A stretch of 64,000 nt of DNA. It comes from Glycine soja. Lineage: Eukaryota; Streptophyta; Magnoliopsida; Fabales; Fabaceae. The notes under the pieces were generated by a model. That model worked only from the letters and a program-made list of their open reading frames with translations, did not search any database and was not told the origin of the DNA. Positions 1-64,000 of the stretch are shown here, piece after piece; the first letter of the stretch is position 1, and each line of letters starts with the position of its first letter. The position numbers and the translations under genes are program-made. The stretch spans positions 19,162,259 to 19,226,258 of the forward strand of contig NC_041019.1 in the NCBI RefSeq assembly GCF_004193775.1. The letters are read 5' to 3'.

Positions 1-664
1 TCAACATGTATTAAAGCAAAGGGAGAAAGAGAATGAGAACTGCTAACGGGAAAAATCAATTTCTTTTGTTTGGTTTTGTGACAAGCTTCACAAATAATCT
101 CTCTGAGAGAATTTAAAATGGGATAATATTGTTTCATGGCTAACATTCTTTCATTGGATAAGTGTCCTAATCTATAGTGCCACATATCAATGAGTATTTT
201 ATTACAAGAATTGACATAATTGGAGGGATTGAGTATAGCAAAGGATGTATTGTTGTGATGGCTAAAGGTTGACTTGAGTTTGTACAGACTAGTTTCAACA
301 TCAATTGTACCAATTATCCTTTTGGTGGAGATTTCCTGTATCAGACATTTATTAGCCAAGAATAAAAGCTGATAATGCATGGAATTAGTCAATTTGGAAA
401 TGGAGATCAAATTGAAATTGAAATTAGGTAGATACAACACATCAGTCAGAACAAGAAATTCTGAAATGTGCACAGTCCCAGAGTATCTAGCAATCAGTTG
501 TTCTCCATTAGGGAGGCTAACAGTGATGGGAGAAATCTGTTTACACTCACTATACAAATCAAGGGAAGATGCAATGTGACCAGTAGCCCTCGAGTCAAAG
601 AGCCAAGTATTGAGATCAGAATCATTGTTTATGGTGCAAACTATAGGTAAAACACTTCCTATAA
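1..664 (-). pseudogene. Ty1/copia pol fragment: protease and GAG-pre-integrase domain, cut by window edge
   Basis: Read on the minus strand, this stretch stays open for about 200 codons to the window edge. The start matches a copia aspartic protease: WLFDS followed by RATGHI. The family motif is D-S/T-G-A, so the glycine next to the catalytic Asp has become Arg (codon AGG) and the protease should be inactive. About 150 residues on comes the GAG-pre-integrase signature WHYRLGHLS, then a zinc-binding CEACHKTKQ typical of the integrase N-terminus. The upstream frame closes at a stop near 672. The rest of integrase, RT and RNase H would lie left of base 1. Lineage within copia was not resolved. 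Confidence 0.85.
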
Positions 665-782
665 CATATTAGTTAGGATTACAATATCCTCTATCTTAGT
701 GGTCAGTTTGTCGAGCTTTCTCTGCATGCTATGCTTATGTTAAAAATCTAGTATTAAAACATATTAGTTAGGATTACAATAT
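663..782. repeat. 25-bp direct repeat pair, 95 bp apart
   Basis: The same 25 bases, starting AACATATTAG and ending TTACAATAT, occur at 663-687 and again at 758-782. The first copy sits where the copia reading frame breaks, so the pair may mark a small duplication or rearrangement at the edge of the copia remnant. Confidence 0.8.
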
Positions 783-1262
783 AATTTTTTCATCAAACAA
801 AGGTATCTTACTTCGATAGTGTTTACAAGGGTAATCATAGCAAGGTATATTCCATCCTCTAGAACCATATTGCTTCGTGAACCCTCCAATCCATTAATAG
901 TGGACTCCTATTTACACCATAGGAATGATTATATGTTTGCTGCATAACACTATAAACGGTGGCAATGACATTTACTCAAAAAGAAAGTAACTTATTTTCG
1001 TGTAAACCCTAAAATATATGTAACAAATTTGAAATGCTTTATACCTAGAACTTGGTGGTCGTGTTCTCAACATTGTTGTTGGAGACATCGTTCTTGAAAC
1101 ACATGATAAAGTTTAGTCAAAGTGTATAACACTAATTCAAAGTCAAAAAACAATCACATGGTGCATAAAGACAGCCACGCTCGTAAGTATGACACGTTGT
1201 CTTGACTACCTAATGGGTTCCAAAGGAGAGACACCTTCATTGCAACTTGTATTGTTATGAAT
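783..1262. other. Flanking sequence left of the CACTA element, no gene seen
   Basis: No open frame with recognisable protein similarity was found. The minus strand from about 940 to 800 has short open stretches that could be the decayed gag end of the copia element, but I cannot support that with a motif. The stretch ends at the ATG target duplication of the CACTA element. Confidence 0.4.
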
Positions 1263-1265
1263 ATG

Positions 1266-1450
1266 CACTACTACAAAACCTGTTTACTACAACGCACCAA
1301 TAACATCGGTTGGTAGAAACTCGTCTTTGAAGAGAATGGAATGGCAGTAACGTAATTAAGGTGTAAGTTTAAGGACGGTTATTAAAAAGACCGTCATAGT
1401 TAAACTCTCTACAAAGACGGGTTTACCCCACCATCTTTGAATGGTTATAT
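1266..1450. repeat. CACTA left terminal inverted repeat and subterminal region
   Basis: After the 13-bp terminal repeat, short GACGG-type motifs recur in both orientations: AAGGACGGTT near 1371, GACCGTCAT near 1390 and AAGACGGG near 1417. In CACTA elements such subterminal repeats bind transposase; here that role is inferred. Confidence 0.7.
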
Positions 1451-1564
1451 TTTTCTCGTTTTTTTTCTCTCTCTTATCGACAGACCCTTTATTTCTTTGT
1501 CTTATCCTCACTTTTTTCTCTCTTTCGCTTTTCTCACTTTCTCTCTCTCTGGTAGGACAGCATG

Positions 1565-2099
1565 GGTCCCCCTCCATGTGGCTCACGCCGTCCACTAGCA
1601 CCGCCCGCGCCTTCAGTGAAGCGACGCAGTGCTCATCGTTTCCGTAGAAGCAGAGGCGAAGGACGACGCGGCGCACAGAGAGGTCAGAGGCGACACCGTC
1701 GAAGAAGAGGAAGTGGGATTTTGTGGATTCTGGCAATCAAGGAGCCTGCTGGCGGCTTGGTGTTTGAAGTGGTCGGAGTGATGAAGGAGGTGCTCCTCGG
1801 AGTCGAGGCGGTGGGTTTCGGGAGTGAGGCGGACAGGGGGGAGGCAACAGCTCGAAGACGGAGGGGTACTTGCGGGTGAATTCGATGGGGCGAAAGGGGA
1901 GGGAGAGGGAGCGTCTGATGAGGGAGACAGGGAGGGACTTAGAGGTTTCACGCTTGATGAGGTTTTTGAGGGAGATTAAGGGTTTGAGGTTTCTCTCGCG
2001 CTCTATTGCGTGGTCGAGGCCACGGTCGCGGATTGGTTTGACGGTGCCGTCAAAGATGGTTCAGAGGGTGAGGATGCGCGATGCTCTGGGTTGAGGCAT
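1565..2099 (-). pseudogene. Captured PORR-domain (plant organelle RNA recognition) gene fragment
   Basis: PORR proteins bind organellar RNA and promote group II intron splicing in chloroplasts or mitochondria. On the minus strand from an ATG at 2099, the frame gives the domain start FDGTVKPIRDRGLDHAIER, then KPLISLKNLIK and RRSLSLPFRPIEF. A second frame continues with VRLTPETHRLDSEEHLLHH and a KHQAASRLL-like run. These match the family pattern in order. It is broken: an in-frame TGA lies at 2063-2061, and a frameshift falls in a C-rich run near 1840. Only the N-terminal half of the roughly 400-residue family length is present. It is far GC-richer than its surroundings. From about 1735 to 1565 an open frame continues that I cannot assign. 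It lies inside the CACTA element, head to head with the next fragment. Confidence 0.82.
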
Positions 2100-2236
2100 T
2101 GTCGTTGGGGGTGGCAATGGAGGGAGAATCAAAGAGGGGTTTGGGGGGTTTTGGAATTGGGTATGTGCTATAATTCTCCAAACACATGATTCATCTTCAA
2201 TATGAAATCTTTTTGATTTATGTTGAACTTTTGTAG

Positions 2237-3400
2237 ACCTGGGTATTGACAAATCCATATTCATCAAGCCTAGAACATTTCACCTTATAGTACTGATGCT
2301 TAAGCTATGGAACAAAGATCAAATTAAGACAGCCTCTGAGGTCTTGCAGGTAAGTTTTATTAAATTCAACCTGATAATTTATTTTGAGAATTAGAATTTT
2401 GTATTTAGGTTTGTAGCAGTTGTGTAGAGTATCTCCTCAAAAGTTATGGAAGCCTTGGATGATCAACCTCTCTCTATAAGATTAAAAGGACTGGTATGTA
2501 TCTACTTTGAGCTCCATTTTTCTAATACATTATTCATATGAATTCCTACTTGCTGCTTATCTGTTTACAAGATATACAATGACATCCCTACTAGTACATT
2601 CACTAAATCTATGGAATGAAGTAACTGAACAATATAAAGATTTCATGTAACCTTAGCCTTCATTGAAAAATTTCTCGTAGCACTTTATGTCTACTAGAAA
2701 CTTTTACCATTAAAATTGACCTCTGTAATTTGTTTAACATCTTTAATGAGGGAAACATATGCTTAATCTTGTAGGAATGCATGAAAGATTCATTGGCAAA
2801 AGCTCGTGTTCTGTACTCCAAGAGACTGGCAGTGAGTATCGTCTTTTACGTGTCTTTCGTGTGTGTGTGTGTGTGTGTATTTGGTACCTGATTTTTATCA
2901 TATATTGCCCTCAAAGAATTGTTTGAGTTTTCTAAGCTTTTTTAGAAGTCATCATTGATGCATATGTTGAAGTTGGACTTGTATTAGAGAATGATGCTAA
3001 ACAGAAATTGAAGGTAAATTAAATTTGTCAGATTCATTTATTGCTTTTGGATAAGTAATACTGCCTCTAGTCATCATTGATGCATCTTGATTTTTCTCTT
3101 GTTTTACAGCTACACACCATTGTGATGAACACAAGGCATAGGAAAAGTTGCTACTCCATCCCCTCTGATTTTTGCAGCTGAATAATCTCCCTTGCTTTGT
3201 AAAACTTGAGATAATTTTTTAGTTTAAATTGTTGATACCGGTGTTCAAGAACAAGAACAAGTGGACAAGAAAGGTTTATTCTTTTGATGCACAGGGCATA
3301 TTCAAGCATTATTGATCAGAGGACTGGGGGCAGTATCTTATTCCTGAAGCTCATCTTTTGCTGAGATTTTCAATTCCTTTTCCTAAAAATATCCAGGTAG
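2237..3400 (+). pseudogene. Captured ASCC1-like (LigT/AKAP7-NLS type) gene fragment with introns
   Basis: Exon-like blocks with splice borders occur in order: 2237-2349 (GIDKSIFIKPRTFHL, then LMLKLWNKD), 2428-2493 (SSKVMEALDDQPLSIRLKG), 2775-2831 (ECMKDSLAKARVLY), 2949-3013 (VIIDAYVEVGLVLEND), 3110-3148 (LHTIVMNTRHRK) and about 3240-3395 (SEDWGQYLIPEAHL). This is the C-terminal 2H phosphoesterase-like part of plant activating signal cointegrator 1 complex subunit 1 homologues. The N-terminal KH domain is absent, and one exon between VLY and VIIDAY is missing or degenerate. A stop (TAT-TGA context) lies before SEDWG. Introns retained with GT and AG borders show capture at DNA level, not through mRNA. 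Confidence 0.83.
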
Positions 3401-3796
3401 AATGACTGGTGTCTTGTTGATTGTTGCCTCACTTTCTTTTATATGGAATAAGGATTTTGATGGTAGCCTCACCATATATATTAAACTTATATACCAGCAA
3501 AAGAAAATGTCTGGGATTATGAGATCAATTTTTAGTTAGTGTTTTCCTCAACAATTGATATTGCCTCTTGTAGACTTCAACTTCCTAATTGGTAGTTTAT
3601 CGTTGATTGTTTAAGGAATAATGATGTGTGTTACAAGAGCATTGAAAAAATTGATAGGGTGAGACATATTCACAAGGAACAACAAGATGGCAACACAAAT
3701 GGGTTTCTTTTCTTTTTTTTTTTCTTCTTCTTCTTATTATTATTAATAAAAACTAATTAACAATACTGGCTCTTTGTTGGGTACATGATCATCATT

Positions 3797-4405
3797 GCTA
3801 TGGTATCAAGCCATTGATGGGCTTAACGTGTACAACATACTAGAGCCATGCTACCATTTCCCCGATGCTACCACAGCCAAAGAAAATGGAACCTTACCAA
3901 AGAGTTGCAAACAATTAGGTGTTCCTGAGAGGCCTCTCCTAGTGGGAAACAGAATGTTTGGTAGAGCTTGGCCTTTTAGAGCACCAATCAAACTTGGTCT
4001 TGTTACATTATGGCCCCAATTTGGCTCAAACGAGGCATGTGGCATGTGTGGTAAGTTATCAATTGTGTCTCTATATTAGAGAGTCTTGACTCAATCATAG
4101 CTAGTGCACCATTTTATTTTTAATCCATAGCTAATTTAGATGTGAAGATAAGAAATTTTTTTAAGTGAAATGATAAAATTAATTTTGTTTTTGATTTGAC
4201 AAAGAGCAGAGTGATGAAGTAGCAAGTTCATGACTAAACAACGTTGCAGTCAGTAAAGCCATTCATTCTGGATCGGTAGGTAATCATCATAATTAGTGTT
4301 ATTAATTATGTTTTATTTTAACAGTTAAAGTAATAAATAACTGATGATTTATTTCTATACATAGTATCTTGTAGAGGAAAAAGTGGCGGGTCTGTGGGAT
4401 TTATT
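3797..4405 (+). pseudogene. Captured serine carboxypeptidase-like (SCPL20-type) gene fragment
   Basis: The first block (3797-4050) encodes YQAIDGLNVYNILEPCYH, then a variable loop and MFGRAWPFRAPIK and GLVTLWPQ, ending at a GT donor. A second block (about 4206-4275) gives SDEVASS, a TGA stop at 4231-4233 in place of the family Trp, then LNNVAVSKAIH and another GT donor. A third short block near 4375-4400 reads EEKVAGLWD. This matches the middle of plant SCPL20-class serine carboxypeptidases, secreted or vacuolar peptidase-family proteins. The segment with the catalytic Ser is absent, as is the C-terminal Asp/His part. It cannot make an enzyme. It sits in the same orientation as the ASCC1-like fragment, about 400 bp downstream. 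Confidence 0.85.
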
Positions 4406-4650
4406 TCTATACTTGGCATTTTTTTGTTTCAGTTTCTATACTTAAAAATTCTGTTTTATTATGTTTATGCCAGTACCGCTTAGTTTTCCAACAATCTAAA
4501 ACTGATATGAAATAGAAGTATAACGACTGAAACATAAAACAAAATTGTATAAAAAATAAAACATATAGCTTTCATTCATATATAAGAAGTAAGGGAAGCA
4601 TTCTAATATTTCTGCATAGGTGCATTGATACAAGTGTAAGAATAAACTAC

Positions 4651-4800
4651 CTGGATGAATTTGCCGATCAATTTCTAACAGGAATTCCCATATGCATGAT
4701 TTTGTCATATGATCCCAAGGCATGATTTTTAGAAGAAAAAACACTTGCCAAATCTAAATTTTGCAGTGCTCTCATGGAATTTAGGATTGCAATGCATTCA
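4651..4800 (-). pseudogene. Possible fourth captured exon, identity unknown
   Basis: A minus-strand frame from about 4800 to 4651 is open apart from one TGA and reads ILNSMRALQNLDLASVFSS, then NHALGSYDKIMHMGIPVRN. It ends at a GT donor-like site (HPG-type context, CAG then GTAGTT). The composition and codon regularity look like a real exon, but I do not recognise the family. It could also be chance. Confidence 0.35.
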
Positions 4801-4805
4801 AAGTT

Positions 4806-5563
4806 ATGATTTACATGACATAAGCCGTACATAAATACCTGCATAAGAAATACAAATCCTTGGAAATTTGGCCAATATGGTAATATTATATGTTATTACT
4901 GCTCTTCAAGTATGCAACACTTACGTTATAAAGAGTCCTACACTTACAGCCATAAAGAGTCTCTTTTGGTGCTCTATATTAATTTGTCAACAAGTTATGC
5001 ATCTAGACACAAACTCTACCATTTCCTTTGGACACTGCCATGAATGAAACTAGCTTCAGATCTCACCAAATTTTGTTTTTTCATGTTGCTTCTTTTTTAT
5101 TTTTTAAGAGGTACACAATTTATTAGATGTACATTTTATTTACTTTTTCAATTAATATATAATATAATGGAAAATTGATATATTAATTTAGGGGAAATTA
5201 TGAAGGAATAATTTCTAGAAATTTGTTTTAAAAAATTAAATCAATAAATGGCTACTGTGTTAATTTAGGGGTCCAAGAGAGTTTTTTATTTTTTGTCTTA
5301 TGTTTTCTCTATTGTTGATGTGTTAGTTTTGGTTTTTAATTTTGGTTGTTGATGGATTTTCATGGTAAAAGAAAGGAGAGAGGTTGGGAATGTAGTGTTT
5401 GTGTTGTGTGTGAACTGTGTTCATTTTGGTGTTGCTGGACATGAGACTTGTGAGAAGAGGATAGGTTCCTATATAAGAGAAATTTTCTAAAGGGTGGGTA
5501 GTGTTATTACCTAGTTTTTTCATGTGTTTGTGATTGCTGCAAAAAATTGTGGAAAAAGGAAGA
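4806..5563. other. CACTA interior, unassigned
   Basis: AT-rich sequence between the captured pieces and the inserted LTR element. No coherent reading frame or motif was found. It may hold untranslated or intronic parts of captured genes. Confidence 0.4.
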
Positions 5564-6862
5564 TGTTAACTCGTTGGCAAGTGTATCAAATTTGTCACAA
5601 GTAGTAAAGTATTTGGAAGTCCGAGTGTCGAATTCACAGGAACTTTGTTTGTACTTAGATTAATGCAAACACAAATTAAAAGAAATAGATAAAGAATTTA
5701 AAATAAAGATGAGAAAATATAGTAGATAAGATAAAGATTTAAAGATGAAAATAAAAGATTTAAATTAAAAGATGACAAAGATAGAAGATAAAGAAAATAT
5801 GAAAATAAAAGTAAAAGATAAGAAAAATAAAAGATTAAGATAAAGATAAGATAAAAAATAAAAGATAAAAATAGAAGATAAAAGAAATAAAATCAAGAAC
5901 GTGATAATGTTGGGACCTGGCCTGCCTTGTTTACCTAGGATGTATAAGTTTATGATTTTTCTTTATCAATTTAAGTGATTCAATTCTATCCACATCTATT
6001 CATTTACTTGCCCCTGATTCCTCACGATGACAAGTCTATTTTATTTATCTATCTTCCAAATTCCTTTGCAAAGACTCAACAAATAAAATGCATGAAATAT
6101 GAATTCTAGATGTTTGCAAGAATGCATGGACATAAAATTATCATTCTATTCCTAGCAATGATTTTCTAATAAAATCGTTTCTTTTTGTTCTATTAGAAGT
6201 TACACTCTTCCGAGCGTCTAACCCCTAAAACCAATGCAAGCATACCTTATTTAAATCTTATTTAGAAGTTATCCTCTCCCGAGCGTCTCATCCCTAACAG
6301 AATATAAAGATGAATAAATGCAAGATAAAAGCAGAAAATATAATAGAATAGAAAACACCTTTGCATTGATAAATAGTGAGTACATCATACATATGGCTTT
6401 TAGGCCTGTCAGGCCCTAACTAGGAGTTTAGCCACTCATGGCCATTAAAGGCTTTACAATGGATGGGGTATAAGAACTGATGGGATAAGAGGGGTGAAAG
6501 AAAGAAAGGGAGTAAATGAAACTCCTACTAGAGGGGGGGGGTTACATGGTCTTTTTTTCTGTTTGGCTTGACTCTCTTTTTATAGTTATTGCAGTAGACT
6601 TGAGTCTGATGCTAGAAATCTTCCTTTTTGATATTTTTGATATATTTTGGATTTGTTTTTCTTTTAATCATATCTTCCTGATATTTAGGGTATTTTCACG
6701 ATCTTTTTCTCTTTTAATCTCTCTTTTTCATATCTGAAAGTCATAAATAAAAAAAATATCAAATCTTAATATTTAAGCCAAAGATAACTGCTAAATAAAT
6801 ATTTTTAAGGATATTTTCAATATATTTTTATCATCAAAATAACTCATATTTAGCAGTTATCA
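5564..6862 (-). repeat. 3' LTR of the gag-only element (1299 bp)
   Basis: In plus view it starts TGTTAACTCG and ends GCAGTTATCA, so on the element strand it is TG to CA with matching terminal TGATAAC and GTTAACA. It is closely similar along its length to the repeat at 10360. The hydrophobic frame at 6516-6737 recurs in the other LTR and is not a gene. Confidence 0.9.
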
Positions 6863-6878
6863 AAATCCCCCAAATTAA
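6863..6878 (-). other. Polypurine tract of the gag-only element
   Basis: On the minus strand AATTTGGGGGATTT lies directly before the TG of the 3' LTR, the position of the plus-strand priming site for reverse transcription. Confidence 0.75.
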
Positions 6879-8320
6879 AACTTTGCTTGTCCTTAAGCAA
6901 AAACAAAAACGAGAGCAGGCTCCGAATGCTCCAACACTTTCAATAGCTACAATTTTTTCAAATTCTTTCAACTGGTCCTTTTTGCTTTTGCCATAATCTC
7001 ACAATGGAAGCACAAACAACATCGATATGAAAATAGTTAGTATCGGAAATTAATCAAGTTGGCTTGCCTCACTTTTCTCACAAGGTTAGTGTTTCTCTCT
7101 GCGCACAAGTGTCTGGGGTGAGTGTTTGAAATTTTACGACCTGCAATTAATATTCCCAAATTTGCACTTCATCTCAGTTAAAGCTATTCTTACTTACACT
7201 TGGTGGATCACTAAGGACTTTTATTGGCTTGTAACGGGACCTGGCTAAACAAAAAATCATGACTTTTCTGGGATTTCAAAAACTTAGGATTATAAGAGAG
7301 CATGCATCCTTAGAAAAACTTTCACTTATTTCCTGCCTAGGCTTATTTATTTTTCAGCCTTTATTCCTCTAGCAGCACTTTTCTTCTTGGCACTTATGAC
7401 ACCTCTATTTTTCTGCCCTTATTTCAAAATTAATTTTTTTTTTACCTTAGCACTTATGGCACCTTTTTTTTTCTGCCCTTATTTGCAATCTTTTTTCTTT
7501 CTTTCTTTCTTTTTTTTTGGATAAGAATACTTTGGGCTTACAAGCTTCTGAGGGTGCCCTATTGTGTGCTGCTTTTTTTTATATAGGCAAATTCCCTTAG
7601 CAATCCCCCAAATTAAGGACTTATCATAACTTGAAACCCTTATGCTCTCTTAGAACCCTAAAACAAGGTCAAGGATATCAAAATTAGGCTCAGGGGTTTA
7701 TTCAAACAAATCATTATTAATTTTGGCTCAACAGGGGTGCAAGGGATAAATTCATCACACGTTGGCTTTTTGACTGAGTGGCTAAGATAAAAAGAAACAT
7801 GGCCTTGATCATATCCACCTTATGCAAATAATTTAACAGTCTAAGAATGATGCAAAATTAGGAATTTAAAAATAGACGTTCTCTCATAATTAAGTTCACA
7901 CAACTCACCGGGACAAGATAAAGTTATCGGCTTACCGGACCATGATCTTTTTCCATCAAGCTAACCTTTTCTCTCTTTGTGATTCATGTTCCACTGTTTG
8001 ACTAACTCTTGCTTCCAGGAAACCAGTATTTTCACAATTGTCATGCAGCATTTCAAGTGTTGAATCCTTCAGAAAAAGCCTAAATAGTGACTTCACAAAT
8101 ATCATGCAATTTTTATTCAATGACTAAATTTAAACTATTGGAATTAAATTGCTGAAATTAAAATGCACAAAATCAAAATAAAGAAAGGAAATAACACAAC
8201 TATCCTAAAAAGAACAAAACACATAATGCAATTAACTAAAAGAAAGATAGAGTAAGACATCCTGGGTTGCCTCCCAGTAAGCGCTTCTTTAATGTCATTA
8301 GCTTGACGGGTCCAATGGCT
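6879..8320 (-). other. Non-coding 3' internal region of the gag-only element
   Basis: About 1.4 kb without a usable frame between the gag-like frames and the polypurine tract. It contains T-rich runs near 7430-7580. In complete Athila elements pol would precede this position; here it is missing. Confidence 0.6.
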
Positions 8321-10044
8321 TCAAGGTGGCATGAAGGTCACATAAAACACATCCTCCTTGCATTTTCGTCTCTTAGCTAGAGACACCATGAAACTCGTGT
8401 ATTCTGTAAGCACCTTCCACATTATTGCAAGAGAAGTGGTAGCGATCAAGGAAAGAATGACACTTAAGGTTTTCTCATGTTCTCCATGTCTTTCTTCCTT
8501 GACAATCAGTTGATGAGGAGGGTATTGACTTGGAGAATACTTTCTTGTTGAATTTTTACTTGTGAGTGCTTCTCCCATTATTGTGCTTTCTCCTCATTTT
8601 TTTCTTCCTCTTCCTTCTTTTCTCTTTCTTCTTCTTTCTTCTCTTCTTCTTTCTTTTCATCTCTGTTTGTCCTTCCTTCCTCAGACTGGTCTTCTTCTAC
8701 TTCACCCTCTTCTTGTGCTCTCTTCTGGCTTTTGGACAGAACTACCTTGCACTCTTCCTTTGGGTTCTTCTCTGTGTTGGCCTCGAAAGTTCTAGTGGGC
8801 ATTTCAGCTTTTTCTTGAGCTAATTGGCTTATTTGAACTTCCAAATTCCAAATTGTTGCATCAGTGCTCTTTTGATGTGACCTTGTTTCCTGCATAAACT
8901 GTATTAGCATTTCTTCTATGTTAGTGGGCTTCTCTTGATGACTTGGCCCCTGGCTAGGATGCTGATAGGGCAGCTGACTCTTATTCTCTTTGTTGTACTG
9001 ATTCTAAGGATGACTCCTCCAGCTTGAGCCTTGTGTAAAAGTTCTCCCTTGGTTGAATCTTGGTGGGCCGTGATTGAATCCTAATGGTCCTCCCTAGTGG
9101 TACACTTGGAATCCGTGGCGATTTGGTATGCCCATGTAGTTTACTTCCCTGGAAGGATCTTGTTGCATTACGCATTGCCCAGGCTCGTGTGTTCCTCCAC
9201 ATATGTGGCATCCCCCTACCTGCATAACAGAAGAATGAAAAGGACTTACTGCTTGTAATTGTTGTGGAAGCTTGTTGAGGGTCTCTGTTAGGGCTTCTAT
9301 TTGTCAGGACAACAGCTTGTTCTGAGCTAAGGTTGCATCTTGAGTAGTGAGTTCTAGAAGGCTTCTCTTTGTTGGTGCATATGTGCGATCACAAAGAATG
9401 GCGTGATCACTAGCCGCCATGTTTTCTATGAGTTCCATTGCCTCCTCCGGTGTCTTTAGCCTGATCTTCCCTCCTACGGATGCATCCAGTAATTATTTTG
9501 ATTGTGGTCGCAAGCCATCTATGAAGATGTTCAGTTGCACCGGTTCACTGTACCCATGTGTAGGCGTCTTCCTGAGTAGTCTGTGCAAACGGTCGAGCAT
9601 CTCGCTGAGGGATTCATCAGGAAATTGATGGAATGAAGAGATTTTCATCTTCCCTTCAATGGTCTTTGACTCTGGGAAGTATTTCTTCAAGAATTTCTCC
9701 ACCACCTCGTCCCATGTCCGCAGACTATTCCCCTTAAACGAGCGAAGCCATATTTTTGCTTTATCGGCCAAGGAAAAAGAGAATAGATTGAGGCGGATGA
9801 CGTCTTTTGGCACTTCGACTATCTTCACCGTGTTGCAAATGTCGATGTATGTGGCCAGGTGTGCGTATGGATCTTCACTTGGTAGGCCGTGAAATAGATT
9901 CCCTTGAATCAGCTGAATCAAGGAATATGGATATGAGAAGTTGGCCGCCTGCACCTCTGGTCTGGCTATGCTGGTGAAGTATTAAGGTATAATAGGACTA
10001 GAGTAATCCTCTAGCGTCATCCTCTGTGGACGATCTTCTGCCAT
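8321..10044 (-). pseudogene. Athila-type gag with zinc knuckle and charged tail, interrupted by stops
   Basis: The minus-strand ATG at 10044 opens MAEDRPQRMTLEDYSSPII, followed by one TAA. Then comes the capsid-like retrotransposon gag domain (9954-9493) with NLFHGLPSEDPYAHLATYI, WLRSFKGNSLRTWDE and a PDESLSEMLDRLHRLLR run. A CHICGGTHEPGQC zinc knuckle follows around 9190, then NLEVQISQLA and a Glu/Lys-rich low-complexity tail at 8700-8578. A further frame (8578-8321) continues after a stop. At least four stops interrupt it, so the element cannot make full gag. Plus-strand frames at 8562-8823 are mirror images of the Glu/Lys tail. Confidence 0.85.
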
Positions 10045-10335
10045 GATGAGTTCTTTAAAGAAGGAATGTGCAATATTCACAAAAGAAACAACTATCATGC
10101 ACGTTATCACAGAATAAAAATTAAATTAAATATTTTTTTTATTTTTAATTTTTAATTTTTATTTTTATAAAAAAGAAAAAAGTAAAATAAGAATGAATAA
10201 AGAGAAAAAATTGAAAAATAAAATGAAGCAACTAAAAAATAATAGATAAAAAAAGAAAGTAAAATAAAAAGTGAAAAGTGAAAACTATTTGCTTTAAAAT
10301 TGGAATATGCAAATAATCAAGTACGAAAAACAAAG

Positions 10336-10353
10336 TCCCCGGCAACGGCGCCA
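10336..10353 (-). other. Primer binding site, tRNA-Asp
   Basis: The plus strand reads TCCCCGGCAACGGCGCCA, identical to the 3' end of plant tRNA-Asp including CCA, so the minus strand is its complement. It lies 6 bp inside the 5' LTR, as a primer site should. It is not a tRNA gene: no other tRNA part is present. Confidence 0.9.
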
Positions 10354-10359
10354 AAAACT

Positions 10360-11618
10360 TGTTAACTCGTTGACAAGTGTATCAAATTTGTCACAAGTAA
10401 TAAAGTACTCGGAAGTCCGAGTGTCGAATCCCCAGGACTTTGTTTGTACTTGGATTAATGCATAACCCCAAGTTAAAAGCAATAGATAAAGAATTTAAAA
10501 TAAAGATAAGAAAATATAGTAGATAAGATAAAGATTTAAAGATGAAAATAAAATATTTAAATTAAAAGATAACAAAGATAAAAGATAAAGAAAATAAGAA
10601 AATAAAAGTAAAAGATAAGAAAAATAAAAGATTAAGATAAAGATAAGAAAAGATAAGATAATAAAAGATATGATAAAAATAGAAGATAAAAATAGAAGAT
10701 AAAAGAAATAAAATCAAGAACGTGATAATGTTGAGACCTGGCCTGCCTTGTTTACCTAGGATGTATGAGTTTATGATTTTTCTTTATCAATTTAGGTGAT
10801 CCTATTCTACCCACATTTGTTCATGTACTTGCCCCTGATTCCTCAGGATGACAAGCCTATTTTATTTATCTATCTTCCAACTTCCTTTGCAAAGACTTAA
10901 CAAATAAAATGCATGAAGTATGAATACTAGATGTTTGCAAGAATGCATGGACATAAAATTATCATTCTATTCCTAGCAATGATTTTCTTATGAAATCCTT
11001 TCTTTTTGTTCTATTAGAAGTTACCATCTTCCGAGCGTCTAACCCCTAAAACCAATGCATGGATACCTTTTTTAAATCTTATTTAGAAGTTATCCTCTCC
11101 CGAGCATCTAACCCCTAACAGAATATAAAGATGAATAATGCAAGATAAAAGCAGAAAAAATAATAGAATAGAAAACACCTTTGCATTGATAAATAGTGAG
11201 TACATCATACATCTATTGGTTTTTAGGTCTGTCAGGCCCTAACTAGGGTTTTAGCCACTCATGGTGGCTTTACAATAGATGGGGTATAAGAACTGATGGG
11301 ATAAGAGAGGTGAAAGAAAGAAAGAGAGTAGATGAAACTCTTACTAGAGGGGTGTTATGTGGTCTTCTTTTCTGCTTGGCTTGACTCCCTTTTTTTTATA
11401 ATTGTTGTAGTGGACTTGGTTCTGATGCTAGAAATCTTCCTTTTTGATATTTTTGATATCTTTTGGATTTGTTTTGTTTTTAATCATATCTTCCTGATAT
11501 TTTGGATATTTTCTCGATCTTTTTTTCTTTTAATCTCTCATTTTCATACCTGCAAGTCATAAATAAGAGAAATATCAAATCCTAATATTTAAGTCAAAGA
11601 TAACTGTTAAATAAATAT
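10360..11618 (-). repeat. 5' LTR of the gag-only element, outer end lost
   Basis: It starts TGTTAACTCG like the other LTR and follows it closely to about 11618, then diverges after AATAAATATTT where the 5564 copy still has about 70 bp to run. The outer end was deleted after insertion, or lost at insertion. Confidence 0.85.
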
Positions 11619-11929
11619 TTATCTGAAGGGTAAGGGAATCTCAGTTTAATTTCAATCTCTTACTTGTGTTGTGTTTGTGTGTTTTTCTGTATTAGATGGA
11701 GGTTCATTTTTTAATTAATGTATGTTGGATACATATTACTCTTGACTACCTTCCAAAAAACTTATGATCATACATTTTTAATTATTAATTAATTTATTGT
11801 CATGATTTTAATTAATATTATGATAATATTAATTAAAATTATGATAATAAAGATTATTTTTAATTATTCATATTTTTTATGATGGGATATTGTTAAAAAA
11901 AATATCAATAATTAAAAATAAGTTGTCTT

Positions 11930-12140
11930 TCTAAGTAAACATCGTCTTAGAAAGTTGTCAGTTTTCTAAGTCAATATCTTCTTATCCGTCGTTGAAAGTT
12001 GTCAATTTTTTAAGACGGTATTTTCTTATCCGTCGTTGAAAATTAACACTTTTTACAATATATGTACTACGACGGTCAACAACCATCGTTAAATATTGTT
12101 TTGGACCATTTTAAAAAAATCTTTTTTTTTTTTAGTAGTG
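11930..12140. repeat. CACTA right subterminal repeats and terminal inverted repeat
   Basis: TCTTATCCGTCGTTGAAA occurs exactly twice (11979-11996 and 12024-12041), with further CATCGTCTTAG, AAGACGG and ACGACGG motifs. The end TTTTTTAGTAGTG is the inverse of the left CACTACTA end. The stretch 11619-11929 before it has no recognised feature. Confidence 0.82.
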
Positions 12141-12143
12141 ATG

Positions 12144-13073
12144 GCTATTCATGAGGGAACGAATAAGGCTTAAAGCTTATATTTTTTTAGAGAAAGACCC
12201 ACGCACAACGATAAGGTGAGGCATCTATTAGGATGAAGAGCCAACAAATGTTCATTTACCTTATTATATTGTGGGTGTAGTAGCCATTTTGAAGGTTAGA
12301 TTAAATGGGTCCACACCTGGCATTCATTTAATAAAACTCATCACACAAGTCATCCATTTATGGATTAAGAAACACATTCAAACCAATTACATGAACCCAT
12401 AATAACCTATTTGGTGTAAATGAAACCTCAACCAAAAGCGACAAATCGTTTCTATAAGCATGAGGCTTATGGCACAACTGAGAAAAAGTTAAGTCAACAA
12501 AAACTATAACGGTGAAATAGGTTAATACTTATGTTTATGTTCTGCACCTGGTATTAAAAAATGTGCTTGTCTTGTTCATTTGTTCCAAAAAATTAAATTC
12601 ATAATATTATTAAACTAAAAATATTAAATAATAATCATTTTAATAAATATTATTGTCTAACAACATTTTGGTGAAGCAGAATCTTTTTCGTGTAGGTTCT
12701 ACATGCAGCTGGGATTAAGTCATCATTTCGGTAACTTATATTCTTTAACCAAAAAAATAAAGTTAAATATCTGTCATTGCCATTTGTTGTGTATGGTTCA
12801 TTGTAGGCAGGACCAACCTTTGTAGCTGCTGGTATAATATTTAGATATGTGTTTTATTTTCTTTACAAGATTTTACGGGTTAGGCCAGGAAACTTTTTCG
12901 TTCTCTTAAAAATGTAGCATTGCAAAATTGTCAAGTAATGTAAAGCACCACAAAAATTATTAAAAATAACCATTTATTTTGTTTAAACCTTACATGGCAT
13001 TACACAATGAAGATACCGCAACATAGTTCACCAAGTAAAAATTATTAAAAAATAACCATTCCATGGTGCATGA
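12144..13073. other. Flank right of the CACTA element, no gene seen
   Basis: Mostly AT-rich. Short exon-like pieces with splice-like borders around 12700 and 12807 could be read, but they give no recognisable protein and I do not call them. Confidence 0.35.
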
Positions 13074-13740
13074 CTAGTCACGATCCTTGAAGATGCACTC
13101 GTGACTTGGAGATAAATTCCAATTGTTCCACTCAGATGAATTAACACTTTTGAATAACCCACTAGGCCACGGATTGTATCCATAGTTTTCTTCTCTTTCA
13201 CCAAGTAAATCCCTCATCAATTGTGCATTGGAATTTTCAGCATCTTCAGCTGTGGCAGGTGCACATGTAGGTGTTGGTTGGTTCTGGGAATCTGGAACAG
13301 GTTGGGCATCTGAATATGGGTGGTTTTGTTCCACAAAAGTGTAAATCTCTGGATATGTAACGTTAGGATTTTTGTCAACCATAAAAAACATGTTATGGAC
13401 ATCCTCATCATGACAAAGATTGTAAGGTGAGTAACTGACACACCCACAGAAATTAGATATCGGGCATCACCATTGAAGAGCGGATACATGCTCTTCAGTG
13501 GAGCTGCAAATCTTAGTTTCAATGATCTCCTTCAGTCCTAGACTAATGCTCTTATAAACTCACACTGACTTCATCTTACCATCTTTGTATGACAAGCCAT
13601 GTTCGCCATTCAAAACCGTTTCCCCAGAAAATAGACAAACACAAAGGTCGCTATGGAATTCATAGCAACCAAATTGAACCGGGACTTTGACTCGTGGGAG
13701 GAAATGTAAGGGAACCTAAACTTTAGACCAGGATTCATGC
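13074..13740 (-). pseudogene. Probable MuDR-like transposase N-terminal fragment
   Basis: One minus-strand frame runs about 220 codons, from VKVPVQFGCYEFHSD near 13690 through VYKSISLGLKEIIETKI and SNFCGCVSYSPYNLCHDED to the stop at 13074. Two internal stops interrupt it (near 13549 and 13469). The order (domain with a VYKxISLxLKEII helix, a CVSYxxYxLxxDEDVxxMF segment, then an acidic Ser/Pro/Ala tail) resembles the PB1-like N-terminus of plant MULE transposases. No catalytic DDE domain or SWIM finger follows. The family call is from memory of the pattern; a captured host gene is an alternative. Confidence 0.5.
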
Positions 13741-15416
13741 ACAAAATACTTCTCCTACGACTTATTAGACATCACTCACTTTAGAATATTTATAATGCAA
13801 ACAATGATAATATTATATGAAATAACTTAGCTGGGAGACTACATGTCCAACATTATATATCAATAAATGTATAGTACGATGTTTTTGGTATGTACACTTC
13901 AATCAACTTGCAACATAATTACACAATAAATATACATGTAAGCTTTAATAAATTATTTGCACTAGGCAACAATTATTTATCCACGTGGAAGATGATTAAT
14001 AAATAATTTGGTCTACAAAATATTTATTTATGAACATGGCAACATTAATAAAATAAATTGAAGAAGGAATAATTTCCTCAAATTCGATGAAATTTCAGCT
14101 TATATTAATAGAAAATGAAAGAAAAATTGTCATAACCATTTTTAAATAATTGCCCAATATGGGAATAAGACGACATCAATGCACAACTTTTATAATATAT
14201 ACTTGACGTATTCTGCAATGAATATCCACATCAACTTTAAAAAAGTCAATCGGGAAATGTATATCGTTATTCACCATTTAATTCTACATTTACTACATAG
14301 TCCATAACATCTAAATATGGCATTTTATTAAAATAAAAAAAACAAAAAATATATCAAATTCATTCACTAATTCGTTATAATCATTTCTACAAATTTAAAA
14401 TTATATAAAAAACTCTAAACTATAATCATTATTAAAAATTGATCCTTACATTTCAAATTTAATAGATTTACACTAAAATCTAAATATGATTTTTTTTTTT
14501 ACAAAACTTAAAAAAAATTATATAACAAAATAATTAATTTTCTTAATGCTTAATTAACAAACTAATAAATCTACTAAGTATTCAATAATATTAACAAGCA
14601 TCAAAGATAATTGAAATTCATCACATCCCGTGAAATTAAAATTACCGTGAAATTAAAATTAAGTACGCTATGTCTATTGGACTTCCTTGTGATCATATTG
14701 TGTTCGTGTCGGTTCATCCTGACTTTGTAAAATTTTCCAAAAAATTCTACCTTCCAACCAAGGGTCCCAAAAAATTCAACAAATTTCGGCCCATACATGT
14801 TTTTTTTTTTCTTGTAAAGCCTATACATGTTGATCTACAATGTTCAATTATTATTAATTATATTGTTAATTCTATTATTATTTAATAATTATTCATCATT
14901 AACCCCATCCCTAAATCCCCTTCTATCATTGCAGCCCACCAGAGCACCTTCATGCCAACACTGTCTTATGCATAGAACCCTACACTTGACTCCTTCTCTT
15001 ATGTGCGTTCATGGCTCAGTAGTTTCTTCAATCCTATGCCCTCCTCTTCCCACCCAATGTCACGGCTAGAGTTGACCCTCATTTGACAAATGTCATTTTT
15101 TAGACAACCAAACACAACATTGATAACACAAGGGAACCAAATGCCCACACGCATGACAAACTAATCACACCATGCTTGAGGATAAAAGGTTTACGAAAAG
15201 GTATGAACTCCAACCTATGTTGGGACCCAAAACGTGGACTGGATCTTTGGGTCGGAATACACTTTGCCTAACTCATACCTATTTTTTTTTCTTTTCAAAG
15301 AAGGCCTCCTTCTAATGGTCATCACATCCATTGCACCACCACCAATACCAACACTCTAGATGACATCAACATTCTTAACAAACACAACTTAAACATTTAA
15401 TTTTCAATAAAAAAAA
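13741..15416. other. AT-rich intergenic sequence
   Basis: No supported gene. Short frames at 14601-15069 have low-complexity or biased composition and no recognisable domain. Confidence 0.45.
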
Positions 15417-15830
15417 GGCTTAATTAAGTTTTTCATACCTAGAATGTATATCATTTTCATATTACTACCTAACATTCATTTTTTCAACCAAGTAATTGAA
15501 AAAAAATTACAGTTTCATTTTACTATCTGTCGTTAGTCACATTCTGTTAAGTGATGACGCGATAAACGAAGTGTGTCACGTCATCATGTCCAAACACTGA
15601 CGCATCATTGTCATGTCATCACCTTCAACAACATGGCAATGACATATCAGTGATTGGGCGTGATGATATGACACTTCATCTGTCACGTCATTATTTAACA
15701 GAAGAGAATTAACGACAGGTAATAAGTTGAAACATAAAATTTTTTCAGATAGGTATTTGAAAAAAAATGAATTTTTAGGTAGTAATCTAAAAGTGACCTA
15801 TTTTTTAGGTATGAAAAACATATTTAAACC
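15417..15830. mobile_element. Foldback MITE, copy 1
   Basis: The left end GGCTTAATTAAGTTTTTCAT pairs with the right end, whose complement begins GGTTTAAATATGTTTTTCAT. Complementarity continues inward through most of the 414 bp (for example TGATGACGCGATAAAC against GTCACGTCATTATTTAACAG), so the element could fold into a long hairpin. It has no coding capacity. A second copy lies 660 bp downstream. I could not fix a target duplication. Confidence 0.75.
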
Positions 15831-16489
15831 ATATGTAATTGGTGTTTTACGATCTATGATCAAGGTACGCATGTAACATGTTATGTCTACCCTCACTCTT
15901 CTTTCACTATTATCTGGACCTAGAATATATATATCTCACCATTTGATATTGTTGGTTCTCATTTAGCTTTGTCCAAATATTAAATGTACGCATCTTAACT
16001 CTTTAATTTTACCTTTAATATTATCTTATTAATCTAGTTTAGTTGATTAAACATGATAAATTGATAGGTGAGTTATTGTAAATTTTAAATAGTATTTTTT
16101 TATTCCTACCAATAAAAAATCTTATTAATTTAATGCATTTCTTATTTTGAATGAGAAATTATCTTAAAAAAATAAATAGGATAAAGTTTCTTAAGTCTAT
16201 ATAAAAATAAATTACATATATATTCATCAAGTTATTTTAATTAATTTTTAGTTTTTTTTACAAGCTTACAAATATTTGATCAAATAAAATTGTTTGATAA
16301 ACGATTTTTTCTTATTGACTTATAAGATTTACTTTTGAACATAACTTAAATTTATGATTACCATTTTTATTTTTATTTTCAATAAAAAAATAAATTTTTT
16401 CATTTATCATTTTATCTAAAATTAAATTATTTATTTTGATAAAACTCCTTCTTATCATTTGTTAACTAAAAAATTATTTTTCAAATTGA
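15831..16489. other. AT-rich spacer between two related MITEs
   Basis: No gene or structured element was recognised in this stretch. Confidence 0.4.
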
Positions 16490-16893
16490 CTTAATTAAGT
16501 TTTTCATACCTAAAATAGATCGTTTTCAAATTACTACCTAAAAATTCATTTTTTGTCAAATAACTACCTATAAAAAAAATTGTTTCAACTTATTACCTAT
16601 TATTAGTCTTCTTCCTTTAAGTGATAATATGACAGTCGGAATGTTACAACATCACGTCCAATCAATGACAAGTCATTGTTACACCATTGAAAGTGATAAT
16701 GTGTCAATGAGGTGTCTGTGATAAGGCGTGATGACATGACACTTCATTTGTCATGTCATTACTTAAAAGAATGCGACTAATGACGAGTAGTAAAATGAAA
16801 TTGAAATTTTTTTAGGTACTTAGTTGAAAAAAAGTAATATTAAGTAATAATCTAAAAATGACCTATATTTAAAATATGAAAAACTTAATTAAG
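16490..16893. mobile_element. Foldback MITE, copy 2
   Basis: It begins CTTAATTAAGTTTTTCATA and ends with the exact complement of those 19 bases. The interior matches the 15417-15830 copy in order (TTACTACCTA, GTGATAATATGACA, GGCGTGATGACATGACACTT and so on), with many substitutions, so the two are old family members in the same orientation. Confidence 0.8.
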
Positions 16894-16903
16894 AAAAAAA
16901 ATA

Positions 16904-17590
16904 ACATTCAATCAACAATGGATAAATTTGACATTAAGAATTACATTCAGATTTTGCATTAAAAATATATAATAATTAACAAGGCCAAACATGTAAATTA
17001 ACACACAATCATTAAAAAAGTATAGTTGGCACCGTTCAATCAACAATGGGTAAATTTGACATTATCAATTATATTCAGATCTTTTATTAAAAATATATAG
17101 TCCATCCGGTCCTATATATTGATCACTTTCAACCGAATCATCAAAATCAAGGAAAGGAAGTTAAGTTATTAAATATGTTTAAAAATAAAACAAGTTTTCA
17201 ATTATACCTTAACATAATTACGCATTCAACTAATTTCATCAATAACTAATTAAATGTTTAGCCTAAATTATTATCTCATATTCTCTCTCTTAGACACCAT
17301 TATTAATATTCACTCATTACTCTTATCTTCATCAATGGATATGGATCAATAGCAACAAAAGGAAAGAGAATAGAGTATTTGAAGAACTACTCATATTTTC
17401 ATTAATTGCATGGGTGAAAAGAGTGGGTGGACTTGCATGAAAAATAGACTATCATTATTAATAGGTTAGTTGGTGACTATAATAAAACCAAATATTTCTG
17501 TTAGAATGTGACCAATATATAAGACCGAAGAGAGTAATAATTTAGAAGGCCAAAACATGTAAATTAACACACAATCATTAAAAAAAAACA
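16904..17590. repeat. Tandem duplication of about 115-130 bp, second unit split by a MITE
   Basis: Unit 1 (16904-17030) contains CAATCAACAATGGATAAATT, then TTAAAAATATATAATAATTA, then AACATGTAAATTAACACACA. Unit 2 starts at 17034, runs to 17099 and resumes at 17535-17590 with the same order. The material between is the Stowaway-like element described next. Unit 1 therefore preserves the empty site. Confidence 0.85.
17100..17534. mobile_element. Stowaway-like (Tc1/mariner) MITE, 435 bp, TA target duplication
   Basis: The left end GTCCATCCGGTCCTATATAT and the right end (complement CTCTCTTCGGTCTTATATAT) form imperfect terminal inverted repeats of about 27 bp. TA flanks both sides (17098-17099 and 17535-17536). 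Comparison with the intact tandem unit at 16904-17030 shows the exact empty site with a single TA. It has no coding capacity; the minus frame at 17684-17466 is incidental. Confidence 0.85.
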
Positions 17591-17871
17591 AATAACCGGT
17601 ACACACAGTTCCATGGGCTAAATCTAGTCGTCGAATATAAAAAAAAAACATAAATCTAACGGTCACTCTTAAACTTGACCACAAAACACAAGGGATTTAA
17701 GTCACCATGGTAGCCTGCGCATGAGTTATATATTGGTATTGATTATGTTAGTTTTTCGACATTTCTATTTCATTCATACCACATCTATCATCATATATAT
17801 CACACCACTCAACAATTTTTAAAATTAAAATATTTAATAATCAAATTGGTTAAAATATAAATTAAGGTGTT

Positions 17872-17873
<2 letters not shown>

Positions 17874-17938
<65 letters not shown>
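17874..17938. repeat. (TA)n microsatellite
   Basis: About 30 uninterrupted TA units. Similar shorter (TA)n tracts occur at 18219-18257, 23067-23088, 25944-25974, 32668-32708, 41256-41279, 49735-49752 and 56825-56874. Confidence 0.95.
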
Positions 17939-17940
<2 letters not shown>

Positions 17941-18089
17941 CTAACAACATATAAAAATTACTAGCAAGATGTAAAATTGTAATTTATTTAATTAAATTAA
18001 TATTTTTAGTGATAAAGAAGGAAACATACAAAAATAAATAAATTTGTTGGAAAATAATAATTATAATTTTTTATTTGTGTAGGAGTTAA

Positions 18090-18218
18090 TATTTGTATTT
18101 ATTATAAAAGTTAATATAATAACAATAATAAAATTATAACATAAAATATTATTATTTAAGAATATTAATCATAATTACACCTATTATTTTTATTTTTTCA
18201 GTTAATCATAATTTAAGA

Positions 18219-18257
<39 letters not shown>

Positions 18258-18460
18258 AATTACTCAAATCTTCAACCAATTATTTATATTTCAAATCAAT
18301 AATCATTAATTGAAAAATTATTATACTTTATAATACACTATGATATCTAACACAAAATTCTTATTATTTTTTGTTCTTAATTTACATTTTCTCATGTTAA
18401 AAATTTAAAATATTTTACAACATTGTTCACAAATCAGTATATATGTCTCGCATATTGATA
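18090..18460 (+). repeat. Dispersed repeat, copy 1 (partner at 22925-23275)
   Basis: From TATTTATTATAAAA through AATACACTATGATATCTAAC to CACAAATCAGTATATATGTC, this block matches 22925-23275 in order with scattered changes. No coding capacity. Family unknown; the sequence around the shared right end resembles decayed plant Helitron 3' ends, a weak call. Confidence 0.6.
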
Positions 18461-18870
18461 GACAAGATTGTGCATTGAGCTATATCTTCCTTGAGAATCT
18501 GTATAAACTATTTTTTAATCCTAATTTAATGTTATCTTTCTCAATTGATTGTACCATTTAATTCACATTCATTAACTTTTTAATGGTTATTTAGGTATTG
18601 TGATTTTTACGACAATGTTGAGTTATATAATGGCATGATTATGTTACTTTTTCAACATTTCTATTTCATTCATATCACATGCATCATCATATCTCTCTCT
18701 CTCTCTCACACACACACAAATTACTAGCAAGATATAAAATTGTAATTTATTAATATTTTTAGTGAAAAAGAAGGAAACATATAAAAATAAAAAAATTATT
18801 AGCAATAAATAATTCTAATTTAATTTGTGTAGGAGTTAATATTTATATTAATTTAGATGGATAAACAAAT

Positions 18871-20139
18871 AAAATATTTAATTATGCACGTTTTATATTT
18901 TGTTCCTGGTGGAATTCAAAGGTGGACCATTTTGTAAGATCTACATTAAGTTATTTTTATGAAATATCTTAGAGAGCTTATAGAAATGAATAATCTAAAA
19001 ACATTTTATGATCTAGCCATAAGATATTTGATAGTTTTTCCAAATAATCTCATAACTTACAGCATAAAATAATAAGTTCTTCAAGACGGAGCCAAAGCGC
19101 TTCCTCTTATAGCATCTTTATGTAATATTCCTTTTAGTATTGACATAAACTTTTCCCTTGAAATCAGCTTCCAATAATGGAGAGCACTAGTACATATTTC
19201 CATGTATAGTATTGCTACTTATGAATATGGTTATGAAACTCTAGGTGTTAATTTTTACTTAGTTTACTTATCTTTTGGAGTTTATTTGTGTACTGCAATT
19301 TTTTTAATAGACACTGTATAGATTTGGTCAAATTTATACAAATTTAATAAACTTTTAAATTTATCAAAGTTAAAAATTTAGACTAAAATATTAAGTTATT
19401 TTGAATTATTTTTTTGCTTGTTTTATTAGCATACATTTGATGTATTGTTTCTTAATAAAACAATTCTCACTTCTAACAACATGAAATCCTTATTCTCCAA
19501 CAACATAACATAAAATTTAGTAATGATATATTATTAGATTAAATATTTAGGTAATGGAGAATTTATGTCTACTATTTATGCACTACTATTTAATTTATAC
19601 CAAGACTTCATCTTCACAGTTTCCATAATATGTTCCAGAACCGTTGTTGAAAATTAAAAGTTAGGTTGTCAAGACACTCCAGATTAAAAGGGGATTAATT
19701 AATTATTTAGTTTTTTATGAAAAATAATTATTTATTTAAGACACTATAAGGATCTTTTTAGAAAGAAAAAAAATGTCTTAATTTTTAAAATAATAAATAT
19801 TTTGAAAAAAAATAACTTAAAATGAAGTGAATATTTTTCATCCTTATTATTACAGAAGTAAAACTAATTAAATAGTAGCTTGCAAGATTAGCGTTTGGGA
19901 TAAATGCTTGCTACGTGTAGGAGAGCAAATAATGGTGCGTGGGAAATTTTGTTGTCAAACCACCAAAGCCACCATAAATGCTCATAACTTGTACTAGTAG
20001 TTTACATTCTACAATGTAGGCATGTTGAAAATGTTAATGAGTTTTAAAAATATAATATGATTCTTTTAAGAAAAGAATTATTTATTTATTAAAAGGGATT
20101 CGTTAACATATTTTCATATTTTTTTTAGTTTAAGAATGT
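18871..20139. other. AT-rich intergenic sequence
   Basis: No gene, splice pattern or element was recognised. Confidence 0.4.
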
Positions 20140-21110
20140 TAGAATTTCACACTAAAAATTTTGGACAAGAAAACCAGTTATTTCTTGTTTATTGGTTAAG
20201 GGATATAACAATAATTTAGCATTTTTTTTATTTTAATATAAAAAACAAAAAATTCATTTCTCTCTCCTTGTCATGTCTCGCCCTCTAGAAATGTAAGAGA
20301 ATCATATTCAATTTGCGAACTAACCTAACTCTACTCAATTCAATTAAATTTTTGTAGGTTGAATTAAGTTATTGGATTGGATTGAATTGATTTTAGTTTA
20401 ATGAATTCAATTAAAATTATATTGGATGACGAGTTTAGAATTTTAGATCTAACCAATATTCGACTCAATTCACATACAATTAAATTACTAATTAATATAT
20501 AAACTTTAAACTAAAAACAACTCATTCTCAAGGTAATATTTTTTTTATCTTTAAGTAATGATCTTATGAATGGTAGCGTGAATATATATTTATGGTTTAC
20601 TTTTTTTCTATTTATCATATGAAATAATGCAATATTTTATTAATACTAATTTTTAAATATATCCTTGTAATTTTGTCAAAAAAAATATGCTTATTATTTT
20701 TTAGTTTGAGGATTTTGTTTCAATTTTTTTAAGACTTAAAGAGATAATAATTTTTTAATGGTTCAACCTGATAATCAACTCAATCTAATAAAATTTAAGT
20801 TTGATTGGATTAAGAAAATAAAAAAAAAGAAGATAAATGGTAATGTACTATTATATCCCTTAAATAAAGTAACCAAAGTAAAATTGAACAAAGAGGCAAA
20901 AGGATTGTTTCGTTCTAGAGTTAGAAGGAAATGGACTTGAAAGGTAAGAAATGATATAATGGAGAGAATGACTGCATGAGGAGAGAGAAATGAGTTTTTT
21001 ATTTTTAATATATAATAAATGGTAATGTACTATTATATCCATTAAATAAAGTAATTAAAGTAAAAAAAAAATTGAGTTTGTTGTCCAAAATTTATGGTGT
21101 GTAGTGCTAG
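20140..21110. mobile_element. Degraded terminal-inverted-repeat element of about 1 kb
   Basis: Left CACACTAAAAATTTTGGACA (about 20148) pairs with the complement of the right end, which reads CACACCATAAATTTTGGACA. Further in, AATTCATTTCTCTCTCC near 20252 pairs with GGAGAGAGAAATGAG near 20980. Two complementary stretches at matching depth suggest an inverted-repeat transposon about 970 bp long. The outer ends are unclear (TAG-type) and I could not establish a target duplication, so the superfamily is open. The minus and plus frames inside are short and unrecognised. Confidence 0.5.
20831..21068 (+). repeat. Short direct repeat pair of about 50 bp
   Basis: AAATGGTAATGTACTATTAT followed by ATCC, TTAAATAAAGTAA and CAAAGTAAAA occurs at about 20835-20884 and, slightly diverged, at 21016-21066, inside the right part of the inverted-repeat element. 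Confidence 0.65.
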
Positions 21111-21131
21111 TACACTTAAATCTCTTATTAA

Positions 21132-23700
21132 TCTATACTATATATTAAGTAAAAATGTTTTTAAAATATAAAGTTTCACGTGACAAATTTCTAGAGCAAT
21201 TCCTCTCAAATGTTTTCCTATTTATCTTTAAATTAATATCATTTTGATTCAACATAATTATAGCATTAATTATAAATAAATAGATCAATTGATCTATTTG
21301 TGGTGATTCTTTTATTTTATTTTATTGGGATTGAGATTTTTATATTTATATACCAACAAATTAAAATTGAAATTCTCTCATATGTCCATCTTCTACATTT
21401 TTTTATGTGTTTAGGAAAATTACTTTGACAACAAAATATGTAAGCAATGTATTAGTTTTTTTTTTCTTTTCTTGATGGAATACAAACACCACAAGAAAAT
21501 AACAAAAGTTAATCCCCATGAAGGAGTCTAACAACAATTTTCCTAATAATGCATCAGGTGAACACACCATCTATATCTGATGATGAAATAGGAACTTCCC
21601 AATCTGCTAGGGTATATGTGCCTCCATTTGTAATCTCTATGCATGAATGCCTCGATCAATATAAGTGATCTTCGAAGTATTCATGTTCATGTTAACTGTT
21701 TAGAGTTGTTAGTATATATCCACTAAACTAAATAGTCATTCACCTTTTTTGCTTTTCATCTCAACTTACTATTTTTTGTTTTTCTTATTTTTCCATCATC
21801 AAACAATTAATGGACGAATTAAATTGAGAAATAAATATTCCTATGCAATATAATTTAAACATATAAAAATACTAAATAATATTTTGCTTTTTTACCACTA
21901 AATTTTTTGTTAATAATATAGAAAAATATTTTTCATAATTTAACTTATTATCAAATTATTTTATTTGTAAGTTAACATCCTTTTAGTGTTAATGTCATTC
22001 ATGTTAATATAAAATTTAAAAATAAGTAAATAAAAACATTTTATAAGAAATAAATATTAAAATAATATTTTTAATAAAATAATAAAATAAAAATTCAAAA
22101 TATTATGAAAATTAAACAAAAATATAAATTGATAGAGAATAATATTGAATTAAGACCATAATAAGTATTTGCAGAGTATAATTAATATTATTAGCATGCA
22201 TTCACAACTGATTTTATATTACCAACATTGATGACATAAAATTTGTTAATCTATAAATGTAATAATTTTATCATAAATATGTTTAATGTGCATTTATTAC
22301 TCATTTTATACTTAAGATCATAATTAAAAATATAAATTCATTCATGGGATTAGTTACCAGTTGATTGGAAATTTAATAATTAATTACAAATTTATTCATC
22401 AAAATCAATTATAGATTGATTAGTGTCACCCCATTCGAAATTAAGAATTATAATTAGACTTGGAGTCAAATTAAAATGAATACAAATTTCAGAGCGGAAA
22501 TGACTTAATATGTGTTTCTTTTTCTTATTATATAATGAGTAGATTAAAACTTTGCATAAATACTATATAGTGTAAGCCATTACATTTGATAATTAAGGGT
22601 TTATACTTGTAGACATTGAAACTATAAAACAAAACATATTTATAATATATAAATTATTTATCTAAAAAAATATAAATTATAATAGCTAAGTGTATTTTAT
22701 ACAAATATTAAAAAATTATATAAATAAATATTCAAATTTAGAGGTAATATTTACATCATACAAAAAACTTACATGAAAATACATTAATATTTATACTATG
22801 AATTAACAATAACCAAACTTAAAAACTATTGCATAAAAATGAATACAGTAAAAATTTATACTTTATATCTTAAACTTAAAATTGTATGGGCTCAAAATAA
22901 GGATAAAGTGATAATTTAATATTTACATAAGCTAATATATTATTTATTATAAAATTTAATATAATAAAAATAATAAAATTCTAATATAAAATATTTTTAT
23001 TTAAGAATATTAATCATAATTTCACCTATTATTTTTATATTTTTCCAGATAATCATAATTTAAGAATATATATATATATATATATATAATCTTCAACCAG
23101 TTATTTGTATTGCAAATCATTAATTAATAATTAAAAAGTTGTTATAATTTATAATACACTATGATATCTAACACCAAATTATTATTATCTTTTGTTTTTA
23201 ATTTACATTTTCACATGTTAAAAATTTAAAAATATTTTATAACATGGCTCACAAATCAGTATGTATGTCTTGCAGCATCGATCACTTGAATATATGTTTT
23301 ATTAATTTAAAAATATATAAGTAAAAATATAATTTTATAAAAATATTTTGTTAAACCCATTTTTTTAATTAGAAACTCTAACTTTAGATTGATTGAATTG
23401 AAATATTTTAAGACAATTATTTAAATTACTTTCTTACCTAACACGTAATTAATTTTTATTTTTCTCATTTTTTTTATATCCTAAAAATCATAATTCGTTA
23501 GATATCTAATCAACTATATATCTATATATAATGGATAATTAGTAATTTAAAATGTTATAGTTTACGATTTATGATAAAATAAACAGAATAGAGTTTTATT
23601 ATAAATAGTTTCTAATATAAAACTAATAAATATTTATATATTTAAAATATTTTATAAAAATATTCCTAAACAATGTTTATCTTGCATGGCACGGATCACC
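21132..23700. mobile_element. Possible Helitron-derived AT-rich region
   Basis: The stretch begins TCTATACTATATATTAAG after an A, similar to many plant Helitron 5' ends (TC after A). Near 23685 a GC-richer remnant, CTTGCATGGCACGGATC, resembles a decayed Helitron 3' hairpin, but no clean CTRR end was found. No Rep/helicase coding is present. The copy-2 dispersed repeat (22925-23275) lies within. Treat as a hypothesis. Confidence 0.25.
22925..23275 (+). repeat. Dispersed repeat, copy 2 (partner at 18090-18460)
   Basis: Matches the upstream copy from TATTTATTATAAAATTTAAT through AATACACTATGATATCTAAC to ACAAATCAGTATGTATGTCT, in the same orientation. Confidence 0.6.
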
Positions 23701-24679
23701 ACTCATGTATTGTTTAAAAACAAAATATCCTATATGTATTACTACCTCCTTCTCATATATTTTGATGTTTAAGGTTATTATACATAAATTAAGAAACATT
23801 TAATGAAATTAAAACTAAATGTTCCTAATTTATCAGAAAATATGTTTCTAATAAAACTAAATGTTCAAACTATCATTTAGATTCTGTAAAAAAAAAAATC
23901 TAATTTAGATAGCAAGTAAAAAAGACTCGAACTTTTAAAAAGGGATTTTTTGGAATTTTAAATGATATATCTAAATATAAATTTTGCAAATACTCAGTTA
24001 AAAATAATTTTAAAAACACTTAATTTTGACAAGGCAATCTCAAGATTACGAACTCAAAAAGATATGTAAAGAAGAAAAGTACACATAATTTATTTTTTTT
24101 AATCAACAAATATTAATGATTAATTTATTAGTTTTTATTAAGAAAATATCGAAATTTTCTTCCATTAATTTTTCTCTTCTTTAGTAAGAATCCAACTAAC
24201 CTTATATCTCTTACACATAATTTATCTTAATTCATTAACTAACCTCTTAAGAAATATGTACAATCCCTCACATACAAATTAGGGATTTTTTTACTACATA
24301 TCCAGAACTCGAGGTTACTTACAAACAATTTCTTTATATTCAAGTAATTTTTACATAAGTCTTTCAAGACTTTTATATATCCCAAAACTGTTCTTTGTTT
24401 ACAAGTTCTTTTATAAGCTTTTGAGACCAAATTATTTTTTTTATTGTTAAACTTCTTAAAGAGAAGAAGGAGTGATTGCTTTTATAATAAAACCAAATAT
24501 CCCAAATGATCAAAAGTCACTTTATATTTTAAGTAGAAAAATGCTAACAACATATTTTCTTCTCTGTCACAATCTTTCCTACTTAATTACTCACCATTAA
24601 GTAATATTAAGAGAAATGACTCATCTTTTTAATAAGAGAAATGACTTATCTATTTTTGAGCTCTCACATGAAAGTCTAA
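23701..24679. other. AT-rich sequence before the P450 pseudogene
   Basis: A CTACCTCCTTCTCATATATT string at 23743 resembles a Stowaway-type end, but no partner end was found. Just before the pseudogene a short duplicated string (AAGAGAAATGACTCATC and AAGAGAAATGACTTATC, about 24609 and 24637) marks the truncated 5' border. Confidence 0.4.
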
Positions 24680-25898
24680 AAGACTCATCTTTTCGCCCCA
24701 AAATCCTCTCCAACAAAAACACCACCGGTGGCCAACTTAACATCACCTTCTCCTCCTCCTACGGTGCCACGTGGGCGTCCTCCGCCGCAACCTCGTCTCC
24801 GTGATGCTCCACTCGGCTCTATTCAGTTCCTTTTCCGAAACACGCGAGCGTGTCCTGCATAACGTTGAAAACCGACGCAGAAAAAAACAATTCTATTAAG
24901 GTGAAGGATCACGTTCAACATGCCATGTTCACCTTGCTGGTTTTCATGTGTTTCGGTGGAGAAGTTCAGAAGGAGAAAATCGAAGACATAGAACACGTTC
25001 AACGTTGTTTAATGTCGGAGCTTAGCAGATTCGGCGTACTAAACTTGTTGCCCGCAGTGGTCACTCGCGTGTTGTTGCGAAAACGGTGGCAGGAGTTGCT
25101 GGATCTTCTTCAGGCCCAAAAGGACGTGTTTACCCAATTAATAAAAACAATAAAAAATGTTGGTGATGGGGATGGAGGTGTTATTTGTTACGTGGATACT
25201 TTGTTGAAGTTGCAATTACCCGAAGAGAATCGCAAGCTTGACGAAGGTGAAGTTGTGGCGTTGTGTTCGGAGTTTCTCACTGCGGGCACGGATACAACTT
25301 GCATGGCTTTGGAGTGGGTCATGGCGAATATAGTGAAGTACACGCACGTGCAAAAGAGGGTTGTGGAGGAAATTAAAGAAGTGCTGGGTGATAGAAAAGA
25401 TAAGGAAGTGAAAGAGGAAGATCTGAACAAGTTGCCGTATCTAAAAGATGTGATTTTGGAAGGTTTAAGACGTCATGACGTGACGGAGGACGTGATTTTT
25501 GGTGCCACATGCAGTGACGGAGGACGTGGTTTTGAATGATTATTTGGTGCCTAAAAATGTGACTGTGAACTTCATGGTGGCAGAGATGGGGTGGGATCCT
25601 AGGGTTTGGGAGGATCCAATGGAATTCAAGCCAGAGAGGTTTCTTAGTAGTGGTTTTGAGGCCTTTGATATTATTGGGAGTAAAAAGGTTAAGATGATGC
25701 CCTTTGGGGCTGGGAGGAGGGCTTGTCCTCCTTATAACCTCGCAATGTTCCATTTGGAGTACTTTGTAGCTAGCTAACTTGGTTTGGAATTTTGAATGGA
25801 AGGCTTCGAGTGGAGGGAACGCAGATTTGTCACGGAAACAGGAATTTACTATGGTGATGAAACATCCATTACATGCTCAAATTTATCCTAGGTTCTAG
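24680..25898 (+). pseudogene. CYP89A-like cytochrome P450 pseudogene, 5'-truncated, multiple frameshifts
   Basis: CYP89A enzymes are ER-anchored P450 monooxygenases. The membrane anchor and PPGP hinge (about 100 residues) are missing. Recognisable parts in order: SSSYGATW (C-helix region), HVQHAMFTLLVFMCFGG, the I-helix ALCSEFLTAGTDTTC with the oxygen-binding AGTDTT, the K-helix EGLRR (ExxR), the PERF segment, and heme loop [12 protein letters not shown], where Cys is kept but the usual following Gly is Pro. Breaks: a 1-nt loss after GATW near 24773, a compensating shift near 24880, replacement of the PPGHFVL-type segment by a duplicated GTGACGGAGGACGTG (25480-25494, original at 25514-25528), and a 4-bp AGCT duplication at about 25769-25775. 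The last frame still runs to a natural-looking TAG at 25896-25898. No intron is seen, as in CYP89A genes. Confidence 0.92.
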
Positions 25899-25937
25899 CC
25901 TAATTTTATACTCACAAAATTATATACACATTTATAT

Positions 25938-25975
<38 letters not shown>

Positions 25976-27179
25976 TTATAATAATCATAATAATAAATTA
26001 AAAAAATGAAAATTGTTAAAACGTGTGTAGACCTTTATTCTTATTTCTTCTTCAAGTCTAAAAAACTTCCTCAGTAACTAGTATATGATCAAGACGTGAT
26101 AAATTACTGAGCTGTGAAAAAATCAGTGCAACAAAATTCATGGACTGCCACATCGGAAGTGCACCACTACATTGGAAGTGTATATTTGTTATTACACAAA
26201 TATATTGTAATTGTAATTGTGATTTTTATAATTACGTTTGGAAAGTATCTTAATTAAATTAGTTATATTTTTTTATCAATATTTTGCACAGATTATTTTA
26301 TAGTTAATTAAAGTACAAACATGTATATATGTGTGTATATTTATATTTGATGGTATGAAGTCAGGCGAGTATTAATTAAAGTCGCGGGTATCAATTTTCA
26401 TTCTACTCTTTTGCTTTTAGTTACAAATTTGTTTATCAAAATTTCAATTACAAGTAAAACTCAAACATCTCACAATAAAATCAATTGATAGATATATATA
26501 ATAAGATATTAATATTTTAAAATTAAGGTTGAATCATTCGAATAATATTTAAATTTATTTTTTAGCATAAATAAATATTAATTAGATTTTACTTACTTTC
26601 TAACTAATTAAATTTTAAATTAATCATGTTCACTTTTTATTTATGAATAGAATGATTAAGACAAAAAATCTCAATAAATAATATAACTAAATAATCTATG
26701 TATCTTCGTATATAATTGATCTTAAATAAAATTCAAATAAATTTAATTTAAAAAAATTCCATGAAACAATTTAAATCACTTGTCCCATAAGTGTGTCCCG
26801 ATTCATGTTCCATCAATAAAAATATGTCATCTCATTTAAAATATTCACCTAGACTTTTCTAATTTTCCTACCCTACCCTTAATAGATCGATTCAACGCCA
26901 TTATCCCTTTTCTTTCATCATCAAAATATTCCCAATTAGGATCAAACAAAACACGTAACATTAGCACGTTATTATTTCAATACAAATAGAGTGTAAGATT
27001 GCTGGTGTTCTCTTTGAAGGGTTGCGAACATCAACAATTTAGATAAGTCTTCAAGGGTTTTTGTTGAAAATTGATTAAGAGAACTATTAGTACTAGTTAG
27101 ATCTCTATGTCTATCCAGAGTTAAATAACGACTTTGATATCAAAGAGGTACCGAGTCCATTGTAATAATAAGTTAAAAA
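25899..27179. other. AT-rich intergenic sequence
   Basis: Contains a (TA)n tract at 25944-25974. No gene was recognised. Confidence 0.45.
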
Positions 27180-27952
27180 TAAAACAAGTTAAAAATAAAT
27201 ACAAACAATTAAACCTTGCCATGGTGGTCTCTTGAGACTCCTCAATTTGAGTCCTAATCAAGGAAATCTCTATCTCTTTGTAATACTCATCCACACTCCT
27301 ATTTCTTTGAATTAGTCTTTGGAGCTTGTTGTGAAGGTCTCTCCCATAGTAGGACGACACAAATCTCTCTCTCAAAACTCTCTTCATGTCTTACCAAGTA
27401 TTAATCAACGACATTCTCATCCTTTCAACATCACTCCTCACTTGATTCCACCATACTAAGGCATATCCCTCAAACTCCCGAGAGGCCAATTTGATTTTTT
27501 TTCTTCATTGTAGTTGTAGCAAGCAAAGACTTGCTCAACCTTCATCTCCCACTTAAGATACACTTATGGATCACAAGTCCCTTTAAAAGTAGGGATCTTC
27601 ACCTTCACTCCCTCAATCCTTTCCTCTCTTTGTCTACCTCCATATCTTCTATGATTTCTTCTCTTCTTATACCTCTCATTCCTTCATCTTCCTTCATCCT
27701 CTTCATACCCCTCATCTTCTCCATGAGAAGAATTAGATGATCTTACCTCTCTTCTTCGCTCTATATTTTCAATCTGCACACTTAAAACTTCACTACTCCT
27801 ATGTATTCTTCTCAAACTCTCCTCATTCTCTCCATCCTTTCTTCATTGTCATAACTCATTCTTCTCATTTGATCATTAAGTTTAATCATCTCCGCCATGA
27901 GCCTTGTGGTTTTTGAAGATGGTGGAGTAGCATCTCCACTTGTAGAAGCCAT
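27180..27952 (-). pseudogene. Ty3/gypsy gag remnant
   Basis: The minus strand begins at ATG 27952 (MASTSGDATPPSS) about 880 bp inside a tRNA-Met primer site. It then shows the gypsy gag features FEGYALVWWNQ (about 27480) and MKRVLRERFVSSYYGRDL, then NKLQRL and a VDEYYKEIEISLIR run (27387-27200). This is the capsid-type gag of plant gypsy elements. There are several stops and frame changes between 27850 and 27390 and the frame is lost past 27200. No zinc knuckle, RT or integrase follows in the window, so the element is truncated. Confidence 0.85.
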
Positions 27953-28834
27953 ACCTACAAGAAAAGTTAGTGCACAAGTAAAAAATTGAATAGGACCTCG
28001 CCACTCAACTTAGTATTTCATTCAAGTTCACTCGTATATCACTCTTTCAAGGCTTTTTCTTTTATAATATACACTCTTGCCTTTTACCACTCTTGCTTTT
28101 TTTTTTTTTCCAGTTCATATGCAGAACCTTCAAGCTCAAAATCAAGAAGTATTCAATGTGAAATATGTCACAAATCAAAACTCAACTCAAGAAACCAAGA
28201 AAAGAAATACTCCAAGATAAAACTAAGAAATTTTGAAGACAAGCAAAAATAATGAAAGGAATACTCAAAAGGAATGTCAAGGAAGACAAACTAAAAGACT
28301 CCAGAATGAAGAAAAAGATTGTCCAAAAATTGAACTATACTAGATGTAAATAACCAACAAGACACACTTTTTTTTTAAATAGAAGTATGTAAAAACAAGA
28401 AAGACTCTGAATGCAGATTTTGTTTTTTTATCATTTTTTTTTGCTTCTTTTGCTTTTTATTTTTATCTCTGCACTTTTTTTGGCACATAATTCAAATTTG
28501 AATGCAAATATGTGATTGGGAAAATCCAAATCTAGATTGTAACAGAATTTTGCCTCCAAATCTGAAAATTGGATTTCTTTCTTTTTTTTAACTTCTTTCT
28601 TTCCTTTTTTTTGCACGAATTTTAATGCTATATTTATAAAAAATAAAGAAGATAAAAAAGATATTGATACTAGATATAGTTTAGAAAAGAAAGATAAACT
28701 CAAAGAAATAAAACAAAGGAAGATAAAATAATAATATAGAGTTAAACAAAAAAATTGACACAACAAATAAAGGAGGAAACACACATGAAACACCAAACAC
28801 AAAGGATAGATAACACCTGGTTTCAAGAACCAAA
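27953..28834 (-). other. Gypsy 5' leader between primer site and gag
   Basis: Untranslated leader region of the minus-strand gypsy element. It holds T- and A-rich runs and a minus frame (28847-28431) of hydrophobic low-complexity composition with no known domain. Confidence 0.55.
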
Positions 28835-28846
28835 GCTCTGATACCA
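28835..28846 (-). other. Primer binding site, initiator tRNA-Met
   Basis: The minus strand reads TGGTATCAGAGC, the common plant LTR-element primer site for tRNA-iMet, starting 2 bp from the LTR end at 28849. Confidence 0.88.
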
Positions 28847-28848
28847 AT

Positions 28849-29330
28849 TGATGGAACCCTGATTTGCGGATCCAATTTTTAGCATCAGCAAACTAGGGAA
28901 CCAATTTGAGGCTCTATGAAATTAGAAGAAGTAAAAGGAAAAAGCATAATTAGATAAGAAGATGGAAAGAACAACACCACAATCTTGGGAGATTGATAAG
29001 TTCAGGATGATTTGCCACAAAGAATAGAATTCTTTGATATAAGAACCTAAGGTTTCACACAAGAACCAAGAGAGACACTCTCTTAACTGTGTCTAATATG
29101 AAAATTTCATAAAATTGCCAACCAAGTGTTTTAAAGAGTCTATTTATAACTCCTACTAATGATCCCAAATTAGGCCTAAGGCCCAATAACTAATCTAATA
29201 ATTAAAAGACTTAAAAATAACAATAGAAAAGGTAGCAGCCCATTGCAAGTCCAAAAATAGACCCTAAAATATAATTAAAAACGAAAATAAATATTATTCT
29301 AAAAGTTGACTAAAATAAATGAGCTTTGCT
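28849..29330 (-). repeat. LTR of a minus-strand gypsy element
   Basis: The 3' border of this 5' LTR is fixed by the adjacent primer site (plus view TGATGGAACCC). A TATA box (minus TTATAAATAG) lies near 29148, placing U3 to its right. The outer border near 29330 is approximate. Polyprotein C-terminus-like coding directly abuts the outer side in the same direction. Confidence 0.6.
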
Positions 29331-29344
29331 TCTTATTCTCTTTC

Positions 29345-29470
29345 CTCCATGAGAAAATTTAGTCTCTCGCCAAGCTCTTCTTGAAATCTCTTACTCCTTG
29401 CTCTAGTAATTGGTACATCCATGTTGAGTCCACCTAAGCCAAAATCTTCCTCCTTGGATAGTCCTCTATC
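29345..29470 (-). pseudogene. Gypsy polyprotein end fragment
   Basis: The minus strand reads LSKEEDFGLGGLNMDVPITR, then ARSKRFQEELGERL, ending MEERE and a stop near 29336. The PITRARSKRxQ pattern is usual near ends of plant gypsy polyproteins. It sits just outside the LTR, as a 3' internal end would, so the LTR could be shared by two elements. Confidence 0.5.
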
Positions 29471-29692
29471 AGATAGGAATACCTCTGGTGTCATCACTGG
29501 CTATTGGAGAAATAACTGGTGAAAGCTCTGCATCGAAAGGTACTAGCCATGGTGGAGGCTTTGTAGCATGGGGAGGAGCTGCTCCATCTAAGAGGAAGAG
29601 GGAAAAGGCTTGTCGTCTGTAGAAGAGGTGGCTGGAGGAGGGATTACCAGAGGTGGAGTTGGGGGAGTGTCTGCAGTTGTTCGGGTCTTGAC

Positions 29693-30230
29693 TCACTTTG
29701 GCCCCATGAAGACAATGGAAGAATCTGCTGGATTAACAATTGGCTTGACTTCATCTTCTTCTAGAAACATAGACTTCAAGTGCCGCCTAGCAAGGTCAGC
29801 TTCTTGCTTAATTGCCTCCACCTTAAAGCAGGTCTTACTATCATTGGGATGTTTTATTGCCTCAAACAAGTTGAAGGTGGCTTTCTGGTCCTCCACACTC
29901 ATCTCCAAATTGACATTTCCCATGTCCACAACATATTTTACAGTCAGCATGAATGGTCTGCCCAATATTAAGGGAATATCAAAATCCTTTTCTATGTCTA
30001 TTATCACAAAGTTCACTGGAAAAGTGAATTGGCGAACATTAATCAGAACATCTTCAACTACACCATATAGTCTGATAATGGAGCAGTCTGTTAGTTGAAT
30101 AGTCATTCTAGTAGGAGAAACCTTCATATTTCTAATTCTCTGACACATAGAGAGAGACATCAAATTAATGTTTGCTCCCAGATCAATGAGAGCTTTACCC
30201 ATTGACACATCCCCAATAATCAAGTTCCTT
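29693..30230 (-). pseudogene. Athila-type retropepsin domain fragment
   Basis: An open minus frame of 176 codons contains ALIDLGANINLMSLSMCQRI, the active-site region of Athila/Calypso-type aspartic proteases (here DLGA, as is common in that lineage), then DIPLILGRPFMLT, the second conserved hydrophobic-Gly block. It ends in VFMGPK and stop. Frames downstream (29692-29470) are Pro/Ser-rich and not assigned. It is a different gypsy lineage from the tRNA-Met element to its left, so the two were juxtaposed by insertion or recombination. Plus-strand frames here are antisense shadows. Confidence 0.8.
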
Positions 30231-30319
30231 AAAAAGTGGATCTACAAGTTTACTTGGGACGTACTGTTAGAAGTTTAATCAAGTCCTTTTCTCTGTTCCT
30301 TAAAAAGTGGATCTACAAG
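30225..30319 (+). repeat. 24-bp direct repeat pair, 71 bp apart
   Basis: TTCCTTAAAAAGTGGATCTA plus CAAG occurs exactly at 30225-30248 and 30296-30319, at the upstream limit of the protease fragment. Confidence 0.85.
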
Positions 30320-31074
30320 GATAAAAATGAATTGAGGATGTTGATGATTACGTTTGTGTTCACGCCAAGGACAATTGGTAGGCCAGAGAATTAAATCGGT
30401 TAGATATCAAGGATATGGTTTTAATTCTTAATTACTAAAATAATCATTGCTATGGCCAAAATAAAATGTACCGTTTGTTCATATAAAGAAGTGGAAAAAA
30501 GAACGATTTAAAGAAAGTTTCACAGTCAAATTGGCAACAGATTTTTCATTTTTGCCAGGTTGGATTCATGTGTTCATGAATCATGAGTCAAGTGTTGCTT
30601 GGCTTGTAGCATCCAAAAAAGTTACTTGACATTTGCTTAAGATTTGAAGAGGGGGGAGGGGGGGACTATGAGAACTAATTGACCATGGCTTCAATTCTTT
30701 GACTTTTATAAATTTTTTTCTTTGTGCTCTCGATCATACTGATTTTTCTTGCTGCAAAATGCTTAGTTGAAATCTTGTTAGAAGGTTTCTATTGGCTCTG
30801 TAAATATCTGCTCATGCAACTTTGAGTAACAGTAAGTTGCCAAAGACACGTTACTCAAATCTATTGTTTGACAGAGGGATCCAGATAGTGTTAATTTGGT
30901 TTTAGTCAAAGGAGGAGGATTTTGGGAAGAAGAATAAATTTCATTTACTTTTATAGTTTTATCTTTGTTTTAAATATTTTCCTTTTTTTATTTAATCCCA
31001 TCAACTTGATGTCAATTAGTTTATTTTACACATTTCCCTTTTTGATTTAACACTTTCTCAACCTCCTTTCTTAA
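30320..31074. other. Intergenic sequence
   Basis: No gene recognised. A G-rich run of about 11 bases lies at 30652-30664. Confidence 0.45.
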
Positions 31075-31082
31075 TAGATTAT

Positions 31083-31830
31083 TAGGAACGGCTCAAGGTC
31101 TTGAGAGGCCTAAAGCAAATTTAAGAATGAGACCTTTTATTTACTCATAAAATAATTTATTAAAATTATCATTGTTTTATTTAAAATTAATTTTTTGAGC
31201 TTTTTGTGATGTAAAATTATCAATTAAATTGTCGTAATTAACGCCAATCCATTCAATCTTTGTTGAAACATTGTTGATCTTAAATAAGTTTTTATTATTT
31301 TTAGCTTTGAAAAACTCATTTCAACTGAAGCAACTGATACTGGTATTGTTAACATTATTCTATAAGCTACATACGTGTTTGGAAAAGAAATCAATGCATT
31401 TTCAAATCCATTTTCCCTATACTTTTCAAAAAATGAAAGAAGACCTTTTAATTTTTCAATAGCTTCATCAATGCACATATCTTTTGATTGTAAATTCTTA
31501 CTAAGTTAACTGCAAATAAAATGTCATACCAAATAGTCATGTCTAACAAAAATTCAAAGTTTTTGGGTTTCTTTAACTATTAACTATTAAATCTTTTTTT
31601 TCTTCTAAACAAAACTATGATATTAGTGAAGAGTTGTTGTTCGTTAATCGTTACTTACAGTACCAATAAAAAGATTAACAATTACTTATAATATTTCAAT
31701 TAAAATTTATTTTTAAATATGATTTTACAATAATTTTTTTGAGGTATATTAGTATTAAAAAAAATTTTGGGGCCTTTTTTATTTAGCCTAAAGTCCTTGC
31801 TTGAGGTGCTTGGACCTTAAGCTGGCCCTA
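31083..31830 (-). mobile_element. Internally deleted hAT transposon with 8-bp target duplication
   Basis: Ends TAGGAACGGCTCAAGGTC and (complement of right end) TAGGGCCAGCTTAAGGTC form terminal inverted repeats. TAGATTAT flanks both sides (31075-31082 and 31831-31838), the 8-bp duplication typical of hAT elements. A remnant of the transposase C-terminus lies inside on the minus strand. At 748 bp it is too small to be autonomous. Confidence 0.9.
31224..31478 (-). pseudogene. hAT transposase C-terminal dimerisation domain fragment
   Basis: The 84-codon frame contains AYRIMLTIPVSVASVEMSFS, followed by KLKIIKTYLRSTM and QQRLNGLALI. This is the hAT family C-terminal dimerisation motif (consensus near TIPVTVASAERSFSKLK). 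The RNase H-like catalytic part and the zinc finger are deleted. It reads towards the left end of the element. Confidence 0.9.
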
Positions 31831-31838
31831 TAGATTAT

Positions 31839-32278
31839 TACTGTATTTATTTTAGGTTTTTGCTAAGGATATTGATTAAGAAAATATTTAATATGAAAAT
31901 TATAAAAAAGACGTTAAAAAAATAGACTGTAATTTTTTATTTTTCAATTAAAATATTTTCATTTTAAGTTTCTTAACGGGTCTTAAGGCACTTGTTACTC
32001 TTTGCCTTTATTTTATCATTACACACCTCCTGAAAAGACTTCAAGAGGATAGGTTGAGAACGTATTGAATTGAGGATAAGGTGATTAAAAAGTTAATACT
32101 TTCAAGTTAAACTAAAGTTGAACGGGTTTGATGTTATAAAAATTAAAAAAGTTGTGGGGTTATTTATAAAAAAAAAATGCAATAACAAATTATTTTTAAC
32201 AGTTTTTGTTATTGGGTGAAATTATTTTAAATTAAATCATGTAGGTCTAACTCTATTTATTGGATCTTATCAGAATGT
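31839..32278. other. Spacer between two hAT-type elements
   Basis: AT-rich, no gene recognised. Confidence 0.4.
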
Positions 32279-32286
32279 CTCTTAAT

Positions 32287-32664
32287 TAGGGGTGGGAATA
32301 GGTCAGGCCAGACCATGCTTTGAAAGGCCCGAGCCTAGCCTACGATGAATCTTTGAGGCCTGAGCCTGGCCTATAACCTATCAAAGACTTTTATTTTGGC
32401 TCGGCCTGACCTTTTTAAAAGTCTGGCTTGACCTGATAGCCTTTTTAAAAGTCTTCTTCACAATAAATATTTAATATTTTATGGAGTAAGAACGTAATAG
32501 GAAAAGTAAAGGAAAAGAAAAGTCAATAAAAATAATGAAGAATATAAAAGAGCACATGACTCACACCTAAATTATAATTAAAGTGTTACTTGATTATATG
32601 AATAGAAGTTATGGAACAGTAATGTGTAATCAAAGTCTGATGATTTAAAAAAAAAATTAATTGT

Positions 32665-32710
<46 letters not shown>

Positions 32711-32887
32711 CCGGCCTATCAGGCTTATAAGACTTTTTTAATAAGCCTAAGTCTGGTCTATTTAATTTAATAGACTTTTAAAAAAGCCTGAGCCTAACAT
32801 TTTCATTAAATAGGCAAGTTCAGGCCAAACTTTATGTAGGTCAGGTCGTAGGTCCATGTAGGTCGATCTGGCCTATTCCCACCCTTA
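32287..32887. mobile_element. Non-autonomous hAT-type element, 601 bp
   Basis: The left end TAGGGGTGGGAATAGG and the right end (complement TAAGGGTGGGAATAGG) are inverted repeats. They are flanked by CTCTTAAT (32279-32286) and CTCTCAAT (32888-32895), an 8-bp duplication with one mismatch. The interior is built of short GGCCTGAGCC/GGCTTGAC-type blocks in both orientations and a (TA)n tract. No coding capacity. Confidence 0.82.
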
Positions 32888-32895
32888 CTCTCAAT

Positions 32896-33579
32896 AATAG
32901 TATATTAAAAAAAAGTGCGTCAAATAGTATGTTGTTGATTAGAAAAAGGTTAAATTACAGGAGAGTAAAATATAATTAATTTGTAAAAAAATGTGTTTGG
33001 TATATCTTGGAGAGACTCAACCTTATTTGAATATAATAATATGTTGCCTTAGTATTTGGGATCACATTAAATATATTATCTTTGCTTTCTATAGTCTCAC
33101 TCCAAATACTCCTTTATGTCTTACTTTTCAAGGTTTTCTTCCCTTTTTTTTTCTTTTGATTAGTAGGGTTTTGCAAATTGAAACACAATTAATTCAACAA
33201 AATTTGTCAAACTAAGATTTTTAAAATACTTTTTTTTATAATTATTTTCAAACGTTCAGCACTAAAAGGACATTTTAAAGTACATTTATATAAGAAAGAC
33301 AGTTCTTAAGATTTTAAATTTGTTTTGGAAAAATATCTATTATTAGTTGAAAAAAGTTTCATGGCATCCATTACGTTATAAGACACCTAGAGAGAAAAAT
33401 ATGTATTATAGGATTTATAATGTGATAAAAAGAAAAAAATAAAAAAAAATGAGGATTGTTAGTTGAGTGTTTAAAATAAGTGTATATTTGTATATTATTA
33501 TTCTTCAGTTGTTGGATCCTAAAGCCAATGGAGGAGAGAGAAGAAGAGGGAAGAAAAAAAAAAGATAAAATGATAAAAG
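32896..33579. other. Spacer upstream of the copia element
   Basis: AT-rich, no gene recognised. Short frames at 32991-33215 and 33371-33607 are hydrophobic and unsupported. Confidence 0.4.
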
Positions 33580-33779
33580 TGTTGGAATGGCCCACGTTCA
33601 AGGTCATATTTCACGTTCTATTTTTATTTTATTTCCATTACATTATTTTGGAAAATTTTGTTATTTTTGAATCTGGTCTATGTGTACCCATCCTCTATCT
33701 CACTTACTGATAACTTCTATCTCACGTTCTGACAACAAATTATTTGAGCTCTATGATGGACAGAATCTATAAATAGGAT
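33580..33779 (+). repeat. 5' LTR of the copia element, alignable part
   Basis: TGTTGGAATGGCCCACGTTC to the TATA box CTATAAATAGGATG. Beyond this the sequence no longer resembles the 3' LTR, and the usual tRNA-Met primer site is not visible, so the 3' part of this LTR and leader seem replaced. Confidence 0.75.
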
Positions 33780-34404
33780 GTGGGCATGAAATAACTCCCT
33801 TTGCCACTAAGCTATTGTGATTTATTTGTTTATTAGGTGCAATTAATTTATATTTATAACTTATGGAGGATAAATCATTTATGCGCAAACTGTTTACAAT
33901 ATTATGTTAAATACTGGTATGCATTGAATTTGATTCTTTAAAGTTTATTACATGTTGAATGGATATACGTACAATGTTATTTTGAATTGGTATACATGTA
34001 ATTTTTATAATTTAATATTGAGCACGCTTGCATTATTAAGTATGTTATGCAAAGATTATTTTTGAATGTTAAGTGATTAATATAATTTTATTAAATTAGA
34101 GAGTAGCCACAACATCTTTAATTGAGTAAAATTACATGCTAAATTTATAATCACATTAAAAATATTAATTGTGATTAATCATATGTAATGTGATGAAATC
34201 TACCCACAGGAATTTTGTTGTATTTGTATGATTAATTAGGATAAAATATTAGATTATATTTCTTAATTTACCCATAGGAATTAAGGAAAAGAACATGATT
34301 TAATAGTTTTATCGTAAAGTTGCATGATGAATCTAATTGAGTAGGACTTTAGCCCACAGACAAGTTTTGTGTCACTAGATTCATATATTGAGACATGATT
34401 TGCA

Positions 34405-37400
34405 TTGGCAAAACATGACATTTGTTTAGTCTCAAATTTTCTTAATGAGCATGTGTGTTTGTTTGCAATTTCACAATATATGAATATTTCTTGTGACCTT
34501 CCCATATTGAAAGGTGATAATTATAAGGTTTGGAAGGAAATAACTCTCCTTCATTTAGGCTGGATGGATATTGACTATGCTATAAGGAAGGATGAGCCAC
34601 CGGCTATTACTGAGACTAGCGAACCTGATGCTGTTGACCTTTATGAAAAGTGGGAGAGATCTAATTGTCTCTCCATTATGTTCATAAAAACTAACATATC
34701 CGCTAGTATCCGGGGTTCAGTTGACCAGCATGATAAGGTTAGAGATCTGTTGAAAGCCATTGATGAACAGTTTACGACCTTTGAGAAGTCGCTTGCTAAC
34801 ACACTCATTATGCAATTCTCTTCCATTAAGCTTACTGGAACGAGAGGTGTGCGTGAACATATCATGCGCTTAAGGGACATAGTGGCTCAATTTAAAACCC
34901 TGGAAATTACCATGTCTGAATCCTTCCTGGTACATTTCATTTTGTGCACCCTACCTCAACAGTATACACCCTTTAAAATCTCCTACAACACACATAAGAA
35001 TAAATGGTCTATTAATAAACTGATGACCATGTGTGTTCAAGAAGAGGAGAAATTGATAATGGAAGAGGGTGAGAAGGTAAATTTGACTACTTCTACTTTT
35101 GGAAAGGATAGGAAGAAGTCTGTAGACACCAATAAAGGAAGGATTCCGACTCAACCAACAATTAAAAAGGAGTCAAAGTGTTTCTTCTGTAAAAAGAAAG
35201 AACACATAAAGAAGGACTGCCCAAATTTAAAAGTTGGTTTGAGAAGAAAGGTACACCATTTACTTTCGTTGTTATGAATCTAATATGATTAATGTGAATC
35301 ATAATACATGGTGGATTGACTCTGGTTCTACAATCCATGTTTCTAATACCTTGCGGGGTATGGAAAGCCTAAGGAAACCAATGGGAAGTGAGCAGTGCAT
35401 CTACTCAGGGAGTAGGATGAGCTCGCATGTAGAGGCCATTGGAACATGCGTCTTAGTTTTAAGTAGTGGCTTTAAATTACATTTGGAGAAAGTTTTTTAT
35501 GTTCCTAGTTTTTGTAAAAACTTAATTTCTGTTTCTAAACTTGCACCTTTGAGATTTTATTTTAATTTTACAGACTTTGGTTTTAATTTACTAAATAAAT
35601 ATGAAATTATTGGTTGTGGTCAATTGGTTGATGGTCTTTATTCGATTGAATTGAAAAGCGACGCTGCTTATAATTCTATGCACGTTTCTGTTGGGTTAAA
35701 AAAATATATTGTGAATGAAGAATCCTCTATGTTGTGACACTGGAGATTAGGACATATCTCTATTGAGAGAATCAAGCGATTAGTAAATGAAGGAGTACTT
35801 AGTACTTTGGATTTCGCTGATTTTGAGACTTGTGTAGATTGCATTAAGGGTAAACAAACTAACAAGTCTAAAAAGGGTGCAAAGAGGAGTTCTAATTTAT
35901 CAGAAATCATACATACAAACATATGTTGTCCAGACATGGGTGCAAATAGTCCGAAATACTTCATAACCTTTATAGATGATTATTCACGATATATGTATCT
36001 CTATTTACTTCATTCTAATAATGAAGCTTTAGATGCCTTTAAAGTTTTTAAGGCTGAAGTTGAGAAACAATGTGGAAAACAAATTAAGATCGTGAGATCA
36101 GATAGAGGTGGGGAGTACTATGGTAGATACATAGAGGATGGACAAACACTAGGTTCATTTGTGAAATTTCTTCAAGAACATGGGATTGTTGCCCAATACA
36201 CTATGTCTGGTTCTCTGGATCAGAATGGTGTGGAAGAATGAAGAAATCGAACCTTATTAGACATGGTGAGAAACATGAGGAGTAATGTAAAGCTTCCTCA
36301 ATTTTTGTGGATTGATGCACTTAAGATGATTGTATATATATTAAACCGAGTTCCAACCAAGGTTGTCTCAAAGACACCTTTTGAGTTATTCAAGGGTTGG
36401 AAACCAAGTTTGTGACATATACGCGTTTGGGGATGTCCATCTGAAGTAAGAATTTATAATTCACAAGAGAAGAAACTAGACCCTAGGACTATTACTGGGT
36501 ATTTCATTGGATATGCTGAAAGGTCTAAAGGGTATAGGTTTTATTGTCCATCCCACAACACTAGGATTGTGGAATCAAGGAATGCAAAGTTTCTTGAAAA
36601 TGACTTGATCAGTGAGAGTGGTCAATTTCAGAACATTTCTTCTGAAAGGGGTCACTATGAAGCTGAACCTTCTGGGACAAGTAATAGGTTGGTAGTCATT
36701 CCCACCCGTCAAGTTAAAATGGGTGTTAGACAACCAGTGATTGAAGCTTCACAAGCTGTTGAAAGTGATCATGTAGATCAAGTTGTTTGTGAGGAACAAC
36801 ATGATGATATTGAACAAACTGGTGAAGAACCAGTTGAACAAGTTCCTCAGTAGGATGACCAAGCAACATTAAGAAGATCTACTAGAGTAAAAAAGACAGC
36901 AATTCCTAGTGATTATGTAGTGTACCTACAAGAATCAGACTACAACATTGGAGCCGAAAATGATCCTAAGACGTTTTCATAAGCCATGAGTTCTAAGGAA
37001 TCAAATTTGTGGTATAATGCTATGAGGGATGAGATGAATTCTATGGCATCTAACCAAGTTTGGGATCTCGTTGAGTTGCCTGTTGGTGTAAAAGCCATCG
37101 GATGTAGATGGGTCTTCAAAACAAAGAAAGACTCAGAAGGCAACATTGAGAGACATAAGGCAAGACTTGTTGCTAAGGGATTCACTCAAAGAGAAGGAAT
37201 CGATTACAGAGAGACCTTTTCCCCTGTATCTAAGAAAGAATCTCTTCGAGTAATTTTTTCATTAGTAGCTCATTTTGATCTTGAGTTGCATCAAATTGAT
37301 GTGAAAACGGCGTTCCTGAATGATGATCTAGAAGAAGAGGTTTACATGAAACAACCTGAGGGATTCTTATCTAGTGTTAGTGAGCACTTAGTCTGCAAGC

Positions 37401-38534
37401 TTAATAAGTCCATCCATGGATTGAAACAAGCCTCCCGCCAGTGGTATTTAAAATTTCATGAGGTCATTTCTTCATTTAGCTTTGAAGAGAATGTCATGGA
37501 TCATTGTATATACCAGAAGGTCAGTGAGAGTAAGATTTGTTTCCTTGTATTAGACATAGATGATATTCTGCTTGCGACTAATGATAATGGTATACTATAT
37601 GAGGTGAAACAATTTCTCTCAAAGAACTTTGATATGAAGGATATGGGAGAGGCATCTTATGTCATAGGCATAAAGATCTATAGAGAAAGATCTCGAGGCA
37701 TTTTAGGCTTATCTCAAGAAACCTATATCAACAAAGTTTTAGAGAGATTTAACATGAAAGATTGTTCACCAAGTGTAGCTCCCATTGTGAAGGGTGACAA
37801 ACTCGCTTTGAGTCAGTGCCCCAAAAAATGATTTTGAGCGGGAACACATGAAAAATATTCCATATGCTTCAGCAGTTGGAAGCCTTATGTATGCTCAGGT
37901 TTGCACTAGACCTGATATTGCATTCGCTGTTGGAGTCTTGGGAAGATATCAAAGTAATCTAGGTATTGACCACTAGAAAGCTGCAAAGAAAGTGATGAGA
38001 TATCTTTAAGGAACAAAGGATTACATGCTCATGTATAGACAAACTGATTGTCTGGAAGTGATTGGCTACTCCAACTCAGACTTTGCTGGTTGCGTTGATT
38101 CACGAAGATCGACATCTGGTTATATTTTTATGTTAGCCGGTGGAGCTGTATCTTGGAGAAGTGCCAAGCAAACCTTAACTGCTACTTCCACTATGGAGGC
38201 TGAGTTCGTTTTCTGTTTTGAGGCTACCTCGCATGGTGTATGGTTGAAGAGTTTCATGTCTGGCCTTAGAGTTGTGGACTCTATTTCTAGGCCATTAAAG
38301 TTGTATTTTGACAACTTTGCTACAATGTTAATGGCTAAAAACAACAAAAGTGGAAGTCGAAATAAACACATCGACATCAAGTACTTAGCCATAAGAGAAC
38401 GTGTTAAAGAAAGGAAAGTGGTCATTGAACACGTCAACATTGAGTTGATGATTGCCTATCCTTTAACTAAAGGCATGCCACCAAAGAATTTTAAGGATCA
38501 TGTAGTACGAATGAGACTTGGTTCCATGATGTAA
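34405..38534 (+). pseudogene. Copia gag-pol polyprotein with stops and two frameshifts
   Basis: Gag (34405-35277; likely natural start at 34480, MNISCDLPILKGDNYKVWKE) belongs to the UBN2 type and has a knuckle CFFCKKKEHIKKDC. After a frameshift, protease WWIDSGSTIHVSN (35310) and GAG-pre-integrase HWRLGHIS follow. Next are integrase core pieces ITFIDDYSRYMYLY, VRSDRGGEYY and GVEE, the RT (36986-37831) with DVKTAFLNDDLEEEVYMKQ, and RNase H (38025-38534) with TSGYIFMLAGGAVSW, ATSTMEAEF and KHIDIKY. The RT catalytic box reads DIDD instead of YVDD. In-frame stops occur at about 35736, 36239, 36412, 36851, 36980 and 37829, and another frame change precedes RNase H. No functional polyprotein is possible. 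Confidence 0.93.
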
Positions 38535-38761
38535 TTTCATTGTACGTACATTTGTTATTTTCAATGAAACTCTTATTCAGTTAGATGTTTTCTCATATGG
38601 TTTTGTGCACATATTTATTTATTTCGAGAAAAATCATTCGGTTTAGATATTGAATAAACATATGGTTTATTCATTAAGTTGAGAGCTAGTGTTGAGAGAC
38701 TTGATATATTGTGGTACATGGAAGATATTACTCATCATCAGAGGACCTATCGCCATGACTC

Positions 38762-39174
38762 ATATATTATGTTTCTTGTTACGGTTGATGTTGAGTTAAA
38801 TGGACCAAGTGGGAGAATGTTGGAATGACCCACGTTCAGGATCACATCCCACGTTCTATTTTTATTTTATTCCTATTACATTATTTTGGAAAATTTTGTT
38901 ATTTCTGAATCTGGTTCATTTTCCTTCCACATTCAACCCATATCTTTGCAACATATTTGCAACCACTTTCAGTAACAAATATGTTGCAAAGATATGGGTT
39001 GAATATGGAAAGAAAATGGATCAGATTCAGAAATAATTTTTTTTTTTCAAAATAATGTAATGAGAATAAAATAAAAATAGAACGTGGAATGTGACCCTAA
39101 ACGTAGGTCATTCCAACATTCTTCCACTTGGTCCATTTAACTTAACATCAACTGTAACAAGAAACATAATATAT
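38762..39174. repeat. Large near-perfect palindrome, arms about 198 bp, 16-bp spacer
   Basis: The left arm (38762-38959) covers the last 56 bp of the internal region, the polypurine tract and the first 142 bp of the LTR. The right arm (38976-39174) is its reverse complement with few changes: CATTCCAACATTCTTCCACT mirrors AGTGGGAGAATGTTGGAATG, and ATGTTGCAAAGATATGGGTT mirrors the inner end. The spacer is 38960-38975. Confidence 0.9.
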
Positions 39175-39420
39175 CTCATCCTCTATCTCACGTACTGATA
39201 ACTTCTATCTCATGTTTTGATAACAAATTAGTTGAGCTCTATGATGGACAGACTCTATAAATAGGACGAGGTGCTCTCAGTTTTGTATCATCAAACTCAT
39301 TTCTCTATTCAGAAAATACACCATCTATTCAGAATGAGCAAGGGTCTGAAAGAGCAAAACTGTCTTCAGTTTCGTGTATGCGCTGCTTCGCATTCGATCT
39401 GCAATGGCTGGAGGTATGCT
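38818..39420 (+). repeat. 3' LTR of the copia element, with internal palindrome
   Basis: Begins TGTTGGAATGACCCACGTTC, shares CCTCTATCTCAC, GATAACTTC and CTATAAATAGGA with the 5' LTR, and continues about 150 bp past the TATA box. Extra inverted material between about 38925 and 39174 is absent from the 5' LTR. The outer limit is a guess. Confidence 0.65.
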
Positions 39421-40444
39421 CATAATATTTTGTTTCCGCTGTTTGATATGAATATGCCATTTAAATTAATTTACATGTTTAGATCGGTGCCTATTTAATT
39501 TACAAAAAGAGGTAAACAAGAGAAAAGAAAAAAAAATGAAAAAAATCTTAACTTTGGATCTAAAATTGAACAAAATCCAACTATTATGTATTCTTTACAT
39601 GCCTTTATTTAATTCACTATCTTCAAGTTATTATACGTACAGTTTAAAAAAAAAAAAAGATATCACTGTTATAAAAATTTATTGTGAAGTGCAATTTAAC
39701 CTCAATTCTTGCACCTTTTACAACTTAACAATGTTATATTGTTGTCTCCCTGAACAAAAGAATGTCAGCTCTGCCAAATCTTTTTCATGGATTGGAGGTG
39801 ATTAATGACGAAGGGTCCAAAATTATGGATTAAAATTATAGGAAAGTCAAAATTATAACTTACTAACGTGTCTCATTGAAAAAGACTATTAATTTGTATT
39901 TATAATTTCTGAAGACTAATGTGAAACTTGTATACTATTTTTTTTACAGCAAAATCTTCTATATTATTAAAGACTAATGTATCATAAGTTAATTTTTGTC
40001 AATGCTCAATTTGAATATTTACTGGTCTAATTATTCTATGATCTTAAAGTTCAATAATAGTGTATCTCATTCATTACTCACGTTTTCCTTGTGTATCATT
40101 CCAGATTTATCTTACAATATAAGAATAATAAAATTAAAGTTCCTTCTTTAATAATTTTCAATCTTTCATACAGAATCGAACCCAATCACACAATCAGGCC
40201 ACTTAAAAATTAAATTGAAAAAACATTTGAAGTCTTAACTCTTAAGGATTCTAACATTCCAGTTGAGTAATGATAAGTATCTGTTTCTCATATTTATTTT
40301 CGTTTAATGCCAAATACTTGATGGTCACGCTATCCAAATTTGGGGTCTTTACATGGATTGGAGAACTTACAAATAATTAATAGAATAATTAAGTGGTTGG
40401 AAAACTATCATAATCGTTGAATCTACACTTGGGATTTCATTTGA
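39421..40444. other. Region between copia element and kinase gene, including kinase 3' UTR
   Basis: No further gene. The right part should be the 3' UTR of the minus-strand kinase gene. A-rich runs near 39530 and 39645. Confidence 0.5.
40293..40298 (-). promoter_or_regulatory. Candidate polyadenylation signal of the kinase gene
   Basis: The minus strand reads AATAAA here, about 147 bases beyond the kinase stop codon, a usual distance for plant 3' UTRs. Plant signals are loose, so this is only a candidate. Confidence 0.4.
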
Positions 40445-41253
40445 TTAGACCAATCTCAAGCTATGCATAACCATTCCCAAACCCTTTGAATTTGTGTACA
40501 AAATCGTTTGGATTTCTTTGACACAATCTACCATTGAAGGTCTCTCATTACTCTCACTACGAACACACCGTGACGCCAGATTGACAAACATGAATATAGA
40601 CTCCATGGTGTAAGAATTTCGAGTCATCTCTGGATCTATCACCTTACGGAGCTTCTTTTGGTCATTCAGTAAGTGTCTCACCTATACAATTGAATGTCAA
40701 CCATAAATTTAAAAATGTTTAAATATTATGAATTTAATAAGCATTTAGATTGTGAACCAAAAGAAATGTAATTTGTTTTAGTGTAAATCAAGGTATCTTG
40801 GACCAAAAGCTAAAGACTAATCATCGCCTGAGATACTGATCACTATGATCTATTTAAGGGATCAACATTTCTTAACATATATTTTTTTTTATGTATGAGT
40901 CAGAAATCAAATTCATGATCACATACTTAAGAAATTGTTCAATCTTTTTGGTATTAGTAGAAAATTGGTTTGTATCTTTGATTAAGTTTTTTACAAAGAA
41001 AATAGCATTTCGAAGATACGGAAATTTGAAAAGGGCAAGTTATTAGTGAGCTTATTTCTAACTTTTTTTTTATCGTTTTATCTTAAATAATTAATCAACT
41101 GTTATAAATAATATTATTTCTTGCAATTTTATTATAGAAAAGTGATTCTTTTATAATCCAAAATAAATTATCTTAAAATTATTTTTAAATCACACTATTC
41201 AAACCTAAAGGTATTTCATATAATTGATTTAATTTATGATTTATTTTGGAATA

Positions 41254-41288
<35 letters not shown>

Positions 41289-42671
41289 CATATATTGCAG
41301 TTAATTTAAACACACACTTCTAACTACTATTTTTATGATCAAGTGACACGTGGCAAGGATCCAGGATAGTGTGGAACAAGAAGAACAGGAGGTTGGTGCC
41401 AAGAGATACATGAGGATGAAATTGAGAATGGAGCCCACAACAAGAGTTGAGAAAACGAAGTCCAGTTCCTCCATTAACACCTTGAATGGGAATTGTGGGT
41501 CTGCTACTATCCTCGATCTCCATCCGTTTAACACCATTCCCACAATTCCCAATCCCACGTTTTTCTATTGAAAAAAGAAAATAACTATGGCAACTTCAAC
41601 ATCTATAATGCCTTGATATCCCTAACGATCGTTAATTATCCAATACACAAGCACACATTTAATTTACCACGTACCTGTAGTACAAGGTTTTGATCATTTG
41701 GGCCCTGGTTCAGATCTACAGCTCGACGTCCTGTCAAAAGCTCCAGAAGAACAACTCCAAAAGCATAAACATCACTTTGTAGAGTAAGTTTTCCAGTCTG
41801 TTGTTGACAGCAAAAACATATTATTGTTAACTATGTCAGAAAATGATCACTTACGTATCAACTTAAAAAAATCTATATTAAAAATAAGGAAAATTTTCTT
41901 TGTTTTTATGGACTTTGTTATAATGTTACCTATGAATTTAGATTGCCATCTGAAAACAGCTAGCTAACATATATTTGTGGTTAAAAATACACTTTTAAGT
42001 GAAATTTGTTCTATCTCTTGCCAGTAAAAAAAAGAGTTTAAATGGTATCTCAAAAATTGATAATGATCATTGGTTCAGAATGATTATTTTGATTCACTTT
42101 AAAGACAAGTCATGAAAGATTAAATTTAAATTTAACTTCTTAAAAGATAAAAAATCAAACTGAAAATATAAAGGACTGTATTTTAGTATATAATTTCACA
42201 TATTTTATTTTATTTTCTTATTATTTTTAAGGTTTAAATATGTTATTGGACTTATAAGTTAACATTTTTTTTTTAATTTTTGGTCCATATAAATTTTAGA
42301 CCCTGTAAATTAATATTTTTTCAATTTTGATCATGATAAATTTTTTATTTATTTTTAGTCCTTATAAGTTTGTATTTTTTTTCAATTTTAGTGTGTTTAA
42401 TATTATAATATTTTTGTATAGTTCCTGTAAGTTTTGGTTTATAGAGACTAAAATTAAAAAAAAAAAACTTATATAAATTAAAAATAAGTAAAATATTTTA
42501 CAAAGACACAAATTGAAAAAGTACGCATAGTTAGTATTTCACTAGTTCCTGTAAGTTTTGCTTATTTACTATAAAGATCAAGTTCAAGCTTTTTAAAAAG
42601 TTTTTTTAGATAAAAAGATCAAAGTCAAACTATACAAAAAACCTGTTAAGCTTGACAAGCCGACTTGTTTA

Positions 42672-42704
<33 letters not shown>

Positions 42705-45700
42705 TATTATTTATACCATTTTTATGGCATTATAAATGACAAGATGAAATGACATAAAGTGCTTAGAGAGTTCACTTGCATGTGGAAATTTTTTTTTTAT
42801 AAAAAAACTCAAGTTAAAAGGATAATGCAACCAAATTAATACTTCCAAATAAAAGAATGTTTTGTAAAGACATCTTCAGACAATTTAAATATTTTTATTT
42901 GGCTATATTAGTATAAATCATCTCTAATCCATATATTTTTTAATACTATACTTTTTTTTTATTTTCTTTTGATGTACTTTTTTTATTTTAACAACTTGAA
43001 TTCAATATGATTTTGTTTATCAATTATTTTTGGATTTGTATATTACTTATACGAAATTTGATAAGTTTCTTCTTTTAGTTAGTATTTCACTAGATCTTAA
43101 AACAATTAATTGGTCAAAGACGTCTTTAAGGAGACTTTTAAATAGGTTCGTAGGTCAAGCCAGACCTTTTATGTAAACCGAGCTGAGTCTTAAAAAAAAA
43201 CTTATGACAGATAATGAGTCAAGCTCAAGCCTTGCATATTCAATTCAAGTCGAACTCAAGCCTACTAAAGTTTGGTTTGACTCATTTCCACCCCTACTAG
43301 TGGGGTGTGATATTTTTTGGTGTTATTAATGTTGTACCCGTTTTTGTTTATGTTATGGAAAGGTCAAAGGTATCGTTTCTATGCGTACCGAGATGGCAAG
43401 TTTGGTAGATAGATAATTAAACCAATTTTGGTGGCAATATTCAATTGTATGTACCACTAGCTATCTATCTATCTATCCCCTTTAGAATTTGATCAGTGGT
43501 CCCTTCCAAGCCGTATCCAATTATGGCAAAATCTATTTGTTCTGGTTTACTTTTTAAATGGTTGTGATTTGTGAAACAAAGTGCTTCTTATGAGTTGGAA
43601 CATTTGTCTCTATTCTAGTCGTGTCATGTGTGACTTCGGTTCAAGCTTGGCTCTACAAGAGACAAGAAACAGCAGAGGACGTAAAAAAGAAAAAGAAATT
43701 AAAACTATGGTATAAGTTGTCAGAATCACTTGACCTGAAAATTAAGCTAGTAGGGAACGCCCTGGAAATGGTTTAACTCTTTACAGCTCCTCCTATGAAA
43801 GCCCTCTAGGCAAGAAAACTCATGTTTATTTGCCTATCTAAAAGGTTTAAGTGGTGTATCATGTTTGCTACTTTGGTTGCATGGGAAAACAAAACAGAAA
43901 ATATACAAGAGAGTAAGAAACAACTTGGTTTTAAAGCCATCTAAACCAGATACTGAGCCTTTCAGTGATTCTAACCCCAATCTGTTGTATAAACAAAAAT
44001 ATTCACAGAATCATTCACTGCTAACCAATTACAAAAAAAAATTATTCTGCAATGGATAAAGAATTTCATCTTATGTTTCTAAAGAGAACCAAACATTTTT
44101 TCAAGCCAATTTCTGTATCAGTTTGTCCTGAATTTGCTGGCTTAGTTTGAGTGGGTAATGTACCTTCAGGAGTGTACTAAACTAACAGTTAACGAGGAAT
44201 TCCAGTGACATTCTCTTTATGATAGGTTGAAATTTATTTAAGATCACCAAATTTGGTGAGTCTCAATTCTAAATCAGGTAAGGGAATCATTAAATAAGAG
44301 GTGAGACCCACCAAAATTGATAATTTTCAATATCATAAAATGAGTGTTAGAAAAAGAGATCGAGAGTGTCCTCATAATTAATACAACAACTACTAGCAGG
44401 TGCGGCATGGCTGTATCACTTATGAATAGAAAACATCACACATAAAATGCATGTAATTGCAAAAAAGGAATTGATCCTTGTGGCATGGATTCATACCGAT
44501 GTATACTCAGGGTCAAAATAGCCAAAGGTGCCAAGTACTCTTGCAGTAACATGTGTCTCCTGTCCTTCTGGCATTAGTTTGGCAAGCCCAAAATCAGATA
44601 TCTACATAAGCATTGTTAATTTTGACTCAGTACTTATATATTGCGGTATATGTAAAAACATGTTATAAGTCATTGCTGGTAGTTTATACATACCTTTGCT
44701 TCAAATTTGGCATCTAGAAGAACATTGGTGGATTTGAAATCTCTATGAACAATAGGAATTCCAAGACAAGAACTTGAATGAAGATAAGCAAGTCCTTTTG
44801 CTGCTCCCAGTGCCACTTTAAGTCTTAAAGGCCAATCCATCTTTCTTTCTCCAATTCCTAAAATTACACATTGATTAATAGAAGATGGATGTAAGAAGAT
44901 TTTCACATAATGTGGATTTTGAGTACATGACTTGCCATTCAGATGATCTTGCAGGTTACCATTATGCATATATTCGTATACTAGGAACCTATTCTTCCCA
45001 TCAGCACAGTATCCTATCAAAGAAACAAGATTTGGGTGGTCAAGTCTGCTTAATAAGTCAACCTCCACTCGGAATTCGCGCTCCCCCTCTGCTGCTTTAA
45101 TTGCAGGCAGCTCCATCTTCTTGATTGCTACAACCTTCAGAAGTAAATGCATTAGTATGTATGTATTTGTGGCTAAATCACAAATATGGAGTCATATAGT
45201 ACTCTGATATGACTCAATCTGTGTGCTATTTTGATTCAGTGATTTTATTGCAAGTAAATATAAGAAGCATCATTTGTTTATGGAAGCTACAACTTTTATG
45301 TTACACAATTTTTTTAAAAATTATATATGATGACTTCTTTTGGGTTATAAATAAGTTATATCCAAAACACATTACCTCTCCTGACTTCAAAGTGCCCCTG
45401 TAGACCCTGCCAAATCCTCCTTTTCCAAGCAGATTATCATCACTGAATGAAAATGTTGCCTGTTCCATCTCCCTGAGTGTGAAAACAGATGATCTATGCC
45501 TCCTTTTTGTAGGTTGTGGTGTTTGATCTTCAAGCTGCCAAAACTCTGCAGGTTTATAAATCCCTGTATAAAGAGGGTGAATGTATAATTTGTTACTAGT
45601 TATGTTACAAGGAGATTTCACTCAGTATAAGTACAAGCTTACAACATGAAAAGCAAGAAAAGGAGGAAGAAAATACAAGGGTCTGAATGATCTTGAGACT

Positions 45701-45746
45701 TGCTTCTTCGACGCTTGTTCCAAGCTGAGACCAAACCAAATGGCAT
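40445..45746 (-). CDS. PBL28-like receptor-like cytoplasmic kinase, 7 exons, 361 aa
   Basis: Exons (minus): 45746-45677, 45563-45376, 45134-44936, 44857-44694, 44601-44497, 41797-41675, 40681-40445. They sum to 1086 nt, in frame to the stop. The start [18 protein letters not shown] matches the PBL28-type N-terminus and lacks a Gly2 myristoylation site. Kinase signatures: P-loop GKGGFGRV (70-77), VAIKK with Lys91, HRDFKSTN with catalytic Asp192, DFG at 210-212, and the activation segment ending [12 protein letters not shown]. The Arg before Asp makes it an RD kinase. The C-terminus ends [13 protein letters not shown]. It is a predicted cytoplasmic Ser/Thr kinase acting with receptor kinases in signalling; substrate not known from sequence. 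Intron 3 uses a GC donor; intron 5 is 2.7 kb. All key residues are present, so it is probably functional. Confidence 0.93.
41256..41279. repeat. (TA)n microsatellite in intron 6
   Basis: About 12 TA units followed by TGTATGTATGCATA, inside the 41674-40682 intron of the kinase gene. Confidence 0.9.
41798..44496 (-). other. Intron 5 of the kinase gene (2.7 kb) with repeat relics
   Basis: GT-AG borders. Contains a TTTAAATATGTTATTGGAC block (42233 onward) with repeated TTGGTCC/CTTATAAGTTT motifs like a common legume inverted-repeat element, an (AAT)n tract (42673-42703), and the right part of a hAT-type element ending CATTTCCACCCCTA at about 43298, related in sequence style to 32287-32887. The plus frame at 43865-44059 is unsupported. 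Confidence 0.6.
44858..44935 (-). other. Intron 3 of the kinase gene with GC-AG borders
   Basis: The donor reads AATG then GCAAGT and the acceptor TTTTAG then GAATTGG. Using the GC site keeps [12 protein letters not shown] in frame; the nearby GT (3 bases later) would shift the frame. The length is 78 nt. Confidence 0.82.
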
Positions 45747-47670
45747 GGTGACTCTATCTTGTATTGTTTTGTTCAAGGTTTTAAATTGTAGTTGTGGTCG
45801 TGATTTTTCCGTGATGGTTGATATTGAAGTCAATGTGGTCGGGGAGAGTCTAAAAACCTTAACGTTGTGGCTGAAATTGCAGTCGTTTTTAAAAATTTTG
45901 TGTGTTAAGAGTTGAAGTGGTAGATGCTAACAAACCAAATGCTCAATTGGAATGCTAAAAAAGATGCTCTATTGGATGGAGATGACTAACTCCATGTTGA
46001 CACCCTTTGAGATACATGAGGATTTCTCCAAGAAGAACCATGAAGTGAATCACATTGGAATAGTAATTGGCATGCATTTGAGGGAGCCTTTACCATATAA
46101 AAATATTTTCATAGTAAGAGAATCCTGTGTGGAGTACGCATGGAGCAAGTGAAGTTATATTAGAAGAATACTCAATAACACAAGGATACGAAAGAGATGT
46201 ACTTTAAGGAAAAGAGAAAGCTGGGAAAAGAAAAGTAGACACTGCTTGCTTGTCTTTTGGTTGGGAAGTGGTGGTGGTGGGGTGCTTTACTTTGACAAGG
46301 AAATGGAAACTGCACCCTCATTCTCCATTTTCATCTATTTTACGTTTTACTTGTTTATACATCTTGAAAATGCAATTGGGGGGGTTGGGAGGTCCCTTTC
46401 ATTTGCTCTCTTCAGTCTTCATCATAAATATATTGCTCCTAAATTAATCTTTTCTCTTGTATGGTGTAACCGTCGTTGTTACTATTAATGTCTATCATCA
46501 TCAGCAATTGACTACGATTCTGATTTTCTATAGGAACAATAGTATATCTATTAATCTATGAGCATTAATGCAAGGACCCAACAACCAAGATCTATTTTTT
46601 AGTCAATTACCATCCCCATTAAATCTATGGCATGGAAAAAAAATACTTAGGAGACTTTTAAAAAGGTTATCATATTTGCTAGCAATTAATAGTAATTTGT
46701 GAGAAATATGCTCTCTAAAAATCAAGCATTTAATAACTTGTGACTTGTGAGGCTGTGAAAAATAAAGAGCACGAGTTTTTCTTCTTTTCAGTCCTTTCTT
46801 TTTTGGTCGAACAGTGACTAGGAACTTGGTTGTGGTTGAAGTGTTCTAGTTTCTTCCACTCCATTTTCCCTATTTGTGCTCCATAGGGTGTATACTTTAG
46901 GAATTGGGAAAAGAAAGGACGGGAAGGAGTCGTGAGAAAAATAAGGGAAAGGGATGGAAACTAAGTTTTTTTTTTCTAACTAGACCTTCATTAAGGAATC
47001 CAAGAATTGAATCTCTTGAGCCAACAACTTTTGGTGGATGGAAACTAGTTGTTTTCCCTATTCTATTGTATAAAATTTTTCAAAATGACATTTTTGTGTG
47101 ATCCTTTACATTACATTTAGAAACCTTCAAAATAAATTGATATTTATTTGAAAATTTTCTTTTCTCTTCTTAATATACACATAGTTTATAGTATCTCAGA
47201 CCAAAAAGGAAAACAAAGATTCAAGGAATACAATTTATATTATCATATTAAACATAATTCATACAAAATATGTGAGTTATTATAAACTTCCTAGTACATG
47301 TCTTCAATTTCAACAAATTACAAAAAAAAACATAATACATTTAGATGAAGTCCATATTATGTGCTAATCATGAATAAATCCTTTTATCTTCAAATTCATA
47401 CTTCCTAATTAATGTTGTGTCATTAATTATATAAATTTATGTTTATACATTTTAATTTGTAACTATTTAAATTGAATTCAAATTTTAGTTATAAATACAA
47501 TTCTCTTCCATGTTAATAATAGAATAAATCTTATTCTTTTAAACAATATTAAACTAATTTATATTGTATAATCTAACGAAAAAGAAAATTAATTTTCATT
47601 TCTTTACTTGGTGTATCATCGAGCCTATGGATTAACTATCGTGAAGTTATTTATCTTAGGCTATGTTTGG
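45747..47670. other. Kinase gene 5' region and AT-rich intergenic sequence
   Basis: Should contain the kinase promoter and 5' UTR (minus strand); I found no single convincing TATA box to mark. Frames at 45700-46488 and 46904-47101 have no recognisable domain. Confidence 0.45.
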
Positions 47671-49999
47671 TGTAACACCTTGTTATATCGACATAACTCA
47701 TAATAATTTATTTATTGATTTTAATTATTATGAAAATGAGTGCAAATTTTTTCGTGTTGTTTCGAGGTGTATAAAATATGAGATTTGGAAGCAAAGAAAC
47801 ATTTGTGAGCAATTATATATATAAAGAACCATGATCTTCTTTATTATAAATTCAGTATGTAAAACAAAATTTGAAGATACAAGGGAAATAAATCATAGCT
47901 ATCTCAACCTGTACAGTAAAATAACCTAGTCAAAGCTATACACAAGTCTACGCTAACTCACAATATAAAAGCTAATCTTCATGTCCTGTATATCCTTGCT
48001 AGTCTTTGCTATCTTCGTTATATTAGCAACAACGCTAGAGCTTGATCATTGGGCATGATATAGGAGGGAGGATTTGATTTCAAACTTATCTATATGTTGA
48101 TGGTAAAATGACTATCGTCAATCATACAATTTACTAGACTCTTCAAGGGAACATAGTATTTATCTAGTTATAAAATCTTAATCGTGTAGGCGCAATATGA
48201 ATCCATACTCCTTGACTGGAAGTGTCTGGGAGTACATACGCCTCAACCTATGGCAAATCTTCCACAGATAAACTAAGAAGATCTAAATCAAGACATCTAC
48301 AATTCTATATATAACTCAAGTGTATTCTCGCACCAATCAATGAAATGTTAAGCAATTGTCGGGGTTATCAAGCTTGGTCAGATGAAGTCCCCAACAAAGG
48401 GTACCCCCTGGCCCTTCATTTACTTCATCACCATACCCCCAAGACTTTCATTACTGATCCCTGACCTTTCATTCCTCAACTTGCTAGATTGTGTCTTCCA
48501 CCATAGGCAACATGCCACTACATATTCCTTTCTTGGCAGTACTTATATTAGAGTACTCATAACTTACTATCTCATAGTATGATACACTCTAAATGGAATG
48601 TCATGGCCACGTTGGGATTTTGTTTCTAAAGAACATCAGAGAAAACACTTGATTCACTTGAACAAAGGAAAACCTCATAAAGGTATAATTCTCACACAAG
48701 AAAGTGTTTCATCTCAATTCCAACACTGATACATCATAAATCAATTTTGCAATTCATTTCCATCAAATCAAAGATAAATTACATAGTCATCATGGATTAT
48801 AGGGACTTTTAGGGTTGGATCTGGCTTGAAAGAAATCTTGGATTTTCTAGATATTAAAAAATACCTTGAGAATAGGAGAGCAAACATAAAAACAAGCTAG
48901 CAACTCAAATGAACCATCACTTTCTATCCCTTCCCTTTTCAACCAAGTTATCACTACTTCTTATACCAAAATCCTAACTTATAAAATTTACAACAACTTT
49001 GTACATTTTATAACATAATGTACATAATTTGGACATTTATTTATTCACAAAGAACTTATTTCCCTTTTCTCTTTTTTCTTTTCTTTCTTTTCTTTTTTGT
49101 ACAATATTTAATTTACATGAATAACCACATTTAAAAACAAAGTATTTACATCACATTAGCCACCAAATGATAGAAATCCCCAACAAAACACATTTGCTCT
49201 CCTAACCTAAGGCAAGAAACTTTTATCCTAGGTTAGTGTTCAAACAAAATATCAAGTGTTTGGCTCAAAGGGCTTGCAAATGGTAAAACAATATACATTT
49301 GGATAGCTTTTTGGCCAGTAGCTTAAAATGTATAAGAAAGAAAGAATTCCTAAATCATATCTATGCATCATATGTTATGACAATTAGAAATTCATGCAAA
49401 ATCAACTGTAGAACATATCAATGAGGACACTCAATGTAAAATTTGTGGTTGCACACAATCACCAAAGCTTAAGGTTTGTTTCCATGTTCAAATCAAATCA
49501 GTGTTTTGAAAGTTGTTCTTTATCAAGCTCATGCAAAAACATTTGAATTCATTTGGTAAAAGGGAAAGTCATTCATTGTTTTTCATTCTCAATGGTTCCA
49601 AAAATCAATTTGTTGTGTTATGATCCAATTCAAAAGCAAGTTTCAAAATCACTGACTGTCGATTCTTTCCAAAACATGTGTTATGTCAAGGAAAATTTTT
49701 ATGTTTAAGTCCCAAAAAGAGTTATATACATATACATATATATATATATATGTATGTATTATATTCTGCAGCTACGCTAACAAAATTAAATTATTCACTA
49801 ATGTTTACTACAAAAAAGAGGGAAACCTCTGTGTACACATATCAAAGTGCATGCATAAACTAGTCAAATTCATAGACAAATTCAAAAATAGATAACATGT
49901 AAAAACATGACACAAACACTAGAGTATTTAAAACACAATTTCACACTAAACATAGACATATTTTGTTAAACAACAACAGTTCGACGAATGTTATGCATA
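47671..49999. other. Retrotransposon-derived non-coding sequence, mixed
   Basis: TGTAACACCTTGTTATATCG at 47671 resembles the start of a gypsy LTR. Near 49178, AATCCCCAACAAAACACATT resembles in arrangement the polypurine/3' region of the gag-only element (AATCCCCCAAATTAAAACTT at 6864), as if a minus-strand Athila-like piece lies here. No open frames or paired LTRs were identified, so the layout is tentative. Confidence 0.3.
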
Positions 50000-52900
50000 C
50001 CAATTGTTTGAAAAATTTTGAATTCCAGGAGAAAAACTAATCCTGCATGATAAGGATCTGGTAGGGTTCAATATCACCCCATTAGGCTATATCAAGCTAA
50101 GGGTTACCTTCGGAAAACATCCTCTGATAAAAATTGTCATGGTGCATTTTTTGGTTGTAGGCACAATGCCACCCTTTAATGCATTGATTAGGAGGTTGAC
50201 ACTCAATGCTCTGGGAGCCGTTATCTCAACCCCTTACCTAGTTGTGAAATTCTTGAATGATGACTTGAAGGTGGTTACAATTAGGGGTGATTAGAGGAAG
50301 GCTAGGCAATGCTATAGGGAATCCCTCAAGCTAACATCACATAAGAAGGAATTGCAAAAGCTTCCAGCTTCGGGTAAGTTAATCCCGATCCCGGGGATGT
50401 GGGAGATACTAATTGTTGATTTGGATTGTGGAATCAAGCTTTCAGTTGGTGAATAATTCATCCAACTTTCAGTTGTTGTCTTTCATGAATGCGTACTCAG
50501 GACACAATCAAATCCCTATGCACCCTAAAGATGAGGGAAAAAACAACTTTTATGATCGACAAAGAAAACTACGACTATGAGGTATTGCCCTTTTGCCTGA
50601 AGAATATCGGAGCAACTTACTAGAGGATGATGGATTCTATCTTCAAAAAGTAGATTGGCTGAAATTTAGAAGTCTATGTTAATGACATGATCATGAAAAT
50701 TAGGCAATAAGACAAGCATTTAGCTAACCTACAAGAAATGTTTATGCAGTTTATGAAATACAACATGAGTCTCAATCCTGTGAAGTGAAATTTCGAGGTA
50801 CGTGTTAGAAAGTTCTTAGGTTTCATGCTAACCAAGAGAGGAATAGAGGTGAATCACGAAAAGTGTATAGAGATCCCATAATTATTGGGACGGAGAGCTG
50901 CTCTAACAAGGCTCATAGCAAAATCAACCCAACATGCCTTGCCTTTCTTTAAGCTGATAAGGAAAACTTTTATGCAGTTTATGAAATACAACATGAGTCT
51001 CAATCCGGTGAAGTGAAATTTTGAGGTACGTGTTAGAAAGTTCTTAGGTTACATGCTAACAAAGAGAGGAATAGAGGTGAATCATGAAAAGTGTAGAGAG
51101 ATCCCATAATTATTGGGACGGATAACTGCTCTAACAAGGTTCATAGCAATATCAACCCAACATGCCTTGCCTTTCTTTAAGCTGATAAGGAAAGCCATTG
51201 AGTTCAAATGGGATGAAAAATGTGAGGCAACTTTTTAGAAGTAAAAGGGATTTTGTCGTCACCATTGGTACTCATAAAACTGAAGGTAGGGGAGACGTTG
51301 TATCTTTATCTCATCGTGGCAAATGAAGCGATAAGCGTTACTTTGGTCAAAGAGACAGGTGAGTCTCAGAAGCCAATTTACTTTGTATGGAACACGCTCC
51401 AAGGAGCCAAGCTCAGATACCCAAAAGTGGAGAAGATGGTCTTTGCTTTGATTACATCAACAAGACGGTTAAGGTAGTACTTCTAGTCACATCAGATAGT
51501 GGTACAAACAGATTAACCTATCTGACAAATTTTGCATCGACTCGATTTAGCTTGAAAGATGGTCGCTTGGGAAGTTGAGTTGTCAAAACATGGCATACTT
51601 TTCGAACCCTGAAAAGAAATCATGGTGCAAGCTCTAGCTTATTTCATTGTTGAACTGATCTTGGAGTACCCAAAAAGAGATCAAGTATGGATGATAGTTG
51701 TAGACGGGTCTTCCCACGAGAAAAGAAGTGGAGCTATGTCTTATTGGAATCTTCATATGGCTTAATAGTCAAGCAAGCCTTAAATTTTTCCTTTCCAACA
51801 ACCAACAACCATGCAGAGTATGAAGCTTGCATTGCAGGAGTGTGAATAGTCGAGGAGCTAGGGGACAAGAAAATAAAGGTAATAAGTGACTCCAAGTGGG
51901 TAATTTTCCAAATTAATAGGGGGTAACGAGCCAATGATAAGCTTATGTAGAAGTATTTGGCAAAAGCCAAAGCCATGGAAGCCAAATTTGAATTTGCTGA
52001 GTTCTCTCACATATTGCGACGAAAAAACTTAAGAGTTGACATACTTTCTCGGCTCGTAAGCGCACAAAGCTTAGGGAACAACAGGATGGTGATACAACAA
52101 ACTTTTCAAGAACCAAATCATGTCTTAACAATCAACAACCAACAAAGTTGGATGACTTCGATTATGGCATACCTCATCTATGAGAAGCTACTTATTGACG
52201 AGAAAGAGGCCAAAAAATTGCAGAGGATGACAACAAATTATTGCATTCATAATACTTTATAGAAGAAGGTATTCTCAACCATTACTGAAGTGTTTGTTAC
52301 TCACCAAATAAGCTTATGTGTTACTAGAAATCCTTGAAGGGAGTTGTGGTCATCATTTAGGGGGAAAAGCCTTGGCCAAAAAGACTCTAAAGGTTGGTTA
52401 CTATTAGCTGACAATTAAGCGGGTGGAATGAGCTATGTCAAAAAATGTGATAGATGCCAAAGATGCTTAGACTTGCATAGTGTTCCTGTTGAGAAGTTAC
52501 GGGTGTTGAATTCCCCTAGGCCTTTTTCTTGGTGAGAAGTAAACATCCTGGGTCATTTTCACCAAGTTGTTGGCTAGGTTAAATACCTCTCATTGTTGCA
52601 ATTAATTATTTCACTAAGTGGATTGGGGTAGAGTCATTAGCAAAGATTACAGAGAAGAATGTTGAGAATTTTGTATATCGACAAATGATCTACTAGTTTA
52701 GGATCCTGAAGATGATTGTGACTGACAATGGGACTTAATTCACGAGAAAGAAGTTTCAAGAGCTGTTGGAAGGCTTGAAGATAAAACATAAATTCTCTTC
52801 TGGAACATCGTCAAACTAATGAGTTAGTAGATGTTGTGAATAAAGTGATTTTGAAGGGATTAAGAAGAAGGTTGGATTCTGCCAAGGGATGCTGAGTCGA

Positions 52901-53380
52901 GAAACTCTTGCATGTCCTTTGGGTTTACAAGACTACTCCACATTCTGCAACAGAAGAATTACCAAACCCTTTCTTTAGATTGGCTTAAGGCACGAAAGCA
53001 ATGATCTTTGTAGAAATAGAGGAACCCTCATAGAGGGTTCTTAACTACAATCAAGAAGATAATGACGAAAACATCAAGTTCAAACTAGACCTAGCCAATG
53101 AGAGAAAGGGAAGTCTCATGCATAAGGAAGGCTTCTATAAAAAAAAAAGTTAAAGCCAAACACAACAAAAGAGTTGCTCTAAGAAGTTTCTTGGAAGGCA
53201 ATTTGTCAATGGAAGAAATGCCAAGGATAGAAAGCTAGCAAAAAATTAGGAAGGTCTTTACCGAGTCATTGCCAAGACTGAAGGAGGCACTTATTCACTA
53301 GAAGCCCTCTCTGGGAAGTTAATCTCATAAACTTGGAATGTAATGAATCTACGGAAGTGTTATAGTCAGCATCCAAGCAA
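50000..53380 (+). pseudogene. Tat/Ogre-like Ty3/gypsy pol remnant (PR to integrase)
   Basis: Plus-strand pieces appear in order. Protease end: MPPFNALIRRLTLNALGAV (50168). RT: QIPMHPKDEGKNNFYD (50510), EEYRSNLLEDDGF, KYNMSLNP, RKFLGFMLTKRGIEV. RNase H start: ETLYLYLIVANEAISVTLV (51295), GAKLRYPKVEKMVFAL; then an extra RNase H-like domain with NNHAEYEAC-type and LAKAKAMEAKFEFAEFSHIL (51957). Integrase: KKCDRCQRC (52445), and an end like EGLYRVIAKTEGGTYSLEAL (53250). The second RNase H and the integrase C-terminal pattern are typical of Tat/Ogre elements. Many stops and frameshifts occur throughout; the RT catalytic box is not preserved. Confidence 0.85.
50741..51193 (+). repeat. 228-bp tandem duplication within the RT region
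   Basis: 50741-50968 and 50969-51193 repeat from TTTATGCAGTTTATGAAATA to AAGCTGATAAGGAAA with about a dozen differences. 228 is divisible by 3, but both copies contain stops. Confidence 0.93.
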
Positions 53381-53530
53381 ATCACTTTCATATAAAATTT
53401 AACATTTATTGTGCAACATCTTTTTCACAATTATAGGCTTTATAAAATCCACCCATGTATCTTCATTATGGTTCTACCATCAATAAACAAAAAACATTTC
53501 CGCCAAAACAAAGCCAAGATATCAACACAA

Positions 53531-53750
53531 CAAGTCTCGCAATTACCACCCTTAGTTGGTAGCTTCGAAAGGCCGACCACTATAGTTGGTTGGAAGGAAC
53601 AACAAGTCTCATGGTTACCACCATTAGTTAGTAGCTTTGAAAGGCCAACCACCATAGTTGCTCAACACGAATGATAAGTCTTGTGGTTTCCACCACCCTT
53701 AGTTGGTAACTTCGAAAGGCTGACCATCATAGTTGGTTGGTAGGAATGAC
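53531..53750 (+). repeat. Three-copy minisatellite, 72-bp unit, behind pol
   Basis: Units start at 53531, 53603 and about 53674, each with CAAGTCTC, TTACCACC, TTAGTTGGTAGCTT, GAAAGGCCGACCA and ATAGTTGGTTGG. Tandem repeats in the region between pol and the 3' LTR are a known habit of Ogre/Tat elements. Confidence 0.9.
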
Positions 53751-55466
53751 AAATCAGCAAACACAATTAAAGGTATCAATCCCGTAAATGCAACTAAGTG
53801 TTCAAATTAAGCAAATGCAAATATAAGGGAAGAAAATAAAAAAGGAAATGAAAAGTAAGATGCAACTAGAAATTCATAACAAGCCAGATGACTTATTATT
53901 CTCGGAATAAAATACATTTCTTGGGGCAAATCGAAAATAACACTATTACATTTCATGGAATAAATTACATTTCATGGAATAAATTACATTTCAAAATAGA
54001 TTGTTACATACAAAGTAAGTTTCCTTTTCTAAAATAAAGGAGAATATGCATAACACCATAGTACATGAATGTTGTGGTTGAACAAGAGTCTGAGCGGAAA
54101 CATCACTCCCTAAGGAGAAAGAGCAAAGGTAGCACGTGCCTAAGTCAAAAGAGAAAAGAAACTTTTGACATCTTGACTCCCAAGTTAACAAAAGTATCAT
54201 CTCAATTACAAAGTCATCACTGACAAGGAGACATTGGCTGAGTTGGATAGTAAGTCAAAACAGAGCCTACAATGGGATAAAAGCACCAAAAGGGTATGAC
54301 TATTCGCTGAAGTTCGCTTTGGGCTACTGATGCGTAAAATATGTAAGGCTCTTATAAAGACAAGTGTATCCTACGCAATAGTAACAGTGGACTCAAAAGT
54401 CTAGATATCAATCCCAAAGAACCAGTTGTATTCCTAATTTGAGATTATTAAAAAGAGGATTCAAATATTTTTATACTTTTGGTTTTTAGAAGAAAACAAA
54501 TAAAAAAAATGCAAAAATAGGTTTTGAGTGATGATAAGAATGATCAGGGGTTATGATTCACTAGTACCATTTTCACTCAATCCTAGTCCTAATGAAATTC
54601 CTTTCCTAGTCAATTACCAATTCCCAAAATCAACTAAAGCCTATGATCAAGGTCAAAAGATGCTTTTTTGCCTTAAATCAATACCCCATTTATCATGGAT
54701 GTATCAATGTAAGTCAAAGGATAAAATCAATTCTAGGGATGATTAATTAAAAATTAACTAATCTATCAGAGATTACCCAAATATTTTTTGATAATGTAAT
54801 TTGGTGCAAAACATTCTCTGTTAGAACTAGACGATCCATCCATTCCCTTTTGTTTTGATGAATAACAAAGGTATAAATTTATTATTACTAATGATTTACA
54901 TGTAAGAATACAAGACACGTCATATGGAAGCATTATGGTAATAACTTCCTATACGTCAACTCAATTTATGATTGTCGTCCACTCTACATTTTGTACATAC
55001 TCTTATAAAGCAATACCCAACATCCAATTTGCTGCCAATAGAACAAACAGAGAAAAATAATGGATCATTCATTATGCTCTTATCACACGTCCAAAAAGAC
55101 ACTTAAACACTTACATAAATATTTCTATCTTTTATAAGTGTAGTCCAATTATGAGTGGATTCATTCATACTACAATTTGTCTGCTTTAAATTGCTCTTTA
55201 TTACTTGATTTAAACTAACATTTTGAATCTAGCACGATTGAGACAAATTTAGAAAGGATTTATTCAAGAACAATCTACTATTGAAATTGTGCAGAGCTTG
55301 CCTTATTTAGAAAGATTCACACCTTCACTTGCCTATGCGCCACAAAGACTAACAACGTCCAAATATTGGATGCACTGGTCCCAGTAAATATCTGCTCCTC
55401 CAACAACTATAAAAGGCAACTCATTTCAACGTTCAAGAACAAGGAGAAAAGACAAAAGGCGTAATA
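53751..55466. other. LTR-like and non-coding retrotransposon debris
   Basis: At 54329 GATGCGTAAAATATG, AAGACAAGTGTATCCTACGC and CAAAGAACCAGTTG follow the same layout as the Athila-like LTR at 10360 (ACAAGTGTATCAAATTTG and AGTCCGAGTGTCG), suggesting a diverged LTR fragment that runs to about 54780. The rest is unassigned. Confidence 0.4.
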
Positions 55467-56819
55467 TGTGACACCCTTTACCCCGTACACATATATGTAA
55501 TAAACAAAATGTAAATGCGGAACTAAATAAAAGTTCATCAAACACATAGTATATAAAAACATTTTCAAGGGTAAAAGGTTCATATTTACGTCTCATGTAA
55601 TAGAACTAGCCCAAATAAGGAAATCGAGTTATCTCGGCTCAAAACACGGCCGAACAAGTTTATGAAAAGAAATTCAACTAACAGCGGAAATCATAAAACA
55701 AGAACACTATTCATGGAATTATAACATGTGAAATAAAAGCCCTATGTCCCGATGTCACATCTATTAGAGCATTTCCCTAAGAAAGACTAAGCCTCTCCAT
55801 CTCCAACATGATCATCATCATAGGCTAGCTCACCTGAAATAAAATGACAATTAGCCTAAACACAAACACACACTAGAAGTGAGTTTTCACATTTCTAAAT
55901 AAAATACGGATAAACAAAGACAAAAGCAAAATACATTAAGGAAATATTTATCACATAGCCCAACTTAGTACAATCCATATCACTTCACCACATTATCATT
56001 TAAAATTTATTTTTCAATCACCAATCACATTACACATGAATCACACACTCGACTCAAGACATAACAACACTCACTAATTTCATAATAAACAATCAACAAG
56101 TGTTATGCAACAATTATACTAAGACTCAAGCCAATATGCAATGTGGTACCATGTCAGTGGAAAAACAACACTAGGGTGCCTAAGAGTACATAACAAGACA
56201 CATCATACAATGAGTATGTTAGGTTACTTTTATTAAGTGAAATCATAAGGTGATCAGGGTCACTCTGTTTTGCGAGAATGCTCCAACCATATGGGATCAA
56301 CATAGACTTAAAGGAACACTCAAACCAAATGTATTTACCCCCAAGGCCTTGACTCCAAAGAATCCGTTAGGGCTTCATCTTCCTGATTTAGGTCCAACCC
56401 CTAAAATAAATTTTGCATGCAGACATTGCTCATGAATCATACAATACCCACGACCTCACACTTATTTTCAAACATGTTTAACACAATTCTCTATAATTTA
56501 ACACCTCAGGTTCCTACCTTGGAACCCTACACTTTCCTTTTAACACCTCGCACATAAACATTTTCCTCAAGGTGAACACCAGTTGAGTTATTGTATAATT
56601 AACTCATAACACAAGTAATATCATATTAAGTATTAACCACATATTTATTCACAACCATATTTCATGTCCACGATTTAACATCTACAAATTAACTAACTAC
56701 AAAATATACTTAACAAATAGATAAACATGTATTATAACAATAAAATATATCTAAATTTAAAGCTTTTAAATATATTTACACATATAAATATATATAACAT
56801 GTCACCATCCAAATACATG

Positions 56820-56878
<59 letters not shown>

Positions 56879-58310
56879 CATATATAACAAATCAGAAATT
56901 TATATACATATATTTTTTTTATATGGAAAAACATATGCACGTAAGATCCTAAACATAAGCCATGAAATTCAATAATGAGAAGTTCAACCAATAGAGAATG
57001 GAATCTATATCTATAATTCAAAATAAACTAGAGAAATCGTGCATTCTAATTCACAACAGCTTGGGTTTGTGTACTGTAATATCATCACGGAAATTAATCA
57101 CAAAATTTTCAAATTTATTTTAGCAGTAAAATACAATTTGGCAGAATTTATCATTGGAAAAAAGGAGAGAATGTTATGAGCATCTAGGAAAAATTAGAAA
57201 AAGGCCCAATTTTTAGGATTCTCACTCAACACAAGAACACAACAATTTCGCATTGGGACACCAATTGGTCCGTAAAACACAATCAATCCGCGATTAAAAG
57301 CATAAGAACATAATTGAATTTCATAAAACAACTCAAAATAACCCAAAAATTGATCCTCTAGGGATCCCTACACATGTTCATTCTAATCCCCAAGCGTGAC
57401 ATAAAACAAGAGAAAAGTGATCAAGTTGAGAACTGAAAGAGAAAAGGATATTATTTCAAGAGAATAGGATATTATTTCAAGAGAAACATTGTGCTTAGAA
57501 AGTTTATTCTTTGTCTAGCGAGGTCCAATTCTGAGATTAATATTTTCATTGTAAGCACATGTTGTAAGTGTTGGAATCTTTAATTTTATTTTCAAACAAT
57601 TGCTTGAGAAAACCAAGAGTGACTTAGTGATAAAATAATACTTGGGTATCTTATATTTAGAGGGAGTCTAAGGGTTGTGCTAGTAAAGGCCTAGATAATA
57701 CTTGTAAGCCAAGAGTGGAAGGAAATAATACTTGTTGTAATCAATTTGATTAGTGGAACCCTTTACTAGTTAGTAAAAGAGAATTGGATGTAGCTTAGGT
57801 TGAGTGAACCTATAACGCTCTAAAATTTTGATAACTGAAAAATAGAGGTTTAATGTATTTCTTGTATTATTTGATTATTTGATTAATTTGGATTAGTTGA
57901 TTTGTTGTGTGAATTATCTGTGTGTGATTGCTTGGTGTGGATGTTAGGTTATATGGAGATTGATTGACCTGTGTTGGAAATGTGAGAATTCAAGTTTGAC
58001 CCAAAACCTGTTTCGGTAAAGCCACAATCCCGAACTCGTTTACTGTTGGATCACTTTCAAATTTTGACTAAAGGTTTGTAACCCACGTGTGTACGCTTTG
58101 ACCGTTGGGATTAGCAAAATCACACTTTTCGACATCTCGTTTAGCGAGACAAGCGCACTAAGCGCAATTCCAACCCGTGGAGATAATTTGGTCAATGAGA
58201 TTAGCGCACTAAGCGCAATGGCAACCAACAGAGAAATTACGCTCAACACATAATGTCACCCTCAGTGCCAAAAGTTGAATTTCGCTTAGCGAGATGCGCT
58301 CACTTAAAAA
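55467..58310. other. Large retrotransposon-derived non-coding block
   Basis: TGTGACACCCTTTACCCCGT at 55467 looks like an LTR start, and TCTCGGCTCAAAACACGGCC (55631) recalls a legume gypsy repeat I have seen often. Later parts (57590-57830) look like LTR R/U5 sequence. A (TA)n tract lies at 56825-56874. No coding. The partner LTR was not found. Confidence 0.4.
58130..58310. repeat. Cluster of CGCTTAGCGAG / GCGCACTAAGCGCAA motifs
   Basis: GCGCACTAAGCGCAA occurs at about 58153 and 58204, and CGTTTAGCGAGAC and CGCTTAGCGAGATGCGCT flank them. They form overlapping short palindromes in an otherwise AT-rich background. Confidence 0.75.
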
Positions 58311-58489
58311 AGATTATGGAACTCAATAAACCAAGAGAGGGGTGAATTGGTTTCAAAACAAAATATACCTTTTAAAAATAGAGTTATAAACCTTAGAAAA
58401 TAATGATGCATTGTCCAATAGAGATAAAAATTGACAATTTGATGATTAAACCTTAGAAAATAAATTTTTCAAAAAACCAATACAAAGTT

Positions 58490-61400
58490 AACTGACATTC
58501 CATCCTTTCAATGAAATGTCACTTCCTCTAACCGTTCAATGAGTACAACGTTTCTTGAGTTTGTTGCCTTGGCTTCTTGAGAAACATCTTCGTTCATGGG
58601 TTGTTCCTTCTCGGCAACATTTTCCTTGATATGTTTGTGTAGAGAAGGGTAAGTATCTTTCTCGGGCTGATCTAAACTTGCAGAGTCCATTCATCTTCTG
58701 CGTCTGAGGACTCGTTGTCGGTCTTGGGCTCAATTTCAACACAATTACCATTATCATTGAATTCACATAATTTTCCTTCTACAATAGAATGCAAGTTTTA
58801 GAAAGACCCAACCTTAAGATTACTTCACAGTTGAGGAACTTAACCTGATCAAGGGAATTCTAGAAGGATTCCTCAATAGCTTTCCCAAAGAGTTCTTCAT
58901 CTTCTTTGATCTTATCCTCGTATTCTTTGATCTTCTTTTCTAGACTCAGCTTCTCGTTGTTCACCTCAAGAAGACTATCTTGAGTGAGTTTTATCTTGGT
59001 CAAGGCACCTTCCAATTGATATTGAATGTTTTAGACTAGGCATGTGAGTGATACAGTCTTAGTTTTTTTCTTTCATGCTTAGCGATTGATCAAACATGAA
59101 GTGGATGAAGTATTCTTATTGTCTAAGTTTCTTAAGAACTTACTTCTACTTGAAATTTTGCTAGCAGCTCGAATTAATCAATTGCCTCATTTGGTAATCA
59201 AATGCCCAAGCCAGTTTCAAAAGAAAAAAAGGATCTACAACTTAGGATAATCGATTACCCCAATTGATAATCGATTGCCCAACCCCTAGAAACAAAGAGA
59301 AGCTTTTTGTATGATTCTATAATCGATTACCACACATGATAATCGATTATCTAGCTAGCACAGAAGGAACAAAATTTCCCAGACTGAAACAAAATAATCG
59401 ATTACTAATTTTTGGAAATTCGAAAAAATGAGATTTTGACGAATTAATTGATTACCTGATTCTATAATCGATTAGATCTGTTTTAACTATCAAAATTTAT
59501 AAATACCCCTATGTGTTTTCTTTTTAACAAACTCTTGATTCATTCAAATTTTGAGAAAAACTTTTCAACAGAGCCTTCTAAAAGAATAGCACTGCAATTG
59601 GTCTGAAGATTAGAGTTGATCAAAGAATCACTCATTTTACAATCATGAATTGATCAACTTGTGAAGAAATATTGAAGATTAAATATCTACATATTTCAAG
59701 TGTATTCAATTCTTTATCTTTTAGATTGTAGTCTTTGGTTAAGGTTACCAGAGATGTTATAGAATTGATAGGGTTTTAATTCTAGATCTTTTCTTGTAGG
59801 GTTCAAGAGAAAGATTTGGTTTCTATTAGAGAATTGTCTGTGCATATTGTTTGTCCTTGTGTTCTCTATATAATGGAATTATTATAGTCTTATGTGATTC
59901 TCTTTTCCTCTAAAACTCTGAGTTTTGTAATCATCTTGGTTGTGGAATTGATCTTAAGGGCCATCATTATAGTTTCTGTTTTCTAAAGATCTTTTGCAGA
60001 AACTTTGATTGATTTAAAGGGGTGTTTTTAATCGTTGTTAAGAACGAATTGGTAAAGATTTTGAAAGAATCTATTCAACTCCTCTTCTAGATTCTCAGCC
60101 TGATCCAACAAAGCCACTTGAACTTTTCGATTTTGAGGGCCTCGAGATCCTTCTTAGCAATTGCCTAAGCATCCAACCTCTCCTTCAAAACCTTAAAAAG
60201 TTCTTGATCACCAAGTCCTTTCCAAATCTCCATATAGGCAGTAAGCTTAGGAAATACTTCAAGCAACAACTAGAGGTAGACAGAACTCCAACTATTAGAA
60301 CTGATCATTTAATCAAAAGTCTTCAGAAAGTGAGAATCTTTGTTGATAACTTCCCAATCGTCCGCTTCCAGAGTAGCTTTAAGATTGGTGAAAGCATTGT
60401 CAGACTTTCCCATATAGGAAGAACTAGTTTGGATCTAGTAAGGATGTCGAATTAGGCTAGGTTACCCATGCTGCCACCTGGAAACCTCACACTGCCAACG
60501 TTTTCAAGAAGAGGAGTCTCAACTCGATCCCTCTTGGCATTCACTCCATCAACTTTCATGGGGGAGGAGGAATTTCAACTCGAGACCTTCTTTACATTGT
60601 TTTCAGTAGCCCTCTCAGTCTTCTTCGGTATTAGAGCCTTCTTAAAAGAAGGAAGCTTAGGGCTAACCAATTTTTTTTTTATCTCACTTCCTTTTTTTAT
60701 CAGTTTTTGCCTTGGTAGATCTTTCCTTCGGCAACTTTCCCTTTCTTCAAAATAGCAAATCAAGTCCTCATGTCCATAAATTCTTCTGCAAAAAGAAAGA
60801 CAAGAACATAAGACACCATGTTACATTGTAGGAAAGCAAAGATCATTGGGGGACATATAAATAGAAGAAATCCTTAACCATATTAGTTGAAGAATCCTTC
60901 AAGGAACTATTAAGTATCAAGCTACTTGGGAGGAAGTAGGAATGCCACTCTTGTCAAACTCGAAGACAAAAGTCTTATAGGCCATCTCTTTCTCACCTAG
61001 AGATTCTTCTAGAGTTTTGTAATCCTTCACAAGGTCATCATTATGATCCTGGGTCTAGTATAAAAGAAATTTGGAGGCAAAAGTCCTTTCTGTCCTGCCT
61101 TTTTTCTACCACCTCAAAAAAAAATGCCCAAGATTTTTTCCAAGGACAAATTCAAAAGTATTCATCCTTAAAATCTTTCTAAGAAATCTCATAAGCCTCT
61201 AAAAGCTTGCATTTATCATAAGCTTCGAAAGAAAGAGCCATGGATATGTCGTTCAATTTCTTCCCAGTAACCTTATCCTCTTGCTTATTTCAATAAGGAA
61301 TGAAGATGTGGCTAAATAGAGAAATAGAAGGCGACATGTTGACCAAACTACAGAGCTTTTCGAAAGCTAGATCTAAGGCCCAACCATTTGGGTGTAGTTG

Positions 61401-62017
61401 AGAAGGGAAATTTTGATAGAAGTTAAGGACTTTGAGTTGGAAATCCATGAAGGGCAAATTCATATCGAGATCTTTTAAAAAGGTATGATACATGGGAAGG
61501 AAATCCCAATATTGGAACCAAGGCAGACGTTGGGAGATTCTCTTTCTAGAAGAATTGTTGTTATTAGGAACATCGTCCTTACTATCCAAAAAGCTACAAG
61601 ATTCTTTTGACGAGTCATCATAGTGGAATTCTGACATGTCTTCATCTACAAGTTGATCTACATCCTTATCTTTAGGCCCTTGCAAGAAAATTCGGTCATT
61701 TGGGTTAAGGAGTGTTAGGATCCAAATGTTGTCTTGCCCATCTTGGGAAATACAAGTGGTTCTTAATTGATTTACATGTCGGGGACCATAAACTATCCTC
61801 CTTAAACACTGTCACCGATCCAATCCATTCCAGTTGGAATGTTGGGAACTATTGAGTTAGAAGTCGGTTCACTTGCCTCTTCACTCATGATTGAACCGAT
61901 TTCCCTATAAGAAGAAGAACATTCACTGTCAGAAGTTGAATTCACTTTATAGGAATGAAAACTCAACAACTTCTCGACTAGTGCCAACACCAATTGTGTT
62001 GGACCTTGTGGCCTCAA
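58490..62017 (-). pseudogene. Tat/Ogre-type ORF1 (putative gypsy-type transposon protein) remnant, interrupted
   Basis: Minus-strand pieces follow one another: an acidic N-terminal part (62017-61802, ending GMDWIGDSV), an acidic linker and the domain MYHTFLKDLDMNLPFMDFQ with PSQLHPNGWALDLAFEKLCS (61685-61290), then ALSFEAYDKCKLLEAYEIS and KSWAFFF (about 61230-61080). A coiled-coil region follows: DLVKDYKTLEESLGEKEMAY (61020), KERLDA and IAKKDLEALKIEKFK (60200-60125), and after an interruption KIKLTQDSLLEVNNEKLSLE (about 58990). This resembles the Pfam-type putative gypsy transposon family, often ORF1 of Tat/Ogre elements. It is broken by stops, frameshifts and the solo-LTR-like block. Role unknown. 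Confidence 0.7.
59027..60110 (+). mobile_element. Solo-LTR-like insertion inside the ORF1 remnant
   Basis: It starts TGTTTTAGACTAGGCATG and ends CCTGATCCAACA (TGTT to AACA). It has a TATA box TATAAATACCCC at about 59498 and a U3 part with repeated TAATCGATTA motifs (59258-59470). The ORF1 coiled-coil coding is readable on both sides (minus) but not inside. No internal element sequence follows, so it reads as a solo LTR, plus orientation. A matching 5-bp duplication was not found. Confidence 0.6.
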
Positions 62018-62039
62018 TAATCTTAAGAGGGATAGACTT

Positions 62040-62990
62040 AGAATGCAGAAGAAGCAACAACAATCAATTTAACAATGTTCTTTAAACGTGCAAGACACAA
62101 TTGATTGCAACAAAATAAATAAGATAAGGGAAGAGAGAATGCAAACACAATTTTATACTAGTTCAGCCACTTCCCGTGCCTACGTCCAATACTCAAGCAA
62201 CCCACTTGAGATTTCCACTATCTTTGTAAAATCCTTTACAAAGTCTGAACCACACAGGGACAACCCATCCCTTGTGTTCAGATGCTTTACAACAAGAGAC
62301 TCACAGTCTCTTAGCCAATCTCATTGAATAAGAAGAATGGAAGAAGAATTCTCTCTTCAAGAGAAGAATATTACAATGAAGATCATGTAAGAATCCTTAT
62401 AGATTTTGCAAGTGTTTGACCAAGGATTTCTTTTGAGAGAGCATTTGACAATGAAGTTCTTTTGGAATCTCTCTCATTGTCTTTTGAGAGGATAAGACAT
62501 TTTGGACCAAAAAAACTCTCTCTTTAAAATTCGTGCCCAAGTCACCAATTTATAGGCCTTTGATGGTCATTCATAAATCTAATGAAAAGATGTGACTGTT
62601 GGCAAATTTTCTGAAAACTTTCCACTGGTAATCGATTACAATGTTTGTGTAATCAATTACACAGTTATAATTTGAAGGGTTATGACTTTTGAATTTGAAT
62701 TTCCAAAGTTTCGTTGCTGGTAATCGATTACAGACATATGGTAATCGATTACATGTTGAAAATACAAATTCAAAACCTTTTTCAACAGCTATTTCTCAAC
62801 CTTGTCTTCTGGTAATCGATTACACTTCCTGGTAATCGATTACCAGAGCCTTGCATGTCTTGAAAGCACTTTGTTTTAAGGCAAGGCTTGGTCTTTAGTG
62901 AATCTTGAAACAAGGCTTTGTTTGTTGAAGCAATCTTGAATTATTCTTGAAGCAAATGCTTATCATTTGAAGCAGCCTTGTTTGATTCTT
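62040..62990 (-). repeat. LTR-like block, minus orientation, with TAATCGATTA motifs
   Basis: The minus strand shows a TATA box (CCTATAAATTGG near 62553), with a motif-rich U3-like part to the right (GGTAATCGATTAC at about 62626, 62722, 62740, 62812 and 62831, plus GTAATCAATTAC at 62652) and an R/U5-like part to the left ending near the ORF1 start. The same architecture, inverted, is seen at 59027-60110. Borders are approximate. Confidence 0.55.
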
Positions 62991-63297
62991 CTTTGGCATC
63001 ATCAAAATCATGTATACATACATTCACAAATTGTGGCCACTTGGTTGGAAGTTTCAGAAATTCATCCTTGGAATGTGTGTGACAACTTCTTTTCTTCATG
63101 CCCATGGGGCAATCTTTAGAAGAAGAAAATTCCATATATTGAGGAAAATCCATTGCGCTTCGTGCCACTTCCAAAATTTCATTTGGATTAGAGTCTATCA
63201 CAATCTCTATAAGACGGTCCCTACAAAATTTGAACAACTTCTCGAGGTCCTCTCTTTCCCACGACTTTGGGACATCGACAAGTGGAGAACAACCCAT
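62941..63297 (-). CDS. Unrecognised 118-codon frame, probably transposon-derived
   Basis: A clean minus frame with balanced composition: MGCSPLVDVPKSWEREDLEK at the start, a Cys/His-containing stretch CPMGMKKRSCHTHSKDEF, and WPQFVNVCIHDFDDAKEE near the end. No family recognised. Its end overlaps the LTR-like block and its surroundings are all retrotransposon debris, so it is more likely part of an element than a host gene. The antisense plus frame at 63010-63336 is probably a shadow. Confidence 0.35.
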   Translation of the reverse strand: MGCSPLVDVPKSWEREDLEKLFKFCRDRLIEIVIDSNPNEILEVARSAMDFPQYMEFSSSKDCPMGMKKRSCHTHSKDEFLKLPTKWPQFVNVCIHDFDDAKEESNKAASNDKHLLQE

Positions 63298-64000
63298 ATA
63301 TCCAGACTTACTTGGTTTCTTCCTCCTCTTTCCTAAAATTGCCTTAAGGACAAGACAAGACTACTTCTAGGCTAAAACAATGATTAGCCTCAAAAGGGCG
63401 GGACCACCTCTGATGGGAAATGCTACTACCCATAGGGGGAGGAACCCTAACGTAGCAAAGGGTGGCATCCTAGAGTGTCGAGAGCCACTAGCGATGGAAG
63501 ATTGGGAATTGCCACCCCTTTGCTTCCTATCAACGGTAGGTATAACACAAACCATCACAACAAAAAAGGGGAAAACTCTAGGGAAATCAAGACAAAGAGG
63601 TAAAGAGGAGAAAAGATGTACGTTTGAAGATTGACAACTCTGATAAGGAAGAAGAGGCTTTAATCTATTAGCACAACTAAACAACGATCAAGGAGAGGAA
63701 ATAGGTGGATGGTGAAGAAGAATGCAAATGGAAGATAAACCGTTGGAAAAAAGGGGGGGAAAGGTGACAAAGTGTATAAATAACCTTGTAGCGTGTGAAA
63801 CCGTCATTACACGTGGGCAAATAAGGATGATAGAGCATGAAACCACTGTGGCACAGGAGTGAATAAGAATGGAAGTGCGGTTATTTGAATTTCAAATGAT
63901 TTAAAATCACTTCGAGCCCACAATAATCGTTAGGCAGTTGAAGATTAAGAGACTTCACTTTATGATAAAGACTTCAGTTGTGTGGCATTTTGCGAAAGCA
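63298..64000. other. Unassigned sequence to window end
   Basis: Overlapping frames on both strands between 63367 and 63684 have no recognised domain. Position next to ORF1/LTR debris suggests retrotransposon origin. Confidence 0.35.

Follow-up and report, generated by a model that had tools for sequence, protein, structure and literature searches.

Gene-fragment-collecting CACTA elements are an already known kind. Tgm-Express1, the soybean CACTA element of the wp allele, carries five gene fragments with exons and introns, from an unknown protein, CDC2, FPK, malate dehydrogenase and cysteine synthase (PMC1947982), and the soybean Tgmt* family is marked by the subterminal motifs TTGGCAG and AATCTTACAG (PMC2613891). 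The Pack-CACTA and Pack-TYPE elements of Arabidopsis, rice and maize are non-autonomous and hold coding DNA from multiple loci, and fused elements have been proposed (PMC8903248). The route by which CACTA elements gain gene pieces is an unsettled question.

The element described here lies in Glycine soja (GCF_004193775.1, NC_041019.1:19,162,259-19,226,258, forward strand), within the 64,000 nt of analysed DNA that we call the window. Like Tgm-Express1, it is of the CACTA type and carries pieces of several unrelated host genes, exons and introns included, whereas its fragments are different ones and it contains a nested retrotransposon. We rejected membership of the Tgmt*/Tgm-Express1 subfamily, as neither TTGGCAG nor AATCTTACAG has an exact copy in 1266-1465 or 11621-12140. 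With the Pack-CACTA elements of Arabidopsis, rice and maize it shares its non-autonomous state, terminal repeats with a duplication, and coding DNA from several loci; unlike them, it has one piece with microhomology at both edges and many short patches. It is a worn, non-autonomous Pack-CACTA that took up bits of three or more ordinary genes and was later struck by another mobile element.

Boundaries and content of the element

CACTA ends bound about 10.9 kb of the window (1266-12140), of which 6.1 kb is a nested LTR retrotransposon; once this is subtracted, the CACTA proper is about 4.8 kb long. Its features are as follows.

1263..1265, no strand: left target-site duplication ATG, directly outside the left end
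1266..1278, plus: left terminal inverted repeat CACTACTACAAAA; 9 of the 14 other fetched loci have it without a mismatch
1266..1710, plus: left-end region, family A, with GACGGT/ACCGTC motifs, found whole or in part in 14 other fetched loci
1706..2187, minus: PORR gene fragment, its frame broken and interrupted by stops; likely donor C2:6491440-6491946
2185..3621, plus: ASCC1/AKAP7-like gene fragment, introns retained; likely donor C11:52133816-52135542
3620..4412, plus: fragment of a serine carboxypeptidase (S10) gene, matched by BLAST as far as 4404; likely donor C18:51260907-51261898
4419..4592, plus: patch matching C8:10196669-10196836, 89%
4634..5029, plus: two patches (4634-4929 and 4928-5029) joined at a 2-bp overlap, matching C3 places about 1.25 kb apart, 91% and 98%
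5071..5256, plus: patch matching C4:32404055 and C5:40080191 (98%) and C8:390503 (91%)
5269..5563, plus: patch matching C10:28517286-28517597, 87%, split by the retrotransposon and resuming at 11625
5564..11624, minus: nested gag-only LTR retrotransposon, outer limits set partly by eye
5564 to about 6861, minus: its 3' LTR
9493..9981, minus: gag domain PF03732, the gag frame broken by stops
10360 to about 11620, minus: its 5' LTR, without its first 54 or so bases
11625..11673, plus: C10 patch resumed, identical at 49 of 49 bases up to where the fetched C10 stretch ends
11793..11921, no strand: AT-rich hairpins preceding the right end
11817..12140, plus: right-end region, family B, sharing 74% with C9:5.61 Mb and 72% with C4:42.95 Mb, and matching many loci in part
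12128..12140, minus: right terminal inverted repeat CACTACTAAAAAA, read inverted from 12140
12141..12143, no strand: right target-site duplication ATG, directly outside the right end

An earlier, sequence-only reading had taken the right end for the exact inverse of the left; in fact only 12 of 13 bases of CACTACTACAAAA and CACTACTAAAAAA agree, both beginning with CACTA as the superfamily requires. The same reading was right about the 3-bp target-site duplication, since ATG flanks both ends of the element. Its word "complete" applies to the ends, which are both present, but to nothing more, because no Pfam transposase domain was matched in the regions scanned (1266-5563 and 6862-10359). By its cargo the element is a Pack-CACTA: host-gene coding DNA lies between the ends. 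Most likely it has no present function, and the transposase that mobilised it presumably came from another CACTA element.

The nested LTR retrotransposon, which takes up over half of 1266-12140, was missed by the sequence-only reading. The retrotransposon is flanked by GAAGA and GAAGG, and the C10 match runs uninterrupted at that point. It may be of the Ty3/gypsy type: LTRs, a gag and PBS-like and PPT-like sites were seen, and no pol domain was found in it. The SNARE-type retrotransposons of soybean are gag-only, and the nested element resembles them in having a gag with no pol domain found.

Gene pieces, patches and their likely donors

The three gene pieces that had been proposed were borne out, each on its expected strand, and searching the whole genome gave a likely donor for each. 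The PORR piece, 482 bp out of a gene region, matches PF11955 (2.1e-13) on the minus strand. When window, C2 and C16 are compared across it, C16 alone differs at 30 sites and C2 alone at 12; the C2 gene is the likely donor. The plus-strand ASCC1-like piece matches AKAP7_NLS (PF10469) at 2.2e-7 for its first exon and at 8.8e-34 with exons joined by eye, and an origin from processed RNA was ruled out because its introns are retained. Its internal breaks at 2639-2642, 2861-2880 and 3073-3077 are without overlap, and the ASCC1-like gene on C11 is its likely donor.

The piece first called SCPL20-like, on the plus strand, has by itself no match in Pfam, NCBIfam or PDB, and comparison with plasmids, viral contigs and bacterial contigs yielded nothing useful. 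Its identity comes instead from C18, where the stretch matched by 3620 to about 4412 is flanked on both sides by Peptidase_S10 matches (best 5.1e-33). Two stretches have been deleted inside it, one at a 3-bp and one at a 6-bp overlap. In an alignment 689 columns long, 33 sites set the C9 gene apart from all the others and 7 do so for the C18 gene; the copies in the window and on C1 and C18 are thereby placed on the branch of the C18 gene, the likely donor.

Searching the genome with the termini, a check proposed with the sequence-only reading, revealed that other loci share the ends: the right end at C9:5.61 Mb and C4:42.95 Mb, and all or some of the family-A left-end region in a further 14 fetched loci, where the match starts at the terminus in 10 cases. 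Sister elements on C1 and C18 have the same left end as the window copy and also hold its carboxypeptidase piece. The left-end pattern was also sought in viral contigs, where nothing useful was found. A capture shared by the window copy and its sisters is suggested by few sites: in the carboxypeptidase piece three mark the window, C1 and C18 copies jointly and two others group the C1 and C18 copies with the gene, leaving out the window copy, and in the ASCC1 piece one unites the window and C1 copies and three unite the C1 copy with the C11 gene.

The PORR piece is present in none of the 14 other fetched family-A loci. When 13 loci were set against the C1 copy, all of them kept family sequence beyond its insertion point, and the window copy has PORR where that sequence was. 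Its edges directly adjoin family-A and ASCC1 sequence, with microhomology of 5 bp (AGAGG) and 3 bp (CAT), lengths that 0.6% and 5.9% of random joins reach. As the likely donors, second donor matches and sisters can be compared, the capture of the PORR piece can be placed in the window copy's own line, with both edges exact to the base.

Positions 4419-5563, overlooked at the first reading, are a further patchwork in which at least four other genomic places are matched at 87-98%. Four of the patches are without domains and may be repeats; the joins at 4413-4418, 4593-4633, 5030-5070 and 5257-5268 are without overlap and contain unexplained bases. The reading of a multi-gene capture by a CACTA-ended element is supported, with likely donors for all three pieces and with sisters, but there are more than three patches.

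Assembly of the element

Since sister copies and likely donors can be traced, part of the order of assembly is readable. Our best explanation, with a probability of roughly 0.72, is a non-autonomous Pack-CACTA with ancestral captures to which the PORR piece, the patchwork and the retrotransposon were added, by way of filler repair and a fusion at the right end. As the shared sequence supports, an ancestor bearing the left end of family A together with the ASCC1-like and carboxypeptidase pieces would have given rise to the window copy and the C1 and C18 sisters. In the window copy the PORR piece would have replaced family sequence, the patchwork that resumes at 11625 would have been added, and the gag-only retrotransposon would later have inserted into the last patch. 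Breaks within the element, such as those left by incomplete excision, may have been mended by error-prone repair that copied short stretches from unlinked places with few shared bases at the joins, that is, as filler DNA, and a second CACTA family may have contributed the right end through fusion. If this is true, one copy shows CACTA gene capture through filler DNA at internal breaks and not solely through fusion of neighbouring insertions. With the likely donors, second donor matches and sisters to compare, filler copying versus neighbour fusion is testable on a family of about 15 loci.

Passages in PMC8903248 and PMC13317346 propose for Pack-CACTA and other Pack-TYPE elements that insertions flanking gene pieces move jointly with the intervening DNA, and such fusion, repeated for every piece, would agree with right-end loci that differ from the left-end loci. 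We nevertheless consider it unlikely here, as the PORR piece comes from within a gene region, has microhomology at both edges and stands where adjacent family sequence was lost, and the short patches of different origin at 4419-5563 would demand many fusions. The two differing sets of loci would also suit a chance pairing of unrelated CACTA ends around ordinary pseudogenes, no single element having ever moved. This is very improbable, given that the 8-bp pair CACTACTA/TAGTAGTG with matching 3-bp flanks, 0.5-20 kb apart, appeared in 1 of 200 sequences from a first-order Markov model. ACCGTC likewise occurs near both ends (2+2 of 10 window copies), which 3 of 20000 random draws reach in a test whose motif was picked after looking and which skipped pairs less than 1 kb apart, and the sisters carry the carboxypeptidase piece behind the same left end, an observation that bears on mobility. 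Taken by itself, with up to 2 mismatches allowed, the 13-mer end occurs as often as chance predicts (3 found against 2.98 expected).

That a nested Helitron or Pack-MULE brought the gene pieces is scarcely credible: such elements are known to carry them (PMC1947982), but the PORR edges run directly into family-A and ASCC1 sequence. Neither candidate was retained after a search of 1266-5563, where there was no Helitron-like 3' end, a weak negative because 20 shuffles yielded only 0-2 such sites each, and no pair of 20-nt inverted arms with up to 3 mismatches, also a weak negative.

The right end and a possible hybrid origin

Within the preferred Pack-CACTA history, the hybrid step is the weakest part. 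C9:5.61 Mb and C4:42.95 Mb also carry the right end TTTTTTTAGTAGTG, with different flanks, the family-B loci being only 71-74% alike, and right-end matches were found at 0 of the 14 left-end loci, with 40 of 81 right-end candidates scored. Since the loci sharing the right end are not those sharing the left, two CACTA families may have contributed to the element, making it a hybrid. The joint reading, with ends from two CACTA families, an interior pieced together from seven or more source loci with microhomology at some of the joins, and capture by filler DNA at internal breaks, is a tentative one. Right ends examined at 2 of the 14 left-end loci are both without the last GTG. The right end of the C1 sister resembles window 12006-12093 (70% over 89 bp), a match that a coarser search had missed; this sister also has weak Pfam matches to LIM (2.7e-4) and CDC26 (0.0042), both below the cut-off.

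Termini and sister elements

We searched a genome assembly of 1,013,641,977 bases in 1119 contigs (C1, C2 and so on), in which the window lies at C18:19162259-19226258. The sequence-only reading had proposed a CACTA element bounded by an ATG duplication, and both termini were indeed found, CACTACTACAAAA on the left and, inverted, CACTACTAAAAAA on the right, with ATG directly outside each. Such an 8-bp end pair with matching 3-bp flanks arose in 1/200 Markov sequences. Of the window's 10 copies of ACCGTC, two lie in each terminal region, a distribution reached by 3/20000 random window-pair draws (pairs <1 kb apart left out; motif picked after looking). Folding the right side of the element as DNA gives strong hairpins, at z -10.7 relative to 100 shuffles.

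Components of the element and its sister elements
1706-2187, minus strand: PORR-domain piece
2185-3621: ASCC1-like piece
3620-~4412: serine carboxypeptidase piece
4419-4592: patch matching C8 (89%)
4634-4929 and 4928-5029: patches matching C3 (91% and 98%), ~1.25 kb apart there
5071-5256: patch matching C4 and C5 (98%) and C8 (91%)
5269-5559: patch matching C10 (87%)
5564-6804 and 10360-11620: long terminal repeats (LTRs) of a nested retrotransposon
C1:8164286: sister, ~7.5 kb, left end 79%, carboxypeptidase piece present
C18:15089987: sister, ~5.0 kb, reversed, left end 83%, carboxypeptidase piece present

A search for sister copies, as the same reading had suggested, yielded the C1 and C18 elements, which share the left end and the carboxypeptidase piece with the window copy. 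On the right they end in GTAGTAA and GCAGTAA and lack the final GTG, so they may be worn. In the C18 sister, some short stretches of the carboxypeptidase piece occur in duplicate (C18:15088012-15088251). The C1 sister has sub-cut-off Pfam hits to LIM (2.7e-4, ~9128-9194 of the C1 stretch examined) and CDC26 (0.0042, ~4325-4405 of that stretch), possibly further captured genes in the family.

Likely donors of the gene pieces

Likely donor genes, which were also to be sought, were located as matches on C2 (PORR), C11 (ASCC1-like) and C18 (carboxypeptidase), each with a second match. We take C2/C16, C11/C15 and C9/C18 to be duplicated chromosome pairs; what the searches show is that second match.

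The predicted minus-strand PORR piece was recovered by Pfam at 2.1e-13 (3.5e-19 once its frames were joined into one reading), and its C2 match sits in a 553-residue open frame whose PORR domain is almost complete (2e-106). Over 454 columns, differences numbered 41 between window and C2, 59 between window and C16, and 45 between C2 and C16, with C16 alone differing at 30 sites, the window at 26, C2 at 12 and all three at 3; 13 of the 26 window-only differences are C>T or G>A, and 9 lie at CpG. A query of 1561-2200 gave 18 matches, namely the window, the C2 and C16 PORR loci, 14 left-end loci (within 1561-1710) and one short C5 match within the PORR part. Ten of the 14 left-end loci match from the terminus on and four in the inner part only. 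None of the 14 examined carries the PORR piece, and family sequence continues past the PORR start point in 13/13 other loci compared with the C1 copy; the comparisons support a gain of this piece in this copy's own line. Its left junction shares 5 bp (AGAGG) and its right junction 3 bp (CAT); overlaps at least as long arose in 0.6% and 5.9% of random joins of these sequences (200000 draws each).

The ASCC1-like piece was expected to include introns, and it matches C11, introns too, in four blocks (94, 90, 97 and 87%), whereas C15 equals C11 in the first block (94%) and is lower in others (78, 81%). Several exon edges keep AG and GT. The C1 sister's piece extends further left (C1 element from ~2335, by the C15 match, to 4162), and the C18 sister holds the tail of the ASCC1 piece. 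Over 378 columns, single patterns were 11 for the window, 7 for C15, 6 for C1 and 3 for C11; C1 and the C11 gene share 3, window and C1 share 1. These copies would fall on the C11 gene's branch, less clearly than the carboxypeptidase copies on that of C18, and a single capture in their common ancestor is plausible. Another ASCC1 fragment (92%) lies at C17:35564066-35564327, near sequence that resembles the right side of the C1 element (74% over 80 columns); this locus is perhaps another sister.

The carboxypeptidase piece matches C18:51.26 Mb (91-93%) and C9 (83-84%). Alone it had no match in Pfam, NCBIfam or PDB; at the likely donor locus on C18, three frames hit Peptidase_S10 (best 5.1e-33), and such hits flank the captured stretch to its left and right. 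Its join to the ASCC1 piece overlaps by 2 bp, and two internal deletions lie at 3-bp and 6-bp overlaps. Two-state patterns over 689 columns (single: C9 gene 33, window 28, C18 copy 22, C1 copy 18, C18 gene 7; shared: three copies 3, C1 and C18 copies with gene 2, C18 copy with window 2, C18 copy with gene 1, C1 with C18 copy 1) place the copies on the C18 gene's branch, and one shared capture likely lies behind all three.

Patches, nested retrotransposon and possible routes of capture

A query of 4405-5563 gave 18 genome matches, the window itself among them, and shorter matches also occur there. The C3 patch pair has a similar pair on C1 (78% and 96%), and patch joins show a 2-bp overlap or leave 6-41 bases unaccounted for. 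Since no Pfam domain was found in 4405-5563, we do not call the patches genes; if each were a separate source, the element would have been built from at least seven loci.

The LTRs are 90% identical over 1273 columns. Minus-strand features next to the LTRs are a TGGCGCC site after the right one and a G-rich tract before the left one, presumably the retrotransposon's primer sites. Gag was the sole Pfam hit above cut-off in a six-frame scan of the interior, and its frame contains stops. The K2P divergence of 0.071 over 1229 sites would correspond, at rates we assume, to 2.7 My (1.3e-8) or 6.9 My (5.17e-9). Because the C10 match is unbroken through the site of insertion, which in the window is flanked by GAAGA and GAAGG, the retrotransposon is a later insertion. 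The right LTR is without its first ~54 outer bases (6805-6861 vs 11621-11624), yet the flank repeat is retained.

Sequence comparison thus supports the ends, the likely donors, the sisters, the PORR gain and the later retrotransposon. The element may be moved by a transposase from elsewhere, filler DNA may have been added during break repair, and ends of two CACTA families may have fused. A published model has capture arise when neighbouring insertions are joined (PMC8903248; PMC13317346), with which a possible hybrid origin of the ends would agree. The right-end query (11854-12140) gave at least 92 genome matches, with 40/81 candidates scored; among the matches listed, none lies by coordinates at any left-end locus except the window, and 11621-12140 was matched by 0/14 left-end loci at E 1e-3. 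The same terminal TTTTTTTAGTAGTG occurs at right-end loci on C9 and C4, with other flanks there. However, the hybrid reading is weakened because a finer search aligned the C1 sister's right end with that of the window copy at 70% over 89 bp (E 7.5e-5) and the right-end family matches are themselves just 71-74% alike; the C18 sister gave no notable match in that search. The PORR piece and the patchwork agree better with filler repair than with joined insertions.

The literature consulted on Pack-CACTA, soybean Pack-TYPE/CACTA and Tgm-Express1 gave no description of this copy, though one may exist elsewhere. Tgm-Express1 is described there as carrying fragments of five unrelated genes and giving chimeric transcripts (PMC1947982).

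Elsewhere in the window, Copia-type retrotransposon frames (Retrotran_gag_2, RVT_2) lie in several open pieces at 34399-38534, and just behind them 413 bp at 38762-39174 match their own reverse complement at 87%, a large hairpin. There are also a Cytochrome P450 piece (24805-25539, 4e-34), a protein kinase piece (44670-45191, 8.5e-22), imperfect long inverted repeats (15417-16893, 70-76%) and a tandem duplication of 225 bp (50741-51193, 96% identity).
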